This document shows positions 1 through 64,000 of a DNA stretch of 64,000 nt, one piece after another. Where the stretch lies: NCBI RefSeq assembly GCF_039679125.1, contig NZ_CP155551.1:2480001-2544000 (forward strand). Reading direction: 5' to 3'. This DNA is from Blastococcus sp. HT6-4. Its GTDB lineage: Bacteria > Actinomycetota > Actinomycetes > Mycobacteriales > Geodermatophilaceae. Made by a program: the position numbers and the translations under genes. The notes beneath the pieces were generated by a model that did not search any database, was not told where the DNA came from, and saw nothing but the letters and a program-made list of their open reading frames with translations. Within the stretch, counting starts at the first letter, position 1, and each line of letters starts with the position of its first letter.

Positions 1-1
1 C

Positions 2-334
2 CGCACCGCGCGCGAGGACGTCGTCCTCTCCGGTCAGCTGATCCGCAAGGACGACCCCATCGCGCTGCTCTACACGTCGGCCAACCGCGACGAGCGGGTC
101 TTCCCCGACGGCGAGTCCTTCGTGCTGGACCGGCCGAACATCGACAAGCACATCTCGTTCGGCCGGGGCACCCACAGCTGCCCGGGCGCACCGCTGGCCC
201 GGATGATGATGCGGATCACCCTGGAGGAGGCGCTGGCCCGGAGCAGCAGCTTCCGGCTCGCCGGCGAGCCCGAGATGGCCATCTGGGCCGAGTGGGGCAC
301 CCGCTCGGTCCCCCTGGACTTCGTCCGCGCCTGA
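2..334 (+). CDS. Cytochrome P450, C-terminal part (cut by window edge)
   Basis: Only the last 110 residues lie in the window. The heme-binding loop FGRGTHSCPG (pattern FxxGxHxCxG) is intact, with the axial cysteine ligand, and is followed by the usual LARMMMRITLEE helix. Just upstream, SANRDERVFPD is the region before the loop that is typical of bacterial soluble P450s. The enzyme would use electrons from a ferredoxin or flavodoxin partner to oxygenate a small substrate. The gene converges on the pca operon. A role in feeding an aromatic acid into that pathway, for example by O-demethylation or hydroxylation, is attractive but is inferred from position only. The substrate-recognition N-terminal part is missing, so no subfamily can be given. 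Confidence 0.9.
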   Translation, partial: RTAREDVVLSGQLIRKDDPIALLYTSANRDERVFPDGESFVLDRPNIDKHISFGRGTHSCPGAPLARMMMRITLEEALARSSSFRLAGEPEMAIWAEWGTRSVPLDFVRA

Positions 335-338
335 CCCC

Positions 339-364
339 GCGCCCGACGAAGGGACTTCGGGCGC
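339..364. terminator. Hairpin between convergent P450 and pcaC genes
   Basis: An 8-base perfect stem, GCGCCCGA paired with TCGGGCGC, encloses a 10-base loop in the 44-base gap between the two convergent stop codons. It has no T-tract, as is common in high-GC actinobacteria. It could serve both directions. Confidence 0.5.
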
Positions 365-378
365 GGAAAGTCCCTGGA

Positions 379-780
379 TCAGGCGGAGGTGCCGCGGAGC
401 TCCTCGAGGATCGGCGCGGCCACCTTGAAGGCGTGGTTGGCGGCCGGGACGCCGGCGTAGATCGCCGCGTGCTGGATGACCTCGCCGATCTCCTCGTCGG
501 TCAGCCCGTTGTTCACCGCGGCGCGCACGTGCAGCGCGAACTCGTCCCAGTGCCGCAGGGCGATCGTGATCGACAACGTCATCAGGCTGCGGTCGCGGCG
601 GGCCAGCCCCGGGCGCTGCCAGAGGTCGCCCCACGCGGTGCGGGTGATGAAGTCCTGGAAATCGGCGGTGAACGGCGTCGTGTTCGCGACGGCGCGGTCG
701 ACCCACGCGTCCCCGAGCACCTCGCGCCGGGTCCGCATGCCCGCCTCGCGCCGGGCGTCGTCGGTGTTCGGCTCGCTCAT
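379..780 (-). CDS. pcaC: 4-carboxymuconolactone decarboxylase PcaC
   Basis: The 133-residue protein belongs to the CMD/AhpD-like alpha-helical family. It removes CO2 from gamma-carboxymuconolactone to give beta-ketoadipate enol-lactone. Recognisable family stretches are RSLMTLSITIALRHWDEF, AVNNGLTDEEIGEVIQHAAIYAG and the C-terminal NHAFKVA. Length fits stand-alone PcaC. The ATG overlaps the pcaD stop by four bases (ATGA), so it is probably translationally coupled as the last gene of the operon. Many actinobacteria (Streptomyces, Rhodococcus) carry a fused PcaD-PcaC protein called PcaL; here the two remain separate. Confidence 0.95.
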   Translation of the reverse strand: MSEPNTDDARREAGMRTRREVLGDAWVDRAVANTTPFTADFQDFITRTAWGDLWQRPGLARRDRSLMTLSITIALRHWDEFALHVRAAVNNGLTDEEIGEVIQHAAIYAGVPAANHAFKVAAPILEELRGTSA

Positions 781-1559
781 CGCGCGCTCCCGGCGGCGTC
801 GAAGTGGGCGAGCAGCGCAGCGGTGATCTCCGACGGCTGCTCGATGTTCGCCAGGTGCGCGCCGGGGCTGACGGTGAGCAGCCGCGCGCCGGGGATCGCG
901 TCGGCGATGGCGCGCTGGTGCTCCGGCGGGGTCGCCGGGTCCTCGGCGCCGGAGATCACCAGGGTCGGGGCGGCGATCGTGGGCAGGTCGGCGCGCAGGT
1001 CCATGTCGGCGATCGCCTCGCAGCAGCTCGCGTACCCCTCGCCGTCGGTGCCGGCCACCATCTCCCGCAGCCGGGCGACGACGTCGGGGTTCGCGGCGGC
1101 GTACTCCGCGGTCACCCACCGGCTGACGACGGTGGGCGCGAGGACGCCGGTGCCCTCGCCGCGGGCGGTGCGCGCACGGTCCAGCCAGTTCTCCCGCGGA
1201 CCCAGCAGCGCGGAGGTGCAGAGCAGCGCCAGCCCGTGCACCCGCCCGGGGTCCCGGGCGGCCAGCCGCATGCCGGTCATGCCGCCCAGGGACAGCCCGG
1301 CGACGTGCGCCCGGCCGACCTCCAGCTCGTCGAGCAGGGCCAGGAGGTCGTCGGCGAGGTCGTCGAGGGAGTACGGCCCGGCCGGGGCCGGGGACCGGCC
1401 GTGCCCCCGGGTGTCGTAGGTGACCACGCGGAACCGCTCGGCGAGCGCGGGCACCTGAGCCGCCCACATCGCGCGCGTGGCGCCGAGCGAGTTGGAGAGC
1501 ACGACGACGGGCGCGTCGGGCGGCCCGTCGACGGTGTACGAGACGGTGACGGCGCTCAT
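777..1559 (-). CDS. pcaD: 3-oxoadipate enol-lactonase PcaD
   Basis: A 260-residue alpha/beta hydrolase that opens beta-ketoadipate enol-lactone to beta-ketoadipate. The sequence shows the oxyanion region LSNSLGATRAMW, the nucleophile elbow GLSLGGMTG (Ser about residue 90), the acidic residue in SGAEDPATPP and the catalytic histidine near SPGAHLANIEQP. The Leu-Gly-Gly elbow and overall length are typical of PcaD. The ATG overlaps the pcaB stop by four bases and the stop overlaps the pcaC start by four bases, so the pcaB-pcaD-pcaC trio is tightly coupled. Confidence 0.95.
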   Translation of the reverse strand: MSAVTVSYTVDGPPDAPVVVLSNSLGATRAMWAAQVPALAERFRVVTYDTRGHGRSPAPAGPYSLDDLADDLLALLDELEVGRAHVAGLSLGGMTGMRLAARDPGRVHGLALLCTSALLGPRENWLDRARTARGEGTGVLAPTVVSRWVTAEYAAANPDVVARLREMVAGTDGEGYASCCEAIADMDLRADLPTIAAPTLVISGAEDPATPPEHQRAIADAIPGARLLTVSPGAHLANIEQPSEITAALLAHFDAAGSAR

Positions 1560-2881
1560 CGTTCTCCCTGGGTCAGGCGGGTGTGCTCGGCGAGGACGGC
1601 GTCGACCTGCGGACCGGCCTCGCCGACGTCCGGCCCGGTGCCGAGCAGCGCGGAGACGTCGACGTCGTCGCGCTCGGCGAGCACGTCGGCCAGCGGGCGG
1701 CCGGTGGCGGCGGCCTGGCGGACCGCGGCCGCGGCCTCGTCGTGGGCGGCGCCGGGGCCCAGCGCCGGGGCGAGCGCCTCGGCCAGCGCGCCGGCGAGCT
1801 GGGGGTCGCGCGCCGCGGCGACGGTCGCGGCCATCCGGTCGACGTCCGGGCGCAGGCCGGTGAGGCTCTCGACCAGCCAGGACGCCGCCGACCCGGTGGT
1901 CACCAGCAGATCGGTCAGCGTCGGCCACTCGCTGTGCCAGGCGCCGGCGGCCCGTTCGTGCTCCTGCTCCATCGCGGCCAGGAGGGTGGCGACCAGCCCG
2001 GGCGCGCGGCGTGCGCAGGCCCGGGCCGAGATGGCCGCGACGGGGTTCCGCTTGTGCGGCATGGCCGACGACCCGCCCCGGCCCGCGCCGCTCTCGGCCG
2101 CCTCGGCCACCTCGCTCTGGGCCAGCAGGACCAGGTCGACGGCGATGGTGGCGAGCACCCCGGCCGTCGCCCCGAGCGCGCCGGCGAGGTCGGCGATCGG
2201 CAGCCGGACGGTGTGCCACGGCACGTGCGGCGGGACCAGCCCCAGCTCGGCCGCCAGAGCGGTGCGCACCGCCATCCCCGATCCGTCGCTGGCCGCCAGG
2301 GTGCCGACCGCTCCGCCGTACTGCACCGGCAGGGAGGCGACGACCTCGGCCAGCCGCAGGCGGGCGCCGTCGAGCCCGGTGAGCCACCCGGCCGCCTTGA
2401 GGCCGAACGTCGTCGGCAGCGCCTGCTGCATGAGGGTGCGCCCCATGACGACGTCGTCCCGGTGCGTGCGGGCCAGGCCGGCAGCCGCCTCGGCGGCGAG
2501 CGCGAGATCGGCGTCGAGCACGGTGATCGCCCGGCGGGCGAGCAGCACCAGCGCGGTGTCGACGACGTCCTGGCTGGTCGCACCGACGTGCACCGCCCCG
2601 GCGTCGCGCTCGCCCACCGCGTCCTGCAGCACGCGCACCAGCGGCGGCACCGGGTTGCCGGCGTCGGCGGCCCGCGCGACCACGGTCGCGAGGTCGAGGC
2701 CGGACGGGTCACCGCAGGCCGCCGTCACCGCGTCGGCGGCCGTGGTGGGCACCAGCCCGGTGGCCGCGGCGGCCCGCGCGAGGGCGGCCTCCACGTCGAG
2801 CAGCGCGGCGAACCAGGCGGGATCGGAGACGGCCGCCGCCACGCCGCCGCGGGCGAACGTGCCGCTGAAGAGGCCTGTCAC
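1556..2881 (-). CDS. pcaB: 3-carboxy-cis,cis-muconate cycloisomerase PcaB
   Basis: A 441-residue member of the fumarase/argininosuccinate lyase superfamily. It cyclises 3-carboxy-cis,cis-muconate to gamma-carboxymuconolactone. The superfamily signature appears as GGSSAMPHKRNPVAA, with the catalytic mobile loop serine; upstream HVGATSQDVVDT is the other conserved block. The GTG start at 2881 is preceded by an AGGAACGAGG stretch. The gene starts 37 bases after pcaG and overlaps pcaD by four bases. The C-terminal tail is rich in Ala and Asp, as in other actinobacterial PcaB proteins. Confidence 0.94.
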   Translation of the reverse strand: MTGLFSGTFARGGVAAAVSDPAWFAALLDVEAALARAAAATGLVPTTAADAVTAACGDPSGLDLATVVARAADAGNPVPPLVRVLQDAVGERDAGAVHVGATSQDVVDTALVLLARRAITVLDADLALAAEAAAGLARTHRDDVVMGRTLMQQALPTTFGLKAAGWLTGLDGARLRLAEVVASLPVQYGGAVGTLAASDGSGMAVRTALAAELGLVPPHVPWHTVRLPIADLAGALGATAGVLATIAVDLVLLAQSEVAEAAESGAGRGGSSAMPHKRNPVAAISARACARRAPGLVATLLAAMEQEHERAAGAWHSEWPTLTDLLVTTGSAASWLVESLTGLRPDVDRMAATVAAARDPQLAGALAEALAPALGPGAAHDEAAAAVRQAAATGRPLADVLAERDDVDVSALLGTGPDVGEAGPQVDAVLAEHTRLTQGER

Positions 2882-2918
2882 GCCTCGTTCCTACCCGACG
2901 GGTGCCCTGTGCAGCCGC

Positions 2919-3566
2919 TCATACCGCGAAGAAGACCGTCTCGCGGTCCCCCTGCAGCCGGACGTCGAGCCGGTAGCCGTCCTCGGTGGGGACGGCGATC
3001 AGCGTCTCGCGGGCAGCGTCGTCGGGCAGCGAACGCAGGACGACGTCCTCGGCGTTGGCCGCGGCCTCGTCGGCGAAGTAGATCCGGGTGACGACCCGGT
3101 CCAGGATGCCGCGGGCGAAGACGCTGACGTCGATGTGCGGCGCCTGGAGGCCGCCCTCTCCGTCGGGGACCCGGCCGGGCTTGAGGGTGTGGACGGCGAA
3201 CTCCCCCGTGAGCGTCTGCGCGCGGGCGTAACCGCGGAACCCCGGGTAGGACGCGGCCCCGCGCGGGTCCTCGGGCGAGGCGAACCCGCCGTCCGGGTCG
3301 GCCTGCCAGGTCTCGATCATCGCGTCGGGGACGACGTCACCGGCGCCGTCGAGCACCCGCCCGCGGATCCAGATGCCGCCCTCGGCGCCCTCGGCCGCGG
3401 CCCACTCGCCGTCCGGCCAGGTCAGCCCGATCGCGAGGTAGGGCCCGACCGTGGCGCTCGGGGTCGTGCCGAGCCGCAGGGGTTCGGTGAGGAAGCCGGT
3501 GCCGCGCTGCCCGGAGCTGGGCCGGAACGGGACGGCGGGGTCCGGGGGGACGTCCAGCGGGTTCAC
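2919..3566 (-). CDS. pcaG: Protocatechuate 3,4-dioxygenase alpha subunit
   Basis: A 215-residue intradiol dioxygenase subunit; with PcaH it opens the protocatechuate ring between the two hydroxylated carbons to give 3-carboxy-cis,cis-muconate. It has the family beta-sandwich markers (TVGPYLAIGL, IRGRVLDGAGDVVPDAMIE, APHIDVSVFARG) but no full Tyr/His iron-ligand set, as expected for the alpha chain. The start is GTG; the nearest upstream sequence offers only a weak ribosome site. A 71-base insertion appears to have separated this GTG from the pcaH stop codon (see the repeat entry at 3563-3642), so initiation may now depend on a 23-codon mini-ORF whose TGA overlaps this GTG. Confidence 0.94.
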   Translation of the reverse strand: MNPLDVPPDPAVPFRPSSGQRGTGFLTEPLRLGTTPSATVGPYLAIGLTWPDGEWAAAEGAEGGIWIRGRVLDGAGDVVPDAMIETWQADPDGGFASPEDPRGAASYPGFRGYARAQTLTGEFAVHTLKPGRVPDGEGGLQAPHIDVSVFARGILDRVVTRIYFADEAAANAEDVVLRSLPDDAARETLIAVPTEDGYRLDVRLQGDRETVFFAV

Positions 3567-3642
3567 GCCACACCACCCGCGCGATTCCGCGCCTCGGTCG
3601 CTGGCGCTCCCTGCGATGCTCCCTCGGCTGTCATCACGCCAC
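3563..3642 (-). repeat. 71-base insertion flanked by 9-base direct repeats at the pcaH/pcaG junction
   Basis: On the minus strand GTGGCGTGA occurs at 3642-3634, where it encodes the last residues and stop of pcaH, and again at 3571-3563, where it covers the start codon of pcaG. Removing one copy plus the 62 bases between them would put the pcaH TGA in a perfect GTGA overlap with the pcaG GTG, with a GGAG seven bases upstream inside pcaH. This is what a small inserted element with a target-site duplication would look like. The inserted segment contains doubled AGGGAGC and CCGAGG words and creates a 23-codon ORF with an ATGA overlap upstream and a GTGA overlap downstream. Confidence 0.6.
3566..3634 (-). 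CDS. 23-codon mini-ORF linking pcaH to pcaG (putative coupling ORF)
   Basis: This frame begins with an ATG that shares its final A with the context of the pcaH stop (TGATGA) and ends with a TGA that overlaps the pcaG GTG; the listed interval stops just before the final two stop bases. The encoded peptide is Ala/Gly/Arg rich with no recognisable domain. The GGAG inside the end of pcaH lies about ten bases upstream. Its product is probably unimportant; it may pass ribosomes from pcaH to pcaG across the inserted segment. Expression is inferred, not shown. Confidence 0.35.
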
Positions 3643-4380
3643 GTCTCCGTCGTCGTCGGTCTCGAACGGCGTCTGCTCGGTCCCGCGCAGCACGATGTCC
3701 CACTCGAAGGCGAGCGCCCAGTTGTCCTGGGTCCGCTCGAGGGAGTAGCGGCTGACCGCGCGGTGCCGCGCCGCGGGCGGGATCGCGTTGTAGATCGGGT
3801 CCTGGCCGAACAGCGGGTCGTCCGGGAAGTACATCTGCGTCACCAGCCGCTGGGTGAACGCGCGGCCGAACAGGCTGAAGTGGATGTGCGCGGGGCGCCA
3901 GGCGTTGTGGTGGTTGCCCCAGGGGTAGGCGCCCGGCTTGATCGTCATGAACTCGTAGCGGCCGAGGCTGTCGGTGACCACCCGGCCGAGCCCGTCGAAG
4001 TGCGGGTCCAGCGGCGCGGGCCAGTTGTCCACCACGTGCCGGTAGCGGCCGGCGGCGTTGGCCTGCCAGACCTCGACCAGCGCGTCGGGCACCGGGCGGC
4101 CGTCGCTGTCGAGCACCCGCCCGTAGACCAGGATCCGCTGGCCCACGGCCTCGCCGCCGTTCCGCAGGGTCAGGTCGGCGTCCTCCGGCGCCACCCGGTC
4201 CTCACCGAGCACCGGCCCGGTGATCTCGGTGAGCCGGTGCGGCAGGTCCACCGGCGTCCGCAGCGGCGCGCGCAGCGCGGTGCTCCGGTAGTCGGGGAAG
4301 CCCACGGGCGTGCGCAGGGCGGCGGGCTCGCGCACGTACCGCGGCAGGTGCAGGCCCCCGGCCGATGTGGTCCCGGTCAT
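3634..4380 (-). CDS. pcaH: Protocatechuate 3,4-dioxygenase beta subunit
   Basis: A 248-residue catalytic subunit carrying the non-heme Fe(III) site. The intradiol signature spans GRVLDSDGRPVPDALVEVWQ. The iron-binding region is visible as a tyrosine in NAAGRYRHV, a tyrosine in PGAYPWGNHH and the histidine pair in WRPAHIHFS. Length matches characterised beta subunits. The ATG at 4380 is the first gene of the pca operon (order H-G-B-D-C) and is divergent from the IclR regulator across a 68-base gap. The C-terminus ends in an acidic DDDGDVA tail immediately before the inserted element. Confidence 0.96.
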   Translation of the reverse strand: MTGTTSAGGLHLPRYVREPAALRTPVGFPDYRSTALRAPLRTPVDLPHRLTEITGPVLGEDRVAPEDADLTLRNGGEAVGQRILVYGRVLDSDGRPVPDALVEVWQANAAGRYRHVVDNWPAPLDPHFDGLGRVVTDSLGRYEFMTIKPGAYPWGNHHNAWRPAHIHFSLFGRAFTQRLVTQMYFPDDPLFGQDPIYNAIPPAARHRAVSRYSLERTQDNWALAFEWDIVLRGTEQTPFETDDDGDVA

Positions 4381-4448
4381 GCCGGGAAGGTACGGCCGCC
4401 GGGCTACGCTCCCAACCCCACGCTTCCACTGGACGGGAGGAAGTCCGC
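4381..4448. promoter_or_regulatory. Divergent promoter region pcaH / IclR regulator
   Basis: This 68-base gap must hold both promoters and any IclR operator. On the plus strand a CTACGCT element resembles a -10, and GGGAGGAAG is the ribosome site of the regulator gene. A loose inverted repeat, TTCCA ... GGAGGAA, lies near 4425-4441. No convincing IclR palindrome can be fixed by eye. Confidence 0.4.
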
Positions 4449-5225
4449 ATGGCCGGTCGCACCGCCCAGCCGGGCCGCTCGGTGACCTCCCGGGCCCTCG
4501 GCATCCTCGACGCCTTCGGCAGCGACGCCCCCCGGCTGTCGCTGTCGGAGATCGCCGAGCGCACGGGCACCCCCCTGACGACCGCGCACCGGCTGCTCGG
4601 CGAGCTCACCGGGTGGGGCGCGCTGATCCGGCGGCCCGACGGCCGCTACGAGATCGGCCGCAAGCTCTGGGACCTCGGGCTCCTCGCACCGGTCCAGCTC
4701 GAGCTCCGGCAGGTCGCCGCCCCGTTCATGCTCGATCTGCACACCACCATCCGCGACACCGTCCACCTCGCCGTCCGGGAAGGGCTCTCGGCGCTCTACG
4801 TGGAACGGATCTCGGGACGGGAGTCGGTCCCGGTGGTCAGCCAGGTGGGCAGCCGGCTGCCGCTGCACGCGACCGGCGTCGGGAAGGTCCTGCTCGCCGC
4901 GGCGCCGGACGAGGTCGTCGGGCAGACGCTGCGCTCGCTGCACCCGATCACCCGGCACACCGTCGTGGACCCGGCGCGGCTGACCCGCGAGCTCACCGAG
5001 ATCCGCCGCCGCCGGTACGCCCGCACCTGCGAGGAGATGTCGCTCGGCGCGGCCTCCATCGCCGTCCCGGTGCAGGTGGAACGGCCCGGCGGCCCGCTGG
5101 CCGTCGCGGCCCTGGGCATCGTCGTCCCACCGAACCGGCGGGACCTCGCCCGGCTCGTGCCCGCGCTCGAGATGGCCGCACGCGGCATCGGTCGCGCACT
5201 CGCGCGCTCCCAGGAGTTCCACTGA
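4449..5225 (+). CDS. IclR-family transcriptional regulator of the pca/pob genes
   Basis: A 258-residue protein with an N-terminal winged helix-turn-helix (about residues 10-75: LSLSEIAERTGTPLTTAHRLLGEL) and a C-terminal IclR effector domain (VGSRLPLHATGVGKVLLAA and ISVPV-like region AASIAVPVQV). A start at ATG 4449 is chosen because GGGAGGAAG precedes it at good spacing; the longer upstream frame would run into the divergent pcaH promoter. Placement between pcaH and pobA points to control of protocatechuate and 4-hydroxybenzoate breakdown, as for PcaR/PobR regulators of this family. The effector is not deducible, and whether it activates or represses is unknown. Confidence 0.92.
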   Translation: MAGRTAQPGRSVTSRALGILDAFGSDAPRLSLSEIAERTGTPLTTAHRLLGELTGWGALIRRPDGRYEIGRKLWDLGLLAPVQLELRQVAAPFMLDLHTTIRDTVHLAVREGLSALYVERISGRESVPVVSQVGSRLPLHATGVGKVLLAAAPDEVVGQTLRSLHPITRHTVVDPARLTRELTEIRRRRYARTCEEMSLGAASIAVPVQVERPGGPLAVAALGIVVPPNRRDLARLVPALEMAARGIGRALARSQEFH

Positions 5226-5240
5226 CCGGAAGCATCCGGT
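5225..5240. promoter_or_regulatory. Inverted repeat in the IclR-pobA gap
   Basis: ACCGGA and TCCGGT arms surround a four-base centre (AGCA), giving a 16-base palindrome that overlaps the last base of the regulator stop codon and lies 35 bases before the pobA start. It may be an operator for the upstream IclR protein. A related GCATCCGG word recurs at about 6460-6467, just after pobA. Confidence 0.35.
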
Positions 5241-5275
5241 TCCCCTGACCGTCCGACGAGGCCACACTCGGCGGC

Positions 5276-6448
5276 GTGCGCACCCAGGTAGGCATCATCG
5301 GCGCCGGCCCCGCCGGTCTCCTCCTGTCCCGGCTGCTGGCGCTGCGCGGCATCGACAACGTCGTCCTGGAGAACCGGTCCCGGGAGTACGTCGAGGCCCG
5401 CATCCGGGCCGGCATCCTCGAGCAGCACACCGTCGACACCCTGACCGACGCCGGCCTCGGCGACCGGCTGCACCGCGAGGGGCTCGAGCACTCCGGCATC
5501 TACCTGCAGTACCCGGGGGCGCGCCACAAGCTGGAGTTCCCGGAGCTCTGCGGCCGCACCGTGTGGGTCTACGGCCAGACCGAGGTGACCAAGGACCTCA
5601 TCGCGGCCCAGCTGGACGGCGGACCGCCCCTGCTGTTCGACGTCGCCGACGTCAGCCCCGAGGACGTCGACTCCGACTCCCCGCGCATCCGGTTCACCGA
5701 CGCCGACGGCACGCCCCAGGTGCTCGAGTGCGACGTCATCGCGGGCACCGACGGCTTCCACGGGGTCTCCCGCCCGGTGGTCACCGCCGGCACCCCCGGC
5801 CGCACGTGGGAGCGCACCTACCCCTACGCGTGGCTCGGCATCCTCGCCGACGCCGCCCCGGCCACCGACGAGCTGATCTACGCCTGGCACCCCGAGGGCT
5901 TCGCGCTCTACTCGATGCGCTCGCCGAAGGTGTCGCGGCTCTACCTGCAGGTGGATCCGTCCGAGAAGATCGAGGACTGGTCCGACGACCGGATCTGGGA
6001 CAACCTCTCCCGCCGGTTCGCCCTCGAGGGCTGGGACGTCTCCACCGGCCCGATCACCGAGAGGTCGATCCTGCCGATGCGCTCCTTCGTGAGCGCCCCG
6101 ATGCGCCGCGGCCGGCTGTTCCTCGCCGGCGACGCCGCGCACATCGTGCCCCCGACCGGCGCCAAGGGGCTCAACCTCGCCGTCGCCGACGTCACCCTGC
6201 TCGCGACCGCCCTCGCGCGGTTGCTCCAGGAGAAGCAGACCGATCTCGCCGACGCCTACTCCGACACCGCCCTGCGCCGGGTGTGGCGGTGCACCCACTT
6301 CTCCTGGTGGATGACCTCCATGCTGCACACCTCCGGCGACGAGTTCGACGCGAAGCTGCAGCTCGCGCAGCTGGAGCGGGTGTGCTCGTCGGAGACCGCC
6401 GCCCGCGAGCTCGCGGAGAACTACACCGGCCTCCCGATCGAGCACTGA
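5276..6448 (+). CDS. pobA: 4-hydroxybenzoate 3-monooxygenase
   Basis: A 390-residue class A flavoprotein hydroxylase that converts 4-hydroxybenzoate to protocatechuate, the substrate of PcaGH. The FAD Rossmann motif GAGPAGLLL is at the N-terminus, followed by RIRAGILEQ (typical of the enzyme). The internal DG motif is in IAGTDGFHGVSR, and the second FAD motif is GDAAHIVPPTGAKGLNLA. Substrate-loop residues SRLYLQVDP correspond to the conserved Ser/Arg binding segment. Length agrees with characterised PobA (about 394). The start is GTG. Several actinobacterial homologues accept NADH as well as NADPH; which is used here cannot be read with confidence. Confidence 0.96.
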   Translation: MRTQVGIIGAGPAGLLLSRLLALRGIDNVVLENRSREYVEARIRAGILEQHTVDTLTDAGLGDRLHREGLEHSGIYLQYPGARHKLEFPELCGRTVWVYGQTEVTKDLIAAQLDGGPPLLFDVADVSPEDVDSDSPRIRFTDADGTPQVLECDVIAGTDGFHGVSRPVVTAGTPGRTWERTYPYAWLGILADAAPATDELIYAWHPEGFALYSMRSPKVSRLYLQVDPSEKIEDWSDDRIWDNLSRRFALEGWDVSTGPITERSILPMRSFVSAPMRRGRLFLAGDAAHIVPPTGAKGLNLAVADVTLLATALARLLQEKQTDLADAYSDTALRRVWRCTHFSWWMTSMLHTSGDEFDAKLQLAQLERVCSSETAARELAENYTGLPIEH

Positions 6449-6452
6449 ACCG

Positions 6453-6483
6453 GCCGGGTGCATCCGGACGGGCCGCACCCGGC
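6453..6483 (+). terminator. Hairpin after pobA
   Basis: A nine-base perfect stem (GCCGGGTGC with GCACCCGGC) begins five bases after the pobA stop. It has no T-tract. It may terminate pobA or protect its 3' end; the next small gene begins 12 bases beyond it. Confidence 0.45.
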
Positions 6484-6494
6484 GAAAGCCGTCC

Positions 6495-6737
6495 GTGGAG
6501 TCGTTCGCGCCCGGGCACGAGACCTACTGGATCGTCCAGCCGCTGCTGGAGGCCGGCCTGCCGCCCGAGGAGGTCCGGGACCTCGTCGTCCGCCTGGGCT
6601 TCGAGGCGGTGGTCTGCGAGGGCCACCGCATCGACGCCCGTGTCCGTGACCTCGTCGGCGAGCACCCGCCCGACGTCCGGGGCGCGTGGGTGGAGACGAT
6701 CAACCGCATGATCACCGGGCCGGCACCCGACCGCTGA
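6495..6737 (+). CDS. Small hypothetical protein (80 aa)
   Basis: An 80-residue, mildly acidic, probably soluble helical protein. It starts at a GTG with only a weak purine-rich site (GAAAG) upstream. Codon third positions are nearly all G or C, which supports a real gene. I do not recognise a family. Visible features are an aromatic N-terminus (HETYWIVQPLLEAGLPPEEV) and a tryptophan near the C-terminus (GAWVETINRM). It lies just downstream of pobA on the same strand but behind a hairpin, so membership in the aromatic operon is uncertain. Confidence 0.55.
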   Translation: MESFAPGHETYWIVQPLLEAGLPPEEVRDLVVRLGFEAVVCEGHRIDARVRDLVGEHPPDVRGAWVETINRMITGPAPDR

Positions 6738-6884
6738 GCCGCGGCCGCACCGCCGGCGGGGACACGTCGTCCGGGGCGCCCGGCGCGACCCCGGCACGCG
6801 CGCGCTCCGCGGCCGTGTCTAGTCTCGGCCGCGCTGTGGCGCAGCTCACCGTGGAGCTGCAGCCGGCTCTCCCCTGGAGGTCAC
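6738..6884 (+). promoter_or_regulatory. Leader and promoter region of the secreted esterase
   Basis: A TAGTCT -10-like box lies near 6818-6823. Downstream, GCAGCTC and GAGCTGC (6841-6860) form a seven-base stem in the presumed 5' leader, followed by CTGGAGG as ribosome site and the GTG start at 6885. The -10 box resembles ones found before other genes here. Confidence 0.35.
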
Positions 6885-8573
6885 GTGCGCACCACTCCCC
6901 CACGTTCTGCCCGGAGATCGCTCCTCGCCCTCGGGCTCGGCACGGCGCTCGTCGCCGGCGCCCTCGCCACCGCCGCCCCCGCGGCCGCCGGACCCGGGAA
7001 GGGGCACGGCAACGGGCACGGCAACGGGCACGGCAACGGCCCCGCCTACGGGGTCTCGGCCCCCAAGGTGGTGACGACCGACGACGGCAGGCTTCGCGGC
7101 TCCGTCGTCGACCGCAGCTACCGCACTTTCGAGGGCATCCCCTACGCCGCGGCGCCGGTCGGCGACCTGCGGTTCCGGCCCCCCGAGCCGGCGCAGGACT
7201 GGCGCGGGGTCCGCGACGCCAGAGAGCCCGGCAGCGCCTGCCCGCAGCTGCCGAGCGCGTCGAACCCCACGACGTCGGTGGACGAGGACTGCCTGTTCCT
7301 CAACGTCACGACCCCCGCGGGGCTCGACGCCGAGCGCGAGGACCTGCCGGTCATGGTCTGGATCCACGGCGGCTCCTGGCGGACCGGCAGCGGCGACCGC
7401 TACGACGCCGGCAAGCTCGCCGTCGAGGGCGACGTCGTCGTCGTCACGATCAACTACCGGCTCGGCCCGCTGGGCTTCCTGGCCCAGGAGGACCTCTCCG
7501 ACGCCATCGGGGACGTGGGCTCCGGCAGTGCCGGCCTGCTCGACCAGCAGGCCGCCCTGGAATGGGTCGAGGAGAACATCGACGCGTTCGGCGGGGACCC
7601 GGACAACGTCACCATCTTCGGCGAGTCGGCCGGTGCCTCCTCGGTGTGCGCGCAGCTCGCCGCGCCCGGCGCGGAGGGTCTGTTCGACAAGGCCATCGCG
7701 CAGAGCTACAGCTGCACCACCCGGTACGAGACGCTGGACGAGGCCGAGGCGGTCGGCGCCGGCGTGGCGGAGGACCTCGGGTGCGTCGGCGGCGACGTCG
7801 TCAGCTGCCTGGAGGACGCCTCGGTCGAGGAGCTGCTGGCCGCCTGGCCCAGCTCCGGCGGCCAGTTCGTCGTGGGCGGCTCCGCGCTCCCCCGCCAGCC
7901 GGCCGAGGTCATCGCCGCCGGGGACTGGAACCGGGTCCCGGTCATGCACGGCAACCTGCAGGACGAGAACACGCTGTTCACGCCCCTGCGCATCCCGTCG
8001 GACCAGTACGGGTACCTGCTCGACCCGGCGAACTACGAGGCCGTCCTGGGTGCCCGGTTCGGCTCCCTGGCCCCGGAGGTGGCCGCGCGCTACCCGCTCG
8101 CCGAGTACGGCTCCCCGCTGCGGGTGCTCGCCGCCATCGCCAGCGACACCGGCAGCGCGTTGTCGACCTGCGAGCACGTCGACGCCTACCAGGTGCTCGA
8201 CGCCTCGTACGGGTCGGCGGAGGTCTTCGCCTACCAGTTCCGCGACCAGGACGCCCCGGCCCTGGTGGACTTCCCCTTCCCGCCGAGCCTGTACGACGAG
8301 GGCGCGCAGCACGCCGGTGAGCTGCCCTACCTCTTCCCGAACCTGTTCGGCGGGCCGCTGACCGCCGAGCAGCAGGAGCTGTCGACGGCGATGGTCCGCT
8401 ACTGGACCAACTTCGCGGCCGACGGCGACCCGAACGGCGCAGGCGTCCGGACGTGGTTGCCCTACGCCGACGCGTCGTACGTCCAGGGTCTGGACGTCGA
8501 CTCCGCCGGCGGCATCGGGCCGGTCGACGTGGCCGCCGAGGCCAACTGCGAGTTCTGGGCCTCCCTGAACTGA
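6885..8573 (+). CDS. Secreted type-B carboxylesterase
   Basis: A 562-residue carboxylesterase/cholinesterase-type alpha/beta hydrolase. The N-terminus has a twin-arginine-containing basic stretch and an Ala/Leu hydrophobic core ending in AAPAAAG, a typical export signal. Right after it is a low-complexity segment with GHGN repeated three times. Family motifs follow: RTFEGIPYAAAPVGDLRF, EDCLFLNV, the oxyanion WIHGGSW and the nucleophile elbow FGESAGA (Ser about residue 248). The acid and histidine residues of the triad should lie in the C-terminal half. It would hydrolyse esters outside the cell; the natural substrate is unknown. It starts at GTG with a CTGGAGG site and is followed by a strong terminator, so it is a single-gene unit. 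Confidence 0.92.
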   Translation: MRTTPPRSARRSLLALGLGTALVAGALATAAPAAAGPGKGHGNGHGNGHGNGPAYGVSAPKVVTTDDGRLRGSVVDRSYRTFEGIPYAAAPVGDLRFRPPEPAQDWRGVRDAREPGSACPQLPSASNPTTSVDEDCLFLNVTTPAGLDAEREDLPVMVWIHGGSWRTGSGDRYDAGKLAVEGDVVVVTINYRLGPLGFLAQEDLSDAIGDVGSGSAGLLDQQAALEWVEENIDAFGGDPDNVTIFGESAGASSVCAQLAAPGAEGLFDKAIAQSYSCTTRYETLDEAEAVGAGVAEDLGCVGGDVVSCLEDASVEELLAAWPSSGGQFVVGGSALPRQPAEVIAAGDWNRVPVMHGNLQDENTLFTPLRIPSDQYGYLLDPANYEAVLGARFGSLAPEVAARYPLAEYGSPLRVLAAIASDTGSALSTCEHVDAYQVLDASYGSAEVFAYQFRDQDAPALVDFPFPPSLYDEGAQHAGELPYLFPNLFGGPLTAEQQELSTAMVRYWTNFAADGDPNGAGVRTWLPYADASYVQGLDVDSAGGIGPVDVAAEANCEFWASLN

Positions 8574-8587
8574 GCCGGCCACCCCGT

Positions 8588-8624
8588 ACCGGGCCCCGGG
8601 CAGCACCGCTGCCCGGGGCCCGGT
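8588..8624 (+). terminator. Strong terminator after the carboxylesterase
   Basis: A 16-base perfect stem (ACCGGGCCCCGGGCAG and its complement) closes a five-base loop 15 bases after the esterase stop codon. It has no long T-tract but is very stable. Confidence 0.75.
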
Positions 8625-8659
8625 CCTGTGTCCGGCACGGCCGCTGCGGGATACCGCAT

Positions 8660-8673
8660 CTACCAGCCGGTAG
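8660..8673. promoter_or_regulatory. Small palindrome upstream of the acyl-CoA dehydrogenase pair
   Basis: CTACC and GGTAG arms with a four-base centre sit 64 bases before the ATG of the first dehydrogenase. The layout suits a TetR/FadR-type operator, but no regulator gene is adjacent and the assignment is a guess. Confidence 0.25.
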
Positions 8674-8736
8674 CCCGTGTGGGATCGTCGGGGCACTACG
8701 TCGAGACGGCACTGCCGCCGTCAGGAATGAGGACCG

Positions 8737-9912
<1,176 letters not shown>

Positions 9913-9918
9913 TCTGAC

Positions 9919-11067
9919 GTGGACTTCACCTTCGACAGCGAGCAGAACGACCTCCGGGAGGCCGTGCGCGGTCTCCTCGAGCGCGCCTACGGCGACAGCG
10001 AGGCGCGCCGCAAGGTGGTCGGCAACGACCCGGGCTTCGACGAGAAGACCTGGTCGCGGCTGGCCGAGATGGGCCTGCTGGGCCTGCCCTTCGCCGAGGA
10101 GCACGGCGGCATGGGCGCCGGCCCGATCGAGGTGGCGATCGTCGCCGAGGAGATCGGCCGGGTCATCGCCCCCGAGCCGTTCATCGAGGCGGTCGTGCTG
10201 GCCGGTGGGCTGATCGCCGCCGTCGGCACCGACGCGCAGAAGGGCGAGCTCCTGGCCGCCGTCGCCGAGGGCACCACGGTGCCCGCCTTCGCGCACGCGG
10301 AGATCGGGACGCGGTGGAGCGCCTCGGCGTCGGCGGTCACGGCCACGCAGGCCGGCGACGGCTGGACGCTGTCCGGCGTCAAGGAGCCGGTGCCCACGGG
10401 CGCCCGCGCCGACGTCCTCGTCGTCTCCGCCGTCGTCGACGGCGGCACCGGGCTCTTCGTGGTGCAGGGGGACGCGGCGGGCCTGACCCGCACCGGCTAC
10501 CGCACGCACGACGGCACCCGCGCGGCGAACGTGCGCTTCGACGGCACCCCGGCGACCCTGCTGGGGGCCGGCGGCGACCAGACCGCGGCGATCGAGCGCG
10601 CGCTGGCCGAGGCGCGCATCGCCTACAGCCACGAGGCGATCGGCGCCATGGACACCGCGCTGCGGACCACCGCCGAGTACCTCAAGACCCGCAAGCAGTT
10701 CGGGGTCACGCTGAACAAGTTCCAGACGCTGACGCACCGCGCAGCGGACATGTACGTGTCCCTGGAACTGGCCCGCAGCACCGCGCTGTGGGCGTCGATG
10801 GTGCAGGACGCCGGTGGCGACGTCCTCTCCGCGGCCGACCGCGCCCGGCTGCAGACCAGCCGCGCCGGCCGGCACGTGGGCAAGGAGGCCATCCAGCTGC
10901 ACGGCGGTATCGGCGTGACGGCGGAGTACTCCGTCGGGCACTACACCAGCCGGCTCACCGCGATCGACCACCTGCTCGGCGACGGCGACTTCGCCGCGGC
11001 CCGGCTGGCCCGCACCGTGGCCGACCAGGAGACCGTCGACCCGCTGGGCGCTCCGTACACGGGCTGA
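9919..11067 (+). CDS. Acyl-CoA dehydrogenase, small-subunit type (PimD-like)
   Basis: A 382-residue partner of the preceding dehydrogenase. It keeps the overall fold (MDFTFDSEQNDLREAVRGLLE at the N-terminus, RKQFGVTLNKFQTLTHRAADMYV for FAD contacts, LHGGIGVTAEYSVGHY near the end), but the substrate loop is degenerate and neither usual catalytic glutamate position is clearly filled. In mycobacterial FadE pairs one subunit supplies the catalytic base and the other completes the FAD site, which fits this arrangement. The GTG start lies six bases after the upstream stop, so the two are co-transcribed. A double hairpin terminates the unit. Confidence 0.88.
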   Translation: MDFTFDSEQNDLREAVRGLLERAYGDSEARRKVVGNDPGFDEKTWSRLAEMGLLGLPFAEEHGGMGAGPIEVAIVAEEIGRVIAPEPFIEAVVLAGGLIAAVGTDAQKGELLAAVAEGTTVPAFAHAEIGTRWSASASAVTATQAGDGWTLSGVKEPVPTGARADVLVVSAVVDGGTGLFVVQGDAAGLTRTGYRTHDGTRAANVRFDGTPATLLGAGGDQTAAIERALAEARIAYSHEAIGAMDTALRTTAEYLKTRKQFGVTLNKFQTLTHRAADMYVSLELARSTALWASMVQDAGGDVLSAADRARLQTSRAGRHVGKEAIQLHGGIGVTAEYSVGHYTSRLTAIDHLLGDGDFAAARLARTVADQETVDPLGAPYTG

Positions 11068-11091
11068 GCGAGGGCCCTCCCAGGGCCTGCG

Positions 11092-11131
11092 GCGGAGCCC
11101 CGTCCCCCTTCTCCGGGGGGCGGGGCTCCGC
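11092..11131. terminator. Terminator hairpin between the dehydrogenase operon and the HDOD gene
   Basis: GCGGAGCCCCG pairs perfectly with CGGGGCTCCGC and the inner C-run and G-run extend the stem. It lies 24 bases after the dehydrogenase stop, in the gap between convergent genes. Confidence 0.7.
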
Positions 11132-11148
11132 TGCGTCCCACGCAGGTC

Positions 11149-11168
11149 GGGCGGCTCCGGAGCCGCCC
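11149..11168. terminator. Second hairpin, probably terminating the HDOD gene
   Basis: A 20-base perfect palindrome (GGGCGGCTCC followed by its complement) ends six bases from the HDOD stop codon. With the neighbouring hairpin it forms a back-to-back terminator pair for convergent transcripts. Confidence 0.5.
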
Positions 11169-11174
11169 TCGCCC

Positions 11175-12011
11175 TCAGTCGCCCAGCATCGCGCGGCGCA
11201 GCTCGTCGGCGTCGGCCCGCACCTTGTCGAGCACGGGCACCAGGTCGTCCTCCCGCAGCTGCCCGTAGGTGAGCCGGACGATGGGCACGGCGTCGTAGCC
11301 CTCCGTGGTGAGCCGCGCCGCCACCTCGAAGGCCGCCCGCAGCAGCCCGCCCTCCGGCGAGGTGTAGTCGTCCACGACGTTCAGCCGGCCGGTCATGCCG
11401 TGCGGGAAGCCCCACTGCTCGAGGGCGACGGCGGTCAGCCGCAGGCTGTTGATGCCGTAGCGGCGGAGCTCGGCGGTGCGCCGTCCGGAGAAGTCGGCGT
11501 GCCCGGCGACCAGCTCGCCGTACCCGTCCGGGTCGTTGTGGTGCAGCAGCGCCGCACCCATCTGGGCCAGCAGACCGATGCACAGCGCGTCCTGCGGGCG
11601 CTCACCGAAGCGGGGGGCCAGCGTCGAGGCGGCCAGCGCGAGGCTCGTCGTGACGTCCCAGAAGTCCTCCGGCAGCCGGGCCTCGTCGTCGAGTTCGGTC
11701 AACGCCACGGTGGCCATGGTCCGCACCGTGGTGAAGCCGACGACGGTGACGGCGAACTGCAGGGAGGTCACCCGCCCGCGCATGCCGAAGTAGGCGGAGT
11801 TGGCCAGCTTCATCACCCGGCTGGCGAGGGCGACGTCGGAGGCCAGGATCCGGGAGAGGACCGTGGCGCTGGTGTCCTCGGAGTTGGCGACGGAGACGAT
11901 CTGCGCCGCGACGGGCCGCTGCGCGGCCATCGTGTCGATGCTCGCCAGCACCTTCTCCAGGTCGAAGACGGGTGCCCCCTCGGCGCGGGGCGTGAGCTGG
12001 GTGACGGTCAT
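11175..12011 (-). CDS. HDOD-domain signalling protein
   Basis: A 278-residue protein with one HDOD domain (about residues 15-215), recognised from [61 protein letters not shown] and the QWGFPHGM segment. HDOD domains resemble HD hydrolases but usually lack catalytic metal ligands and act as output or scaffold modules. The ATG overlaps the stop of the upstream GGDEF-EAL gene by four bases, so the two are co-translated and likely act together in one c-di-GMP circuit. The target pathway is not evident. Confidence 0.9.
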
Positions 12012-14083
12012 CGGGTGCTCTCTCCGTGGGACGAGAACCAGGTGGCGGTCTGCCGCCCGGTCATGGGCTCGCTGAGGCTGAACCCCTGCAGGTAGGTGGC
12101 GCCCAGGCGGACGAGTTCCGCGGCCTGCTCCGGCGTCTCGACGCCCTCGGCGACGGTGCTCAGGTCGAGGCTGCGGGCCAGGGCGATGACGGCGGAGGCG
12201 ATCTCGGCGTAGCCGTGCGCGAGCTCGGCCACGAACGAGCGGTCCACCTTCAGGCAGTCCACCGGCAGGTGACGCAGGTAGGCCAGGGACGAGTAGCCGG
12301 TGCCGAAGTCGTCGATGGCCAGCTCGACGCCGAGGTCGCGCAGCTGGTGCAGGACCCGGCGCGCGGAGTCCGGGTCCTTCATCAGAGCCGACTCGGTGAT
12401 CTCGACGGAGATGCGCGACGCAGCGAGGCCGTGCCGCTCGAGGGCCTCGGCCACCTGCGGCGGCAGGTTGGCGTCGAGCTGCGGCGCCGAGACGTTCACG
12501 TTCGCCCGCGGCGGCGCGGCCGGGCCCACCATCCGGTCCCACTCGGCCAGCTGACGGCAGGTCTCGTCGAGCACGAGCAGCCCGAGTGCCGGGACGAGCC
12601 CGCTCTCCTCCGCCAGCGGCACGAACACCGCCGGGCTGATCGGGCCCCGCTCGGCGTGGGTCCAGCGCGCCAGCGCCTCGACCGCGACGGGCCGCCCGTC
12701 GGCCGCGTCGAAGATCGGCTGGTACAGGAGCGTGATCTCCCGTCGCTCGATGGCGTCACGCAGCTCGGCGACCAGGCGCAGCTTGTCGCGGGCGTTCTCG
12801 CGGGCCTGCTGGTCCAGGACGGTGATCCGCCCCTTGCCACCCGCCTTGGCCTGGTACATCGCGATGTCGCAGTCGCGGATCAGCTCGTCGGCCGAGGTGT
12901 GCTCCTCCGTCTGCACGGTGACGCCGACGCTGGCGTAGGGCCGCACGTCGACGCCGCCCAGGCGGACCGGCCGGGCCAGCTCCACCGAGATCCGCTCCGC
13001 GAGCGCGACGGCCGCCGGCTGGTCGACGTCCTCGCACACCACCACGAACTCGTCGCCGCCGAACCGGGCCACGAGGTCACCGGGGCGCACCGCCGTGCAC
13101 AGCCGGGTGGCCACCTCGACCAGCAGCTCGTCACCGGCGGTGTGCCCCAGGGAGTCGTTGACGACCTTGAAGTTGTCGAGGTCCAGGAAGAGGCAGGCCA
13201 GCGCACCGCGTCCCGGGCCGAACCGCTCCGCGACGTACTGGGCCAGCAGTGTCCGGTTGGGCAGGCCGGTGAGCGGATCGTGGTTGGCCTGGTGGGCGAG
13301 CCTGGCCTCGAAGGCCAGCCGGTCGGTGATGTCCTCGATCGTCCCGACGAAGCCGGCCCCCACGCCGGGGGTGAACAGGTGGGCGAAGCGGATGACCGTG
13401 GTGCGGACGGTGCCGTCCTGGCGCAGCAGCCGCGCCTGGGTCTCGACCTCACCGCCGTCCAGCGCGGCCGAGACCCGCTCGATGACGGTGTCGAGGTCGT
13501 CCTCGTGGACGGTGTCGATCCAGCCGGTGCCCAGCAGCTGCTCGGCGCGGCGGCCGACCAGGCTGCAGAACGCGTCGTTCACGTGGGCCAGCCGCATCCC
13601 CTGCTCGGAGAGCAGCGTGGGCACCGGAGAGCGCTCGGTCAGCGTGGAGAAGCGACGCTCGTGGGCATCGGCGGTGGCCCGCAGGGCCCGCTCCTGCTCG
13701 TTGGTGGCGGAGACGATGCGGATGGTCCACATCCGGCCGCTGGGGGCCGGTGTCGTCGTGACCAGCGCCTCCACGGTGGCGCCGCTGGCCATCCGCACGG
13801 GCAGGGTCATCCGCGCGGTGCGCTCCCGCCGCAGCAGCAGCCTGAGCCCACCGCCGCCGAGGGAGGGGAACAGCTGGTCGACCGGGAGGGCGCGCAGGTC
13901 GTCCAGGCCGTAGCCCAGCAGGTCGACCGCGCCGGCGTTCCCCCAGCTCAGGCGGGGACGACCGGCCACCATCTCCGCGACCACCAGCGCGAGGTTGTCG
14001 CTGACGCTGGCGCTGTAGAAGACCGAGGACACGATCTCCGGTGGGACGCGGTCGTCGTCGGCAGCGCTGACTGTGACGGACAC
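12008..14083 (-). CDS. PAS-GGDEF-EAL bifunctional c-di-GMP enzyme
   Basis: A 691-residue protein: an N-terminal PAS-like region (to about 130), a PAS domain with [20 protein letters not shown] (about 145-260), GGDEF and EAL. The active motif FGGDEF is intact and RPGD five residues upstream is a proper inhibitory I-site. The EAL part keeps [35 protein letters not shown] and EGVET, so both diguanylate cyclase and phosphodiesterase activities are possible. No membrane segment is seen; the PAS domains probably sense an internal cue. The GTG at 14083 is chosen because AAGGAGGGG precedes it; the frame could extend to 14218 but without such a site. It overlaps the HDOD gene by four bases. Confidence 0.93.
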
Positions 14084-14387
14084 GGTCTTCCCCTCCTTGC
14101 TCGGCGTCCCTGGTTCGGACCCGCCAGAGAGGTTCTTCGGCCGATCCGGGGGACGCCCACCCCCATCCGGGCGGCGCGCACCCCGTTCGGGTGGAGCCCG
14201 CCGCCGACTCCCCGGCAATTCCTCACCGATGCGCGGCCGGGCACGTGCGGTCGGTCACATCTCCGGATCCATCAGCCGGAACCGTCCGTTAACAGGCAAG
14301 ATCCACCCGATCCACCGAGCACCGCGAACGACCCCACCACTGGCGAGCAGGCAACGAGGCCTGCCCACCGAGGATTGGAGCGCCACG
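14084..14387. other. Intergenic region between divergent GGDEF-EAL and pntA genes
   Basis: These 304 bases must contain the promoters of both genes. The AAGGAGGGG ribosome site of the minus-strand gene is at its left end and TTGGAG lies about nine bases before pntA. The part from about 14215 to 14320 is less GC-rich (it includes GTTAAC near 14288) and is the likeliest promoter location, but no confident -35/-10 pair can be named. No further gene is seen. Confidence 0.5.
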
Positions 14388-15965
14388 ATGCAGATCGGAG
14401 TCCCGCGCGAGACGCGGCCCCGCGAGACACGGGTGTCCGCGACACCGGCGACCGTGAAGCGGCTCGTGTCGCTGGGGTACGACGTCGTGGTCGAGGGCGG
14501 GGCCGGTGCGGCCAGCAGCTTTCCCGACCACGCCTACGCCGACGCGGGCGCTCGGATCGGCTCGACCGACGAGGCGTGGGGGGCCGACGTCGTCCTGCGG
14601 GTGAACGCCCCCGCGATCGGGGAGATCGGCCGCCTGCGCGACGGCGCCACGCTGATCAGCCTGCTCTCCCCGGCGCTGAACACCGAACTGGTCGACGCGC
14701 TCGCCGCCCGGCCGATCACCGTGCTCGCGATGGACGCCGTCCCCCGGATCTCCCGGGCGCAGTCGATGGACGTGCTGTCCTCGATGGCGAACATCGCCGG
14801 CTACCGGGCCGTCGTCGAGGCCGCCCACGTGTTCGGCCGGTTCTTCACCGGGCAGGTGACGGCGGCGGGCAAGGTGCCGCCGGCCACGGTGCTCGTCGCC
14901 GGGGCCGGCGTGGCCGGGCTCGCGGCGATCGGCGCGGCGAGCAGCCTGGGGGCGATCGTGCGGGCGACCGACGTCCGCCCCGAGGTCGCCGAGCAGGTCC
15001 GTTCGCTCGGCGGGGAGTACGTCGCCGTGCCCGCCGCGGAGGCCCAGGTCAGCACCGACGGGTACGCCCGCGAGATGAGCGAGGACTTCAACCGCCGCGC
15101 GGCGCAGATGTACGCCGAGCAGGCCGGGCAGGTCGACATCATCATCACGACCGCGCTGATCCCGGGCCGGCCGGCGCCCCGGCTGATCACCGAGGAGATG
15201 GTCGCCTCGATGCGGCCGGGGTCGGTCATCGTCGACATGGCCGCCGCGCAGGGCGGGAACGTCGCCGGCTCGGTGCCCGACGAGATCGTCGTGACCGCCA
15301 ACGGCGTCTCGATCATCGGCTACACCGACCTGCCGGGGCGGCTGCCCGCCCAGGCCTCCCAGCTCTACGGCACCAACCTGGTCAACCTGCTCACCCTGCT
15401 CACCCCGGGCAAGGACGGCCGGCTGGTCCTGGACTTCGACGACGTCGTGCAGCGGGCCATCACCGTCGTGCGCGCGGGCGAGAAGACCTGGCCCCCACCG
15501 CCGGTGCAGGTGTCGGCCGCGCCGGCGCCGGCCGCGCCGCCCGCGCCGCCGGCCGGCGCCACCGCCGGTGCGCCCAGCGTGCCCGCGAAGACGCCGGCGC
15601 CCGCGCGACGGTTCGCGCTGGTCGGTCTGGGTGCCGCGCTGCTGTTCCTGCTGACCGCCTTCTCGCCGAACGAGCTGGTGCAGCACTTCACCGTGTTCGC
15701 CCTCGCCGTCGTCGTCGGCTTCTACGTCATCGGGCACGTGCACCACGCGCTGCACACCCCGCTGATGTCGGTGACCAACGCGATCTCCGGGATCATCGTG
15801 GTCGGCGCGCTGCTGCAGCTGAGCAGCGACGACGGCGTCGTGCAGGCGCTCGCCTTCGTCGCCACCCTCGTGGCCAGCATCAACGTCTTCGGCGGCTTCG
15901 CCGTCACCCGCCGCATGCTGGGGATGTTCTCCCGCGGCCCGAGCGTGAAGGGCGCGGCCCGATGA
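14388..15965 (+). CDS. pntA: NAD(P) transhydrogenase alpha subunit, full-length form
   Basis: A 525-residue proton-translocating transhydrogenase subunit. Residues 1 to about 375 form the NAD(H)-binding domain I ([20 protein letters not shown], the Rossmann motif [20 protein letters not shown], the [12 protein letters not shown] loop). An Ala/Pro linker (about 385-415) leads to three or four membrane helices ([17 protein letters not shown] through [19 protein letters not shown]). In E. coli the alpha chain has the same one-piece layout; many other bacteria and Mycobacterium split it into PntAA and PntAB. The ATG at 14388 starts the typical MQIGVPRE sequence; the longer frame to 14073 is rejected. 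The stop overlaps pntB (ATGA). Confidence 0.95.
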
Positions 15966-17368
15966 CCGCCGTCTCCGCCGCCTACGCGGCCTACATCGTC
16001 GCCGGCCTGCTGTTCATCCTCAGCCTCGCCGGTCTGTCGAAGCACGAGACCGCCAAGGCGGGCAACACCTACGGCATCGCCGGCATGGCGATCGCGCTGG
16101 CGGCCACCATCGGCGTGGCCACCCGCTCCATCTCCGCGGTCGGGCTCACGCTGCTCGTCCTCGCCGTCGCGATCGGCGCGGCCATCGGGCTCTGGCGCGC
16201 CCGCAAGGTCGAGATGACCGGCATGCCGGAGCTCATCGCGCTGCTGCACAGCTTCGTCGGCCTGGCCGCCGTCCTCGTCGGCTGGAACGGCTACCTCTCA
16301 GTCGAGGGCGCCGAGGGCGGCTCGGTGCTCACCGGCGCCGAGGCCGGTATCCACTCCGGCGAGGTGGTCGTCGGCGTGTTCATCGGCGCGGTCACCTTCA
16401 CCGGCTCGATCGTGGCCTTCCTGAAGCTGTCGGCGCGGATCAAGAGCAACCCGCTGATGCTGCCGGGCCACAACTGGCTGAACCTGGGCGCGCTGGCGCT
16501 GTTCGCGGTGCTGACCGTCGTCTTCGTCGCCGAGCCGAGCCTGCCCGTGCTGGCGCTGGTCACGGTGCTCGCGCTGGCGCTGGGCTGGCACCTGGTCGCC
16601 TCGATCGGCGGCGGCGACATGCCGGTCGTCGTCTCGATGCTCAACAGCTACTCCGGCTGGGCCGCCGCCGCCTCGGGCTTCCTGCTGGGCAACGACCTGC
16701 TGATCATCACCGGTGCGCTGGTCGGCTCCTCGGGTGCCTACCTCTCCTACATCATGTGCAAGGCGATGAACCGGTCGTTCCTGTCGGTGATCGCCGGCGG
16801 GTTCGGCAACGAGGGCAGCGCCGTCGCCTCCGACGTCGACTACGGCGAGCACACGGAGATCACCGCCGAGGAGACCGCCGAGCTGCTGCGGGACGCGAAG
16901 TCCGTCGTCATCACGCCCGGCTACGGCATGGCCGTCGCGCAGGCGCAGGGCCCGGTGGCGACCCTGACCCGCACGCTCACCGAGCGCGGCGTCGAGGTGC
17001 GCTTCGGCATCCACCCGGTCGCCGGGCGGCTGCCCGGGCACATGAACGTGCTGCTGGCCGAGGCGAAGGTCCCGTACGACGTGGTCCTCGAGATGGACGA
17101 GATCAACGACGACCTCGCCACGACCTCCGTCGTCCTGGTCATCGGCGCCAACGACACGGTGAACCCCGCCGCCACCGACGACCCCGGCAGCCCGATCGCC
17201 GGAATGCCGGTGTTGCGCGTGTGGGAGGCCGAGCACGTCATCGTGTTCAAGCGGTCGATGAACACCGGCTACGCCGGCGTGCAGAACCCGCTGTTCTTCC
17301 GGGACAACACCCAGATGCTCTTCGGGGACGCCCGCGAGCGGGTGGAGGACATCCTCCGGGCGCTCTGA
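15962..17368 (+). CDS. pntB: NAD(P) transhydrogenase beta subunit
   Basis: A 468-residue integral membrane protein. The first about 265 residues contain eight or nine hydrophobic helices. The last about 180 form the NADP(H)-binding domain III, with the fingerprint [49 protein letters not shown] and the terminal [12 protein letters not shown]. With PntA it couples hydride transfer from NADH to NADP+ to inward proton flow and supplies NADPH. The start overlaps the pntA stop by four bases. A hairpin follows immediately after the stop codon. Confidence 0.96.
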
Positions 17369-17397
17369 GGGGCCGGTCGGCGGCCGACCGCGGCCCC
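17369..17397 (+). terminator. Hairpin directly after pntB
   Basis: GGGGCC pairs with GGCCCC around an inner GGTCGG/CCGACC stem, starting at the first base after the pntB stop codon. It is a stable GC-rich hairpin without a T-tract. Confidence 0.55.
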
Positions 17398-17732
17398 CGG
17401 GTGGGCGCGCGCGACCCCCCGCCGGCTCATGGTGCGGGGCCCGGCACCTGCCGGCCGTCCACGGGTGGGTACGCGGCGTCGTTCACCACGGCCGCCCGGG
17501 CCTGCCCGCCTCCGGTCGACCGCCGGTCCGGCGCGAGCGACGCGCCACGCCGTCCCCGGTCGGCCCGGCGGCGGCAGGGCCACCGGACTGACTATGATTG
17601 CCCCTGCGCGTCACACAGCCGGCGTGCGCCCGGGCCTCTCGCCCGTCCCGGAGGACCCCTGGAACAGACGGGGGTCCGTCCCCCACCGCCGGCACGCTTC
17701 GTCCGGTTACAAGCCCACACGGAGTACCGCGC
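17398..17732 (+). promoter_or_regulatory. Long upstream region of the GAF-ANTAR gene
   Basis: This 335-base gap contains one AT-rich island, TATGAT at 17594-17599, which could be the -10 of the downstream gene, but no good -35 partner is seen. If transcription starts just after it, the leader is about 125 bases long. CGGAG before GTG 17733 is the ribosome site. No further gene is supported. Confidence 0.35.
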
Positions 17733-18452
17733 GTGACGTACCCCGACGACGAGATCTCGGTCGTCCAACCGGCCTTCGATGAGCTGGCACGGCTCTCGTT
17801 CGCCGAGCACTCGCTGGAATCGGTCCTGCACAAGGTGACCGAGCTGGCAACCCGCATCCTCCCCGGTCAGCCGATCGCCTCGGTGACGATCGTCGCCGAC
17901 GGCCGGCCCAGCACGGTGGCCGCGAGCGGCGACCTCGCCGTGCGGCTGGACGAGGTGCAGTACCGCCTCGGTTCGGGCCCGTGCCTGACGGCGGCGGCGT
18001 CCGGCCGGCCGGCCGGGATCACCGACACGCACACCGACGGGACCTGGGCGGACTTCGCCGCGGAGGCCGCAGCCGCGGGCTGCGACAGCGTGCTCTCCTA
18101 CCCGCTGCCGGTGCAGGAGCGGGTGGTCGGCGCGATGAACGTCTACGCGCGCGGGCTCTCGGCCTCCGACGACCGCACGCACGGTCTGGTCTCCCGCCTG
18201 GCCGCGTACGCCGTCGGTCCGGTGTCGAACATGTACCTCTACGAGACCGCGGTCGAGCGGGCCGAGCACCTGGAGGCCGCGCTGGAGTACCGGGCGGTGA
18301 TCGACCAGGCCAAGGGCATCCTCATGGAGCGGCACAAGCTGACCGCCGACCAGGCGTTCCAGCTGCTGGCCCGGGTGTCGATGGAGACCAACACCAAGCT
18401 GCGTGACGTGGCGGCCGAGTTCGTGTTGACCGGGGAGCTGCGGGAGCGCTGA
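17733..18452 (+). CDS. GAF-ANTAR RNA-binding regulator
   Basis: A 239-residue protein. The GAF sensor domain covers about residues 15-165 (YRLGSGPCLTAAASGRP, SVLSYPLPVQERVVGAMNVYA). The ANTAR domain covers about 180-235 (ALEYRAVIDQAKGILMERHKLTADQAFQLLARVSMETNTKLRDVA, shown here in overlapping parts only). ANTAR domains bind paired hexanucleotide-loop hairpins in transcripts and prevent termination. The GTG at 17733 is chosen because CGGAG lies at good spacing and the protein then begins directly with the sensor; the frame is open back to 17598. No kinase is adjacent, so signal input through the GAF domain is likely. Its target transcripts are unknown. Confidence 0.88.
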   Translation: MTYPDDEISVVQPAFDELARLSFAEHSLESVLHKVTELATRILPGQPIASVTIVADGRPSTVAASGDLAVRLDEVQYRLGSGPCLTAAASGRPAGITDTHTDGTWADFAAEAAAAGCDSVLSYPLPVQERVVGAMNVYARGLSASDDRTHGLVSRLAAYAVGPVSNMYLYETAVERAEHLEAALEYRAVIDQAKGILMERHKLTADQAFQLLARVSMETNTKLRDVAAEFVLTGELRER

Positions 18453-18525
18453 GCCGGCGGTTCCTCCCCCGCCGGGATCCGCGAGTCGGCTTGCGCGCCG
18501 GACACCGGTCCCCGACGGTGGCCAC

Positions 18526-18957
18526 ATGGATCCCTTCCGCGGTCTCGGCATGCCCCGGATCCCGGGGTTCGGCGAGCTGCTCGCGCTGCTGCAGACCCAG
18601 ACCGAGGCGCTGTCCCAGCTGCCCCGGACGCTGGCCGACCTCAACGGGGCGGTGCGTGAGCTGACCGCCGCGACCACGTCGGCGCGGGAGACGATCGCGT
18701 CGGCCCAGCGGATGGCCGAGCGGCTGGAGGACCTGGTCGACGAGCTGGAGGAGCCGGTGCGCGCGCTGCGCCCCGGCATCGAGCGGGTCGGCCGGGTGCT
18801 GGACGACCCGGCGGTCGACACCGTGCCCGACACGCTGCGGCGGATCCACGAGGACCTGATGCCGCTCATCTCCGGACTGCGGCAGGCGCAGAGCCGGGTG
18901 GGCTCGGTGACCGGGCTGCTGCGCCGCCGCCCGGGGGACGGGGACGACGGCTACTGA
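18526..18957 (+). CDS. Small amphipathic-helix protein, function unknown (143 aa)
   Basis: I do not recognise a defined family. The protein has a Pro/Gly-rich head (MDPFRGLGMPRIPGFGELL) followed by long amphipathic helices rich in Leu, Ala, Glu and Arg (QTQTEALSQLPRTLADLNG, RMAERLEDLVDELEEPVRAL). The pattern is reminiscent of phasin-like or membrane-surface helical proteins. There is no signal peptide or membrane helix. It converges, with only seven bases between stop codons, on another small helical protein that also has an LPALPSPPG-type Pro/Gly motif, so the two may be functionally related. Coding bias is strong. Confidence 0.7.
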   Translation: MDPFRGLGMPRIPGFGELLALLQTQTEALSQLPRTLADLNGAVRELTAATTSARETIASAQRMAERLEDLVDELEEPVRALRPGIERVGRVLDDPAVDTVPDTLRRIHEDLMPLISGLRQAQSRVGSVTGLLRRRPGDGDDGY

Positions 18958-18964
18958 GCCACCC

Positions 18965-19351
18965 TCAGCCGTCGGCGGCAGGCGGCTCGCGGCGGACGAG
19001 GTCGCCGACGGCCTCCTCCAGCCGCGCCCACGTGGAGCTCCACTCCACCAGCGGGTCGAGGATCCGCTCGAACACCGCGAGCTGCTGGTCGAAGGCCTGC
19101 AGCTGAGCGGTCATCGCCGCGATCGACTGCCGCTGGGCCCTGACGACGTCGGCGATCGCCCGCACCTGCGCGGCGGACATCGCGCCCGGGGGGCTGGGCA
19201 GCGCCGGCAGCGACAACCTGCCGGGGACGGCGCCGGCCAGGTTGCGGGCCCGGTCGCTGAAACCGCGCAGCTGGTTGACGAACTCGTCGACGGACCGACC
19301 CACGATCCCGCTCGGCGGGGTCGCCCGGTCGGCGTCGTCGGCCTCGGTCAT
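18965..19351 (-). CDS. Small helical protein, function unknown (128 aa)
   Basis: An unrecognised protein with an acidic, disordered N-terminus, a short Pro-rich joint (LPALPSPPGAMS) and a C-terminal coiled-coil-like half (VVRAQRQSIAAMTAQLQAFD, LAVFERILDPLVEWSSTWARL). The ATG at 19351 is chosen because a GGAGGGGGAG site lies just upstream; an open frame extends to 19435 without one. It is convergent with the 143-residue helical gene. The helical layout resembles phasins and polymer- or membrane-associated proteins, but nothing proves this. Confidence 0.7.
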   Translation of the reverse strand: MTEADDADRATPPSGIVGRSVDEFVNQLRGFSDRARNLAGAVPGRLSLPALPSPPGAMSAAQVRAIADVVRAQRQSIAAMTAQLQAFDQQLAVFERILDPLVEWSSTWARLEEAVGDLVRREPPAADG

Positions 19352-19602
19352 CGCTCCCCCTCCGGCTGCCGTGCCGGATCCGACCTTAGGCGCGCGTCGC
19401 CGTCGAGGGCGACCCGTACCGACGGTCCGGGGCACGGGAGCGCCCGCCGGGACATCGATCGCCCCACCCGGTTCAGCGGCCGTCGAGCAGGGCCAGCTCC
19501 CGGCCGACCAGCTCGCGACGCCGGCCGCACGACCCCGACCGCGACGGCCGCGGTCGGACTCCTCGGCCGGTGTACTCCCGAACCGGCGTCACGAGCCGCG
19601 GG
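19352..19602. other. Gap without a recognised gene
   Basis: About 250 bases between the start of the small helical gene and the end of the transglycosylase gene. It holds the promoter of the former at its left end. No convincing open frame or terminator was seen. Confidence 0.4.
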
Positions 19603-20487
19603 TCAGTACCAGCCCTTCGCCTGGGAGTGGCTCCACGCGCCGCACGGCGAGCCGTAGCGGTTGTTGATGTAGATCAGCCCGGCGTCGATCTGGCGATAGC
19701 CGTCGGAGGTCTTGGCGATGCCGGTACCGGCCCACGTCGAGTCGAGGAACTGCGCGATGCCGTAGGCGGTGCTGCGCGGGTTCTGCGCGTTGGGGTTCCA
19801 GCCGCTCTCCTTGCCCCACAGGCTCTCCAGGCAGGTGAACTCGCTGCCGCCGACCTTCTGCATGGCGTAGCCCTTGATGGACCCGGCAGGCGCGGCGGGC
19901 GCGGCCGGGGCGGCCGGGGCGGCCGGTGCCGGCGCGGCACGCCCGGCGCGGGGGGCGGCGGCCTGCACCTCGGCAGCGCGGGCGGCCTCCGCGGCGCGGG
20001 CGGCCTCCGCGGCGCGGGCGGCCTCCGCGGCACGCGCAGCCTCCGCGGCACGGGCGGCCTCGGCCCGTGCGGCCTCCTCGGCGGCACGGCGGGCGGCCTC
20101 CTCCGCCTCGAGACGGGCGGCCTCCTCGGCTGCGCGGCGGTCCAGCTCGGCCTGGTCGGCGGCAGCCTGCGCCTCGGCCGCCGCGACCTGCTCGGCCACG
20201 CGCTCGCTCCGGCTGGCGGCCAGCGGCTGGAGCGAGCCGGCCGCGGTCTCGGCGACATCGGCCGGAGCCGCGTCGGCGGTGATGCCCAGCTGCTCCGCGA
20301 TGCTGACCGGCGCCAGCTGCGGCTCCGCCTGTGCAGCGGGCTCGCCGCCGCTGGTGAGGACGCTGGCCGTCAGGCCGCCCGCGGCGGCGACCGCCAGCAG
20401 CAGCGCGGGGCGGCGGCCCGCCACGAAACGGCGGCGGCCGCCGGCCGTACGCGCGGCGCGGGCGAAGGAGGTGGGGCGAAGGTTCAT
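19603..20487 (-). CDS. Secreted lytic-transglycosylase-like cell wall protein
   Basis: A 294-residue exported protein. Basic residues followed by PALLLAVAAAGGLTASVL (about 28-45) form a signal or anchor. Residues about 95-180 are an Ala/Glu/Arg coiled coil with tandem EAARAA units encoded by 18-base repeats. A Pro/Ala linker follows. The last 85 residues form an SLT-like domain: the catalytic glutamate in WGKESGWNP, then STAYGIAQFLDSTW, GYRQIDAGLIYINNRYGSPCGAW. It probably cleaves peptidoglycan outside the membrane. Its long leader carries a c-di-AMP riboswitch, as seen for Rpf and other wall hydrolase genes in actinobacteria. TGGAG precedes the ATG. Confidence 0.9.
   Translation of the reverse strand: MNLRPTSFARAARTAGGRRRFVAGRRPALLLAVAAAGGLTASVLTSGGEPAAQAEPQLAPVSIAEQLGITADAAPADVAETAAGSLQPLAASRSERVAEQVAAAEAQAAADQAELDRRAAEEAARLEAEEAARRAAEEAARAEAARAAEAARAAEAARAAEAARAAEAARAAEVQAAAPRAGRAAPAPAAPAAPAAPAAPAGSIKGYAMQKVGGSEFTCLESLWGKESGWNPNAQNPRSTAYGIAQFLDSTWAGTGIAKTSDGYRQIDAGLIYINNRYGSPCGAWSHSQAKGWY
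19971..20060 (-). repeat. Five 18-base tandem repeats in the transglycosylase coiled coil
   Basis: Five consecutive 18-base units, differing at a few positions, encode the six-residue period of the Ala/Glu/Arg helix. They lie wholly inside the gene and preserve frame. Copy number probably varies between strains. Confidence 0.8.
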
Positions 20488-20597
20488 GGGGTGGGACTGC
20501 TCCAGGTGCAGGGCACAGCAGCCGGCCGTCGGAGCGGCGCGGTGCTGCTGCGAGGTGGTCGAGTGGCAGCGCGGGTGGCGGGCGGGACGCCCGGAGC

Positions 20598-20672
20598 TCA
20601 GCGCGGGGAAGGCGCGCGCGAGGTACCGGACCGGCTGCGGATCCGTGCAGGGTGGACCCGCAGGCTCGCCAT
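20598..20672 (-). CDS. 24-codon upstream ORF in the riboswitch leader
   Basis: An ATG preceded by AACGGAGAG at reasonable spacing opens a 24-codon frame ending 110 bases before the transglycosylase start. The peptide is Arg/Ser/Pro rich. It begins 26 bases beyond the aptamer's closing stem, so its translation could be part of the expression platform, for example by affecting Rho access. This is inference; no homologue was assessed. Confidence 0.35.
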   Translation of the reverse strand: MASLRVHPARIRSRSGTSRAPSPR

Positions 20673-20689
20673 GCGGCGGCTCTCCGTTC

Positions 20690-20830
20690 TTCCGACGGCC
20701 GCCTACCGGGTTAGCTGACGGATTCGGGCGGGAAACGGCCCTACCCGCGCCGGAACGTGCCCGGCGCGCGATTCACCCCAGTGCTGCGGTGGGTCCCCGG
20801 CTCGCCCCGGAGGGCGACTCGGCGGCGCCC
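20690..20830 (-). ncRNA. c-di-AMP riboswitch (ydaO-yuaA type)
   Basis: The minus strand carries the conserved words of this aptamer in order: CCGGGGACCCACC, TGGGGTGAATCG, a variable hairpin (GCGCCGGGCACGTTCCGGCGC), GGGTAGGG, CCGAATCC, CAGCTAACCCGGTAGGCGG. The closing stem pairs GCCGCC at 20826-20821 with GGCGGC at 20703-20698. In actinobacteria this class sits before resuscitation-promoting and wall hydrolase genes and switches them off when c-di-AMP is high. About 200 bases separate it from the transglycosylase start, including a small upstream ORF. Exact ends are approximate. Confidence 0.92.
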
Positions 20831-20874
20831 GGCGGACCTCCCCGAATGGGGAGCGGACGACCGGCCGGGCCCAG

Positions 20875-20908
20875 CCACGGTAACCACCGTTATCCGTCCG
20901 TGACAATG
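20875..20908 (-). promoter_or_regulatory. Candidate promoter of the riboswitch-transglycosylase transcript
   Basis: On the minus strand TTGTCA is followed after 17 bases by TTACCG, a plausible sigma-70-type pair upstream of the aptamer. It includes an imperfect palindrome, GGATAAC-GGT-GGTTACC, that could bind a regulator such as an MtrA-like protein controlling wall hydrolases. The regulator is a guess. Confidence 0.4.
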
Positions 20909-20937
20909 CCTGGCGCAGGAAAAGACGTCCGCGGGGC

Positions 20938-21612
20938 TCAGGGCAGCCGCCACACCGTCGTCCGGCGCAGCTGAGCGGGGTGGTCCGGCGAGGACCCGGT
21001 GTCAGGGACCTCGTAGACGGCCAGAGCGCTCAGCCGGTCCTCCGGCAGGTACACCCGGCCCGGATCGCCGATGAGCACCTCCGCCCCCCGGCCGCGGGCG
21101 GCGTCGAGGAACGGCAGCACGCGGTCGGTCATCTCCCGGTCGTAGCAGACGTCGCCGGCCAGGATCACCGCCACGTCCGGCGGCGGGGCGCCCAGGACGT
21201 CTCCCACGGGCGTGATGCCCGGGGTCCCGTTCCGCTCCGCGTTCACGGTGATCGCGGTGAGCGCGAAGGGGTCGACGTCGCTGGCCAGGACGCCGGTGGC
21301 CCCCGCCCGGGCGGCAGCGACGGCCACCAGCCCGCTGCCCGACCCGAGATCCAGCACCGTGCGGCCGGCGACCAGCTCCGGGTGGTCGAGCACGTACCGG
21401 GCCAGCGCCTGACCGCCCGGCCAGACCGCGGCCCAGAACGGCGGGTCGGTCGCGGTGTACCCCTGCTCGGTCGCCATCGCCTCCCAGAGGGCCACCACGT
21501 CGGCGGCCACGTGGAGCTCCACCTCGGGCACCAGCGCGGGGCGGGCCGGGCGGGTGTGGGCGCGGACGAAGGCGGCGGGAACGGGGAGGTCCACACCGGC
21601 AGTCAACCGCAC
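20938..21612 (-). CDS. SAM-dependent methyltransferase, METTL20/ETFB-lysine type
   Basis: A 224-residue class I methyltransferase. The SAM motif is VLDLGSGSGLVAVAAARAGA, preceded by the typical DPPFWAAVWPGGQALARYVLD stretch and followed by ASDVDPFA and AGDVCYDREM, which resemble protein-lysine methyltransferases of the ETF-beta/METTL20 group. The target protein is not known. The start is uncertain: GTG 21612 and GTG 21594 both lack a good ribosome site. The gene begins 26 bases after the SDR and is probably the last gene of the ethA-SDR-methyltransferase unit. Confidence 0.82.
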   Translation of the reverse strand: MRLTAGVDLPVPAAFVRAHTRPARPALVPEVELHVAADVVALWEAMATEQGYTATDPPFWAAVWPGGQALARYVLDHPELVAGRTVLDLGSGSGLVAVAAARAGATGVLASDVDPFALTAITVNAERNGTPGITPVGDVLGAPPPDVAVILAGDVCYDREMTDRVLPFLDAARGRGAEVLIGDPGRVYLPEDRLSALAVYEVPDTGSSPDHPAQLRRTTVWRLP

Positions 21613-21638
21613 CGCCCGGCCGGCGCCGGTCGCGGCCG

Positions 21639-22481
21639 TCAGGCCACCGGTGGGCCCGCCCGCCCCGCGCGACGGGCGATCAGCCGCCAGTAGGTCCCCG
21701 GCAGCAGCCGCACCAGCACATCGGGGACCGTCGCCGTCCAGCCGATCAGCAACCGCGGGCGGCGCTTCTCGATGGCCGTCACGATCTTCGCCGCGGCCTG
21801 CTCCGGTGGCATGCGCAGGAGCCTGGCGAACTGCCGTCGGCCCTCCTCGTACTCCTCCACCGAGACCCCGGAACCGGTCCGGGCGGTCTCCGCGATCCGG
21901 GTCCGGACGCCGCCGGGGTGCACCACGGTGACCCCGATGCCGTCGTCGGCCAGCTCGTGGCGGAGCGACTCGCTGAAACCGCGGACCGCGAACTTGCTCG
22001 TCGAGTAGGCGGCCTGACCGGCGGGCGCGAAGATCCCGAAGACGCTGGAGACGTTGACGACGTGGGCGCCTGGACGGGTCTTGAGCACCGGCAGCAGCGC
22101 ATGGGTCAGCCGGACGACGGCGCGGACGTTGATCGCCATCACCCACTCGAACTCCTCGACGGTGACCTGGTCGAACCGCCCGCCGAGCGCCACCCCGGCG
22201 TTGTTCACCAGGAGCGTGGTCCCGGGGTGCTCGGCCACGAGGGTCCGCGCGACCGCCGCCGTCGCCTCCTCGTCGGCCAGGTCGACGACGTACGTCGTCA
22301 CCTGCAGCGCGGGGTGCGCGGCCCGGATCCCCGCGGCGACGCCGTCCAGCCGCTCGGTGTCCCGGTCGAGCAGGACCAGGTGGCTGCCGCGGGCGGCGAG
22401 CTGCACCGCCAGCGCCTCGCCGATGCCGCTGGCCGCACCGGTGACGACCGCCGTCCCGCCGGCGAACGCGTAGGGCCGCAT
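21639..22481 (-). CDS. Short-chain dehydrogenase paired with EthA-type monooxygenase
   Basis: A 280-residue classical SDR: TGAASGIGEALA for NAD(P) binding, NNAGVALGG, the catalytic serine in VNVSSVFG and YSTSKFAV (YxxxK). A C-terminal extension after residue about 225 resembles SadH-like oxidoreductases found beside flavin monooxygenases in actinobacteria. The ATG overlaps the ethA stop by one base (TGATG), so translation is coupled. Together they could oxidise an alcohol to a ketone and then to an ester, a known two-step logic for Baeyer-Villiger systems; the substrate is unknown. Confidence 0.9.
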   Translation of the reverse strand: MRPYAFAGGTAVVTGAASGIGEALAVQLAARGSHLVLLDRDTERLDGVAAGIRAAHPALQVTTYVVDLADEEATAAVARTLVAEHPGTTLLVNNAGVALGGRFDQVTVEEFEWVMAINVRAVVRLTHALLPVLKTRPGAHVVNVSSVFGIFAPAGQAAYSTSKFAVRGFSESLRHELADDGIGVTVVHPGGVRTRIAETARTGSGVSVEEYEEGRRQFARLLRMPPEQAAAKIVTAIEKRRPRLLIGWTATVPDVLVRLLPGTYWRLIARRAGRAGPPVA

Positions 22482-23977
22482 CACGCCACCGACGGCTGCG
22501 CGTCCGAGGCGGTGGCGACGGCGGCCGGCCGCTGGAAGGTCATGCCCTCGTCCGCCAGCGGCCCGCGCCGCATGAGCGCGACGTCGCGCAGGTAGTTCTG
22601 GTGCAGCCGCCACGGGGTCCGCGCCCCCTGCTTCGGCAGGCCCCCGAGGCTGCGCTGCACGTAGCCCGCGGACAGGTCCAGGAACGGCGCGTCCGCACCC
22701 TCGGGCGGGGCGACCGGCGTGGCCGAGACGTAGCCGTGGGCGTCCAGGTGGTCCAGCAGCCGGCACACGTAGCGGTTGACCAGGTCGGCCTTCAGCGTCC
22801 AGGACGCGTTCGTGTAGCCGATGACCATGGTGAAGTTGGGCACCCCGGAGATCATCATCCCCTTGTAGGAGACGGTCTCGGACAGGTCGACCGGCCGCCC
22901 GCCGACGGTGATGCTCATCCCGCCGACCGGGAGCAGGTTCAGCCCCGTGGCGGTCACCACGACATCGGCCGCCAGGTGCTCGCCCGAGGCGAGCTCGATG
23001 CCGTCCTCGGTGAACGTGCGGATCCGGTCGGTGGCGATCGAGGCCGTGCCCGCGCGCAGGCTGCGGAACAGATCGCCGTCGGGCACCAGGCACAGCCGCT
23101 GGTCCCACGGGTCGTAGGGCGGGTTGAAGTGCGTGTCGACGTCGACGCCGGCCGGCAACTGCTTGGCGGTGAGCCGGCGGACGAGCGCACGGACCAGGGC
23201 GGGACGACGGCGGCTGAGCTGGTAGAGCGCGGTGGACGTGAGCACGTTCTTCCACCGGACGATCGGATAGGCGAGCCGGGCCGGCAGCCGCGAGCGCAGC
23301 GCCAGGGCCAGCGGGTCGCGGCCGGGCAGGGACAGCACGTAGCTGGGTGTCCGCTGCAGCATCGTCACGTGAGCGGCCTGCTGGGCGAGGGTGGGGACGA
23401 GCGTCACCGCCGTCGCCCCGCTGCCGATGACCACGACCCGCTTGCCCGAGACGTCGAGCTCCTCGGGCCAGTGCTGCGGGTGCACCAGCGTCCCGCGGAA
23501 GCGCTCCTCGCCCTCGAAGTGCGGCCGGTAGCCCTCGTCGTAGCGGTAGTAGCCCGAGCAGACCGACAGCCAGGAGCAGGTGAGCGTCACGGTCGCGCCG
23601 GTGTCCGTGCGCTCGGCGGTCACCGTCCACCGGGCGTCGTCGCTGGACCACTCGGCCGAGAGCACCCGGTGGTGGAACCGGATCCTCTCCGTGACGCCGT
23701 ACTCGCGGGCGGTCTCCTCGATGTACCGGCGGATCGCGGGACCGTCGGCGATCGCCTTCGACTCCGCCCACGGCCGGAAGGAGTAGCCGAGGGTGAACAT
23801 GTCGGAGTCCGACCGGACGCCCGGATAGCGGAAGAGGTCCCAGGTACCGCCCACGGCCGCGCGGGACTCCAGGACCGCGTAGGTGGTGCCGGGCCGATCC
23901 ACCTCCAGGTGGCAGGCGGCGCCGATCCCGGAGAGGCCGGCCCCGACGACCAGGACGTCCACGTGCTCGGTCCCCAT
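22481..23977 (-). CDS. ethA: EthA-like Baeyer-Villiger monooxygenase
   Basis: A 498-residue FAD/NADPH enzyme inserting oxygen next to a ketone. It has GAGLSGIG for FAD, GGTWDLFRYPGVRSDSD, the Baeyer-Villiger fingerprint FRGTLVHPQHWP (FxGxxxHxxxW), GSGATAV for NADPH, and KQGARTPWRLHQNYLRD near the C-terminus. From memory of the mycobacterial protein, similarity to EthA, the activator of ethionamide, is high along the whole length, and the divergent TetR is equally EthR-like. GGAG lies upstream of the ATG. Native substrates of EthA are probably long-chain ketones; the same may hold here. Confidence 0.93.
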   Translation of the reverse strand: MGTEHVDVLVVGAGLSGIGAACHLEVDRPGTTYAVLESRAAVGGTWDLFRYPGVRSDSDMFTLGYSFRPWAESKAIADGPAIRRYIEETAREYGVTERIRFHHRVLSAEWSSDDARWTVTAERTDTGATVTLTCSWLSVCSGYYRYDEGYRPHFEGEERFRGTLVHPQHWPEELDVSGKRVVVIGSGATAVTLVPTLAQQAAHVTMLQRTPSYVLSLPGRDPLALALRSRLPARLAYPIVRWKNVLTSTALYQLSRRRPALVRALVRRLTAKQLPAGVDVDTHFNPPYDPWDQRLCLVPDGDLFRSLRAGTASIATDRIRTFTEDGIELASGEHLAADVVVTATGLNLLPVGGMSITVGGRPVDLSETVSYKGMMISGVPNFTMVIGYTNASWTLKADLVNRYVCRLLDHLDAHGYVSATPVAPPEGADAPFLDLSAGYVQRSLGGLPKQGARTPWRLHQNYLRDVALMRRGPLADEGMTFQRPAAVATASDAQPSVA

Positions 23978-24047
23978 GTGCCCACACTCCGCTCTCGCCC
24001 GCCCGGCCGGCGGCCGGGTTGCGCGGCGCCGTGAGCGCCACTCCCCC

Positions 24048-24095
24048 GTCGACGCTATCGACATACTGTCGACAGCGTCAACACGGTGTCGAGAC
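24048..24095. promoter_or_regulatory. EthR-type operator between ethA and ethR
   Basis: An AT-richer island holds a ladder of half-sites: GTCGAC, ATCGACA, TGTCGACA, GTCAACA, TGTCGA. TATCGACA and TGTCGACA form an inverted repeat around TAC, and TGTCGACA pairs again with the following GTCAACAC...GTGTCGA. EthR of Mycobacterium binds cooperatively to a long, similarly repeated operator in the ethA-ethR gap. EthR binding here would repress ethA and probably ethR. Confidence 0.75.
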
Positions 24096-24109
24096 CGGCG
24101 GCCGGCGGC

Positions 24110-24115
24110 TAGTCT
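24110..24115 (+). promoter_or_regulatory. -10 box of ethR, suggesting a leaderless transcript
   Basis: TAGTCT lies seven bases before the ethR ATG, so a normal start point would fall on or next to the start codon. No Shine-Dalgarno sequence is present. The same hexamer and spacing precede the GT4 gene at 46636. Confidence 0.5.
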
Positions 24116-24122
24116 CCCTCGC

Positions 24123-24776
24123 ATGTCGGCGCCCACGGAGAACCTGCCCGGCGCCGGGCGCGGCCGTCGGCCGGCCCGGCCATCCGGCGACGACCGGGAG
24201 CTGGCGATCCTCGCCACGGCCGAGCGACTGCTCGGCCAGCGACCCCTGGCGGCGATCTCGGTCGACGACCTCGCGCGCGGCGCCGGGATCTCCCGGCCGA
24301 CGTTCTACTTCTACTTCCCGTCCAAGGACGCGGTCCTGCTGTCGTTGCTCGACCGCGTCGTGGCCGAGGCCGACACGGCCATGCGCGAGGCCTTCGGCAG
24401 CCCGGCGGCCGGCGCACGGGAGGGCTGGGCGCGGGCGATCGCCGCCTACTACGAGACCTTCCGGGTCCACCGCGCGCTCACCGTGGCGTGGGCGGAGGCC
24501 CGCTCCACCAGCGACGAGGTGCGACGGCTCTGGTCGACGGTGTTCGAGCACTGGGTGCAGCGGTCCGCCACGGCGATCGACGCCGAGCGGGCCCGCGGCG
24601 CCGCGCCGCCCGGGCTGCCGGCCCGCGACCTCGCCGTCGCCCTGACCTCGATGAACGAGCGGGTGCTCTACGCGACCTTCAGCGGCGACGGCCCGGCGGT
24701 CGCCGAGGCCGACGTGGTCGAGGTCCTGCTGGGCATCTGGCTGCCCGCGGTCTACGGGACCGCCACGCCGGACTGA
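24123..24776 (+). CDS. ethR: EthR-like TetR-family repressor
   Basis: A 217-residue TetR protein. Residues about 14-75 contain RRPARPSGDDRELAILATAE and the helix-turn-helix ISVDDLARGAGISRPTFYFYFPSKDAVLLSLLDR (given here as a region), nearly identical in remembered sequence to mycobacterial EthR. The C-terminal ligand domain retains DAERARGAAP and the MNERVLYATFSG segment. In Mycobacterium the protein represses ethA and is relieved by hydrophobic ester or ketone ligands. It is divergent from ethA across a repeat-rich operator. The ATG follows a TAGTCT box closely. Confidence 0.93.
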   Translation: MSAPTENLPGAGRGRRPARPSGDDRELAILATAERLLGQRPLAAISVDDLARGAGISRPTFYFYFPSKDAVLLSLLDRVVAEADTAMREAFGSPAAGAREGWARAIAAYYETFRVHRALTVAWAEARSTSDEVRRLWSTVFEHWVQRSATAIDAERARGAAPPGLPARDLAVALTSMNERVLYATFSGDGPAVAEADVVEVLLGIWLPAVYGTATPD

Positions 24777-24785
24777 GCGGCCGGC

Positions 24786-25706
24786 TCAGACCGCGACGGT
24801 CGCCAGCGTGCTGCCGGTCAGGCTGCCGAACCAGAGGGTGCCGCCGGACTCGCGCACGCCGGTGAGCATCTCGAAGCCGGGGATCTCGCCCTGCAGCCGG
24901 TGCACCTCACGGCCGCTGCCGTCGACGGCGAGGACGCCCAGCGTGCGGCCGGGGCGCGGCTGGAGGGCCGGCGGCAGCATGCCGAGCAGGGTCCGCACCG
25001 GCGCGGGCAGGCGGTGGATCGCGGCGAGCGCCGCGACGCGCGGGCTCGGGAGCGTGATCCACACCAGCCCGTCGGAGCCGAGGGCGATGTTGTCGGGGTG
25101 ACCCGGCAGGTCGTCGACGAAGACCTCGGCCGTGCCGGCCCGCTCCCCCGAGAGCCACACCCGGCGGACCCGCGCGGCGCCGGTCTCGGCGACCGCCACC
25201 CAGCTCTCGTCGGCGGCCAGCGCCACGCCGTTGGCGAACTCCAGCCCACCGAGCAGCTCGGTAACCACCCCGTCCGGTGCCCGCCGGAACAGCCGGCCGG
25301 TGGCGGTCCGCTGCACGAGGTCGGCCCGCCACTGCGGGATGCGGAAGCGCTGCGAGGAGTCGGTGAAGTAGATCGTCCCGTCCGCGGCGACCGCGGCGTT
25401 GTTGACGGCCCCGAGCCGGCGCCCGCCGACCTCGTCGACGAGCGTCCGCACGGTCCCGTCCGCCGACGAGACCGCCAGCAGCCCGGCGTCGGAGGCGCAG
25501 ACGAGCACCTCGTCGTCCCCGAGGAGCTCCAGGCCCAGCGGCCGGCCGGGCACCCGCGCGACGGTCTCGACCGGCGCGCCGGGGCCGGCGAGCCGCACGA
25601 TCCGGCCGTCGGCCAGCCCGGTCAGGACCCGCCCCGCCCGGTCGACGAGCACGTCCTCGGGGCCCTCGCCGACCGGCACCACCGTCGCCCCGCTGAAGTC
25701 GCGCAC
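24786..25706 (-). CDS. SMP-30/strictosidine synthase-like beta-propeller protein
   Basis: A 306-residue six-bladed propeller: VGEGPEDVLVDRAGRVLTG at the first blade, AVNNAAVAADGTIYFTDSS, GLEFANGVALAADESWVAVAETGAARV and LPGHPDNIALGSDGLVWI. This order is typical of the strictosidine-synthase-like group of SMP-30 proteins, which usually act as lactonases or esterases with a bound calcium ion. No signal peptide is present. It is convergent with ethR, with nine bases between the stop codons; CTGAGC and GCTCAG there form a small hairpin. The substrate is unknown. Confidence 0.85.
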   Translation of the reverse strand: MRDFSGATVVPVGEGPEDVLVDRAGRVLTGLADGRIVRLAGPGAPVETVARVPGRPLGLELLGDDEVLVCASDAGLLAVSSADGTVRTLVDEVGGRRLGAVNNAAVAADGTIYFTDSSQRFRIPQWRADLVQRTATGRLFRRAPDGVVTELLGGLEFANGVALAADESWVAVAETGAARVRRVWLSGERAGTAEVFVDDLPGHPDNIALGSDGLVWITLPSPRVAALAAIHRLPAPVRTLLGMLPPALQPRPGRTLGVLAVDGSGREVHRLQGEIPGFEMLTGVRESGGTLWFGSLTGSTLATVAV

Positions 25707-25776
25707 GCCGTCCCCCCGCTCCCGCCGCGGGGTCCCGCGAGCTCGGCGGCAGTCTGCCCGACGGCCGCCGACTGCG

Positions 25777-26289
25777 TCACTCGGCGACGACGGCGGACCC
25801 GGTCTCGGCCGAGTCGAAGTCGCGGCTGCCGGCGCCGGCGCGGACCACGGTCACCGGGCACGGCGCGTGGTGCACCAGCTGGTCGCTGACCGAGCCGAGC
25901 AGCAGGCCGGCGAAGCCGCCCCGGCCGCGGGCGCCGACGACGAGGAGGTCGGCGTGCTCCGCGGCGGCGAGCATCCCCTGCACCGGCGCCCGGTGGACGA
26001 CGTGGCTGGTGACCCGTACGGCCGGGTCCAGGCCGGCCGCGGCGACGTGCGCGGTGAGCTCGTCGAGGACGCCCCGCTCCCAATCGACCAGCGGCGGCAC
26101 GTAGCCGGGCTCCCACGTGCTCGGCTGCGGTGCGGTGGTCATGGACCAGGAGCGCACCACGTGCAGCTCGAGGTCCGCCCGGCGAGCCAGCCGCCCGGCC
26201 CACTGCAGGGCCTCCTGGGCGCACCTGGAGCCGTCGTGCCCGACGACGATGCCACCCTCGACCTGCACGTCCTCACGGACCTCGTCCAC
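25777..26289 (-). CDS. Universal stress protein (UspA family)
   Basis: A 170-residue single-domain Usp protein. It begins with GGIVVGHDGSRCAQEALQWA and ends with the ATP-binding loop GARGRGGFAGLLLGSVS (pattern GxxGxxxxxxxxxGS) followed by HHAPCPVTVVR. It probably binds ATP. Such proteins accumulate under hypoxia or stress in actinobacteria. The GTG at 26289 is chosen because GAGGAGG lies at ideal spacing; a longer frame extends upstream without a site. It follows the DivIVA-like gene on the same strand after about 95 bases. Confidence 0.92.
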   Translation of the reverse strand: MDEVREDVQVEGGIVVGHDGSRCAQEALQWAGRLARRADLELHVVRSWSMTTAPQPSTWEPGYVPPLVDWERGVLDELTAHVAAAGLDPAVRVTSHVVHRAPVQGMLAAAEHADLLVVGARGRGGFAGLLLGSVSDQLVHHAPCPVTVVRAGAGSRDFDSAETGSAVVAE

Positions 26290-26383
26290 CGCTGCCTCCT
26301 CGTTGCCGCCCGCTGGCGCGACCGCCGCTGGGGTCAGACTCTCATCCCGGCAGCGGAGGCCGTGGGAGCGGCGGTGCGGGTGG

Positions 26384-27370
26384 TCAGCCGGACACCGGCT
26401 CGGACCGCCCGCCGGCCAGGACCAGCTCCCCGGCCGGCACCCCGACCGCCAGCAGCGCCTCACCGATCCGGGCGGTGAGGGAGCGCAGCGACTCCCGCGC
26501 CAGGTCACGCTGGCGGCACAGGTCGTCGAGCTCGGCGCGCACCGCGGCCAGCTGGGCCGCCGCGGCCTCCTGGGCCGCCTCCCGGTCCCGCTGCGCCTGC
26601 TCGTCGGCCCGGTTCCGGTCGGCGACCCCGGACTCGGCCAGCGCCCGGCGCTCGGCAGCCGACCGCTCCGCCAGCTCCGCGAGCTCCGCCGCCGCCTCCG
26701 CGGCGAGCCGGTCCCGCTCCGCCGCCGCCTCCGCGGCGAGCCGGTCCCGCTCCGCCGCCGCCTCCGCGGCGAGCCGGTCCCGCTCCGCCGCCGCCTCCAG
26801 CAGCAGCTCCGCCGCCTCCGCCTGCGCCTTCTCCAGCGCCTCGAGCCCCTCGGCGCGGTCCCGCTGGGCGCCCATGCGCAGCTGGTCGGCGACGTCGATC
26901 GCCAGCTCCTTGATCTCGTGGGCCTTGCGCAGCCGGGCGTCGGCCTCCAGACGGGCGTCGGCGCAGATCCGGGCCGCCTCGGCGTCGGCGGCGTCCAGCA
27001 CCTGCGCCGCCTGGTCCTCGGCCAGCCGCAACACCTGCACCACCCGATCGCTGATGGCGGTGCGGTCCCGCCCGGCCGGCTGCTCGGCGAGCAGCCGGCG
27101 GGAGATCTCCAGCTCGGTGCCGCAGGCGACGACCCGGTCGAGCAGGTGCTCCCGCTCGCGCTGCGCGGCGGCGAGCTCACCCTCGGCCCAGGCCACGTAG
27201 TTGTCCACCTCGAGCCGGTCGTAGCCGCGCAGCGACGCGCGGAAGGCCGGCCGTTGGTCCAGCAGCGTCTCCAGGGCGCCCGCCGGCTGCGGGGTCCGGG
27301 AATCGGACCCCTCCGGAGGCGCACCCTGGCCCTGCACACGGTTGGCAACGAACTCGACATGCCGGAGCAT
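26384..27370 (-). CDS. DivIVA-like coiled-coil protein
   Basis: A 328-residue, almost entirely helical cytoplasmic protein. Residues about 43-70 (FRASLRGYDRLEVDNYVAWAEGEL) match the N-terminal membrane-targeting motif of DivIVA/Wag31 proteins. A long coiled coil follows, rich in Ala, Glu, Arg and Leu, containing AAAERDRLAAE repeated three times, encoded by 33-base direct repeats. The C-terminal tail (GEALLAVGVPAGELVLAGGR) is hydrophobic. DivIVA-domain proteins mark poles or septa and organise wall synthesis; this one is not the canonical gene, which sits in the ftsZ region. The ATG follows an AGGGGGG site. Confidence 0.78.
   Translation of the reverse strand: MLRHVEFVANRVQGQGAPPEGSDSRTPQPAGALETLLDQRPAFRASLRGYDRLEVDNYVAWAEGELAAAQREREHLLDRVVACGTELEISRRLLAEQPAGRDRTAISDRVVQVLRLAEDQAAQVLDAADAEAARICADARLEADARLRKAHEIKELAIDVADQLRMGAQRDRAEGLEALEKAQAEAAELLLEAAAERDRLAAEAAAERDRLAAEAAAERDRLAAEAAAELAELAERSAAERRALAESGVADRNRADEQAQRDREAAQEAAAAQLAAVRAELDDLCRQRDLARESLRSLTARIGEALLAVGVPAGELVLAGGRSEPVSG
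26684..26798 (-). repeat. 33-base tandem repeats inside the DivIVA-like gene
   Basis: Three perfect 33-base copies (26684-26716, 26717-26749, 26750-26782) plus 16 bases of a fourth encode the AAAERDRLAAE heptad-like unit. Perfect DNA identity suggests a recent expansion. Confidence 0.9.
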
Positions 27371-27624
27371 CCGGATGGCCCCCCTGGGAAGTAGGTGACG
27401 GCGAATCTGCCAGAGGGCCACGGGGCCCGCGGGCCGCCGTGACAGCTCCGTGACCCGTGTCGCGAGCGGTCCGGCGATGTCACGGCGGCGCGTACCGGAA
27501 CAACTACGGGGCGCTGCCGAGAACCCCGCCCACCCCCTTCGGGCGCCCGGGGCATAGGGCACCGGTGCGGCGCGTTGTCCCGGCAGAGATAATTGCGCTC
27601 TCAACCAGATGCGGAGAGATCGAG
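27371..27624. promoter_or_regulatory. Divergent promoter region, DivIVA-like gene / LLM monooxygenase
   Basis: This 254-base gap contains GATAAT near 27590 as a probable -10 for the plus-strand monooxygenase, followed by a leader with GGAGAG as ribosome site. The AGGGGGG site of the minus-strand gene is at the left end. No gene is supported inside. Confidence 0.4.
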
Positions 27625-28770
27625 ATGCAGTTCGGCGTCTTCACCGTCAGCGACATCACCCAGGACCCGACCACCGGCCGCACGCCCACCGAGGCCGAGC
27701 GGCTGCGCGCGGTCCTGGCCATCGCGCAGAAGGCGGAGGAGGTCGGGCTCGACGTCTTCGCCCTCGGCGAGCACCACAACCCGCCGTTCTTCTCCTCGTC
27801 GCCCACCACCACGCTGGCCTGGATCGCGGCGCGGACGACGACCCTGCAGCTGTCGACCGCCACGACGCTGATCACCACGAACGACCCGGTGAAGATCGCC
27901 GAGGACTACGCGATGCTGCAGCACCTGGCCGGCGGCCGGGTCGACCTCATGATGGGGCGCGGCAACACGGGGCCGGTCTACCCGTGGTTCGGCCAGGACA
28001 TCCGCAACGGCATCGAGCTCGCCGTCGAGAACTACGCCCTGCTGCGCCGGCTGTGGACCGAGGACGTCGTCGACTGGCAGGGGAAGTACCGCACGCCGCT
28101 GCAGGGCTTCACCTCCACGCCGCGCCCCCTCGACGGCGTCCCGCCGTTCGTGTGGCACGGCTCCATCCGGAGCCCCCAGATCGCCGAGCAGGCCGCGTAC
28201 TACGGGGACGGCTTCTTCCACAACCACATCTTCTGGCCGAAGGAGCACACCCAGCGGATGGTGGAGTTCTACCGCCGGCGCTACGCGCACTACGGCCACG
28301 GCGCGGCCGACCAGGCGATCGTCGGCCTGGGCGGGCAGGTCTTCATGCGGAGGAGGTCGCAGGACGCGGTGGACGAGTTCCGCCCGTACTTCGACAACGC
28401 CCCCGTGTACGGCCACGGGCCCTCGCTGGAGGACTTCTCCCGCGAGACGCCGCTGACCGTCGGCAGCCCGCAGCAGGTCATCGAGCGCACTCTCGGCTTC
28501 CGCGACTACGTCGGCGACTACCAGCGGCAGCTGTTCCTCATCGACCACGCCGGGCTGCCGCTGAAGACGGTGCTCGAGCAGCTGGACATCCTGGGCGAGG
28601 AGGTCGTCCCCGTGCTGCGCCGCGAGTTCGCGGCGCTCAAGCCGGCCCACGTGCCGGACGCCCCCACGCACGCCTCCCGGGTGGCCGCGGCCGGGGGCGC
28701 GAGGGACGCGACCGTGCACACCGGGGGCGACGGCGTGACCGGGCGCACCGCGGAGGCGGTGACCCGATGA
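27625..28770 (+). CDS. FMN-dependent luciferase-like monooxygenase (CE1758 family)
   Basis: A 381-residue LLM-class flavin-dependent oxygenase with the bacterial luciferase TIM-barrel (MQFGVFTVSDITQDPTTGRT, FALGEHHNPPFFSSSP, AEDYAMLQHLAGGRVDLMMGRGN, YYGDGFFHNHIFWPKEH). The C-terminal about 35 residues are Ala/Gly-rich and poorly ordered. It would use reduced FMN supplied by the partner flavin reductase encoded next, whose start overlaps this stop by four bases. The pair matches the two-gene arrangement first annotated in corynebacteria; the substrate is unknown. The ATG at 27625 follows GGAGAGATCGAG. Confidence 0.88.
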   Translation: MQFGVFTVSDITQDPTTGRTPTEAERLRAVLAIAQKAEEVGLDVFALGEHHNPPFFSSSPTTTLAWIAARTTTLQLSTATTLITTNDPVKIAEDYAMLQHLAGGRVDLMMGRGNTGPVYPWFGQDIRNGIELAVENYALLRRLWTEDVVDWQGKYRTPLQGFTSTPRPLDGVPPFVWHGSIRSPQIAEQAAYYGDGFFHNHIFWPKEHTQRMVEFYRRRYAHYGHGAADQAIVGLGGQVFMRRRSQDAVDEFRPYFDNAPVYGHGPSLEDFSRETPLTVGSPQQVIERTLGFRDYVGDYQRQLFLIDHAGLPLKTVLEQLDILGEEVVPVLRREFAALKPAHVPDAPTHASRVAAAGGARDATVHTGGDGVTGRTAEAVTR

Positions 28771-29393
28771 GCACCCGCACGCTCGCCGTGGTCAGCGCGG
28801 GGCTGGGGAACCCCAGCTCGACCCGGCTGCTCGCCGACCGGCTGACGACGGCGGCGATCGAGGCGCTGGGCGAACGAGGGGTCAGCGCGACCGTGGAGGT
28901 GGTGGAGCTGCGACAGCACGCCCGCGACCTCGCCGACAACCTGACCAGCGGCTTCGCCAACGAGTCGCTGCGCGGCGCGGTGGAGACCGTCGCCGGCGCC
29001 GACGGGCTGATCGCGGTGACGCCCATCTTCTCGGCGTCCTACAGCGGGCTGTTCAAGACCTTCTTCGACGTCCTGGACAAGGATGCGCTGACCGGCACGC
29101 CGGTGCTCATGGGCGCCACCGCCGGCACCGCGCGGCACTCCCTGGCCCTCGAGCACGCGCTGCGGCCGCTGTTCGCCTACCTGCGCGCGACGGCCGTGCC
29201 CACGGCGGTGTTCGCCGCGCCGGAGGACTGGGCGGGTGGCGACTCCAGCGGGCCGGCGCTCACCGGGCGGGTGCGCCGCGCCGCCGGGGAGCTGGCCGAC
29301 CTGGTGGCCGGTCGGCCGCCGGCGGCACCGGACGATCCGTTCGCCGATCCGGCCACCTCGTTCGAGGACCTGCTGCGCGGCCCGGGGGCCTGA
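28767..29393 (+). CDS. NAD(P)H-dependent FMN reductase (CE1759 family)
   Basis: A 208-residue flavodoxin-like reductase: LAVVSAGLGNPSSTRLLADRL binds FMN phosphate, and GLIAVTPIFSASYSGLFKTFFD is the conserved second loop of this family. It supplies FMNH2 to the overlapping luciferase-like monooxygenase. The ATG overlaps the upstream stop (ATGA). The C-terminus ends in an acidic FEDLLRG tail. A long hairpin follows and closes the two-gene operon. Confidence 0.9.
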   Translation: MSTRTLAVVSAGLGNPSSTRLLADRLTTAAIEALGERGVSATVEVVELRQHARDLADNLTSGFANESLRGAVETVAGADGLIAVTPIFSASYSGLFKTFFDVLDKDALTGTPVLMGATAGTARHSLALEHALRPLFAYLRATAVPTAVFAAPEDWAGGDSSGPALTGRVRRAAGELADLVAGRPPAAPDDPFADPATSFEDLLRGPGA

Positions 29394-29397
29394 CGCA

Positions 29398-29447
29398 CCG
29401 GCGCTCCGTGCGCACGTCGCCTGGGCGGCATGCGCACGGAGCGCCGG
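29398..29447. terminator. Large hairpin between the flavin operon and a lipoprotein gene
   Basis: A 17-base perfect stem (29398-29414 with 29431-29447) with a 16-base loop lies between two convergent genes and starts four bases past the FMN reductase stop. Its core is related in sequence to the palindrome at 29761-29797. Confidence 0.75.
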
Positions 29448-29474
29448 CGGAGCCGGGCCGGTCGGGAGGAGGAC

Positions 29475-29645
29475 TCAGTCCTCCTCTTCCTCCTCCATGA
29501 TGCCCTCTTCCTCGACGACGCCCTCCTCCGCGACGCCGTCCTCACCACCGCAGGCGGTCATCGTGAACGACGCGGCGGCGATGGCGGCACCAGCAGCGGC
29601 CGAGCGCCACCGGTTGCGGCGGGTGGGCAGGGAAGTGCGGCTCAT
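29475..29645 (-). CDS. Small acidic lipoprotein
   Basis: A 56-residue precursor: a basic N-terminus (MSRTSLPTRRNRW), a hydrophobic Ala-rich core and a lipobox-like TMTAC followed by GGED. After the cysteine the mature peptide is only about 24 residues and is almost entirely Glu, Asp, Gly and Val, ending in a run of Glu. AGGAGA precedes the ATG. It would be lipid-anchored on the outer face of the membrane. Function is unknown; the acidic tail could bind cations. The longer open frame to 29726 has no ribosome site. Confidence 0.7.
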   Translation of the reverse strand: MSRTSLPTRRNRWRSAAAGAAIAAASFTMTACGGEDGVAEEGVVEEEGIMEEEEED

Positions 29646-29760
29646 CAGGTCTCCTACGGGTACGGCCGACCGTGGTCGGCAGCGAATGCGTGCCCCCGAC
29701 CTATGTCCCCTCCCGGCACGTTCCACACCCGCCCGCGGGCGGCCCGCGCATCCGCCGCCC

Positions 29761-29797
29761 GTGCGCCTCGCACATGTCGCCGCGGCGATGCGCGCAC
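29761..29797. repeat. Palindromic extragenic element related to the 29398-29447 hairpin
   Basis: GTGCGC and GCGCAC arms enclose a perfect TCGCCGCGGCGA core. Compared with the reverse complement of the hairpin at 29398-29447, 23 of 29 core positions agree by hand alignment. It lies just after the glutamate-synthase-like gene and may also act as its terminator. Confidence 0.5.
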
Positions 29798-29807
29798 GAG
29801 CCGCCGG

Positions 29808-31382
29808 TCAGCCGACGGCGTCCTCGGACGGCGGTGCGCTGCCGCCCTGCTCGCCCTGGCCGCACATGATCGCCGTGATGGCCGCCCGGTCGGCCGCCGA
29901 GGGCAGCCCCCAGCCCGGCTCGTACCCGTAGACCGTCGCCAGCGGCTGCGAGGCGGTGCGCCCGGTGAGGATCTCGACCGAGTCGGTCTCGATGAGCCCG
30001 GGGTGCGGCACCCCGCACGCCTCGGCGACCTTCAGCAGGTCGCGGCGCAGCGTGCGCACGTAGTTGCCCGTCCGGACGGACTTCAGCGCCGGGTCCAGGC
30101 CGCGCACCAGCCAGGCGTTCTGCGTGGCGACGCCCGTGGGGCACGTGTCGGTGTGGCACTTCTGCGCCTGGATGCAGCCGATGGCCAGCATCGCCTCCCG
30201 CCCGACGTTGACCATGTCGCAGCCCAGCGCGAAGGCGACGGTCGCGTTGTCCGGGAGCCCGAGCTTGCCGGCCCCGACGAAGACGACCGACTCGTGCAGG
30301 CCCTTGCGCGCGAACACCGAGTACACCCGGGCGAAGCCCACCTGGAACGGCAGCGAGACCGTGTCGGTGAAGATCAGCGGCGCGGCGCCCGTCCCGCCCT
30401 CGCCACCGTCGATGGTCACGAAGTCGAGGCCCCGGCCGGTGGACACCATCAGGTCGGTGAGCTCCTCCCAGAAGGCGAGGTCCCCGACCGCGGACTTGAT
30501 GCCGACCGGCAGACCGGTCTCGGCGGCCAGCAGCTCCACCCAGTCCAGGAGGCTGTCGGCGTCGGAGAACTCCGCGTGCCGGGACGGGCTGATGCAGTCG
30601 ACCCCCTCCCGGACGCCGCGCGCCTCGGCGATCTCGGCCGAGACCTTGGCCGCCGGCAGCACCCCGCCGAGGCCCGGTTTGGCGCCCTGGCTGAGTTTGA
30701 TCTCCAGCGCCCGCACCGGCGCGGAGGCCACGAGGTCCTTGAGCCGGTCCAGGTCGAACCGCCCGTGCTCGTCGCGGCAGCCGAAGTACGCCGTCCCGAT
30801 CTGGAAGACGAGCTCGCCGCCGTTCCGGTGGTACCGCGAGACGCCGCCCTCCCCGGTGTTGTGCAGGCACCCGGCCAGCGCGGCACCGCGGTTGAGCGCC
30901 TCGATCGCCGGACCCGACAGCGAGCCGAAGCTCATGGCGGAGATGTTCACGACCGATGCCGGCCGGAACGCCCCGGCCCGGCCGCGCGCGGCGCCGAGCA
31001 CCTTGGCGCACGGCATGACGACGCCCTGCCCGGTGTGCACGTCGGTGGCCGGCACGGACACCCCGAAGGTGGCGTGCTTGATCACCGGGTAACCGGCGCT
31101 GAACTCGAGGTCGTTGTCGGTGCCGAACCCGAAGTAGTTGTTCTCCTGCTTGCTCGAGGCGTAGACCCAGCGCCGCTGGTCGCGGGTGAAGGGCCGCTCC
31201 TCGTTGTTGCCGGCCACGAGGTACTGGCGCAGCTCCGGCCCGATCGACTCGATCAGGTACCGCGCATGGCCGATCACCGGGAAGTTGCGCAGCAGCGAGT
31301 GCTCCCGCTGCAGCAGGTCTCGGACGGCGACGGCCGCCAGGGCGGAGAGGCCGGCCGCGGCGGCACGCGAGGCGAGCGTCAT
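29808..31382 (-). CDS. FMN-binding glutamate synthase-like protein
   Basis: A 524-residue protein with an N-terminal hydrophobic stretch, then the FMN-binding (alpha/beta)8 domain of the GltB large subunit: SFGSLSGPAIEALNRGA, ALEIKLSQGAKPGLGGVLP, TIDGGEGGTGAAPL, and CIQAQKCHTDTCPTGVATQ (cysteines for a 3Fe-4S cluster). It lacks the glutaminase domain and the beta-helix domain of true glutamate synthase. Similar stand-alone proteins such as Bacillus YerD exist; their reaction is uncertain. It may be membrane-attached. It appears to be a single-gene unit. Confidence 0.88.
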   Translation of the reverse strand: MTLASRAAAAGLSALAAVAVRDLLQREHSLLRNFPVIGHARYLIESIGPELRQYLVAGNNEERPFTRDQRRWVYASSKQENNYFGFGTDNDLEFSAGYPVIKHATFGVSVPATDVHTGQGVVMPCAKVLGAARGRAGAFRPASVVNISAMSFGSLSGPAIEALNRGAALAGCLHNTGEGGVSRYHRNGGELVFQIGTAYFGCRDEHGRFDLDRLKDLVASAPVRALEIKLSQGAKPGLGGVLPAAKVSAEIAEARGVREGVDCISPSRHAEFSDADSLLDWVELLAAETGLPVGIKSAVGDLAFWEELTDLMVSTGRGLDFVTIDGGEGGTGAAPLIFTDTVSLPFQVGFARVYSVFARKGLHESVVFVGAGKLGLPDNATVAFALGCDMVNVGREAMLAIGCIQAQKCHTDTCPTGVATQNAWLVRGLDPALKSVRTGNYVRTLRRDLLKVAEACGVPHPGLIETDSVEILTGRTASQPLATVYGYEPGWGLPSAADRAAITAIMCGQGEQGGSAPPSEDAVG

Positions 31383-31440
31383 CTCTCCACCCTGCCACGG
31401 CCGCCCCGTCCCGACAGTTCCTCCCGGCCGGGCCGGCGGA

Positions 31441-33000
31441 TCACAGGAACAGGCTGAGCACGAGCGCCAGGAGGAACCCGATGGTGCCGAGCAGGGTCTC
31501 CATGACGGTCCAGGTCTTCAGCGTCGTCTTCTCGTCCATCCCGAAGAACCGGCTGACCAGCCAGAAGCCCGAGTCGTTGACGTGCGACAGCACGGTCGCG
31601 CCGCCGGCGATGGCGATCACGACCAGCGCCCGGTCGGCGGTCGAGACGCCGTCGGTCGCGGCGATCACCGGCGCCATGAGACCGGCCGCCGTGGTGAGCG
31701 CGACGGTCGCCGACCCCTGGGCGACCCGTAGCAGGACGGCGATCACGAACGCCGCCACGATCACCGGCAGGCCGATGTCCCCCAGGACGTCGGCCAGGGC
31801 CTCCCCGATGCCGCTGGCCCGCAGCACGCCGCCGAACATCCCACCGGCACCGGTGATCAGGATGATCGCGCAGACCGGACCCAGGGCGCTGTTGACCACC
31901 GACTCGATCTCCGCGCCCGAGCTGCCCCGGTGCTTGCCCAGCACGTAGGAGGCCACGAGCACGGTGATCAGCAGCGCGATCGGCGTCGCGCCGACGAGCT
32001 GCCCCACCCGCACGAACCACGCCTCCGCGTCGACGGCGCCACCCGTGGCCAGCGTGCTCAGCCCCGTGTTGAGGAAGATCAGCACCAGCGGGAGCAGGAG
32101 CAGCCCCAGGACGGTGCCGAACGCCGGCGGGCCGGCGGTGACGGTCGCCGTCCGGTTCCCCCCGCCCGAGGGCGCGGCGACGGAGGGAGCGGTGCCGGCC
32201 ACGGTGCCCTCCGGCGCCGGCGGCCTCGTCCCACCGGCCGCCGCGCCGGCCCCCGCCACCGCGCCGGCCGCCGGGGTCCCGCCCTGGGGCGGCGTCTCGG
32301 GGGCCTCGGCGGCGTCCGGGCCGGTGCGGCCGCCCGCGCTCAGGATGTCGGGGACGGCGATGTCGTACCGCCGGCCGGCCCACAGCCCGAACAGGTAGCT
32401 GCCCAGGAACCAGGTCGGCAGCCCGATGAGCAGCCCGAAGACGAGCACCAGGCCGATGTCGGCGCCGACCAGCTCGGCGGCGGCCACGGGGCCCGGGTGC
32501 GGGGGCACGAAGGCGTGCATGACGGCGAAGGCGCCGGCGACGGGCAGCCCGTAGGTGAGCAGCGAGCCACCCAGCCGGCGGGCCACCGTGAACACGATCG
32601 GCAGGAAGACGACCAGCCCGGCGTCGAAGAAGATCGGGAAGCCGAACAGCAGCGCCGCGACGCCCAGGGCCAGTGGCGCCCGCTGCTCGCCGAACCGGCG
32701 CACCAGGCTGTCGGCCAGCACCTGGGCCCCGCCGCTGAACTCCAGCAGCCGGCCGAGCATCGCGCCCAGGCCCACCAGCAGGGCCACCGCGGCCAGGGTG
32801 CTGCCGAAGCCGGCGGTCAGGGTGCCGACCACCGCCTCCAGCGGCACCTGGGCGACCAGCGCCACCAGGAAGCTGACCAGCACCAGCGCCAGGAAGGCGT
32901 GCAGCTTCAGCTTCATGATCAGGAAAAGCAGGAGGGCGACGCCTGCCGCGGCGATGAGCAGCAGCGGACCGGCGCCCAGTGTGGGTTCGACCTCGGGCAT
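31441..33000 (-). CDS. gntP: Gluconate:H+ symporter, GntP family
   Basis: A 519-residue polytopic protein with about 12-14 hydrophobic helices. GntP-family features include FGFPIFFDAGLVVFLPI, HAFVPPHPGPVAAAELV and SHVNDSGFWLVSRFFGM. A long hydrophilic Ala/Pro/Gly-rich loop (about residues 225-290) is larger than in E. coli GntP (447 residues). It would import D-gluconate or a similar aldonate. GGAGGAG precedes the ATG and the gene follows the FGGY kinase after 26 bases, so uptake and phosphorylation are co-expressed. Confidence 0.92.
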   Translation of the reverse strand: MPEVEPTLGAGPLLLIAAAGVALLLFLIMKLKLHAFLALVLVSFLVALVAQVPLEAVVGTLTAGFGSTLAAVALLVGLGAMLGRLLEFSGGAQVLADSLVRRFGEQRAPLALGVAALLFGFPIFFDAGLVVFLPIVFTVARRLGGSLLTYGLPVAGAFAVMHAFVPPHPGPVAAAELVGADIGLVLVFGLLIGLPTWFLGSYLFGLWAGRRYDIAVPDILSAGGRTGPDAAEAPETPPQGGTPAAGAVAGAGAAAGGTRPPAPEGTVAGTAPSVAAPSGGGNRTATVTAGPPAFGTVLGLLLLPLVLIFLNTGLSTLATGGAVDAEAWFVRVGQLVGATPIALLITVLVASYVLGKHRGSSGAEIESVVNSALGPVCAIILITGAGGMFGGVLRASGIGEALADVLGDIGLPVIVAAFVIAVLLRVAQGSATVALTTAAGLMAPVIAATDGVSTADRALVVIAIAGGATVLSHVNDSGFWLVSRFFGMDEKTTLKTWTVMETLLGTIGFLLALVLSLFL

Positions 33001-33026
33001 GGGTGCTCCTCCAGCAGTGGCGGGGA

Positions 33027-34583
33027 CTACTCGGGCGGTGGGGTCAGCTCGTCGTCGAGGGTGTCGAGCGTGGTGAGGACGTCGCCCAGCGCGCGGGTGG
33101 CCTGGGCGGCCAGTGGGCGCAGCTGCCGGTACACGGCGACGGCGTCGGGGTCGGGCAGCACCGGGTCGTGGACGTCGACCAGCGAGGTGGCCGCGCCCAG
33201 GTCGGGCAGCTCGCCGAGCGCGTGCCAGCCGAGCAGGCAGGCGCCGAGCCCGGTGCCCTCGGGTGAGTCGGCGACGCGGACCGGCAGGTCCAGCGCGGCC
33301 GCGAGGGTCCGGATCCACAGCGGGGAGGCCACCGCGCCGCCGGTGGCCCGCACCTCGCGCACCGGCAGGTCGGTCGCGGCGAAGGCGTCCCGCACCAGCG
33401 CCAGCTGCTGGCAGACGCCCTCCACCGCGGCACGGACCAGGTGCGGGCGCCGGTGCTCCCGGCGCAGCCCGATGAAGGCGCCGCTCAGCCCCGACCGCCA
33501 CCACGGCGCCCGCTCGCCGAGGAGATAGGGCAGGCACAGCAGCCCGGCGCTGCCCACCGGCACCGCCTCGGCCTCGGCCAGCAGCCGGGCGTCGAGGGCG
33601 TCGGCGTCCTCCCCCACCGGGTCCGGTGCGCCGTCGAGGCCGGCGGCCAGCGCCTGGGCCGCCCACCGCACCACCGACCCGCCGTTGTTGATCGCGCCGC
33701 CCACCACCCAGGCGTCGTCGGTGAGCGCGTAGCAGAACAGCCGGCGGTCGGCGTCCACCGTGGGTGTGGGGACGACGACGCGCATCGCGCCGCTGGTGCC
33801 CAGCGACACCGCGGCGACGTCGGGCCGCACCGCCCCGATCCCGAGGTTGGCGAGCACCCCGTCGGACGCACCGATGACCACCGGCAGGTCCACCGGCAGC
33901 CGGGTCGCGTCCGCCACCTCGCGGCGCAGGCCCGGCAGGACCGCCGTGGTCGGCAGCACCTCCCCCAGCTGGGCGGGACGCACGCCGGCGATCGCCATGG
34001 CCTCCTCGTCCCAGCGGCCGGCCCGGATGTCGTATAGCCCGGTCGCCGAGGCGCAGGACCGGTCGAGCACGTGCCCGCCCCCGCACAGGGCCGCGACGAC
34101 CAGCTCCTTGACCCCGCCCCAGCGGGGGACGCCGGCCACGTGGTCCGCGTCGTCGGCCCGCTCCCAGGAGAGCTTGACCAGCGGGGACATCGCGTGAACC
34201 GGGGTGCCGGTGCGGGCGTGCAGCTGGGACGCCCGGCCGTCGGCCACCAGCGCCTCCGCCCAGCGCGCGGCCCGGTCGTCGGCCCAGGTGAGCACCGGGC
34301 CCAGCGGGCGGCCGTCGTCGTCCATCGGCACCAGCCCGTGCATCGCCGCGCTGAGGGTGACCGCGACGACGGTGTCCCCGCGGTCGTGGGCACGGGCCGT
34401 GACGGCGGCCAGCGCCTCCACGGCCGCGGCGACCAACTCCCCGGCGTCGAGCTCGGCCCGGCCGGGAGCCGGCACGAGCAACGGGTACCCGACGCTGGCG
34501 ACGTCCCGGACCCTGCCGTCGGCGCCGGCGGTCACCGCCTTCGTCGCCGTCGTCCCGGAGTCGAGACCGACCACGACGTCCAC
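33027..34583 (-). CDS. gntK: FGGY-family carbohydrate kinase, probable gluconokinase
   Basis: A 518-residue kinase: LDSGTTATKAV (phosphate 1 motif), MSPLVKLSWERADDADHV, GASDGVLANLGIGAV, SLGTSGAMRVV, GGAVASPLWIRTLAAALDLPV (adenosine loop). Its length and the downstream GntP permease point to gluconate as substrate, giving 6-phosphogluconate for the pentose phosphate pathway. The GTG at 34583 is chosen because a GGGGGG site lies just upstream; an alternative ATG at 34619 would add 12 residues. No GntR-type regulator is adjacent. Confidence 0.88.
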   Translation of the reverse strand: MDVVVGLDSGTTATKAVTAGADGRVRDVASVGYPLLVPAPGRAELDAGELVAAAVEALAAVTARAHDRGDTVVAVTLSAAMHGLVPMDDDGRPLGPVLTWADDRAARWAEALVADGRASQLHARTGTPVHAMSPLVKLSWERADDADHVAGVPRWGGVKELVVAALCGGGHVLDRSCASATGLYDIRAGRWDEEAMAIAGVRPAQLGEVLPTTAVLPGLRREVADATRLPVDLPVVIGASDGVLANLGIGAVRPDVAAVSLGTSGAMRVVVPTPTVDADRRLFCYALTDDAWVVGGAINNGGSVVRWAAQALAAGLDGAPDPVGEDADALDARLLAEAEAVPVGSAGLLCLPYLLGERAPWWRSGLSGAFIGLRREHRRPHLVRAAVEGVCQQLALVRDAFAATDLPVREVRATGGAVASPLWIRTLAAALDLPVRVADSPEGTGLGACLLGWHALGELPDLGAATSLVDVHDPVLPDPDAVAVYRQLRPLAAQATRALGDVLTTLDTLDDELTPPPE

Positions 34584-34701
34584 GGCACCCCCCTGACCGG
34601 CTCGTTCGCTGTCCGGCATCGTGCCCGTACCGGGGTCCGCGGGCAACCGCGTGCGACGCGGGTGCGCCCATCGCACACCGACCCCTGGGCCTGGCGCGAC
34701 C

Positions 34702-36036
34702 TCAGCGGGCTGCCGGGCCCCCGCGCAGCCGGGTCCGGACGACGGCGTGGAGCGGTACCAGGACGACCCCGTCCCGGGCCAGCCTCGCCCGCAGCTCCCG
34801 GCGGTGACGGACGACGCCGGCCAGCCCGATCGCCCAGAACAGGTACTGCACCGAGAAGGCGGCCCGGAAGGCGTCGAGGTCGTAGGCGGTCGACGCACCC
34901 GGGGTGAGCAGGTCCAGCACCGCGCCGACCGCCAGGATGGTGAGCAGCGACGCCACGAAGCCGCCGACGTTGACGACGCCGCTGGCGCTCCCCTGCCGCT
35001 CGACCGGGTTCTCCGTCCGGGCGTAGTCGAACCCGATCATGGATCCGGGCCCGTTCGTGCCGAGCACGACGACCAGCAGCACGAGCACGGGCAGCGGCGC
35101 GCGGCCGGGCCACAGCAGCACGAGGGTCCAGGCGGTCGCCGTCGCGGCGAGGATGGTGAAGACGAGCACCGACCGGCGCAGCGGCCAGCGGGCGCACAGC
35201 CGGCCGAGCACCGGCCCCACGCCCATGCCGACGAGGACGAGCAGGGTGAGCAACCCGGCCGCCGTCCCGGGGCTCAGGCCCTGCCCGACCACGAGGAACG
35301 GGTAGCCCCACAGCAGCGCGAAGACGGTGCCGGAGAACTGCGTGACCAGGTGGGTGTAGAGGCCGATGCGGGTGCCCGGCTCGCGCCAGGTGGCGGCCAG
35401 GCCCCGGCGCAGCTCGGCGATCCCCCGGGCCACCGGCCGCGGCGTGCCCTCCGGGGCGTCGCGCAGGGCCACCAGCACGAGGACGGCGACCAGCACACCG
35501 GTCGCGGCGGCCCCCAGGAACGTCGCCGTCCACGACGTGGCGTGCAGGAGGGTGACCAGCGGGTAGGCGGCGACGATCGACCCGATCTGGCCCAGGATCC
35601 CGGTGAGCTGGGTGACCAGCGGCGCCGCCGTGCCGGGGAACCAGAGGGCGACCACGCGCAGCACGCTGATGAACGTCATGGCGTCGCCCGCACCGACCAG
35701 CACGCGGGCGGCGACGGCGGTGGGCACGTCGCCGGCCAGCGCCAGCACCAGCTGCCCGACGGCCATGGTGACCGCGCCGGCGAGGATCATCCGGCGGGCG
35801 CCGAACCGGTCCAGCGCCACGCCCACCGGCACCTGCAGCCCGGCGTAGACGGCCAGCTGCAGCACCAGGAACAGCGACACCGCCGACGCGCCCGCCGAGA
35901 ACCGTTCCTGCGCCTCGACGGCCGCGACCCCCAGCGACGAGCGGTGGAACACCGCGACCGCGTAGGCCAGCAGCCCGACGGCCCACATCGCGTAGGCGCC
36001 GGCCGGCGGACGGGACACGGTTGCCGAGGTCACCAC
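34702..36036 (-). CDS. Major facilitator superfamily transporter
   Basis: A 444-residue protein with 12 predicted hydrophobic helices. The loop 2-3 motif is VGVALDRFGARRMILAG (the DRxGxRR-type MFS signature) and FLVLQLAVYAGLQVPVG belongs to helix 2. The C-terminal 40 residues are basic and cytoplasmic. The substrate is unknown. Start: two adjacent GTG codons (36036, 36033) are possible and neither has a clear ribosome site. It is divergent from a TetR gene across 89 bases holding a perfect palindrome, so the TetR likely controls it, as with many drug exporters. Confidence 0.86.
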   Translation of the reverse strand: MVTSATVSRPPAGAYAMWAVGLLAYAVAVFHRSSLGVAAVEAQERFSAGASAVSLFLVLQLAVYAGLQVPVGVALDRFGARRMILAGAVTMAVGQLVLALAGDVPTAVAARVLVGAGDAMTFISVLRVVALWFPGTAAPLVTQLTGILGQIGSIVAAYPLVTLLHATSWTATFLGAAATGVLVAVLVLVALRDAPEGTPRPVARGIAELRRGLAATWREPGTRIGLYTHLVTQFSGTVFALLWGYPFLVVGQGLSPGTAAGLLTLLVLVGMGVGPVLGRLCARWPLRRSVLVFTILAATATAWTLVLLWPGRAPLPVLVLLVVVLGTNGPGSMIGFDYARTENPVERQGSASGVVNVGGFVASLLTILAVGAVLDLLTPGASTAYDLDAFRAAFSVQYLFWAIGLAGVVRHRRELRARLARDGVVLVPLHAVVRTRLRGGPAAR

Positions 36037-36077
36037 GGAAGGACACCGCACGCCGCGCGGCGCTTCCACACCGGGCC

Positions 36078-36093
36078 GGTGAGATCCCTCACC
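36078..36093. promoter_or_regulatory. Candidate TetR operator between MFS and TetR genes
   Basis: GGTGAG and CTCACC arms flank a four-base centre (ATCC), a perfect 16-base palindrome placed in the 89-base divergent gap, about 18 bases upstream of the TetR -10 box TAGGGT (36111-36116). This is a usual layout for autoregulated TetR-exporter pairs. Confidence 0.55.
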
Positions 36094-36125
36094 AGGACCT
36101 TCCGGCGCACTAGGGTTCCGACCCG

Positions 36126-36758
36126 ATGGACCCCCTTGTCGACCCCACCGACGACCCGGCCGTGGAGGACGCACACCGTCGCGGCCGGATCCTCTGGGCG
36201 CTCGCGACCTGCATGGCGGAGAAGGGCTACCAGGCCACGACCATCTCCGACATCGCCCGCGCGGGCCGGGTGTCGAAGACCGTCGTCTACGCGCACTTCC
36301 GCGACAAGGAGCACTGCCTGCTCGAGCTCTACACCCGCGCGAACGACACGGTGCTGGATCAGGTCCGCCGGGCGCAGGAGGAGGCGCGGGCGACCGGGCT
36401 CCCGTGGCGGGAGCGCGTGCGGGCGGGCATCGGCACCTACCTCGGCACGCTGGCGGCCGGGCCGGCGGTGGCGTGGGCGGCGCTGGTCGAGGTCCAGGCT
36501 GCCGGCCCCCGGGCGCGCGCCCTGCGGCGGCAGGTGGTCGACCGGTACGTCGACCTGCTCTGCGAGGTCGCCGCGACGCTCGCCGCGGAGCACCCCGACG
36601 AGGTCCGGCCGGTCGGCCGGGAGCTCGTGCTGGCCGCTGTCGGCGGCATCAACGAGCTGATGCTCGCGCGCGTGGAGCGCGGCGAGGCCCAGCACTTCAC
36701 CGATGACGTGGACGCCGCGACGGCGACCGTCGTCGGGCTGCTGGAACGCCGGGCCTGA
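36126..36758 (+). CDS. TetR-family transcriptional regulator
   Basis: A 210-residue regulator. The DNA-binding domain (about 18-65) reads ILWALATCMAEKGYQATTISDIARAGRVSKTVVYAHFRDKEHCLLEL in overlapping segments, a standard TetR helix-turn-helix. The C-terminal domain (about 80-205) is Ala/Arg/Leu-rich and binds an unknown ligand. It is divergent from the MFS transporter and probably represses it. The transcript may be leaderless: TAGGGT lies nine bases before the ATG and there is no ribosome site. Confidence 0.88.
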   Translation: MDPLVDPTDDPAVEDAHRRGRILWALATCMAEKGYQATTISDIARAGRVSKTVVYAHFRDKEHCLLELYTRANDTVLDQVRRAQEEARATGLPWRERVRAGIGTYLGTLAAGPAVAWAALVEVQAAGPRARALRRQVVDRYVDLLCEVAATLAAEHPDEVRPVGRELVLAAVGGINELMLARVERGEAQHFTDDVDAATATVVGLLERRA

Positions 36759-36816
36759 CCCCCGCCGTCGGGTGCCCCGGGGGCATGCGCTCCGGGACCG
36801 GCCCGCGACCGCATGT

Positions 36817-36822
36817 GATACT
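36817..36822 (+). promoter_or_regulatory. -10 box before the envelope-locus methyltransferase
   Basis: GATACT ends eight bases before the ATG at 36831 with no Shine-Dalgarno sequence between, which suggests a leaderless mRNA. Confidence 0.4.
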
Positions 36823-36830
36823 TCCCGGTC

Positions 36831-37676
36831 ATGTCCGTGATGCAGGCGCTGCGTGTCTTCCACCAGCGGCGCATCGCGCTGCCGATCGCCGAGGACGCGC
36901 TCGTCCTCGACGTGGGCAGCGGCGACAAGCCGTCCTGGCGCGCGGACGTGCTCCTGGACCGCTACCTCGGGGACGAGTACGCGGCCCAGCGCTCGGGACG
37001 AGGGCGGGCCCGGGTCAGCCGGCCGCTGTTCAACGCCGACGCGGTGGCGATGCCGTTCGCGGACGGCGTCTTCGACTACACGATCTGCTCGAACCTGCTC
37101 GAGCACGTGGTCGATCCGGCCGGCGTCGTCCAGGAACTGATGCGCGTGTCCCGCGCCGGCTACATCGAGGTGCCCGAGGCGTCGAGCGCCAAGATCGTCG
37201 ACTTCCCCAGCCACATCTGGTGGTGCCGGCTCGATCCGGGCACCGACCCGCCGACGCTCGTCCTGACGGCCAAGACCGCCCCGGACTTCGATCCGGAGAT
37301 CGCCAGGTACCTGCGCCGCTCGGGGCTGGAGCGCCGGGTGGAGTCCGTCCTGAACAGCCGGTTCGAGCACCGGGTGGTCATGTTGCACTGGACGGGCACG
37401 ATCCCGCACCGGGTGGAGGGCGCCGTTCCCGATTCGCTCGTCGCGCACGCCATGGCGCAGCCGCCGCACACCAAGGACCTGCAGGCGACGTTGATCCAGG
37501 TGCTGACCGACGCGGTCACCGTCCGGAAGCAGCGGCGCCTGCGCCGGCGGGCCCTGCGGTACGACGATCTGGTCCGCCCCGAGTTCCGATTGGGGAACGG
37601 CGCGCTCCTGGAGCGGCGCATCTACTCGGACAGCCGGTGGACACCCGCCGCGCCGGCCGATCAGTACGGGTCATAG
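36831..37676 (+). CDS. Class I SAM-dependent methyltransferase, envelope locus
   Basis: A 281-residue protein. SAM-binding motif VLDVGSGDKPSWRADVLLD (about residue 25), then DAVAMPFADGVFDYTICSNLLEHVVDP, the typical Methyltransf_11 pattern, and VSRAGYIEVPEASS. The C-terminal third is basic (RKQRRLRRRALRYDDL), perhaps for membrane or polymer contact. Its place at the start of a glycosyltransferase-rich region suggests methylation of a glycan or lipid. Its last 16 bases overlap the convergent methyltransferase gene. Confidence 0.85.
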   Translation: MSVMQALRVFHQRRIALPIAEDALVLDVGSGDKPSWRADVLLDRYLGDEYAAQRSGRGRARVSRPLFNADAVAMPFADGVFDYTICSNLLEHVVDPAGVVQELMRVSRAGYIEVPEASSAKIVDFPSHIWWCRLDPGTDPPTLVLTAKTAPDFDPEIARYLRRSGLERRVESVLNSRFEHRVVMLHWTGTIPHRVEGAVPDSLVAHAMAQPPHTKDLQATLIQVLTDAVTVRKQRRLRRRALRYDDLVRPEFRLGNGALLERRIYSDSRWTPAAPADQYGS

Positions 37677-38389
37677 GGAGAGTCGTGGCCGAACGCCCGC
37701 GCCACCGGGCGTAGCCGCAGCCGCAGCAGCACCTTGAGGAAGACGTTGCGCACGCACCAGGGCATCTCGCCGAGGATTCGGAGCCGGTCGGCACGCGTCG
37801 GCCGCCCCACGCGGAAGAGCGCCAGCGAACCCGCCCGCCCCTCGTAGCGGAGGTCGGCTGACGGCAGCACGTGGCGGAGGATGCCCAACGTGACCCCGAC
37901 CGAGGAGAAGCAGTCGTGCACGAGCACGGGTGCGCCATCCGGAAGGTGCACGCGCCACTTCAGATCGTCGCTGACCGTCCAGTAGTCGTGCTTTCCGTCG
38001 ATGTAGAGCAATTCGAACGGCCGGGTCCACGACGTGCGCGCTCTCGTGGAGTAGTCGCACACCAGCTCGACCATGTTCTCGACGCCGGCCATCGCGATGT
38101 GCCGCTCGAATTCCACGCGCGTCCGGCTGCCCCCGAACAACCGCCCGTCCACGAACGGGTCGATGGCGACGAGCCGGCCGCCCCGCTCCCTGATCGCCGA
38201 GGCCAGCACCACCGTCGAGCGACCGCGGTGGCTACCGATCTCGACCGCGAGAGCGCCTTCGGGAAGCGACCGGGCCTGCTGGAAGAGCATTTCGGCCTGC
38301 GCCCTCGTCAGCCAACCCGGAATGCCATCCGCGAGCGCCCAGATGTCGGCGAAGACTCCCTCGGCGGGGGCAGGAATGGATTCCGCCAC
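37661..38389 (-). CDS. Class I SAM methyltransferase (Methyltransf_24 type)
   Basis: A 242-residue protein with ALAVEIGSHRGRSTVVLASAI for SAM, RLVAIDPFVDGRLFGG, FELLYIDGKHDYWTVSDDLKWRV and VHDCFSSVGVT. This pattern (DGxHxY...DxxxW) is typical of Methyltransf_24 enzymes, often beside glycan biosynthesis genes. The C-terminal end is basic. It is divergent from the AftD-like gene (83-base gap) and overlaps the preceding convergent methyltransferase gene by 16 bases. The target is unknown. Confidence 0.85.
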   Translation of the reverse strand: MAESIPAPAEGVFADIWALADGIPGWLTRAQAEMLFQQARSLPEGALAVEIGSHRGRSTVVLASAIRERGGRLVAIDPFVDGRLFGGSRTRVEFERHIAMAGVENMVELVCDYSTRARTSWTRPFELLYIDGKHDYWTVSDDLKWRVHLPDGAPVLVHDCFSSVGVTLGILRHVLPSADLRYEGRAGSLALFRVGRPTRADRLRILGEMPWCVRNVFLKVLLRLRLRPVARAFGHDSPYDPY

Positions 38390-38416
38390 GTATCACCAAT
38401 CGGTAGACAAGGACGA

Positions 38417-38467
38417 CTAGACTCGCGCGGCACCCTACAGGTGTTCGCCGCGACCGGCCGTGGAGGG
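38417..38467 (+). promoter_or_regulatory. Promoter and ribosome site of the AftD-like gene
   Basis: TAGACT (38417-38422) is a plausible -10 box. The leader then contains GGAGGG at 38462-38467, a near-ideal Shine-Dalgarno sequence, placed six bases before an ATC codon in the correct frame rather than before an ATG or GTG. Confidence 0.5.
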
Positions 38468-38472
38468 ATCAC

Positions 38473-41400
38473 ATCAGCGCAGCCGCCGGCCGGCACCGTC
38501 GCCCGAGATCGATCCGGTCCTGGCCGTGGGGCAACGCCGCTGTCTGGCTGCTCCTGCTGCTCGGCTCGCTGCTGCAGCAGCCGGGGCGGACGACGTTCGA
38601 CACCAAGTTCGACCTGACCGCCGACCCCGCCTCGTTCCTCGGCCGGGCGTTGCACCTGTGGAACCCCGTCTCGCTCGGCGAGCTGCAGAATCAGGCCTAC
38701 GGCTATCTGTTTCCCCAGGGGCCCTTCTTCCTCGCGGCCGAACACGTCGGGGTCCCCGACTGGCTCGCCCAGCGCCTGTGGTCGGCGCTCCTGCTGGTGG
38801 CCGCCTACGAGGGGACCCGCCGGATCTGCCGCGCTCTCGGACTGGGCGGGGGCACCGCGGTGCTCGGCGGCCTCGCCTACGCCCTCGCCCCGCGTCTGCT
38901 GGGTGCGGTCGGCGTGCTCTCCGGTGAAGTGCTCCCGGAGGCCGTCCTGCCGTGGGTCGCGCTCCCACTCGTCCTCGCCCTGAACGGGCGCCTCCCGGCT
39001 CGCCGTGCCGGCTTGCTGTCCGGTGTCGCGGTGTTGTTCATGAGCGGGGTCAACGCCACCGGCACCCTCGCCGCCCTGCCCGTGGCCTTCCTCCTGGCCG
39101 CCAGCCGCATCCGGACCCGCGGTGGCGCCGCCCTCCTGGGCTGGTGGGCGCTCGGGACAGGCCTCGCGTGCGCCTGGTGGCTCGGTCCCCTCCTGCTCCT
39201 GGGGAGATACAGCCCACCGTTCCTCGACTTCATCGAGACGGCTGCGACGACCACCTCCCCGACCGGCTGGGCGAACAGCCTGCGGGGAGCCGAGCACTGG
39301 GTCGCCTACCACCGCATCGACGGGGAAGGCTGGTGGCCCGGCGCCCACACCCTCGCGACGTCGGGCTTGCTGGCCTTCCTCGCCATGTCGATCGCGACGT
39401 TCGGGCTCGTCGGTCTGCTGCACCGCCGCATGCCGCTGCGGATCCCGCTGACCGTGTCTCTCGTCCTCGGCCTGCTGCTGCTCACGATCGGCAATTCCTC
39501 CGCGGTCGGGTCGTTCGTCGACGAGCCGGTCCGGGCGCTGCTCGACGGGCCGCTGGCACCCCTGCGGAACGTGCACAAGGTGGATCCCCTGATCCGGTTG
39601 CCGATCGCGCTCGGGTTCGCCCACGCGGCAGCCCTGGCGGTCGGACGGCTCGGGCGCCTGCTGGACGAGCGCGGGGAGAGCCGGCGCCTCCCGTTGGCCC
39701 GGCGTGTCGCCGGCACCTCCCTGGTCGTCGTCCTCCTCGTCAGCGCCGCACCACTGTTCACCGGCGGTCTGCGGATGCCGGGCTGGACGGAGGTGCCCCA
39801 GGCGTGGGCCGCGCTGGCCGACTACCTCGAGGACCGGCCGGACAGCCGCGCACTGGTCGTGCCCGGCGCCGGTTTCGGGGTCCATTCGTGGGGGTGGACG
39901 ATCGACGAGCCGCTCCAGGGCCTGACCGGGACCGCCTGGGTGACCCGCAGCCAGGTACCGCTGGTCCCGGGACCGACGGCGCGCGTGCTGGACGCCGTGG
40001 AGACCCGGCTGGCGAACGGGCACGGCAGCGCCGGCCTGGCTCAGTTCCTGGGGAGGGCCGGCATCACGCACGTCGTCGTCCGCCGGGATCTCGACAGGAC
40101 CGCCGCCGAGACCGCGCCCGCGGACCGGGTCGAGCGCGCGCTCCTCGACAGCCCGGGGCTGCGCCGGGTGGCCGGGTTCGGCAGCACCGGCCTTCCGGAC
40201 CAGGACCTCATCAGCGTGTTCACCGTCACCGACGCGGCGCCGCGGGTCGCTCTGGCCGAGGCACGGGACGTGGTGACGCTGGATGGCGGACCGGAGGACG
40301 TGCTCGCCGCCCTGGACGCCGGGACGCTGTCGCCCCTCCAGCCCGTGGTCGTGCGCTCCGCCGCCGAGCCGGCCGACCTGGTGAGCGACGGCTACCGGCG
40401 GGTGGAGCGCCAGTTCGGCCGCAGCCACGACGCGGTGAGCGAGGTGATGACCGGGTCGGCGCGCTACCGGGAGGACCGGCCGACGCACGACTACCCGGGA
40501 GCCCCGACCGTCCGGCGGGCCGCCGCGGAGCATCTCGCGGTGGACGCCGTCCGGGCGTCCAGCTCGCAGGGATACGCGGACACCTTCGGGCCGGTGTTGC
40601 CCTTCCACGGGCCCGCGGCGGCCTTCGACGGCCGCCGGGGGACGGCCTGGCGGTCCGCACCGCTCGTGCCGCCGACCGGCCAGTGGCTGGCGGTCGACCT
40701 GGATCGCCCCGTGACCGGCGGGGTGCTGCAGGTGTCCTTCCTCGAGGTCGCCGGCACGGCGACCGTGCAGGAGGCCATGATCTCCTTCGACGGCGAGTCA
40801 CGGGTCTACGGTGTCCCCCGGGGCGGGCGACTGGTGGTGCCCGTGCCGGAGGTCCCCGTACGCCAGGTGCGCATCTCCGTCGTGTCGGTGGCCCCAGGAC
40901 TCGGTGCGTCGTCACCGGTCGCCATCGAAGAGGTGGAGATCCCGGGGACGGCCCCGGGGCGGACTCTGCACGTACCTCGGCCGATCGGAGCCGACAGCTC
41001 GCTGACGCTGCGCAACGAGGCACCGCGGCGACCCTGCGTGGACGTCGGATACGGCCCGCGCTGCCAGACGTCGGAGATCCGGGAGACCGAGTGGAACGGG
41101 ATCGACCGGCGGCTCGAGGTCGTCGAGGGCGGCACGTGGGAGCTCTCCGGAACCGTCACCGCCGAGGCCGGTGCGGCGGCCCTGCTCGCGCCGGTCGACG
41201 ACTCGACCGCGGCGGTGACGTCGACCTCGGTGCTGGGAGGTGATCCGTCCGTCTCCGGCGCGTTCGCCTTCGACGGGCGGCCGGAGACCCCGTGGTTGGC
41301 CGATCCGGACGACTCCAGCGCGACCCTGCACCTGGCCTGGTCCGGTGAGCGCACCCTCACCCGGCTCGCGGTCGACAAGGCGCCCGTTCCGGCGGCCGCC

Positions 41401-42546
41401 CCTCTCCGGGCACGGATCGAGTCGTCCGAAGGCGTCCGCGAGGTGGACCTCACCGACTTCGGCTTCTTCGAGCCGCTGCCGGCCCCGGGCGGGGTCTCGA
41501 TCACCTTCGACCGGTCGGCGGCGCCATCGGGGGCCGGCGCGCCGATGGGGATCGGCGAGGTCCGCGTCGACGGCCTGGAGGGCCTGCAGCACCGGCCGTC
41601 ACTGGACAGCACGACCGGTGCCGAATGCGGCCTGGGGCCCGAGATCCGGATCGATGACGTGCCCTATCCGACCGAGGTCACCGGGACGTTGCAGGACGTG
41701 GTTGGCGGACGTCCGCTGACCTGGCGTTCCTGTGACGGGCCGGTTCCGCTGGCTCCGGGCACCCACCGGGTGGTGGCCGAGGCGACGTCCCGGTTCGAGC
41801 CGCTGTCCCTCACCTGGCGTCCCGCCGGCGGGGACGCCGCCGCCACCGGCAGCGGCGACGACGGCCGCCTGCAGGTGACATCGTGGGGCGACACTCGGCG
41901 CGTGGTCTCCGTGGCCGACGGTCCTGCGGCCGTCCTGCGGATCGCCGAGAACGTGAACGACGGTTGGCGGGCGACCCTCGACGGAGACGTCCTCGAGCCG
42001 GTGGTGCTCGACGGCTGGCAGCAGGGGTACCGGATCCCGGCCGCGGTGTCCGGCGACGTCGTGCTCGAGTTCGTGCCCGACCCCTGGTACCGCGGGACGT
42101 TGCTGGCCGGCCTGGTCCTGGCCGTGGTGCTCGTGGTGCTCGCGGCGCTGTCCCCGCGCGGACGGAGACGGGGCGGCGGCGTGGCCAGCGACCTCACCTC
42201 GCACGATCGCTCACTGGGCGCCGGCACGGCCGCGGCGGTCGGCGTCGCCGCGCTGATCTCCGGCGGCGTCCCTCTGGCCGCGGGATGGGCCGCCGGCCTG
42301 GTGCCGCCGGTCCGCCGGTACGCCACCGCGCTCGGGGCCGTGGCCCTCCTGGTGAGCGGAGTCCTCGCGGCCACCTCGGCCGGGCTCGCCGTGGGGCGTC
42401 CGGGGGTCTGGGCGGACGGGACGGCCGCGCTCGGGCTCGGGCTCGTGCTGGCGCAGACCGTCCGAGTCCGGCGCCCGACCCTCGACCTCAACCTGAGCTC
42501 CACTGCGTCGTACGTTGCCCGACCGCTGACCCGGAGGTTCCGATGA
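38473..42546 (+). CDS. aftD: AftD-type alpha-(1->3)-arabinofuranosyltransferase
   Basis: A very large GT-C membrane enzyme (1357 residues from the proposed start). It adds arabinofuranose from decaprenyl-phosphoarabinose to cell-envelope arabinan, outside the membrane. N-terminal half: about ten helices, with QQPGRTTFDTKFDLTADP and QNQAYGYLFPQGPFF. Middle: GTAWRSAPL and PETPWLADPDD lie in two discoidin-like carbohydrate-binding modules. C-terminus: several more helices. The conserved N-terminal block (first helix and DTKFDLTADP) is in frame back to a stop at 38404, but contains no ATG, GTG or TTG; the first standard candidate, TTG 38650, would delete 59 residues. ATC 38473, six bases after GGAGGG, is proposed. 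The stop overlaps the next gene (ATGA). Confidence 0.9.
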   Translation: MSAAAGRHRRPRSIRSWPWGNAAVWLLLLLGSLLQQPGRTTFDTKFDLTADPASFLGRALHLWNPVSLGELQNQAYGYLFPQGPFFLAAEHVGVPDWLAQRLWSALLLVAAYEGTRRICRALGLGGGTAVLGGLAYALAPRLLGAVGVLSGEVLPEAVLPWVALPLVLALNGRLPARRAGLLSGVAVLFMSGVNATGTLAALPVAFLLAASRIRTRGGAALLGWWALGTGLACAWWLGPLLLLGRYSPPFLDFIETAATTTSPTGWANSLRGAEHWVAYHRIDGEGWWPGAHTLATSGLLAFLAMSIATFGLVGLLHRRMPLRIPLTVSLVLGLLLLTIGNSSAVGSFVDEPVRALLDGPLAPLRNVHKVDPLIRLPIALGFAHAAALAVGRLGRLLDERGESRRLPLARRVAGTSLVVVLLVSAAPLFTGGLRMPGWTEVPQAWAALADYLEDRPDSRALVVPGAGFGVHSWGWTIDEPLQGLTGTAWVTRSQVPLVPGPTARVLDAVETRLANGHGSAGLAQFLGRAGITHVVVRRDLDRTAAETAPADRVERALLDSPGLRRVAGFGSTGLPDQDLISVFTVTDAAPRVALAEARDVVTLDGGPEDVLAALDAGTLSPLQPVVVRSAAEPADLVSDGYRRVERQFGRSHDAVSEVMTGSARYREDRPTHDYPGAPTVRRAAAEHLAVDAVRASSSQGYADTFGPVLPFHGPAAAFDGRRGTAWRSAPLVPPTGQWLAVDLDRPVTGGVLQVSFLEVAGTATVQEAMISFDGESRVYGVPRGGRLVVPVPEVPVRQVRISVVSVAPGLGASSPVAIEEVEIPGTAPGRTLHVPRPIGADSSLTLRNEAPRRPCVDVGYGPRCQTSEIRETEWNGIDRRLEVVEGGTWELSGTVTAEAGAAALLAPVDDSTAAVTSTSVLGGDPSVSGAFAFDGRPETPWLADPDDSSATLHLAWSGERTLTRLAVDKAPVPAAAPLRARIESSEGVREVDLTDFGFFEPLPAPGGVSITFDRSAAPSGAGAPMGIGEVRVDGLEGLQHRPSLDSTTGAECGLGPEIRIDDVPYPTEVTGTLQDVVGGRPLTWRSCDGPVPLAPGTHRVVAEATSRFEPLSLTWRPAGGDAAATGSGDDGRLQVTSWGDTRRVVSVADGPAAVLRIAENVNDGWRATLDGDVLEPVVLDGWQQGYRIPAAVSGDVVLEFVPDPWYRGTLLAGLVLAVVLVVLAALSPRGRRRGGGVASDLTSHDRSLGAGTAAAVGVAALISGGVPLAAGWAAGLVPPVRRYATALGAVALLVSGVLAATSAGLAVGRPGVWADGTAALGLGLVLAQTVRVRRPTLDLNLSSTASYVARPLTRRFR

Positions 42547-44330
42547 GCGACGAGACCGCCCACCGGCCAGCGGGGCCGCGGGTGCGGGTCGACCCGCAGC
42601 TGCTCGCCGGCGGCATTCTGATCACTCTGCAGACGATCGTCCGTGCCGGGGTCGTCCTGCCCTCCTACTACTGGCAGGACGACTTCCACCACGTCGAGCT
42701 CGCGCGCCGGCTGGGTCTCTCGAAGGAGTTCCTTGTCCGGGACTACAGCGGCCATCTGGAGGTCGGGCAGTACTTCCTGTACTGGCTCATCGGCCGGGAC
42801 GCGGGCACCTCGTTTCTCCCCGCCGCCCTGAGCCTCCTCGTCCTGCAACTGGTGGCGTCGTGCCTGCTGCTCGGGGTGCTCCGGGAACTGTTCGGCCGCT
42901 CGCCGTGGCTCCTGCTCCCCTTCGCCGGCTACCTGTTCACCCCCCTGGCCCTCCCTGTCGCCACGTGGTGGGCCGCGGGGCTGCAGGCGCTTCCCCTCCA
43001 GATCGCCATGCTGCTGGCGCTGCTGGGCCTGGTCCGCGCGGTACGGCGGCGCTCGTGGCGGTGGGCGGCAGGGTCGGTCCTCGCGCACGCCATCGGCCTC
43101 CTGTTCTGGGAGAAGGCGCTGCTGATCCTGCCCACCCTGGTCGCCGTGCTCGTTCTCGTGGAATGGGGCCGTCAGCCCGTCCGGCAGCGGTTGCGCCTGC
43201 TCCTGCGGCAGTGGCGGTTCCTCGCTCCGCACGCCGTCGTGGCCGCTCTCTACACCGCCATCTACCTCTCGGTGGTCGACTCGGCGTCACTGCTGGGCGA
43301 GGACGCGCAGTCCGTCGCGGCGACGAGCCGCGACGTGGTGTTCCGGATGCTGCTGCCCGGCATCTTCGGGGGACCGTGGACCACCACGGGCGCCGAGAAC
43401 ACCGTCTTCCCCAACACGAGTGCCCTGCTCGCCGCGTTCTTCGCCCTGCTGTTCCTGGCCGTCGTCGGGCTCAGCGTGTGGGTGCGCGGTCCTCTCGCCC
43501 TCCAGGGCTGGCTGCTGGCCGTCGGCTACGTCGCCGTCGACATCGCCCTCATGCAGGTGGGCCGGGCCGGCTTCATCACGCTGCTGGCCCGCGATCCGCG
43601 GTACATCACCGACTCGCTGCCCGTCCTGGCGATCGCGTTCTGCGCTGCGTTCGCCGGCCCGGTCCCGGCCCGGCGGACCCCCCGCTGGTTCCGGCGGGCT
43701 GCGGGTTCGACGAGCGTCACGGTGGGAAGCACGGCAGTCCTGGTCGCGAGTTGCCTGCTGACGACCCTCCTCCTCGCGGACGGACTGCAGCACGAGCACT
43801 CGCGCAACTACGTGCACGGTGTGGTGCGGCAGCTGGACGCCAATCCCGGGGTCTCGGTCATCTCCACCGCCCTGCCGGCCACCGTCAGCATCAGCACCGA
43901 CCTGGAGGGGCTGCTGCGAGCGGTCGGCAGGGAACGGGAGTTCGACCAACCCGGAACCGACGTGCGGATGTTCGACGCGCTGGCGAACCTGCGCTCGATC
44001 ACCGTGATCCAGCCGACCCTGGCAGCGTCCGGCCCGGTCCAGGACTGCGGCTGGCGGATCGAGGGCACGTGGCAGTCGCTCGGCACCCTGCCACCCACCT
44101 CCCGCCGCCCGCAGGTGCTCCGCGTCGGCTACGTGACGGGGCAGCCGGCGACCCTGCACCTGACCGTCGGACAGGACAGGCAGGCCGTGGCCGTGCCCGC
44201 GGGCGTCGGCCATGTCACCTTCGTGGTCACCGGACAGGAGGGACGGGTGCGGGCCCGCGTGTCCGATGTCGCCTCCGGCGGGATCTGCGCCAGCGACGTG
44301 GTCGCCGGCACACCATGGCCTGCCGACTGA
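42543..44330 (+). CDS. GT-C-like polytopic membrane protein
   Basis: A 595-residue protein with about ten to eleven hydrophobic helices followed by a C-terminal extracytoplasmic domain of about 190 residues. The first outer loop has YYWQDDFHHVELA, a position where GT-C glycosyltransferases carry catalytic acidic residues. A loop near residue 270 contains FGGPWTTTGAENTVFPNTS. The fold and the four-base overlap with the AftD gene suggest a partner glycosyltransferase using a polyprenyl-phosphate sugar. The C-terminal domain (DCGWRIEGTWQSLGTLPP onward) is beta-rich, possibly sugar-binding. I do not recognise a named family. Confidence 0.8.
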   Translation: MSDETAHRPAGPRVRVDPQLLAGGILITLQTIVRAGVVLPSYYWQDDFHHVELARRLGLSKEFLVRDYSGHLEVGQYFLYWLIGRDAGTSFLPAALSLLVLQLVASCLLLGVLRELFGRSPWLLLPFAGYLFTPLALPVATWWAAGLQALPLQIAMLLALLGLVRAVRRRSWRWAAGSVLAHAIGLLFWEKALLILPTLVAVLVLVEWGRQPVRQRLRLLLRQWRFLAPHAVVAALYTAIYLSVVDSASLLGEDAQSVAATSRDVVFRMLLPGIFGGPWTTTGAENTVFPNTSALLAAFFALLFLAVVGLSVWVRGPLALQGWLLAVGYVAVDIALMQVGRAGFITLLARDPRYITDSLPVLAIAFCAAFAGPVPARRTPRWFRRAAGSTSVTVGSTAVLVASCLLTTLLLADGLQHEHSRNYVHGVVRQLDANPGVSVISTALPATVSISTDLEGLLRAVGREREFDQPGTDVRMFDALANLRSITVIQPTLAASGPVQDCGWRIEGTWQSLGTLPPTSRRPQVLRVGYVTGQPATLHLTVGQDRQAVAVPAGVGHVTFVVTGQEGRVRARVSDVASGGICASDVVAGTPWPAD

Positions 44331-44627
44331 TCGCATCGCACCCCGTCTCGCGGCGAGGACGGCCCACAGGCGCTGATGCCGGCGCCCGTACCGGTGCCCG
44401 CGCTGGCGCACCGGGGTAGCGCCGGTTTCACGCCGGACGTGGCCGCGCCCGCGCTACCGACCGCGCCGGTCCACGCGTCGCCGATGCGCCACACCGGCGC
44501 CGGCCCCGGGTCTGGGCGCCGGACGCCGGCCGGGCAGGGTGCGGGGACCGGTTCAGCGCCGGTGGGTCGCCGACCGCGCCCGCGGGCGCGGATGGACCCG
44601 ATCGGACGACCGGGCAGACAGGTCCGA
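44331..44627. other. Gap between convergent envelope genes
   Basis: A 297-base region without a supported gene. CCGGTGC and GCACCGG (44391-44414) form a seven-base stem that may act as terminator of the AftD operon. Codon bias of all open frames here is poor. Confidence 0.4.
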
Positions 44628-45569
44628 TCAGGCTGCGCCGCGACGGCGGTCGGTCCGGCCCCGCAGGAGGAGCACCACCCCGACGACCAGGAGCACCAGT
44701 CCGAGACCGGCCATCAGGAGCGGCAGCGTCCGCTGGATCAGGGTGATCTGACCGCGCGTCTCCTCGGCCCGCTCCACGCCGGCGGCGACGGTCTCGTCGG
44801 TGCCGCTGAAGGTGCCGGCGAGGATGGTCGCCCCCGTCGTGCCGTCCGGTCCACGAAGGACCGTGTTCGGCGTCTCCTTCGCGGTCACGACGACCCCGCT
44901 GGTGGGTTCCACCCACACGGTGCGCTGGTTGCTGTACACGACCTCCGCCGGCACGGTGCCCGCCTCGGGGTCACCGACCAGCGCGCCGGGAACGTCGGTC
45001 TCCCGGATGACTGTCTCGGGCACCGTCGTGACGAACTTGTAGACCTCCAGGCCCTGGATCTCCTCGACACCCTCGAAGCGGGCCGGGAAGCTCTGGCCGG
45101 TGGTCGGGTTGAACAGGTCGTAGTCGCGCTGCTCGGTGCCGAACGGGAACGTGAGGGTGAGGCCCTCCACGTCCTTGTCCCGGTCGTAGTCCACCTGGTC
45201 GACGTCGCAGGCCACGGCGACGGCGTCGGTCCTGTCCAGGCACACCCGGTACGTGGAGGCGTTCATCAGTTGGCCGTCGCTGTCGGTCATGACCGAGCCG
45301 AAGTTCCAGACCGCGATGTCCTCCCCCGCCGCCTCCGACGTGGGATCGCCCTGCACCCGCTGCTGCACCTCGGCATCGAGCCCACGCAGCTGACGCATCT
45401 CGCCCAGGTCGAAGAAGCTGACGTCACTGCCGACCGCGGTCGGTTCCGCGGTCTGGTCCAGCGGCAACTTGACCATCGTCGGCGCCAGCACCAGCCCCAC
45501 CATGAAGGCTCCCACGAGCAGGAACGCTCCCAGCCCCAGCAAGCCCAACCCGACGGCGCGTCCTCGCAT
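44628..45569 (-). CDS. DUF3068 (PorA-family) envelope protein
   Basis: A 313-residue protein with a transmembrane helix at each end (GLGLLGLGAFLLVGAFMVG and LPLLMAGLGLVLLVVGVVLLL), so the about 260-residue middle is extracytoplasmic. The middle has motifs of the DUF3068 family (CLDRTDAV, DVDQVDYDRDKDVEGLTLTFPFGTEQRDY in part, VVYSNQRTVWVEPTSGVVV). Mycobacterial Rv0227c belongs to this family and is linked to envelope biogenesis; the role is not defined. Only one or two cysteines are seen. GGAGGAG lies ten bases before the ATG. A good promoter lies about 55 bases upstream. Confidence 0.88.
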   Translation of the reverse strand: MRGRAVGLGLLGLGAFLLVGAFMVGLVLAPTMVKLPLDQTAEPTAVGSDVSFFDLGEMRQLRGLDAEVQQRVQGDPTSEAAGEDIAVWNFGSVMTDSDGQLMNASTYRVCLDRTDAVAVACDVDQVDYDRDKDVEGLTLTFPFGTEQRDYDLFNPTTGQSFPARFEGVEEIQGLEVYKFVTTVPETVIRETDVPGALVGDPEAGTVPAEVVYSNQRTVWVEPTSGVVVTAKETPNTVLRGPDGTTGATILAGTFSGTDETVAAGVERAEETRGQITLIQRTLPLLMAGLGLVLLVVGVVLLLRGRTDRRRGAA

Positions 45570-45624
45570 GCGGATGGCTCCTCCTGTGTCGGCGCGACGG
45601 CCTCGCTGCTGTCGCGGCCCGGTC

Positions 45625-45652
45625 ACCCTACTGGCGAGTAGCCGAAAACCAA
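45625..45652 (-). promoter_or_regulatory. Promoter of the DUF3068 gene
   Basis: On the minus strand TTGGTT is followed after 16 bases by TAGGGT, in an AT-richer island about 55 bases upstream of the ATG. This is the best -35/-10 pair seen in the window. Confidence 0.6.
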
Positions 45653-45840
45653 ACAGCGGCCGATACGAACCCGTACCAGCCTGGTGCGCTTTCCCGCATC
45701 GAGCCCCCCACTCCCCTGCCGTCGGGTCACCCGAACCGGCGAATCGAGACGGTAACCGGGCGTACCACGACCGGTACCGCTCCGTACTGGGGCGCTGACC
45801 GTGCGTGATCGAACGGTCGCCGTGGCCATTTCGTGCCGAT
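45653..45840. other. Region upstream of the DUF3068 promoter
   Basis: About 190 bases without a gene. The word GTACC or its near form occurs four times between about 45689 and 45797, with CGGTAACCG and CCGGTACCG among them. It may hold regulator sites for DUF3068 or simply terminate the methyltransferase gene; neither can be shown. Confidence 0.35.
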
Positions 45841-46566
45841 TCAACGGCGACGCATCACGATGACGAGATTCCAGGAGACGACCTCGCGCAGCAGCGGGAC
45901 GGCGACGATCCACCGCGCCCACCACGGGTGGTAGCGGGGGAAGGTGGCGACCACCTCGACGTCGGGGCAGGATCGCGCCCAGCGCAGCGCCGCGCCGACC
46001 GACACGGGGAACAGTGACTCCCCGAACCGGTTCTTCGGCTCGCGGCCCTCCCGCCGCCGGTAGCGCCGTCGCGCCCGGTGGCCGCCGAGGTAGTGCCACG
46101 GAGCGGTCTCGTGCCCGCCCCAGGGCGACCACCAGGGGGTGAACGACAGGAACACCGTGCCTCCGGGCCTGGTCACGCGCACCATCTCGGCCGTCATGGT
46201 CCACGGCGAGGCGACGTGCTCGAGCACGTTCGACGAGTAGCAGACGTCCACCGCCGCGGTCCGGACCGGCAGCGCTTCGCCGCTCCCCCGCACCGTGCCG
46301 GGCTCCGGCTCCCCCCGGGCGACGAGCTCGCCGGCGTCGGGCTCGAGGCCCACGTAGCGCGCGCCGGCCGCCCGGAAGGCCTCGGCGAAGTAGCCGGGCC
46401 CGCCCCCGACGTCGAGCAGCAGGGCCCCGCTCAGGGGCGCGTGCTCCGCGAGCTGCCGGGCGGAGTCCGCGGCCAGCACCCCGTAGAACAGGTCGGGTTC
46501 GGGCTGTTCCCGCAGGAATGCCCGGAACAGCGTGATCGACCGCGACAGGGTCGCAGAGCGTGCCAT
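45841..46566 (-). CDS. SAM-dependent methyltransferase (Rv0224c-like)
   Basis: A 241-residue class I methyltransferase: LLLDVGGGPGYFAEAFRAAGA for SAM, VRGSGEALPVRTAAVDVCYSS, NVLEHVASPWTMTAEMVRVTRPGGTVFLSFTPWWSPWGG in overlapping pieces, and a Trp-rich C-terminal part (FPRYHPWWARWIVAVPLL) likely to lie against the membrane. Gene order with a divergent GT4 glycosyltransferase, a polytopic protein and DUF3068 mirrors mycobacterial Rv0224c to Rv0227c. It probably methylates a lipid or glycan precursor. Confidence 0.87.
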   Translation of the reverse strand: MARSATLSRSITLFRAFLREQPEPDLFYGVLAADSARQLAEHAPLSGALLLDVGGGPGYFAEAFRAAGARYVGLEPDAGELVARGEPEPGTVRGSGEALPVRTAAVDVCYSSNVLEHVASPWTMTAEMVRVTRPGGTVFLSFTPWWSPWGGHETAPWHYLGGHRARRRYRRREGREPKNRFGESLFPVSVGAALRWARSCPDVEVVATFPRYHPWWARWIVAVPLLREVVSWNLVIVMRRR

Positions 46567-46623
46567 TCTTCGGGACCGTACCTTTCGATGGAAAGAACTG
46601 CTGGCGGTCTTGTTACCCGACGG

Positions 46624-46629
46624 TAGTCT
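46624..46629 (+). promoter_or_regulatory. -10 box before the GT4 gene, probable leaderless transcript
   Basis: TAGTCT is followed by six bases and then the GTG start codon; no ribosome site fits between them. Identical hexamer as before ethR. Confidence 0.45.
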
Positions 46630-46635
46630 CGCGCG

Positions 46636-48006
46636 GTGACTTCTCGATCAACGGAGATCGACGTCCTCTTCGTGAACTGGCGGGACGCCAGTCATCCCGA
46701 AGGCGGCGGCTCCGAACGCTACGTCCACCGGATCGCCGAAGGGCTTGCGGCCGGCGGGCTGCGCGTCCGGCTGTTCTGCGCCGCCCACGACCGGGCCCCG
46801 GCCGAGGAGCGGGTCAACGGCGTCGCGGTGGTGCACCGCGGCGGACGCCTGACGGTCTACGCGCGGGCCCTCCTGCACGTGGCGTGGCACCGGCCCGCGA
46901 TCGTCGTCGACGTCCAGAACGGCCTGCCCTTCGGCAGCACCCTGGTCGCGCGAGGTCCGGTGGTCAACGTCGTGCACCACGTGCACCGGGAGCAGTGGCC
47001 GATCGTGTTCGGCCGGGCCGGCGGGGCCGTCGGTTGGTGGCTGGAGTCGGTCCTCGCCCCCCGTCTGTACCGGCGCAGCCGGTACGTGACCGTCTCCGGG
47101 GCCACGGCCACGGAGCTGACCGCCCTCGGTGTGGCGGCCGACCGGATCACCGTCGTCCCGAACGGCGTGGAGCCGGCACCCGCGGTGCGCGTCGTGCCCG
47201 ACGAGCAGCCGCGCCTGGTGGTCCTCGGCCGGCTGGTGCCGCACAAGCGGGTCGAGCACGCCATCGAGGTGGTCGCTCGGCTGCAGGACCGGTGGCCCGG
47301 ACTGCGGCTCGCCGTCATCGGCGAGGGCTGGTGGCAGGACGAGCTGCGGTCGTGCGTCGAGCGGCTCGGCGTCGGCGACCTCGTGGAGTTCCACGGCTTT
47401 CTCGACGAGCAGGCCAAGCACGAGGAGCTGGCCCGGGCCTGGGTGCACCTGTGCCCGTCGGTGAAGGAGGGCTGGGGACTGGTCGTGACCGAGGCGGGGG
47501 CGCACCGCGTGCCGACGGTCGGTTACCGGTCGGCCGGCGGTCTGCGCGAATCGGTCGTCGACGGACGGACCGGGGTGCTGGTCGACGACCTCGACGAGAT
47601 GGTGGAAGCAGTCGAGCAGCTGCTCACCGACGGGGCGGCCCGCCGGCTCATGGGCGAGGCCGCCGCCCGTCACGCGGCGGGGTACAGCTGGGCTGCGAGC
47701 GTCCGGGGGTTCGCCCGGGCGCTGGCCCGGGCGGCCGAGGGATCAGCCCCGGTTGCCGTACTCCAGCACCTGGATCTGCTCGCTGCTCCCCGTCTCGACG
47801 GTGCTGTCGGGGTCCATGGCGGCCTCGAGGCCGAGGACCGCGGCGACGGCGAGACCGGACCCGCCACCCAGGGCCAGCATGACGGCGATGAGGGTCTTCA
47901 TGGCGCGACTCTTTTCCGTGGAGGGCGGCGACGGAGCGCAACGGTAGAGCCCGACGTCGTGATCCACAACACCGCGCCCACGCCCACCCCCAGCGCGACG
48001 GCATGA
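46636..48006 (+). CDS. GT4-family glycosyltransferase (Rv0225-like) with antisense C-terminal run-on
   Basis: A 456-residue frame. GT-B fold: HPEGGGSERYVHRIAEGLAAGG near the N-terminus, VTVSGATATELTALGV, then LVVLGRLVPHKRVEHAIEVV, GFLDEQAKHEELARAWVHLCPSVKEGWGLVVTEAGAHRVPTVGY in parts, including the EX7E-like nucleotide-sugar site. Residues after about 372 (past ARALARAAEG) are unlike glycosyltransferases and correspond to the antisense of a DUF2613 gene and part of the neighbouring membrane protein gene; many third positions there become A or T. The true functional protein is probably about 370 residues with a run-on tail. GTG start, likely leaderless. Confidence 0.85.
   Translation: MTSRSTEIDVLFVNWRDASHPEGGGSERYVHRIAEGLAAGGLRVRLFCAAHDRAPAEERVNGVAVVHRGGRLTVYARALLHVAWHRPAIVVDVQNGLPFGSTLVARGPVVNVVHHVHREQWPIVFGRAGGAVGWWLESVLAPRLYRRSRYVTVSGATATELTALGVAADRITVVPNGVEPAPAVRVVPDEQPRLVVLGRLVPHKRVEHAIEVVARLQDRWPGLRLAVIGEGWWQDELRSCVERLGVGDLVEFHGFLDEQAKHEELARAWVHLCPSVKEGWGLVVTEAGAHRVPTVGYRSAGGLRESVVDGRTGVLVDDLDEMVEAVEQLLTDGAARRLMGEAAARHAAGYSWAASVRGFARALARAAEGSAPVAVLQHLDLLAAPRLDGAVGVHGGLEAEDRGDGETGPATQGQHDGDEGLHGATLFRGGRRRSATVEPDVVIHNTAPTPTPSATA
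47743..47901 (-). CDS. DUF2613-like small membrane protein
   Basis: A 52-residue protein: one N-terminal hydrophobic helix (LIAVMLALGGGSGLAVAAVLGL) and a short outer tail ending in LEYGNRG. The EYGxR ending is typical of DUF2613 proteins in mycolate-containing and related actinobacteria, where the gene lies close to AftD. All third codon positions but one are G or C, far better than the opposite strand. The ATG overlaps the stop of the upstream membrane protein (ATGA). It lies entirely antisense to the tail of the GT4 frame. Confidence 0.8.
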   Translation of the reverse strand: MKTLIAVMLALGGGSGLAVAAVLGLEAAMDPDSTVETGSSEQIQVLEYGNRG

Positions 48007-49640
48007 GCGCCCACCACGGCGACGACGCGCACCGCCGACGGCGAAGGCCCAGGTCGGGCCCCGGGAACCCGGTACAGCCGCAGGTCGGCGCCGTCGACGA
48101 TCAGGGGCAGCGCGGCCACGCCCTCGGGCACGGGCCGGCCCGGGGTGCCCCGCTCGACGAGCACCCAGCCGATGCCGAGATCGGCCAGTGCCGCCGGGTC
48201 GTCACCAGCCGGCGCCACCGCACGGGCGCGCAGGTCCTCCCCGGCCACCGTCCGGCCCCCGACGACCAGGTCGTCGTCGGCGACCACCGGCCGGGACAGC
48301 CAGCGCGCGGCGGGGTCGAGCTGCGGGCGGTCGTCGTTCCAGTCGAACGCCCGGTAGGCGCCGAACGGCAGCACCAGCACGTCGCCGGTGCCGTCGTCGG
48401 TCAGCGCCTCGCGGACCCGGTCCCAGTCGGCCGGATAGCGCACCGGCTGCAGCCGTCCGCCGGCACCCCAGACCAGGTCGGGCATCGCGATCAGCGGCAG
48501 CGCGAGCAGCCCGGCCACCAGGGCACCCCCGAGCACCGGCCCCCCGTCGCGCCGCGCGACCGCCGACACCAGCCGGCGGGTGCCCAGCCCGGCGCCCACG
48601 GCGAGCGGCAGCGCCCACCAGGCGATCCACTTCTGCCCGTCCCGCAGCAGCCCGGCTCCCGGGACCGTCTCCACGGCCCACTCGAGCAGGCCCGCGGCGC
48701 CCGGGACGGCGCCCACCCCGGCGAGCAGCACACCGGCACCACCGAGCACCAGCAGCCCACGGGCCGGCCGGCCGAACGGACGGCGACCGGCCCAGCCGGC
48801 GACGGCCACCGCGACCAGCAGGACGGTCAGCAGCGGGACCAGCACGGACGTCCGGCTGCCGGGAACGGCGCCTTCGTTCCAGATGCCCCCGGTGCCCAGC
48901 AGCGCCAGCAGGGTGCCGCCCCAGTTCTCCGGCCTCGCGGCGAAGGCGTCCACCCCCACCGCGTCGGACGCCCCACCGGCCGGGTGCAGGGCTCCGGCCA
49001 CGATCCAGGGCAGGGAGAGCAGCAGCAGCCCGCCGGCGGCCACCGGCACACGCTGCCGCCCGACGAGCGCGAGCACGACACCGCCGGCCAGCAGGGAGCC
49101 GGTGGGGCTCAGCGCCGCCGGCACGCAGGTGAGCAGCAGCCGCGGAAGGGACCCGCGCATCCCGGCGCGCAGGCGGAGCGACTCCCGCGCGATCCAGGGC
49201 AGGGCGGCGTACGCGACCAGCAGCGTCCAGTGCCCCATCAGCAGCCGCTCGGCCAGGTAGGGGCTCCAGCCGTACACCAGCCCGGCGACCAACCCCGCCG
49301 CCCCGCGCCGCCCGTCCGGGCCGGGTGGCACGAGCCTGGCCGCACCGAGCACCGCGAAGGAGACGGTCGCCAGCAGGACCGCCTTCTGCACGAGATCCCC
49401 CGGCACGACGCCGGTGAGCACGCCCATCACCGCATCGACCGGCACCGCCCGCGGCAGCGAGCCGCCGAGCCCCAGGGCATCCAGGTCGAGCTCCTGCCGG
49501 GGCACGAACACCATGTCCCGGAGCAGGACGTACCCGGGGCCCAGCGCCGGGCCGGTCACCAGCAGTGCCACGACCAGCGCGAGCAGCCTCGCCGGCCACG
49601 GCGAGGCGTCGGCGCGCGTCCATCGCTGGTCCACCTGCAC
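47898..49640 (-). CDS. Polytopic membrane protein (Rv0226c-like)
   Basis: A 580-residue protein with about 11-13 hydrophobic helices. GYVLLRDMVFVPRQELDLDALGLGG lies in the first outer loop; YGWSPYLAERLLMGHWTLLVAYAALPW and NWGGTLLALLGTGGIWNEGAVPGS resemble GT-C type proteins. The size agrees with Rv0226c (about 576). A C-terminal soluble segment (YPADWDRVREALTDDGTGDVLVLPFGAYRAFDWNDDRPQ in pieces) precedes the last helix. GTG start. It is probably a membrane glycosyltransferase or export factor for the same envelope polymer as AftD. It overlaps the DUF2613 gene by four bases. Confidence 0.85.
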   Translation of the reverse strand: MQVDQRWTRADASPWPARLLALVVALLVTGPALGPGYVLLRDMVFVPRQELDLDALGLGGSLPRAVPVDAVMGVLTGVVPGDLVQKAVLLATVSFAVLGAARLVPPGPDGRRGAAGLVAGLVYGWSPYLAERLLMGHWTLLVAYAALPWIARESLRLRAGMRGSLPRLLLTCVPAALSPTGSLLAGGVVLALVGRQRVPVAAGGLLLLSLPWIVAGALHPAGGASDAVGVDAFAARPENWGGTLLALLGTGGIWNEGAVPGSRTSVLVPLLTVLLVAVAVAGWAGRRPFGRPARGLLVLGGAGVLLAGVGAVPGAAGLLEWAVETVPGAGLLRDGQKWIAWWALPLAVGAGLGTRRLVSAVARRDGGPVLGGALVAGLLALPLIAMPDLVWGAGGRLQPVRYPADWDRVREALTDDGTGDVLVLPFGAYRAFDWNDDRPQLDPAARWLSRPVVADDDLVVGGRTVAGEDLRARAVAPAGDDPAALADLGIGWVLVERGTPGRPVPEGVAALPLIVDGADLRLYRVPGARPGPSPSAVRVVAVVGAHAVALGVGVGAVLWITTSGSTVALRRRPPRKRVAP

Positions 49641-49699
49641 CCCATCCCGTCCGGAGGTCCCCGCGCCGGCCTCTCGGCGGACGTGCGCAGACTAAGGGG

Positions 49700-51010
49700 G
49701 TGAGCCCACTGCGATCGAGCACCCGCCGACGGCGGCGCAAGGGTGCCGGGCAGGACTCACGACGGCTGGTGGGGGCCACCGCCCTGGTGTCCGTGGCCTT
49801 CCTCGGCACGAGCGCCCTCGCGTACGTCTTCACCGTGCTGGCGGCCAGGCTGCTGGCGCCGGCCGCGTACGGGGAGCTCGCCGCGCTGCTCGGACTGCTG
49901 CTGGTGGGGTCCGTGCCCGGGACCGGCGTCCGCACCGCGATCGCGCTCCACCTCGGGGGCAGGTCCGGGGACCGCGAGGCGACCGCGCGGCTGCACGCGG
50001 TGATGCTCTCGGTCGGCCTGGGCGTGAGCCTGCTCGCTCTGCTGCTCGTGCCGGTCGTGGTCACGCTCCTGCACCTGCCCGCCGCCACGGCCGCGATCTG
50101 GCTGGCGCTGCTGCTCCTCCCGCAGACGCTGGGCGAGGGATACCAGGGGATGCTGCAGGGTGCGGCCCGCTACCGCCGGCTGGCTTGCGTCACGGTCGTC
50201 TTCGGCGTCTCAAAGCTGGTCGGCGGTGTCACCGGGCTGCTCGTCGGCGGCAGCTCCGCGTCCGCCTTGCTGGGCATGGCCGTCGGCGCGTCGCTCGGTG
50301 CACTGGGCGGCTGGCTCGGCGCCGGCCGGCCGGAGCTCCTCGGGCGGCTCCGGGCACCCCTGGGTGCGGCCCTGCGCGCGGCCGGCGCGCTGCTGGGCTT
50401 CGTGGTGCTGCTCAACCTCGACCTGCTCTTCGCCCGCCACCACCTGCCGGCCGCCGCCGCGGGCGAGTACGCGGTCGCCGCGATCATCACCAAGATCGCC
50501 TTCTGGCTGCCCCAGGGGGTGGGGGTGGTCCTGCTGCCGCGGCTGGCCCATGCCGCCGGCCGCCACGAGACGCTGCCGACCGCCCTGGCGGCGGTCGCGA
50601 CGCTGGGTGCCGCCCTCACCCTGAGCACCGCGGCCCTCGGCGACTCGGCGCTCCCGCTGATCGGCGGCTCGGCCTACGGCGGCACGCTCGGGGCGGCCAC
50701 CTGGCTGTTCGCCGCGCTGGGCACCCTGCTCGCCCTGGCACAGCTGCTGCTCTTCTCGGGCATCGCGACCGCCGACCGGCTGGCCACGGCGGCGGTCTGG
50801 ACCGCGGCCGGCGTGGAGGCCGTCGTCGTCTCGGTCCTGGCGGCCACCGACCGGCTGTCGCCCCTCTCGCTCGTGGGCACCGCGTCCCTCACCGCGACGG
50901 CCCTGGTCACCATGGGCCTGGTCCGGCTGGCCCGCACGCGCGCCCGCACCCGTGCCGGCGAGCGCCCGGTCGTGCCGGCCGCCGAGGTGGTTCCCGCGCC
51001 CGGATCGTGA
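49700..51010 (+). CDS. Polysaccharide flippase-like membrane protein (MOP superfamily)
   Basis: A 436-residue protein with about 12 helices after a basic N-terminus (SSTRRRRRKG). ALAYVFTVLAARLLAPAAYGELAALLGLLLVG is the characteristic first-helix pair of Wzx/PST flippases (LLxPxxYGxxA). LNLDLLFARHHLPAAAAGEYAVAAIITKIAFWLP continues the family pattern. It would move lipid-linked sugars across the membrane. GTG start behind AAGGGG. It is divergent from the Rv0226c-like gene and lies at the end of the envelope block. Confidence 0.87.
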   Translation: MSPLRSSTRRRRRKGAGQDSRRLVGATALVSVAFLGTSALAYVFTVLAARLLAPAAYGELAALLGLLLVGSVPGTGVRTAIALHLGGRSGDREATARLHAVMLSVGLGVSLLALLLVPVVVTLLHLPAATAAIWLALLLLPQTLGEGYQGMLQGAARYRRLACVTVVFGVSKLVGGVTGLLVGGSSASALLGMAVGASLGALGGWLGAGRPELLGRLRAPLGAALRAAGALLGFVVLLNLDLLFARHHLPAAAAGEYAVAAIITKIAFWLPQGVGVVLLPRLAHAAGRHETLPTALAAVATLGAALTLSTAALGDSALPLIGGSAYGGTLGAATWLFAALGTLLALAQLLLFSGIATADRLATAAVWTAAGVEAVVVSVLAATDRLSPLSLVGTASLTATALVTMGLVRLARTRARTRAGERPVVPAAEVVPAPGS

Positions 51011-51127
51011 TCGACGCCCCGCTCCCGGACGACTACTCCTCGACCGAACAGGGCAGGAGCGGACCGTGCCGGTCGATCCCCCGGGACCGACCGCAGGTCC
51101 GACCCCGAGCCGAGAGGAGCGCCGCCC

Positions 51128-51529
51128 ATGGCGTCCGTCATCCACTACACGATCGCCACCGAGGCCGAGAAGAGCCCCGACTTCCGCCGGGTCCTCTGGA
51201 CCGGCAAGAACACCCAGCTGGTCATCATGACGATCCCGCCGGGCGGGGAGATCGGCGAGGAGACGCACGAGGACATCGACCAGATCCTCACCTTCGTCAG
51301 CGGCATCGGGAAGGCGGTCATCTCCGGCAAGGAGAAGAACGTCGCCCAGGGTGACCTCGTCGTCGTCCCCGCCGGCACCAAGCACAACTTCGTCAACACC
51401 GGCCAGAACCCGCTGGTCCTCTACACCGTCTACGGCCCGCCGGAGCACGCCGACGGCGCGGTGCACAAGACCAAGGAGGAGGCCGACGAGGCCGAGGAGT
51501 CGGGCGAGGACGAGCCGCCGACCTCCTGA
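51128..51529 (+). CDS. Cupin-domain protein
   Basis: A 133-residue single cupin. The metal-binding motif 1 is visible as PPGGEIGEETHEDIDQILTFVSG (with two Glu and one His) and motif 2 as PAGTKHNFVNTG. The C-terminal 25 residues are strongly acidic (KEEADEAEESGEDEPP). GAGAGGAGCG precedes the ATG. Such proteins are common in actinobacteria without a defined substrate. It stands alone between the envelope block and the FAD/Fe-S dehydrogenase; a hairpin follows its stop codon. Confidence 0.88.
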   Translation: MASVIHYTIATEAEKSPDFRRVLWTGKNTQLVIMTIPPGGEIGEETHEDIDQILTFVSGIGKAVISGKEKNVAQGDLVVVPAGTKHNFVNTGQNPLVLYTVYGPPEHADGAVHKTKEEADEAEESGEDEPPTS

Positions 51530-51540
51530 CCGCGCACGCC

Positions 51541-51576
51541 CGTCGGGGCCGCCCTCGCCCGGGGGCGGCTCCGACG
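51541..51576 (+). terminator. Terminator after the cupin gene
   Basis: CGTCGGGGCCGCC pairs with GGCGGCTCCGACG (one G-T pair), 12 bases after the stop codon, with a C-rich/G-rich inner loop. Confidence 0.65.
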
Positions 51577-51796
51577 GCTGTTCCGCCCTGCCGACGGAGA
51601 GTCGTCGGCCGCGCGGGACCGGTATCGAGAGCCGCTGGTTCGTCGTCGGCCAGCGGTCCGGTGGTCTCGGTGGGCGCCGTCCTCCGCATCGCCCGCACGC
51701 TGATGACTCCCGGCCGCGGGGGCGACGTCTGCCGGGAGTTCACCCGGTGAACGGGCCGGGTGGTCGCCGTCCGGGAGCCGACGGGACACTTTCCCC
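51577..51796 (+). promoter_or_regulatory. Upstream region of the FAD/Fe-S dehydrogenase
   Basis: About 220 bases without a supported gene. GACACT at 51785-51790 lies six bases before the ATG without a ribosome site, so a leaderless transcript is possible. Nothing else stands out. Confidence 0.3.
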
Positions 51797-54640
51797 ATGA
51801 CGGCGACCGGCTCCGCACCCGCTCCGCTGGCCACCGACCGCGATCTGGTGGCCGCCCTGCACGCCGCGGGGATCACCGACGTCGACGACTCGGGGCTGGC
51901 CCGCGCCCTCTACTCCTCCGATGCGTCGCTGTACCGGGTCCTGCCGCGCGCCGTCGTCCGGCCGCGTCACCCCGACGAGATCGTGGCCGCCGTGGAGGTG
52001 TGCCGCTCCCTGGGGGTCCCGCTCACCCCGCGCGGCGCCGGCACCTCCATCGCCGGCAACGCGGTGGGCACGGGCGTCGTGCTGGACACCAGCCGGTACC
52101 TGTCCCGGGTGCGCACCGTCGACGCCGAGGCCCGGACCGCGACGATCGACCCCGGCGTGGTCCAGGCGGCGCTGCAGACGGCCACGCGCCCGTACGGGCT
52201 GCGGTTCGGCCCCGATCCCAGCACGCACAACCGCTGCACGGTGGGCGGGATGATCGGCAACAACGCCTGCGGTTCGCGCGCCCTGGGCTACGGCCGGACG
52301 TCGGACAACGTCGTGGCCCTCGACGTGGTCACCGGGGGCGGCGACCGCCTGCAGGTCGGCCCGGGCACCGGTCCGCGGGAGGGCCTGCTCGCCGACCTGC
52401 ACCGGCTGGTCGGGGCTGAGCTGGCCACCATCCGCACCGAGTTCGGCCGCTTCGGCCGGCAGGTGTCGGGCTACTCGCTGGAGCACCTGCTGCCCGAGCG
52501 CGGCTTCGACGTCGCCCGGGCCCTGGTCGGCAGCGAGGGCACCCTCGCCGTCGTCCTCGGCGCCACGGTGCGGCTGGTCACCGACGCGCCGGTGCGCGGC
52601 CTGGTCGTGCTCGGCTACCCCTCGATGGCCGACGCCGCCGACGCGACCCCCGGGCTGCTCCCCCACGAGCCGACCGCCGTCGAGGGGCTCGACCAGCGGA
52701 TCGTGCAGCGGCTGCGCGACGTGCCGGCCGCGGTCGTCCCCGAGCTCCCCCGCGGCGACGGCTGGCTGATCGTGGAGCTGACCGGTGAGACGGTGGCCGA
52801 GGTGGCGGCCAAGGCCCGCGGGGTGCTCGCCGACGCGGCCGCCCTGGACTCCCTCGTCGTCACCGACCCCGCCGAGGCCGCCGCGATCTGGCGGATCCGC
52901 GAGGACGGCGCCGGGCTCGCCGCACGCACCTCCGACGGACGGCCGGCGCACGCGGGCTGGGAGGACGCCGCCGTCCCGGTCGAGCGGCTGGGCGACTACC
53001 TGCGCGGCTTCGAGGCGCTGCTCGACGGCCACGGGCTCCAGGGCGTCCCCTACGGGCACTTCGGCGACGGCTGCGTGCACGTGCGCATCGACTTCCCGTT
53101 CGGTGCCGGCGACGACGGCGGACGCGGTGCCTACCGGGCCTTCGTGGAGGACGCCGCCCGGCTCGTGTCCGGCTACGGGGGCTCGATCTCCGGGGAGCAC
53201 GGCGACGGCCGGGCCCGCAGCGCGCTGCTGCCGCACATGTACTCCCCCGCCGCCCTCTCGCTGTTCGAGCGGGTCAAGGCCCTGTTCGACCCGGCCGACG
53301 TGCTCAACCCCGGGGTGCTCGTGCGCCCGGTGCCGGTCGAGGACGACGTCCGGGTGGCCGCCGCCCCGCGCCGGCGGGAGGGGCTCGCGCTGGCCTACCG
53401 GCACGACGGCGGCGACTTCTCCGCGGCCGTGCACCGCTGCACCGGCGTCGGGAAGTGCCGGGCCGACCTGCAGTCCTCCGGCGGCGTCATGTGCCCGTCC
53501 TGGCCGGCCACCCGGGAGGAGAAGGACACCACGCGGGGCCGGGCCCGCGTGCTGCAGGAGATGCTGGCGCCGGGCGGCCCGGTGCGCGACTGGCGCGCCC
53601 CCGAGGTGCACGAGGCCCTCGACCTCTGCCTGTCCTGCAAGGGCTGCTCGTCCGACTGCCCCACCGGGGTGGACATGGCCTCCTACAAGGCCGAGGTGCT
53701 GCACCAGTCCTACCGGCGGCGGCTGCGCCCGCGCGCGCACTACACGCTGGGCCGGCTGCCGTTCTGGTCCGACCTGGTGGCCCGGGCCCCGCGCCTGGTC
53801 AACGCGATGCTCGGCTCGGCGCTGGTCGGCTCCCTGGCCAAGTGGAGCGCGGGCATCGACCAGCGCCGCTCGGTGCCGACGTTCGCCCCCCGCACCTTCC
53901 GCCAGCTGTGGGCCGACCGGGCCGAGACCGGCGACGGGCCGCGGGTCGCGCTGTGGGTCGATTCGTTCACCGACCACTTCGCACCGGAGGTGGCGTCGGC
54001 CGCCGCGCGGGTGCTCACCGACGCCGGCTACCGCGTCGAGGTACCCGGCGCCGACACCTGCTGCGGGCTGACCTGGATCACCACCGGACAGCTCGACGCC
54101 GCGCGGCGCATCCTCGGTGGCACGGTGCGCGCCCTGGCGCCGATGGCGGCGGCCGGCGTCCCCATCGTCGGCATCGAGCCGTCCTGCACGGCCGTGCTGC
54201 GCAGCGAGGCGCTGGAGCTGGTCGGCGGCCCGGACGCCGAGCGGGTCGCCGCGGCCACCCGGACGCTCGCCGAGGTCCTCGCCGACACCCCCGGCTGGAC
54301 GCCGCCGGCGCTCGACGGGCTGCAGGTCGTCGCCCAGCCGCACTGCCACCACGCCTCGGTGCTCGGCTGGTCGGCCGACGCGCGCCTCCTCGAGCGCGCG
54401 GGTGCCCGGGTGACGCGGCTCGGCGGCTGCTGCGGGCTCGCCGGCAACTGGGGGGTCGAGCGCGGCCACCACGACGTCTCGGTCGCGGTCGCCGAGCAGC
54501 AGCTGCTCCCCGCCGTGCGCGACCTGCCCGACGGCGCCGTCGTGGTGGCCGACGGCTTCTCCTGCCGGACCCAGCTCGACCAGCTGGCCGGCCGGCGCGG
54601 CAAGCACCTCGCCGAGCTGCTGGCGGAGCGGCTCGGCTGA
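51797..54640 (+). CDS. FAD/Fe-S D-2-hydroxyacid dehydrogenase (YdiJ-like, GlcD-GlcF fusion)
   Basis: A 947-residue fusion. Residues about 45-260 form the FAD-binding domain (TPRGAGTSIAGNAVG, GGMIGNNACGSRALGYG); about 265-515 the FAD-linked oxidase C-terminal domain (GHFGDGCVHVRIDF, SGEHGDGRARS). Then a ferredoxin-like part with CTGVGKC, CPSW and CLSCKGCSSDCPTG cysteines for 4Fe-4S clusters, and two CCG domains (TCCGLTW, GGCCGLAGNWG). Enzymes of this build oxidise D-2-hydroxyglutarate or D-lactate and pass electrons to quinone or another acceptor. The substrate is uncertain. It is followed after 16 bases by an antiporter regulator. Confidence 0.9.
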   Translation: MTATGSAPAPLATDRDLVAALHAAGITDVDDSGLARALYSSDASLYRVLPRAVVRPRHPDEIVAAVEVCRSLGVPLTPRGAGTSIAGNAVGTGVVLDTSRYLSRVRTVDAEARTATIDPGVVQAALQTATRPYGLRFGPDPSTHNRCTVGGMIGNNACGSRALGYGRTSDNVVALDVVTGGGDRLQVGPGTGPREGLLADLHRLVGAELATIRTEFGRFGRQVSGYSLEHLLPERGFDVARALVGSEGTLAVVLGATVRLVTDAPVRGLVVLGYPSMADAADATPGLLPHEPTAVEGLDQRIVQRLRDVPAAVVPELPRGDGWLIVELTGETVAEVAAKARGVLADAAALDSLVVTDPAEAAAIWRIREDGAGLAARTSDGRPAHAGWEDAAVPVERLGDYLRGFEALLDGHGLQGVPYGHFGDGCVHVRIDFPFGAGDDGGRGAYRAFVEDAARLVSGYGGSISGEHGDGRARSALLPHMYSPAALSLFERVKALFDPADVLNPGVLVRPVPVEDDVRVAAAPRRREGLALAYRHDGGDFSAAVHRCTGVGKCRADLQSSGGVMCPSWPATREEKDTTRGRARVLQEMLAPGGPVRDWRAPEVHEALDLCLSCKGCSSDCPTGVDMASYKAEVLHQSYRRRLRPRAHYTLGRLPFWSDLVARAPRLVNAMLGSALVGSLAKWSAGIDQRRSVPTFAPRTFRQLWADRAETGDGPRVALWVDSFTDHFAPEVASAAARVLTDAGYRVEVPGADTCCGLTWITTGQLDAARRILGGTVRALAPMAAAGVPIVGIEPSCTAVLRSEALELVGGPDAERVAAATRTLAEVLADTPGWTPPALDGLQVVAQPHCHHASVLGWSADARLLERAGARVTRLGGCCGLAGNWGVERGHHDVSVAVAEQQLLPAVRDLPDGAVVVADGFSCRTQLDQLAGRRGKHLAELLAERLG

Positions 54641-54656
54641 GGGCGGGTCTGCGACG

Positions 54657-55151
54657 ATGCCGGACGTGGAGCTCGAGGAGACCCTGCTGCCCGGTGTGGG
54701 CGTCCGGTACCAGATGCGCACCCGGTCGGGCCAGGTGCTCGGCATCGTCGTGCAGCGGGAGGGCGGCGCCGAGATCGCGGTGTTCGACCGGCGCGACCCC
54801 GACCAGGCGCGGGAGACGTTCCGGCTCGATGCCGAGGAGGTGGATGCCCTGGCCGAGGTGCTTGGCGCCCCCCGGCTGACCCAGCGGTTCGCCGACCTGT
54901 CCCGCGAGGTGCCCGGGCTGGAGTCGGCCCGGATCACCGTGCGCGAGGGCTCCCCGTTCGCCGGCCGGACCCTCGGTGACACCCGGGCCCGCACGCTCAC
55001 CGGCTGCTCGGTGGTCGCGATCGTCCGCGGTGCCGACGTCGTCCCGTCGCCGTCCCCCGGGGACCCGCTGTCCGCCGGCGACGTCCTGGTCGCGATCGGC
55101 TCGGCGGCCGGACTGGAGCAGCTGGACCGGCGGCTCGCCGGCCGGGAGTAG
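54657..55151 (+). CDS. KhtT-like antiporter regulatory subunit (TrkA-C domain)
   Basis: A 164-residue cytoplasmic protein: an N-terminal domain (VELEETLLPGVGVRYQMRTRSG) as in KhtT, and a C-terminal RCK-C/TrkA-C domain (ITVREGSPFAGRTLGDTRAR, SAGDVLVAIGSAAGLEQLDRRL). In Bacillus, KhtT controls the K+/H+ antiporter KhtU, and its TrkA-C domain binds c-di-AMP. That link is notable because this window also carries a c-di-AMP riboswitch. The antiporter gene follows after five bases. Confidence 0.88.
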   Translation: MPDVELEETLLPGVGVRYQMRTRSGQVLGIVVQREGGAEIAVFDRRDPDQARETFRLDAEEVDALAEVLGAPRLTQRFADLSREVPGLESARITVREGSPFAGRTLGDTRARTLTGCSVVAIVRGADVVPSPSPGDPLSAGDVLVAIGSAAGLEQLDRRLAGRE

Positions 55152-55156
55152 CCCGC

Positions 55157-56323
55157 GTGGACCACGTCGCCGCGCTGCTGCTCGAGCTGGGCCTGCTCTT
55201 CCTCGGCCTCTCGGCGCTCGGGCTGCTCGCCCGGCGGCTGGGACTCTCCCCCATCCCGTTCATCCTCCTGGCCGCGCTGGCGGTCGGTGAGGGCGGCGTC
55301 GTGCCGCTGGCGAACGCCACACCGTTCCTGGAGGCGGCCGCGGAGATCGGCGTCGTCCTCCTGCTGCTCACCCTGGGGCTGGAGTTCTCCTCCACCGAGC
55401 TGTTCACCTCGCTGCGCCGGCACACGCCCTCGGGCCTCGTCGACCTGCTACTCAACGGGCCACCCGGCTTCGTCGCCGGGCTGCTGCTGGGGCTGCCCTG
55501 GCAGGGCGCGCTCGCGCTGGCCGGGGTCACGTACATCTCGTCCTCGGGCATCATCGCGCGGCTGCTCGGCGACCTGGGGCGGCTGGCCAACCGCGAGACC
55601 CCGGCGGTGCTGTCGGTGCTGGTGCTCGAGGACCTCGCGATGGCGCTGTTCCTGCCGCTGCTGGTCGTGGCGCTCGCCGGTCAGGGCCCGATGTCGGCCG
55701 TCGCCGGGGTCGGGCTCGCCGTCGGCGCCGTGCTGGTGGTGCTGCTGGCGGCGCAGCGGCACGGCCACCGGCTCGGCAGGCTGCTCAGCCACGACGACGA
55801 CGAGCAGGTCATGCTCCGGCTCATCGGGCTCACGCTGCTCGTCGCCGGGGCGGCCCAGGCGATGGGCGCCTCGGCGGCGGTGGGCGCGTTCCTGGTCGGG
55901 CTCGCGCTCCCGGCGTCCTTCGCGGAGCGGGCACGGGCGATCCTCGGCCCGCTGCGCGACCTGTTCGCGGCCACGTTCTTCGTCGCCTTCGGCCTGGCCA
56001 CCGATCCGGCGGCCATCCTGCCCGTGCTGCCCGCCGCCCTGGCGCTGGCCGCGGTCACCACCGTCACCAAGATCGGCACCGGGTGGTTCGCGGCCAAGCG
56101 GGACGGCGTCGCCGTCCCGGGGCGGCTGCGCGCCGGCACCGCGCTCGTGGCCCGCGGGGAGTTCTCGATCGTGATCGCCGGGCTGGCGGTCGCCGCGGGG
56201 ATCCCGGCGGTCGGGCCGGTCGCCACGGGCTACGTGCTGGTCCTCGCGGTCAGCGGACCGGTGCTCACCCGCTTCGTGGAGCCGCTGACCGGCCGGATGC
56301 TGCGCCGCGCGGCCCCCGTTTGA
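55157..56323 (+). CDS. CPA2 cation/proton antiporter, KhtU-like
   Basis: A 388-residue membrane protein with about 12 helices and no cytoplasmic RCK domain of its own. Family features include EIGVVLLLLTLGLEFSS, TYISSSGIIARLLGDLGRLANRE, VLVLEDLAMALFLPLL (acidic transport residues) and ALVARGEFSIVIAGLAV. It likely exports K+ or Na+ in exchange for protons, with the preceding KhtT-like protein as its gate. The GTG start is five bases after the KhtT gene. Confidence 0.88.
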   Translation: MDHVAALLLELGLLFLGLSALGLLARRLGLSPIPFILLAALAVGEGGVVPLANATPFLEAAAEIGVVLLLLTLGLEFSSTELFTSLRRHTPSGLVDLLLNGPPGFVAGLLLGLPWQGALALAGVTYISSSGIIARLLGDLGRLANRETPAVLSVLVLEDLAMALFLPLLVVALAGQGPMSAVAGVGLAVGAVLVVLLAAQRHGHRLGRLLSHDDDEQVMLRLIGLTLLVAGAAQAMGASAAVGAFLVGLALPASFAERARAILGPLRDLFAATFFVAFGLATDPAAILPVLPAALALAAVTTVTKIGTGWFAAKRDGVAVPGRLRAGTALVARGEFSIVIAGLAVAAGIPAVGPVATGYVLVLAVSGPVLTRFVEPLTGRMLRRAAPV

Positions 56324-56329
56324 GCGGCC

Positions 56330-56953
56330 TCAGGCCGCGGCGTCGTCCCGCCGGGTCCGCGCCGCGGTCAGCACGTACGGCGTCAGCACCTCGGCGATGC
56401 GGGCGTAACCGGCCGACGACGGGTGGAACCGGTCGGCGGAGAACAGCGCCGGGTCGGCCACGAAGGCCCGCGCCACCTCGTCCGCCACCGGCGCCACCGT
56501 CGCGCCGCCGGTGGTGGCCACGTGCGCCTGCCGCTGCTGCAGGAGCGCGCAGGCCCCGCGCACCAGGGCGCGCAGCGCCGGGGGCACGAACGGGACCATC
56601 GACATGTCCGGAGCCGGCACGACGACGACGTCGGTGCCGCCGGCCCGCAGCGCGGTCACCGCCGCCGTCAGCGCGGCGGCGGCCTGCTCGACCGGCACGA
56701 ACCGGGCGAGGTCGTTGGCCCCGACGACGACGACGGCGAGGCCGGCCGACAGGGGCAGCGCCCGCCGCACCTGGTCGGCCAGGCCGGCCGAGACGGCACC
56801 GGGGACGGCGAGGACGTGCAGGTCGACGTCGAACCCGTCGTCGGTCAGCGCGCGGACCAGCCGCGGCCCGAGGGCGTCGGAGGGGCGGGCGGCGCCGGTA
56901 CCGAAGGCGAGCGAGTCACCGAGGACGGCGAGGCGGAGCGGAGTGCGGACCAC
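56330..56953 (-). CDS. SGNH/GDSL hydrolase
   Basis: A 207-residue hydrolase. Block I LAVLGDSLAFGTGA has the catalytic serine; block III VVVVGANDLARFV has the oxyanion Asn; the C-terminal DRFHPSSAGYARIAEVL has the Asp-His pair. No signal peptide is evident, so it is probably cytoplasmic. It would be an esterase or lipase of unknown substrate. The GTG at 56953 starts right before block I. It is convergent with the antiporter gene with only six bases between stops, and lies downstream of the enoyl-CoA hydratase. Confidence 0.87.
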   Translation of the reverse strand: MVRTPLRLAVLGDSLAFGTGAARPSDALGPRLVRALTDDGFDVDLHVLAVPGAVSAGLADQVRRALPLSAGLAVVVVGANDLARFVPVEQAAAALTAAVTALRAGGTDVVVVPAPDMSMVPFVPPALRALVRGACALLQQRQAHVATTGGATVAPVADEVARAFVADPALFSADRFHPSSAGYARIAEVLTPYVLTAARTRRDDAAA

Positions 56954-56990
56954 GCCCGGTGCAACGACCGGGGGCGACCCGCTATGCCGC

Positions 56991-57755
56991 TCAGCGACCG
57001 CGCCACGCCGGGGGCCGCCGCTCGGCGAACGCGGTCGACCCCTCCCGGGCGTCCTCCGAGGCGAACACCGGCCGCACCACCTCGTCCTGGCGGTCCCACG
57101 CCTCCTCGGCACCCCAGGACGGCGCGGACAGCACGACCTGCTTGGTGGCGGCGACGGCGAGCGGCCCGTTGGCGGCGATGACCTCGGCGAGCGCGAGCGC
57201 GGCGTCCAGCGCCGCCCCCTCGTCGACGAGACGGTTGACCAGGCCCACCGCGGTGGCGCGCTCGGCGTCCATCGGCTCACCGGTGAGCAGCATCTCCAGC
57301 GCCACGGCGCGCGGCACCCGCTGCGGCAGGAGCAGGGCCGCCCCGCCGGCGGCGACCAGCGACCGCTTCACCTCCGGGACGCCGAAGCGCGCCGTCCGCG
57401 CGGCGACGACCAGGTCGCAGGCGAGGACCAGCTCGAAACCGCCGGCCAGCGCCCACCCCTCGACGGCCGCGATCAACGGCTTGCGCGGCGGCGTGCGGGT
57501 GATGCCGCACAGGCCCCGGCCCTCGACGGACGGGCTCTCGCCGCGGAGGAACGCCTTGAGGTCCATGCCCGACGAGAAGGTGCCACCCGCACCGGTGAGG
57601 ATCCCGGCGCGCAGCTCGCCGTCGGCGTCCATCTCGTCCACGGCGGCGGCCACCGCCCGGGCGACGTCGGCGTCGAGCGCGTTCCGCGCCTCCGGCCGGT
57701 TGATCGTGATCACCTGGACCGCACCGCGGCGCTCCACCAGGACGGACTCGGGCAC
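56991..57755 (-). CDS. Enoyl-CoA hydratase/isomerase family protein
   Basis: A 254-residue crotonase-fold protein: VITINRPEARNALDADV at the N-terminus, oxyanion-hole segment AGGTFSSGMDLKAFL, the second oxyanion region AVEGWALAGGFELVLACDLVVAA with a glutamate, and PEVKRSLVAAGGAALLLP. It hydrates or isomerises an acyl-CoA. In EGW, FEL and the EV after FGVP, one of the usual catalytic glutamates seems present, but the precise reaction cannot be told. A terminator separates it from the SDR upstream, so it has its own promoter. Confidence 0.88.
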   Translation of the reverse strand: MPESVLVERRGAVQVITINRPEARNALDADVARAVAAAVDEMDADGELRAGILTGAGGTFSSGMDLKAFLRGESPSVEGRGLCGITRTPPRKPLIAAVEGWALAGGFELVLACDLVVAARTARFGVPEVKRSLVAAGGAALLLPQRVPRAVALEMLLTGEPMDAERATAVGLVNRLVDEGAALDAALALAEVIAANGPLAVAATKQVVLSAPSWGAEEAWDRQDEVVRPVFASEDAREGSTAFAERRPPAWRGR

Positions 57756-57782
57756 GGTTCCTCCAACGGGTGCGGGAACGGA

Positions 57783-57819
57783 ACGGGGCCGGGCCGCCGG
57801 TACGGCTGCCCGGCCCCGT
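57783..57819 (-). terminator. Terminator after the SDR gene
   Basis: A 12-base perfect stem (ACGGGGCCGGGC with GCCCGGCCCCGT) and 13-base loop follow the SDR stop by 20 bases and precede the hydratase start. Confidence 0.7.
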
Positions 57820-57839
57820 GACGTACTGGGGGTGCTGCC

Positions 57840-58616
57840 TCAGGCCTTCGGGCCGCCGGCGGCGTAGACCACCTGGCCGGACACGAATCCGGCGCCCTCG
57901 CTGACGAAGAACGACACCAGGTGCGCGATGTCCTCCGGCTTGCCGGTGCGGGCGACCGGGATCTGCGAGGCCGCGCCCTTGATGAAGTCGTCGAACGGGA
58001 TGCCCATGCGGTCGGCCGTCGCCTTGGTCATCTCCGTCTCGATGAAGCCCGGGGCGATGGCGTTGGCGGTGACGCCGAACTTGCCCAGCTCGATGGCGAG
58101 GGTCTTGGTGAAGCCCTGCAGGCCGGCCTTGGCCGTCGAGTAGTTGGCCTGGCCGCGGTTGCCCAGCGCCGAGGTGCTGGACAGGTTGACGATGCGACCC
58201 CACTTCTGGTCGATCATGTGCTTCTGGGCGGCCCGGGTCATGAGGAAGGCGCCGCGCAGGTGCACGTTCATGACGATGTCCCAGTCGGACTCGCTCATCT
58301 TGAACAGCATGTTGTCGCGCAGGACGCCGGCATTGTTGACCAGCACGGTCGGGGCGCCGAGCTCGCTCGCGATGCGCGCGACGGCCGCCTCCACCTGCTC
58401 GGAGTCGCTGACGTCCGCCCCGACGGCCAGCGCGCGGCCGCCTGCGGCCTCGATCTGCTCGACGGTGCTCTTGGCCTGCCCCTCGTCCAGGTCCAGGACG
58501 GCGACGGCGAAGCCGTCCTGGGCCAGCCGCAGCGCGGTCGCCGCGCCGATGCCACGGGCCGCGCCGGTCACGATGGCCACGCGGGACGGTGCCCCCGTGG
58601 TGCCTGCCTCGCTCAT
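57840..58616 (-). CDS. FabG-like 3-oxoacyl reductase (SDR)
   Basis: A 258-residue classical SDR: VAIVTGAARGIGAATALRLA for cofactor binding, ADVSDSEQV, NNAGVLRDNMLFKM, catalytic serine in VNLSSTSA and YSTAKAGLQG (YxxxK), then IAPGFIETEMT. It would reduce a 3-oxoacyl-CoA/ACP or oxidise a hydroxyacyl-CoA. The ATG at 58616 has AAGGGAACGAC just upstream, which supports independent initiation, although the frame is open from the upstream kinase without a stop codon. Its neighbour, the enoyl-CoA hydratase, acts on related substrates but is separated by a terminator. Confidence 0.9.
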   Translation of the reverse strand: MSEAGTTGAPSRVAIVTGAARGIGAATALRLAQDGFAVAVLDLDEGQAKSTVEQIEAAGGRALAVGADVSDSEQVEAAVARIASELGAPTVLVNNAGVLRDNMLFKMSESDWDIVMNVHLRGAFLMTRAAQKHMIDQKWGRIVNLSSTSALGNRGQANYSTAKAGLQGFTKTLAIELGKFGVTANAIAPGFIETEMTKATADRMGIPFDDFIKGAASQIPVARTGKPEDIAHLVSFFVSEGAGFVSGQVVYAAGGPKA

Positions 58617-59144
58617 GTCGTTCCCTTCGTCTCGGATGCCGGCGGCAACCGGGGCGGAAGGCCCCGGCGCGCGGCGAGCTGCGCCCGACACGTTACGGCC
58701 GCCGGTCGAGGCGCCGGTCACAAGGTCCGGTGGCGGGCCGGGCGGCCCCCCGTCGACCACCTCGACGTGCGCGAAGCCCTCGGCGGTGGACGGCGGGACG
58801 AGCCGCGCCCGGGTCGCGAGCACGCCGACCAGCGGTACCCGTGCCCGGCCCGTGCGGCCGGCGTTGCGGGCCAGGCAGACCTCCGGCGGGGTGGCGAACC
58901 AGACCGCCCGCACCGGCACCCCCGCCTGCCGGGCCAGGGCGACCAGCGCCGCCCGGTCGTCCGGCGACGGGTTGGTGTTGTCGACGACGACGCTCCGCCC
59001 CTCGGCCAGGAGCTCGGCGACCACCCGCTGCTGACGGGCCTCGCGACGCCGGGCGTTGGGCCAGTGGTCCTTGCTCACCACGGCGTGCGTGGCCGCCAGG
59101 TGCCGCCGGACCCACGTGCTCTTCCCGCTGCCCTGCAGACCCAC
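57840..59144 (-). CDS. P-loop kinase (AAA_33 type) in continuous frame with the SDR
   Basis: The first about 140 residues are a small nucleotide kinase-like ATPase: GLQGSGKSTW (Walker A), VSKDHWPNARRREARQQRVV, GRSVVVDNTNPSPDDRAALVALARQAGVPVRAVWF in pieces, CLARNAGRTGRARVPLVGV. The fold normally has a beta-strand before the P-loop; here ELVVLV lies upstream of GTG 59144, so CTG 59156, behind GGGGCAGGAA, may be the true start. No stop codon separates this domain from the SDR; a 40-residue Gly/Pro/Ala linker leads into it. Either a 434-438 residue fusion is made, or the kinase carries the SDR as a tail and the SDR is also initiated internally. Confidence 0.65.
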   Translation of the reverse strand: MGLQGSGKSTWVRRHLAATHAVVSKDHWPNARRREARQQRVVAELLAEGRSVVVDNTNPSPDDRAALVALARQAGVPVRAVWFATPPEVCLARNAGRTGRARVPLVGVLATRARLVPPSTAEGFAHVEVVDGGPPGPPPDLVTGASTGGRNVSGAARRAPGPSAPVAAGIRDEGNDMSEAGTTGAPSRVAIVTGAARGIGAATALRLAQDGFAVAVLDLDEGQAKSTVEQIEAAGGRALAVGADVSDSEQVEAAVARIASELGAPTVLVNNAGVLRDNMLFKMSESDWDIVMNVHLRGAFLMTRAAQKHMIDQKWGRIVNLSSTSALGNRGQANYSTAKAGLQGFTKTLAIELGKFGVTANAIAPGFIETEMTKATADRMGIPFDDFIKGAASQIPVARTGKPEDIAHLVSFFVSEGAGFVSGQVVYAAGGPKA

Positions 59145-59179
59145 GAGGACGACCAGTTCCTGCCCCGGGCCGGTGCAGC

Positions 59180-60556
59180 TCAGCGCGTACCCACCTCGCC
59201 GGCCGGCTGCTCCACCGTCTCCTGCTCCACCGTCTCCTGCTCCACCGTCTCCTGCTCCACCGTCTCCTGCTCCGCCCGGCGGTGCGGGTGGTGGGACACG
59301 CGCCGGATCGACGCGAGCGTCGCGTGGCGGTCCGCCATCCGCCGGCGGGCCCGCACGGTGCGGGGGGCGCGGGGCTCCTCGCGCAGCAGCGCGTCCAGCC
59401 AGTGCGCACGGGGGTCGACGTCGACCAGCAGCGCTTTGACCAGCAGGGTGAGCGGGATGGCCAGCAGCGCCCCGAGGGCGCCGAGCACCCAGCCCCAGAA
59501 GAGCAGCGCGACGAACGTGACGGTCATGGAGAGGCCCACCGAGTCACCCACGAAGCGCGGCTGGATCAGCGTCTGGACGACGAAGTTCAGCAGCGAGTAG
59601 ACGACGATGATCGCGACCAGGTCACCCCAGCCACCGGCGAGCAGCCCCAGCAGCGCCGGCGGTGCGACGCCCAGGACGAAGCCGATGTTGGGCACGTAGT
59701 TGGTGATGAAGGCCAGCAGCCCCCACAGCGGCGCGGCCGGCACGTCGAGCATGGCCAGGGCGATCGTGTCGCCGACCGCCACGATCGCGCCGAACACCGT
59801 GCTCACCAGCAGGTAGCTGCGGGTGCCGTGCGTGAACAGCTTGATCGCCACCGGCAGGTGCGGACGCTCGGCGCCGACGAGCGCCATCCGCCGGCCGAAG
59901 CCGCTGGACTCGATGGACATGAACACCAGGGCCGAGAGCAGCAGCAGCAGCATCGTCGCCGCGTCGGTGAGCCGGGCGAGCAGATCGGTGGCCAGACCGA
60001 CCAGCGAGCCGTAGTCGATCTGCGCCACCAGGTCGGAGAGCTGGCCGGAGACGATCCCCGCGTTGTTGAGGTCGGCGACGACGTCGTTGATCAGCGCCTC
60101 TGCGCGGCCGGCGTACGCGGGCAGCAGCGCCGCGAACTGGGCGACGGAGATGACGAGGAGGGCGACGAACGCCAGCAGCACCGTCCACACGAGCAGGAGG
60201 AGCACGGTGGTGGCCAGCCAGCGCGGTGTGCCGATCCGGCGCAGCCAGTGCTGCACGGGGCTCAGCGCGATGACCACGACGAGGGCCAGGAACACCGGGG
60301 CGACCAGCCAGGCCACCGCCTGCAGGCCCGCGACGGCGATCGTGGCGGCGGCCGCCCCACCCACCAGGAGCAGCCAGCGCGGCAGCCCCGTCGACGGCGC
60401 CTCGGCGACCGGCTCGGCGACCGGCTCGGAGTCGGGCAGCGCCTCGGGCAGCCCGGGCGTGGCGTGGGCCACCTCGGGCGGCGCGTCCGGCGCCGTCCCT
60501 CGTCCCTCCGGCCGGATCGCTCCCCCTGTTCCCGGCAGGTCACGCTGTGCCGTCAT
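59180..60556 (-). CDS. AI-2E family permease
   Basis: A 458-residue membrane protein of the AI-2E (PerM/TqsA/YdbI) family with about eight helices. FITNYVPNIGFVLGVAPPALLGLL and FVVQTLIQPRFVGDSVGLSMTVTF, LGALGALLAIPLTLLVKALLVD are the conserved C-terminal blocks. The N-terminus is Pro/Glu-rich with a small EPVA duplication, and the C-terminus carries four EQETV repeats. Family members export autoinducer-2 or exchange Na+ for protons in a few cases; the role here is unknown. It lies just upstream of the kinase gene. Confidence 0.9.
   Translation of the reverse strand: MTAQRDLPGTGGAIRPEGRGTAPDAPPEVAHATPGLPEALPDSEPVAEPVAEAPSTGLPRWLLLVGGAAAATIAVAGLQAVAWLVAPVFLALVVVIALSPVQHWLRRIGTPRWLATTVLLLLVWTVLLAFVALLVISVAQFAALLPAYAGRAEALINDVVADLNNAGIVSGQLSDLVAQIDYGSLVGLATDLLARLTDAATMLLLLLSALVFMSIESSGFGRRMALVGAERPHLPVAIKLFTHGTRSYLLVSTVFGAIVAVGDTIALAMLDVPAAPLWGLLAFITNYVPNIGFVLGVAPPALLGLLAGGWGDLVAIIVVYSLLNFVVQTLIQPRFVGDSVGLSMTVTFVALLFWGWVLGALGALLAIPLTLLVKALLVDVDPRAHWLDALLREEPRAPRTVRARRRMADRHATLASIRRVSHHPHRRAEQETVEQETVEQETVEQETVEQPAGEVGTR
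59211..59270 (-). repeat. Four perfect 15-base tandem repeats in the AI-2E permease C-terminus
   Basis: The plus-strand unit TCCACCGTCTCCTGC is repeated four times without change and encodes EQETV units in the cytoplasmic tail. Perfect identity suggests recent slippage. Confidence 0.95.
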
Positions 60557-60619
60557 GCCTGCCCCTCCTCCTCGGTACGCCTGTCCGCCCGCCCGCCCGC
60601 CCGCGCCGCGCGCCCGCGG

Positions 60620-61018
60620 TCAGCCGCGGGCGTCCAGCAGCGCGGTCATGGCGGGCAGGTCGAAGAAGGCGGCGGTCGCCCGGGCGCTCGGACCACCCGC
60701 GTCGGGGTCGGCACCGGCATCGAGCAGCAGCTGCACGGTCTCGGTCGACTGGCGGAAGACCGCGGCGGCCAGCGCGGTCTGCCCCCGGTCGTTGGCGCGG
60801 TCGTGGTCGGCGCCGCGCTCCAGCAGCGCGGCCACGGTGCCGGGGTGTCCGTGGTAGGCGGCGAGGAGGAGCAGCGTGTCGCCCTTGTCGTTGGTGAGGT
60901 TCACCGGGACGCCCGCATCGACGTACTCGGTGAGCTCCTGCGTGTGCCCGCCGCGGGCGAGGTCGAAGACACGCCCGGCGAGTTCGATGACTCCGGGGTC
61001 GATCGGCTGGCCGCTCAC
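60620..61018 (-). CDS. Ankyrin-repeat protein
   Basis: A 132-residue protein with about three ankyrin repeats: GGHTQELTEYVDAGVPVNLTNDKGDTLLLLAAYHGHPGTVAALLERGADHDRANDRGQTALAAAVFRQ in overlapping units, ending with ETVQLLLDAGADPDAGG. It starts at GTG and has no export signal, so it is a cytoplasmic binding protein. Its partner is unknown. Single ankyrin proteins near catalases or stress genes occur in actinobacteria; no such link is evident here. Confidence 0.9.
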   Translation of the reverse strand: MSGQPIDPGVIELAGRVFDLARGGHTQELTEYVDAGVPVNLTNDKGDTLLLLAAYHGHPGTVAALLERGADHDRANDRGQTALAAAVFRQSTETVQLLLDAGADPDAGGPSARATAAFFDLPAMTALLDARG

Positions 61019-61085
61019 ACCGCCCAGCGTAGGAGACCGCCGCCGCCCGGGCCCGGACCGCCGGATCGACCTGCCGGGCAGCTGA

Positions 61086-61838
61086 TCAGTCGCGGGCGAC
61101 GCGGTCGGTGAGGGCGAGCACGTGCTCCCAGGCCTCGCGGCAGGCGTCGGCCCACTCGTCGTGCGCGCGGTCGAAGAACGAGTGCGGCGCGCCGTCGTGG
61201 ACGACGGCGTCCACGGCGGCCCCGGCGGCGCGCATGCGTTCGGCCAGGGCCAGCTGGTCCTCGACCGGCGTGACCGTGTCGGCGCCGGCGATCAGCATCA
61301 GCGTGGGCAGCCGGGCGTCATCGGCCGCGTCCCCGACGAGGGCCGGCCGCCCGTAGAACCCGGCGCAGCCGGCCAGGTCCAGCTGCCCGCCGGCCAGCCG
61401 CCAGGACTGGCTGCCGCCGAAGCAGAAGCCGACCGTCACCACCGGCAGGTCCGCGCCGGACTCCGCGCGCAGGTGCGTGATCGCGGCCCCGACGTCGGCG
61501 TCGATGCCCTCGGGGGTCGTGCGCGGGACGTGCGACTGCCAGGGGAAGTCCTCGGGCCGCACCCCGTCGGCGCAGACGCCGGCCGTCCGGCCGAACCAGT
61601 CGATGGCCACCGCCGCCAGGCCGGCCTCGGCGAACCGCGCGGTCAGCGCCACGTAGTAGGGGTGCAGGCCCCGGATGTCCGGCAGCAGCACGACCCCGAC
61701 CCGGGCCGGCTCGCCCGGCAACGCGGTGGCCACGGAGAACTCGGTGCCGTCCGCGGCCGTGAGGGTGCCCTGCCGGCGCCGGCCGACCGGGCCGGTGCGG
61801 GGCGGGGCCGGCGGGCGGCTGTCGTGGCCGTGGCACAC
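61086..61838 (-). CDS. Dienelactone hydrolase family protein
   Basis: A 250-residue alpha/beta hydrolase. The nucleophile elbow is VGFCFGGSQSW with cysteine in place of serine, as in dienelactone hydrolases; the acid lies in AGADTVTPVEDQL and the histidine in DGAPHSFFDRAHDEW. The N-terminus MCHGHDSRPPAPP is characteristic of an actinobacterial subgroup. It might hydrolyse a lactone from chlorinated or other aromatics, but the aromatic genes are 55 kb away. GGGAGGAACG precedes the GTG. Confidence 0.9.
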   Translation of the reverse strand: MCHGHDSRPPAPPRTGPVGRRRQGTLTAADGTEFSVATALPGEPARVGVVLLPDIRGLHPYYVALTARFAEAGLAAVAIDWFGRTAGVCADGVRPEDFPWQSHVPRTTPEGIDADVGAAITHLRAESGADLPVVTVGFCFGGSQSWRLAGGQLDLAGCAGFYGRPALVGDAADDARLPTLMLIAGADTVTPVEDQLALAERMRAAGAAVDAVVHDGAPHSFFDRAHDEWADACREAWEHVLALTDRVARD

Positions 61839-61856
61839 GGCGTTCCTCCCGTCGGC

Positions 61857-62402
61857 TCAGCTGCCGGCGGCCGCGGCAGCCGCCTCCGGGCGCCCGCCGA
61901 ACACCGTGGCGGCGACCTCGCGCCGGGCCGCGGACAGCCACCGGTGCTGCCGGCCGGTCTGCTCGACGAGCCGCGCGTGGAGGTCCGCGTCGACCCGGCG
62001 GTCGACCTGGCCGAGCGCGGAGAGGGTCTGGAACCCCTGCCGCATGGCCAGCACCGCCGTGACCGCGATCTCGAACTCCAGCAGGTCGCTCAGCGGCGAC
62101 CGGGTGAGCAGCCGGCCGTTGAGCGCGCCCCGGCCCAGCTTCTCGGCCACCCAGACCGCCGCGAGCTTGTACCGGCGCACCGGCAGGCCCATGGCGCCCA
62201 TCGTGGTCCGCAGCGCCGCCCGCTGCTCGCGCAGCTCGTCGAGCAACCGCTCCAGGGGCTCCTCGAAGCGGGAGCCGCGGTGCCGGCCGAGCATCCGCCC
62301 GACCAGCTCGATCAGCCCGGTCGCCGCGGCCAGGTGGTCGTTGCAGTAGACGGCCAGGAGGTCGGGGTTGCGGACGGCACCGGTGGCCGGCGGTTCGGGC
62401 AC
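61857..62402 (-). CDS. Helical hypothetical protein (181 aa)
   Basis: A mainly alpha-helical soluble protein: NPDLLAVYCNDHLAAATGLIELVGRMLGRH, EPLERLLDELREQRAALRTTM, GLPVRRYKLAAVWVAEKLGRGALNGRLLTRSPLSDLLEFE in pieces, then HRWLSAARREVAATVF. The pattern of long helices with His, Glu and Asp suggests a ferritin- or DinB-like bundle, but no metal site is certain and I do not recognise the family. The GTG at 62402 is chosen for its TGGAGG site; the frame is open to 62438. It lies 18 bases from the dienelactone hydrolase gene and precedes it, probably in one operon. Confidence 0.75.
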   Translation of the reverse strand: MPEPPATGAVRNPDLLAVYCNDHLAAATGLIELVGRMLGRHRGSRFEEPLERLLDELREQRAALRTTMGAMGLPVRRYKLAAVWVAEKLGRGALNGRLLTRSPLSDLLEFEIAVTAVLAMRQGFQTLSALGQVDRRVDADLHARLVEQTGRQHRWLSAARREVAATVFGGRPEAAAAAAGS

Positions 62403-62474
62403 GGCGCCTCCAGACGGGACGGTGGGGACGCCGACCATTCTCGCCGCGCGCGGATCACCCCGCGCGGTGTGCGG

Positions 62475-62993
62475 TCAGCTGCGCAGCAGCGCCACGACGC
62501 CGACGCAGGCGACCGCCCAGAGGGCGCTGGCCAGCGTGCCGACGATGAAGCGCTCGGCGGCGGCCGGTGCGCGCAGCTCCGAGAAGCGCCCCAGCCCCTT
62601 GACGGCGAGGATCACCGCGAGCCCCTCGGGCCACCCGGCCAGCAGCGTCGCGGCGATCGCGGTGCGCTCGAGCACCCCGATCCACGCCCCGCCGCGCAGG
62701 ATGTCGGGGTCCTGCGGGCCACCGGACACCCCGGTCGCGGCCGGGTCGGCGGCGTGCAGCACGGCCGTCGCGACCGGCCCGCCCCCGGCGACGGCCGCGA
62801 GGAGCGCGAGGACCGCACCGGCCTGCACCGCGCCGGCGCCCCCCGTCCCCAGCCAGGCGAGGCCACCGGCGACGGCGAGCGCCACGCCGAGGGCCACGGC
62901 ACCCCCGGTGGCCCCCCGCCGCTCGCCGCGGAGGGCGAGGGCCAGCCCGGCCAGGGCGATGAGGCTCAGCAGGACCAGCGCGCCGGCCGTCAT
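62475..62993 (-). CDS. Small polytopic membrane protein partnered with a SatD-like regulator
   Basis: A 172-residue protein with four or five helices: LVLLSLIALAGLALAL, AVALGVALAVAGGLAWL, AGAVLALLAAVAGGG and TLASALWAVACVGVVALL. A central hydrophilic loop reads QDPDILRGGAWIGVLERTAIAATLLAGWPEGLAVILAVKGLGRFSEL in pieces; the LERTAI...KGLGRF part is shared by membrane partners of SatD-like proteins. The start overlaps the SatD-like gene (ATGA). Function is unknown; in streptococci SatC-D-E genes affect acid tolerance and protein secretion. Confidence 0.78.
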   Translation of the reverse strand: MTAGALVLLSLIALAGLALALRGERRGATGGAVALGVALAVAGGLAWLGTGGAGAVQAGAVLALLAAVAGGGPVATAVLHAADPAATGVSGGPQDPDILRGGAWIGVLERTAIAATLLAGWPEGLAVILAVKGLGRFSELRAPAAAERFIVGTLASALWAVACVGVVALLRS

Positions 62994-63574
62994 CCCGCCG
63001 CCCGCTGCAGGAGCCGGGCCGCCGTGGGGCGCAGCTCCCTTTCCAGCTCCCAGCCGGCGGCGGTCAGCCGCTGCCCCACCGCCTGGCGCGAGATGCCGAG
63101 CGCGGCGGCCGCCTCGGCCTGCGTCCGCCCGTCCTCCACCAGTTCGATCGCCTCCCACGCCTGGTCGCTGCGCCGGCCGACGAGGACGACGAGCGCGCTC
63201 AGCACCGACTGCGCGTCGGCCGCGTCCGCGGGCGCCGCGCCCCGGACGGCCAGTCTGGCCGGTCGCTGCTTCGCCGCGTCCACGGCCCGCCGGGCGCAGA
63301 GGAAGGCCGGCCCGGTGGCGGCCCGGGTGCTCGGCGGCAGCGGCGTCTGGACGGCGCCCGCGCCGATCCCGATGCTCCAGCCGCCCAGCCGGGCCAGACG
63401 GACGACGACGTCGACGACGACCTCGGAGGTGTCCAGCACGCCCTGGAACTCGTCACCGGCCGTCCGCTCGAAGCCCAGCAGGGTGCGCACCTCCCCGAGC
63501 TCCGCCAGGACGCCGGCGACCCGGTCGGGTCCGCGCCGGCTCCCCCGTTGGTCGACGGTCAGGACGAAGGGCAT
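62990..63574 (-). CDS. SatD-like regulator with C-terminal helix-turn-helix
   Basis: A 194-residue protein. The N-terminal part (TVDQRGSRRGPDRVAGVLAEL, FERTAGDEFQGVLDTSEVVVDVVVRLARLGGWSIGIGAG in pieces) matches the SatD family, and the C-terminal 50 residues hold a clear helix-turn-helix (GRTQAEAAAALGISRQAVGQRL). It is thus probably a DNA-binding sensor that controls the overlapping membrane protein gene. ATG at 63574; GGAGGAAAG lies about 20 bases upstream, rather far. Confidence 0.82.
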   Translation of the reverse strand: MPFVLTVDQRGSRRGPDRVAGVLAELGEVRTLLGFERTAGDEFQGVLDTSEVVVDVVVRLARLGGWSIGIGAGAVQTPLPPSTRAATGPAFLCARRAVDAAKQRPARLAVRGAAPADAADAQSVLSALVVLVGRRSDQAWEAIELVEDGRTQAEAAAALGISRQAVGQRLTAAGWELERELRPTAARLLQRAAG

Positions 63575-63612
63575 GTCGCAAGCCTGGCAGCTTTCCTCCT
63601 GTGAGGCAAGGC

Positions 63613-64000
63613 TCAGAACTTGTCGGCCACCCCGGCGGGGAAGCCGCCGGTGGCCACCGGGCCCCAGCCGGTGATCGTGATCCGCAGCAGGGACTTCCCC
63701 TGCCGGGTCATGGCCGCGCGGTACTCGTCCCAGTCGGGGTGCTCCCCGCTGATCGAGCGGTAGTAGTCGACCAGCGGCTCGAGCGCCTCGGGCAGGTCGA
63801 GCACCTCGGCCTCGCCGTCGAGCTGGACCCAGGGGCCGTCCCACTCGTCGGAGAGGACGCACAGCGACACCCGCCCGTCCCTGCGGGCATTGGTCACCTT
63901 CGCCCGCTGCGGATAGGTCGAGACCACGATCCGCCCCTCGGCGTCGACGCCGCAGGTGACCGGTGACAGCTGGACCCCGTCGTCGCGCCGGCGGGTGACC
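63613..64000 (-). CDS. PPOX-class F420/FMN-dependent oxidoreductase (cut by window edge)
   Basis: The C-terminal about 128 residues of a split-beta-barrel flavoprotein. It shows TRRRDDGVQLSPVTCGVDAEGRIVVSTY, AKVTNARRDGRVSLCVLSDEW and GPWVQLDGEAEVLDLPEALEPLVDYY in pieces, the usual order for actinobacterial PPOX-class F420-dependent enzymes (Rv1155-like). It probably binds deazaflavin F420 or FMN and reduces an unknown compound. The N-terminal start is outside the window. Confidence 0.88.
   Translation of the reverse strand, partial: VTRRRDDGVQLSPVTCGVDAEGRIVVSTYPQRAKVTNARRDGRVSLCVLSDEWDGPWVQLDGEAEVLDLPEALEPLVDYYRSISGEHPDWDEYRAAMTRQGKSLLRITITGWGPVATGGFPAGVADKF

Follow-up and report, generated by a model that had tools for sequence, protein, structure and literature searches.

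The window analysed here is a 64,000-nucleotide stretch of the Blastococcus sp. HT6-4 genome. Between positions 36831 and 51010 it holds, side by side, genes for AftD, an orphan GT-C protein, PgfA (DUF3068), an MtrP-like methyltransferase, a GT4 glycosyltransferase, MmpA and a flippase-like protein, together with two further methyltransferase genes (Table 1). The original prediction had listed these families and all of them lie where it placed them, with the exception of DUF2613: a six-frame reading of five intergenic gaps was made for segments of at least 38 amino acids, and a Pfam scan of 8 such segments and 1 ORF gave no match. There is also no match to TmaT within the window at E ≤ 1e-3.

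Table 1. Genes of the Blastococcus sp. HT6-4 locus, numbered from the first letter of the window.
Feature	Position	Strand	Evidence
Methyltransferase (Methyltransf_11)	36831-37676	+	PF08241, 35.5 bits
Methyltransferase (Methyltransf_24)	37661-38389	-	PF13578, 73 bits
AftD, GT-C glycosyltransferase, C-terminal carbohydrate-binding-like part	38473-42546	+	PF11847, 602 bits, E 1.3e-180
Orphan GT-C protein, predicted glycosyltransferase with C-terminal beta domain	42543-44330	+	Structure model
PgfA/LmcA (DUF3068), periplasmic lipid-binding family	44628-45626	-	NF053601, 263 bits; PF11271, 242 bits
MtrP/Rv0224c-like methyltransferase	45841-46566	-	PF08241, 62 bits
GT4 glycosyltransferase (Rv0225-like)	46636-48006	+	PF00534, 112.5 bits
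MmpA (Rv0226c/NCgl2761 family), AftD-related GT-C fold by prediction	47898-49640	-	NF053599, 527.3 bits
Flippase-like membrane protein	49565-51010	+	Conserved position; weak match in relative

Predicted GT-C proteins and their neighbours

AftD, PgfA/LmcA and MmpA all score above the relevant cut-offs (26 bits for PF11847 and, for the NCBI curated models NF053601 and NF053599, 160 and 210 bits), and a match of AftD to F5_F8_type_C (27.4 bits) falls slightly below its own. The AftD frame is open from 38407 and its first canonical start is a TTG at 38650, upstream of which the first helix of the protein is encoded. At its other end the AftD stop is overlapped, by 4 bases, by the start of the orphan GT-C gene. 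The best Pfam match of this second protein is to GtrII at a sub-threshold 15.9 bits (cut-off 30), and its profile finds no match among PDB sequences at E ≤ 0.1, so that its assignment to the GT-C enzymes comes from fold comparison: the model (pLDDT 88.9) has GT-C proteins as its structural matches. Asp46-Asp47 is kept in 39/39 proteins. The GT-C-like character originally proposed for this protein is thus supported by its predicted fold, in which the first outer loop carries an acidic residue.

MmpA was treated similarly. An iterated MmpA profile also pulled in AftD, and profiles were therefore rebuilt from chosen members with each ORF assigned to its best profile. No PDB sequence matches the MmpA profile at E ≤ 0.01, and the protein is linked to the GT-C enzymes by fold comparison and by profile comparison with AftD. 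Its predicted structure has as best solved match the mycobacterial arabinofuranosyltransferase AftD (PDB: 6w98), with Z 25.8 and an rmsd of 4.0 over 477 residues. MmpA is thus predicted to share the GT-C fold of AftD, although it lacks the large C-terminal part, and a shared fold is not proof of activity. Asp42 in the first loop, Arg132 and Arg333 are invariant in 46/46 MmpA proteins, which suggests catalysis. The window AftD belongs to the same PF11847 family as the solved enzyme, but the arabinose donor genes are missing from its genome, and the activities of this AftD and of MmpA are predicted ones.

The protein at 45841-46566 is called MtrP/Rv0224c-like because of its position and its 50-60% identity to copies from mycolate-family genomes; it is 67% identical to an Aeromicrobium-like copy. 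GT4 is 47-55% identical to many cluster copies. For the product at 49565-51010 no Pfam match was obtained and a relative reaches only 17.4 bits for Polysacc_synt (cut-off 28.2), so sequence weakly suggests a flippase; the true start of its gene probably lies inside the annotated frame, as in Blastococcus. The two remaining methyltransferases look accessory to the module by sequence comparison with 114 stretches (the best 80 named loci by MtrP match and 34 others), in which relatives at E ≤ 1e-15 number 0 for the gene at 36831 and occur in 5 stretches, one of them a Blastococcus locus, for that at 37661.

Two known loci resemble this one: C. glutamicum cg3161-cg3168 (AftD, TmaT, LmcA, MmpA, GT and MtrP, with cg3164 and cg3165 assigned as LmcA and MmpA by gene order) and, in M. 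tuberculosis, Rv0224c-Rv0228, close to which AftD is also encoded. AftD, PgfA/LmcA, MmpA, GT4 and an MtrP-like protein are shared with both, whereas the window lacks TmaT, has the flippase-like protein, orphan GT-C and two methyltransferases in addition, and belongs to a genome without full-length Pks13, UbiA or DprE1. With the three-component periplasmic pentofuranose systems, as passages of PMC11127046 outline them, the locus shares the general scheme of a lipid-phosphate sugar, a flippase and a GT-C enzyme with a carbohydrate-binding module, but no PPPRS/UbiA-type enzyme is seen in it and GT4, methyltransferase and PgfA are extra.

Conservation of the gene group

The 80 named loci were chosen as the top-ranking matches to an Aeromicrobium-like MtrP and do not amount to a census; 58 of them are full-length, the 22 shorter than 20.6 kb being kept out of the counts for the 58. 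None of these 58 comes from a named mycolate genus, status being judged by genus name. By thresholds and profiles set in this study, 56 of them carry AftD, 53 GT4, 51 MmpA, 48 PgfA and 45 a TmaT-like acyltransferase, and in 35/58 all five occur together with MtrP; TmaT is missing from 13 of them, as it is from the window locus. Over all 80 best loci the counts are 73 for AftD, 72 for GT4, 64 for MmpA, 57 for PgfA, 55 for TmaT-like, 46 for flippase-like and 45 for orphan GT-C proteins; two loci (L051 and L063) have an AftD below the 600-bit threshold and are counted as without it. MtrP stands alone in two loci, from Frankia and Protofrankia. Nothing exceeded the thresholds in a convenience set of 20 control stretches, and the grouping is far from chance since it recurs in most of the 58 full-length loci and in 0/20 controls. 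Order and orientation in the non-mycolate loci are largely those of mycolate-family loci and are similar across many families.

The module is not uniform between genomes. One sampled family of 11 genomes has PgfA in 7, AftD in 3 and MmpA in none. Within the window's own family MmpA is found in 19/96 genomes and in 0/3 Blastococcus loci, while the remaining cluster genes stay in all three; this, the patchy TmaT, the two loci with MtrP alone and the weak flippase match count against a glycan module. Outside the own and mycolate families, 12 genomes are MmpA-positive, of which 11 have PgfA and 11 have AftD (relatedness ignored, MmpA matches with E above 1e-20 excluded, and AftD, PgfA and Emb counted over their cut-offs). 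Passages of PMC9678360 had already described the spread of the DUF3068 family across actinobacteria. The MmpA paper reported no relatives outside corynebacteria and mycobacteria (PMC8698533); contrary to that statement, sequence matches place MmpA beyond these groups. In the open-licence papers searched, no description of the locus outside Corynebacterineae was found.

Relation to mycolic acids and arabinan

Full-length Pks13 (cut-off 2100 bits) is present in 7/7 mycolate-family genomes tested and in 0/25 others, among them that of Blastococcus sp. HT6-4, whose best match is partial and reaches 248 bits. The search for mycolate genes elsewhere in this genome thus returned no full-length Pks13 and, with the cluster common outside the mycolate family, the earlier proposal that the module is independent of mycolates is supported. 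Three genomes (G214, G085 and G139) carry MtrP, MmpA, TmaT, PgfA, GT4 and AftD within 20 kb and have no full-length Pks13, Emb, UbiA or DprE1; the locus is tied neither to mycolates nor to arabinan. Since the cluster occurs in a similar order in many mycolic-acid-free relatives, its original job was probably something else, for example a decorated cell-surface sugar polymer. An origin before the mycomembrane, as also proposed, is plausible, although the tree of MmpA, which is unrooted and in which rows cluster mostly by family, does not show one. TmaT was considered as a mycolate-specific addition and the idea was dropped, TmaT-like genes being present in most non-mycolate loci.

The locus had further been described as arabinan-type. 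On that reading AftD and the other GT-C enzymes would transfer arabinofuranose, with decaprenyl-phosphoarabinose as the donor, onto a lipoglycan or the galactan of the cell wall, as happens in mycobacteria; we consider this unlikely. The AftD family member in the locus agrees with such a role, the Emb, Glf and GlfT2 kept in the genome point towards arabinan, and UbiA and DprE1 are found in 6/6 and 5/6 tested genomes of the own family. C. glutamicum LM/LAM needs LmcA (PMC8698533), and according to passages of PMC9686282 every Blastococcus strain in one study, except DSM 44270, contained arabinose; for Geodermatophilus, an excerpt of PMC5742155 gives no clear arabinose pattern. Against this, nothing in the complete genome matched UbiA and the matches obtained for DprE1 were all generic, so that a supply of decaprenyl-phosphoarabinose for AftD was not found. 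UbiA is missing from 20/36 genomes tested, many of them carrying the cluster, and Emb exceeds its cut-off in 0/43 AftD-positive genomes sampled outside the own and mycolate families. The label arabinan-type is therefore not upheld, DPPR synthase (UbiA) and DprE1 being absent here and the cluster occurring elsewhere without UbiA, DprE1 or Emb. Of the genes that the original prediction looked to elsewhere in the genome, Emb is present and DprE1 is not; of the two losses it had set against itself, decaprenyl-phosphoarabinose synthesis genes and envelope arabinose, that of the genes was found. An AftD annotation by itself does not predict arabinan. A PF04030 match at 2198979 was considered as DprE1 and rejected at 24% identity to a Blastococcus DprE1; this protein has a putative alditol oxidase motif and may be such an enzyme.

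Proposed function of the locus

We lean slightly towards an actinobacterial module, passed on mostly by vertical descent, for making an envelope glycan linked to a lipid and exporting it, with no need of mycolic acids, Emb or decaprenyl-phosphoarabinose. Gene content, kept order, predicted GT-C folds, the invariant first-loop Asp and the presence of the locus in genomes that have no full-length Pks13, Emb, UbiA or DprE1 form its basis, and from these we infer the glycan, its donors and the individual catalytic steps. On the best reading the glycan would be methylated and often acetylated, and the module would be used also by mycolate bacteria, which carry the same locus. The cytoplasmic GT4 would start or extend it on a lipid, MtrP would methylate it and the flippase-like protein would carry it across the membrane. 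On the outer side, the GT-C proteins (AftD, MmpA and, in loci that have it, the orphan GT-C) may add sugars from polyprenyl-phosphate donors, and PgfA would bind the lipid-anchored product and pass it on. In most named relatives, though not in the window locus, a TmaT-like acyltransferase could acetylate the glycan.

In mycolate bacteria, loss of MmpA, MtrP or TmaT disturbs the export of acetylated trehalose mycolate and loss of LmcA/PgfA disturbs LM/LAM maturation. In C. glutamicum MmpA is needed both to acetylate and to export trehalose corynomycolate (PMC8698533), a substrate not expected in the present genome since full-length Pks13 is absent. The C. glutamicum mmpA, mtrP and tmaT mutants have no acetylated TMCM and normal LM/LAM (PMC8698533), and passages of PMC9558356 describe cell-free extracts in which acetyl groups are placed on TMCM; the substrate may thus be the mycolate itself, at least in C. 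glutamicum. Sections of PMC8698533 and PMC9558356 report Rv0226c (MmpA) and Rv0228 (TmaT) as essential in M. tuberculosis and call the precise role of MtrP undefined. A review has termed the fatty-acid acceptor of TmaT unique for its enzyme class, and Actinoplanes AtsA is 13% identical to TmaT according to a passage of PMC11064477.

That C. glutamicum LmcA acts on LM/LAM and MmpA, MtrP and TmaT on trehalose lipids (PMC8698533) would also suit a conserved neighbourhood of separate functions, held together by regulation or descent and serving different envelope products. The uneven family of 11 genomes and the loss of MmpA from some own-family genomes with the rest of the cluster retained would fit this too, but the like order and orientation across many families and the joint occurrence of MmpA with PgfA and AftD make it quite improbable. 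A glycolipid transport module, whose proteins would prepare acylated glycolipids, be they trehalose esters or others, and move them outward jointly with an MMPL transporter, MmpA serving as an anchor or carrier with an inactive GT-C fold, is very doubtful: the anchor role was proposed by the authors of the MmpA study (PMC8698533), mycobacterial PgfA works with MmpL3 in passages of PMC9678360 and the genome has 9 MMPL matches, but MMPL proteins occur in 12/14 control genomes of all kinds, so that their presence says little, the invariant Asp and two Arg of MmpA suggest catalysis, and GT4, AftD and a second GT-C share the locus.

The glycan module can be taken a step further, tentatively. TmaT, MtrP, MmpA and PgfA may not be mycolate-export proteins by origin and, with AftD, GT4, the flippase-like protein and the orphan GT-C, may produce and export a lipid-linked glycan, methylated and acetylated, that is undescribed and common to much of the Actinomycetota. 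MmpA would then be a glycosyltransferase, not a transporter, and the trehalose-mycolate defects in Corynebacterium and Mycobacterium would stem from a use acquired later or follow indirectly from loss of the glycan. One ordered locus in mycolic-acid-free bacteria removes mycolate from the question of what these genes do in common, and their shared function can thus be tested in harmless hosts.

Genes of the locus

The window (bases 2480001–2544000) lies in a 4.30 Mb genome assembled as one contig and rated 100% complete. Pfam and NCBIfam scans recovered AftD, PgfA (DUF3068), MmpA, GT4, an MtrP-like and two further methyltransferases, all as originally predicted; a DUF2613 protein also placed here found no match when eight gap segments and one open reading frame were scanned against Pfam.

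Features of the envelope locus in the window
Feature	Coordinates	Evidence or remark
AftD		602 bits (Pfam/NCBIfam scans)
PgfA		263 bits (Pfam/NCBIfam scans)
MmpA		527 bits (Pfam/NCBIfam scans)
GT4, MtrP-like methyltransferase, two more methyltransferases		Pfam/NCBIfam scans
Orphan protein	42543–44330	Start falls within AftD stop
Flippase-like protein	49565–51010	Flippase likeness via weak match in a relative only

The GT4 and MmpA frames converge and share their last 109 bases (47898–48006). The AftD frame lacks ATG, GTG and TTG from the upstream stop to 38650 (38404–38650), and the first helix is nonetheless encoded upstream of 38650; an ATC at 38473 is preceded by GGAGG at good spacing. This may reflect an unusual start codon or an error in the sequence. 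Cluster genes of the window are also matched in three Blastococcus loci (L159, L164 and L165), and at the DNA level its flanks match L159 in an MFS transporter (83%) and FAD oxidase (83%), and L164 in an MFS transporter (81%) and cupin (87%). All three loci keep the flippase-like, GT4, MtrP, PgfA and AftD genes and lack MmpA, and L165 carries two adjacent AftD-like genes (11180–20626).

Predicted folds of MmpA and the orphan protein

The model of MmpA is confident (pLDDT 94.2) and finds AftD as its best solved match (Foldseek E 3.6e-8; Z 25.8, rmsd 4.0 over 477 residues), followed by PglB, AftA, ArnT and other GT-C enzymes; the MmpA profile aligns with that of the AftD N-terminus at 99.7% probability (E 2.2e-25). 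All 46 proteins compared, mycolate-family copies among them, share Arg132, Arg333 and, within the first outer loop, Asp42; this unvarying Asp argues for MmpA being an enzyme. For the orphan protein, too, a GT-C fold is predicted: Foldseek gives E 4e-5, and the best structural match has Z 18.5 with an rmsd of 5.5 over 382 residues. Its Asp46-Asp47 pair is kept in 39/39. From these models we read both as putative glycosyltransferases. Statements on MmpA in an earlier study (PMC8698533) describe partial homology to the AftD N-terminus, suggest an anchor role, and confine its homology to corynebacteria and mycobacteria. That restriction is not borne out here.

The cluster in genomes with and without mycolate and arabinan genes

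An MtrP alignment scanned against named genomes identified at least 578 relatives, from which the best 80 were kept; loci so selected are biased towards close relatives of MtrP, and the profiles and thresholds are our own. In the 58 full-length loci among these best 80 of at least 578 (10 kb either side of MtrP), we found AftD in 56, GT4 in 53, MmpA in 51, PgfA in 48, a TmaT-like gene in 45, the orphan GT-C in 40 and a flippase-like gene in 36; MtrP, MmpA and TmaT occurred jointly in 43, and 35 held all three with PgfA, GT4 and AftD. None of 20 control stretches exceeded any threshold. MtrP stands without other cluster genes in Frankia (L128) and Protofrankia (L154), and orphan GT-C genes are repeated in two Nocardioides loci (L139, L146). 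The best 80 include Nocardioides, Kribbella, Mumia, Aeromicrobium, Jiangella, Nonomuraea, Streptosporangium, Actinomadura, Lentzea and Pedococcus, with Micromonospora (L163) among the shorter loci. Mycolic acids are not known from Jiangella, Lentzea, Actinomadura and Blastococcus. One source gives them as absent from Propionibacteriales, Streptosporangiaceae, Micromonosporaceae, Intrasporangiaceae and Haloechinothrix (PMC6113628).

Across 396 genomes taken from the phylum as one fixed set, matches (over cut-off in brackets) were found for MmpA in 53 (27), PgfA in 64 (35), AftD in 60 (58) and Emb in 19 (16). Full-length Pks13 was present in 7/7 genomes tested from family f2 and 0/25 others, the own genome included (two of the 25 exceed the cut-off only through summed modules of large polyketide synthases), and Emb exceeded the cut-off in 14/14 f2 genomes, the own genome and one more; we therefore take f2 as the mycolate family. 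Among the 381 genomes outside it and Geodermatophilaceae, 12 have MmpA over cut-off, 11 of them with PgfA, 11 with AftD and none with Emb, and none of the 43 with AftD has Emb; Fisher tests on these co-occurrences ignore relatedness. In f5, a family of large genomes, PgfA occurs in 7/11, AftD in 3/11 and MmpA in 0/11. With MmpA in only 19/96 genomes of the own family (8/19 of the own genus) and no TmaT in the window, the module is not uniform.

Three sampled genomes (G214, G085 and G139) carry TmaT, MtrP, MmpA, PgfA, GT4 and AftD within one 20-kb stretch each, and searches of all three for full-length Pks13, Emb, UbiA and full-length DprE1 found none. The MtrP proteins of G214 and a named Aeromicrobium share 100% identity. 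UbiA was not found in 20 of 36 genomes tested; cluster-bearing members of this group are these three, the own genome, others of the sample, and named Kribbella, Jiangella, Nocardioides, Nonomuraea, Actinomadura and Micromonospora.

The original prediction looked to emb, dprE and mycolate genes elsewhere in the genome: one Emb is present, with Glf and GlfT2 inside the same 60 kb, while DprE1 gave generic partial matches only and full-length Pks13 is lacking. UbiA (DPPR synthase query) had no match at E≤0.001. Six other family members tested have UbiA (6/6) and mostly DprE1 (5/6): both occur in G415, G406, G404 and two Blastococcus, and the genus mate G407 has UbiA without DprE1. Relative to the UbiA/DprE1 sites of Blastococcus (L187–L188) and G415, the aligned ends in the own genome lie 73 (L003:6712–6785) and 13 bases (L004:12180–12193) apart, the sites being closed up with Emb, Glf and GlfT2 retained. 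The simplest explanation is that this lineage lost the two genes. Genes for a GT2, a GtrA-like protein and a flavin oxidoreductase line up with the lone Emb (L003:7638–13984), and an amidase with eight LGFP repeats adjoins the Emb and galactan genes (L003:2168–4804). Emb is patchy within the family, and one study records arabinose in every Blastococcus strain it included except DSM 44270 (PMC9686282). The donor of the own-genome Emb may not be decaprenyl-phosphoarabinose.

Gene order, descent and meaning

The published C. glutamicum map, in its cg3161–cg3168 portion, runs AftD, hypothetical, TmaT, two membrane proteins, putative GT, hypothetical and MtrP (PMC7775120), the membrane proteins being LmcA and MmpA as assigned by order. 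Three f2 loci (L064, L066, L073) resemble those of Kribbella, Mumia, Nocardioides and Micromonospora in having AftD and PgfA co-oriented and the intervening TmaT reversed, and a fourth (L071) shares with Kribbella and Mumia the same alternation of flippase-like, MmpA, GT4 and MtrP, whereas Nonomuraea and Lentzea are among the loci with rearranged order. TmaT calls rest on position, PF01757 (four proteins scanned) and one-way scores to an f2 copy, which are 118–295 bits outside f2 and 345–450 within. When 96 MmpA proteins are placed in a quick tree, those of the mycolate family form one branch, those of the own family another, and the rest group mostly by family, as descent would give; the tree is unrooted, and order of origin is not read from it.

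Work on mycolate bacteria connects MmpA, MtrP and TmaT with acetylated trehalose corynomycolate, LmcA with LM/LAM (PMC8698533), and PgfA with trehalose monomycolate transport (PMC9678360); the LmcA structure is described as a barrel with lipid binding possible (PMC8972800), and a review treats the acceptor of TmaT as unique within its class, noting model uncertainties (PMC9558356). Taken together, the locus fits best as a glycan module that does not depend on mycolates, and is perhaps older than them.
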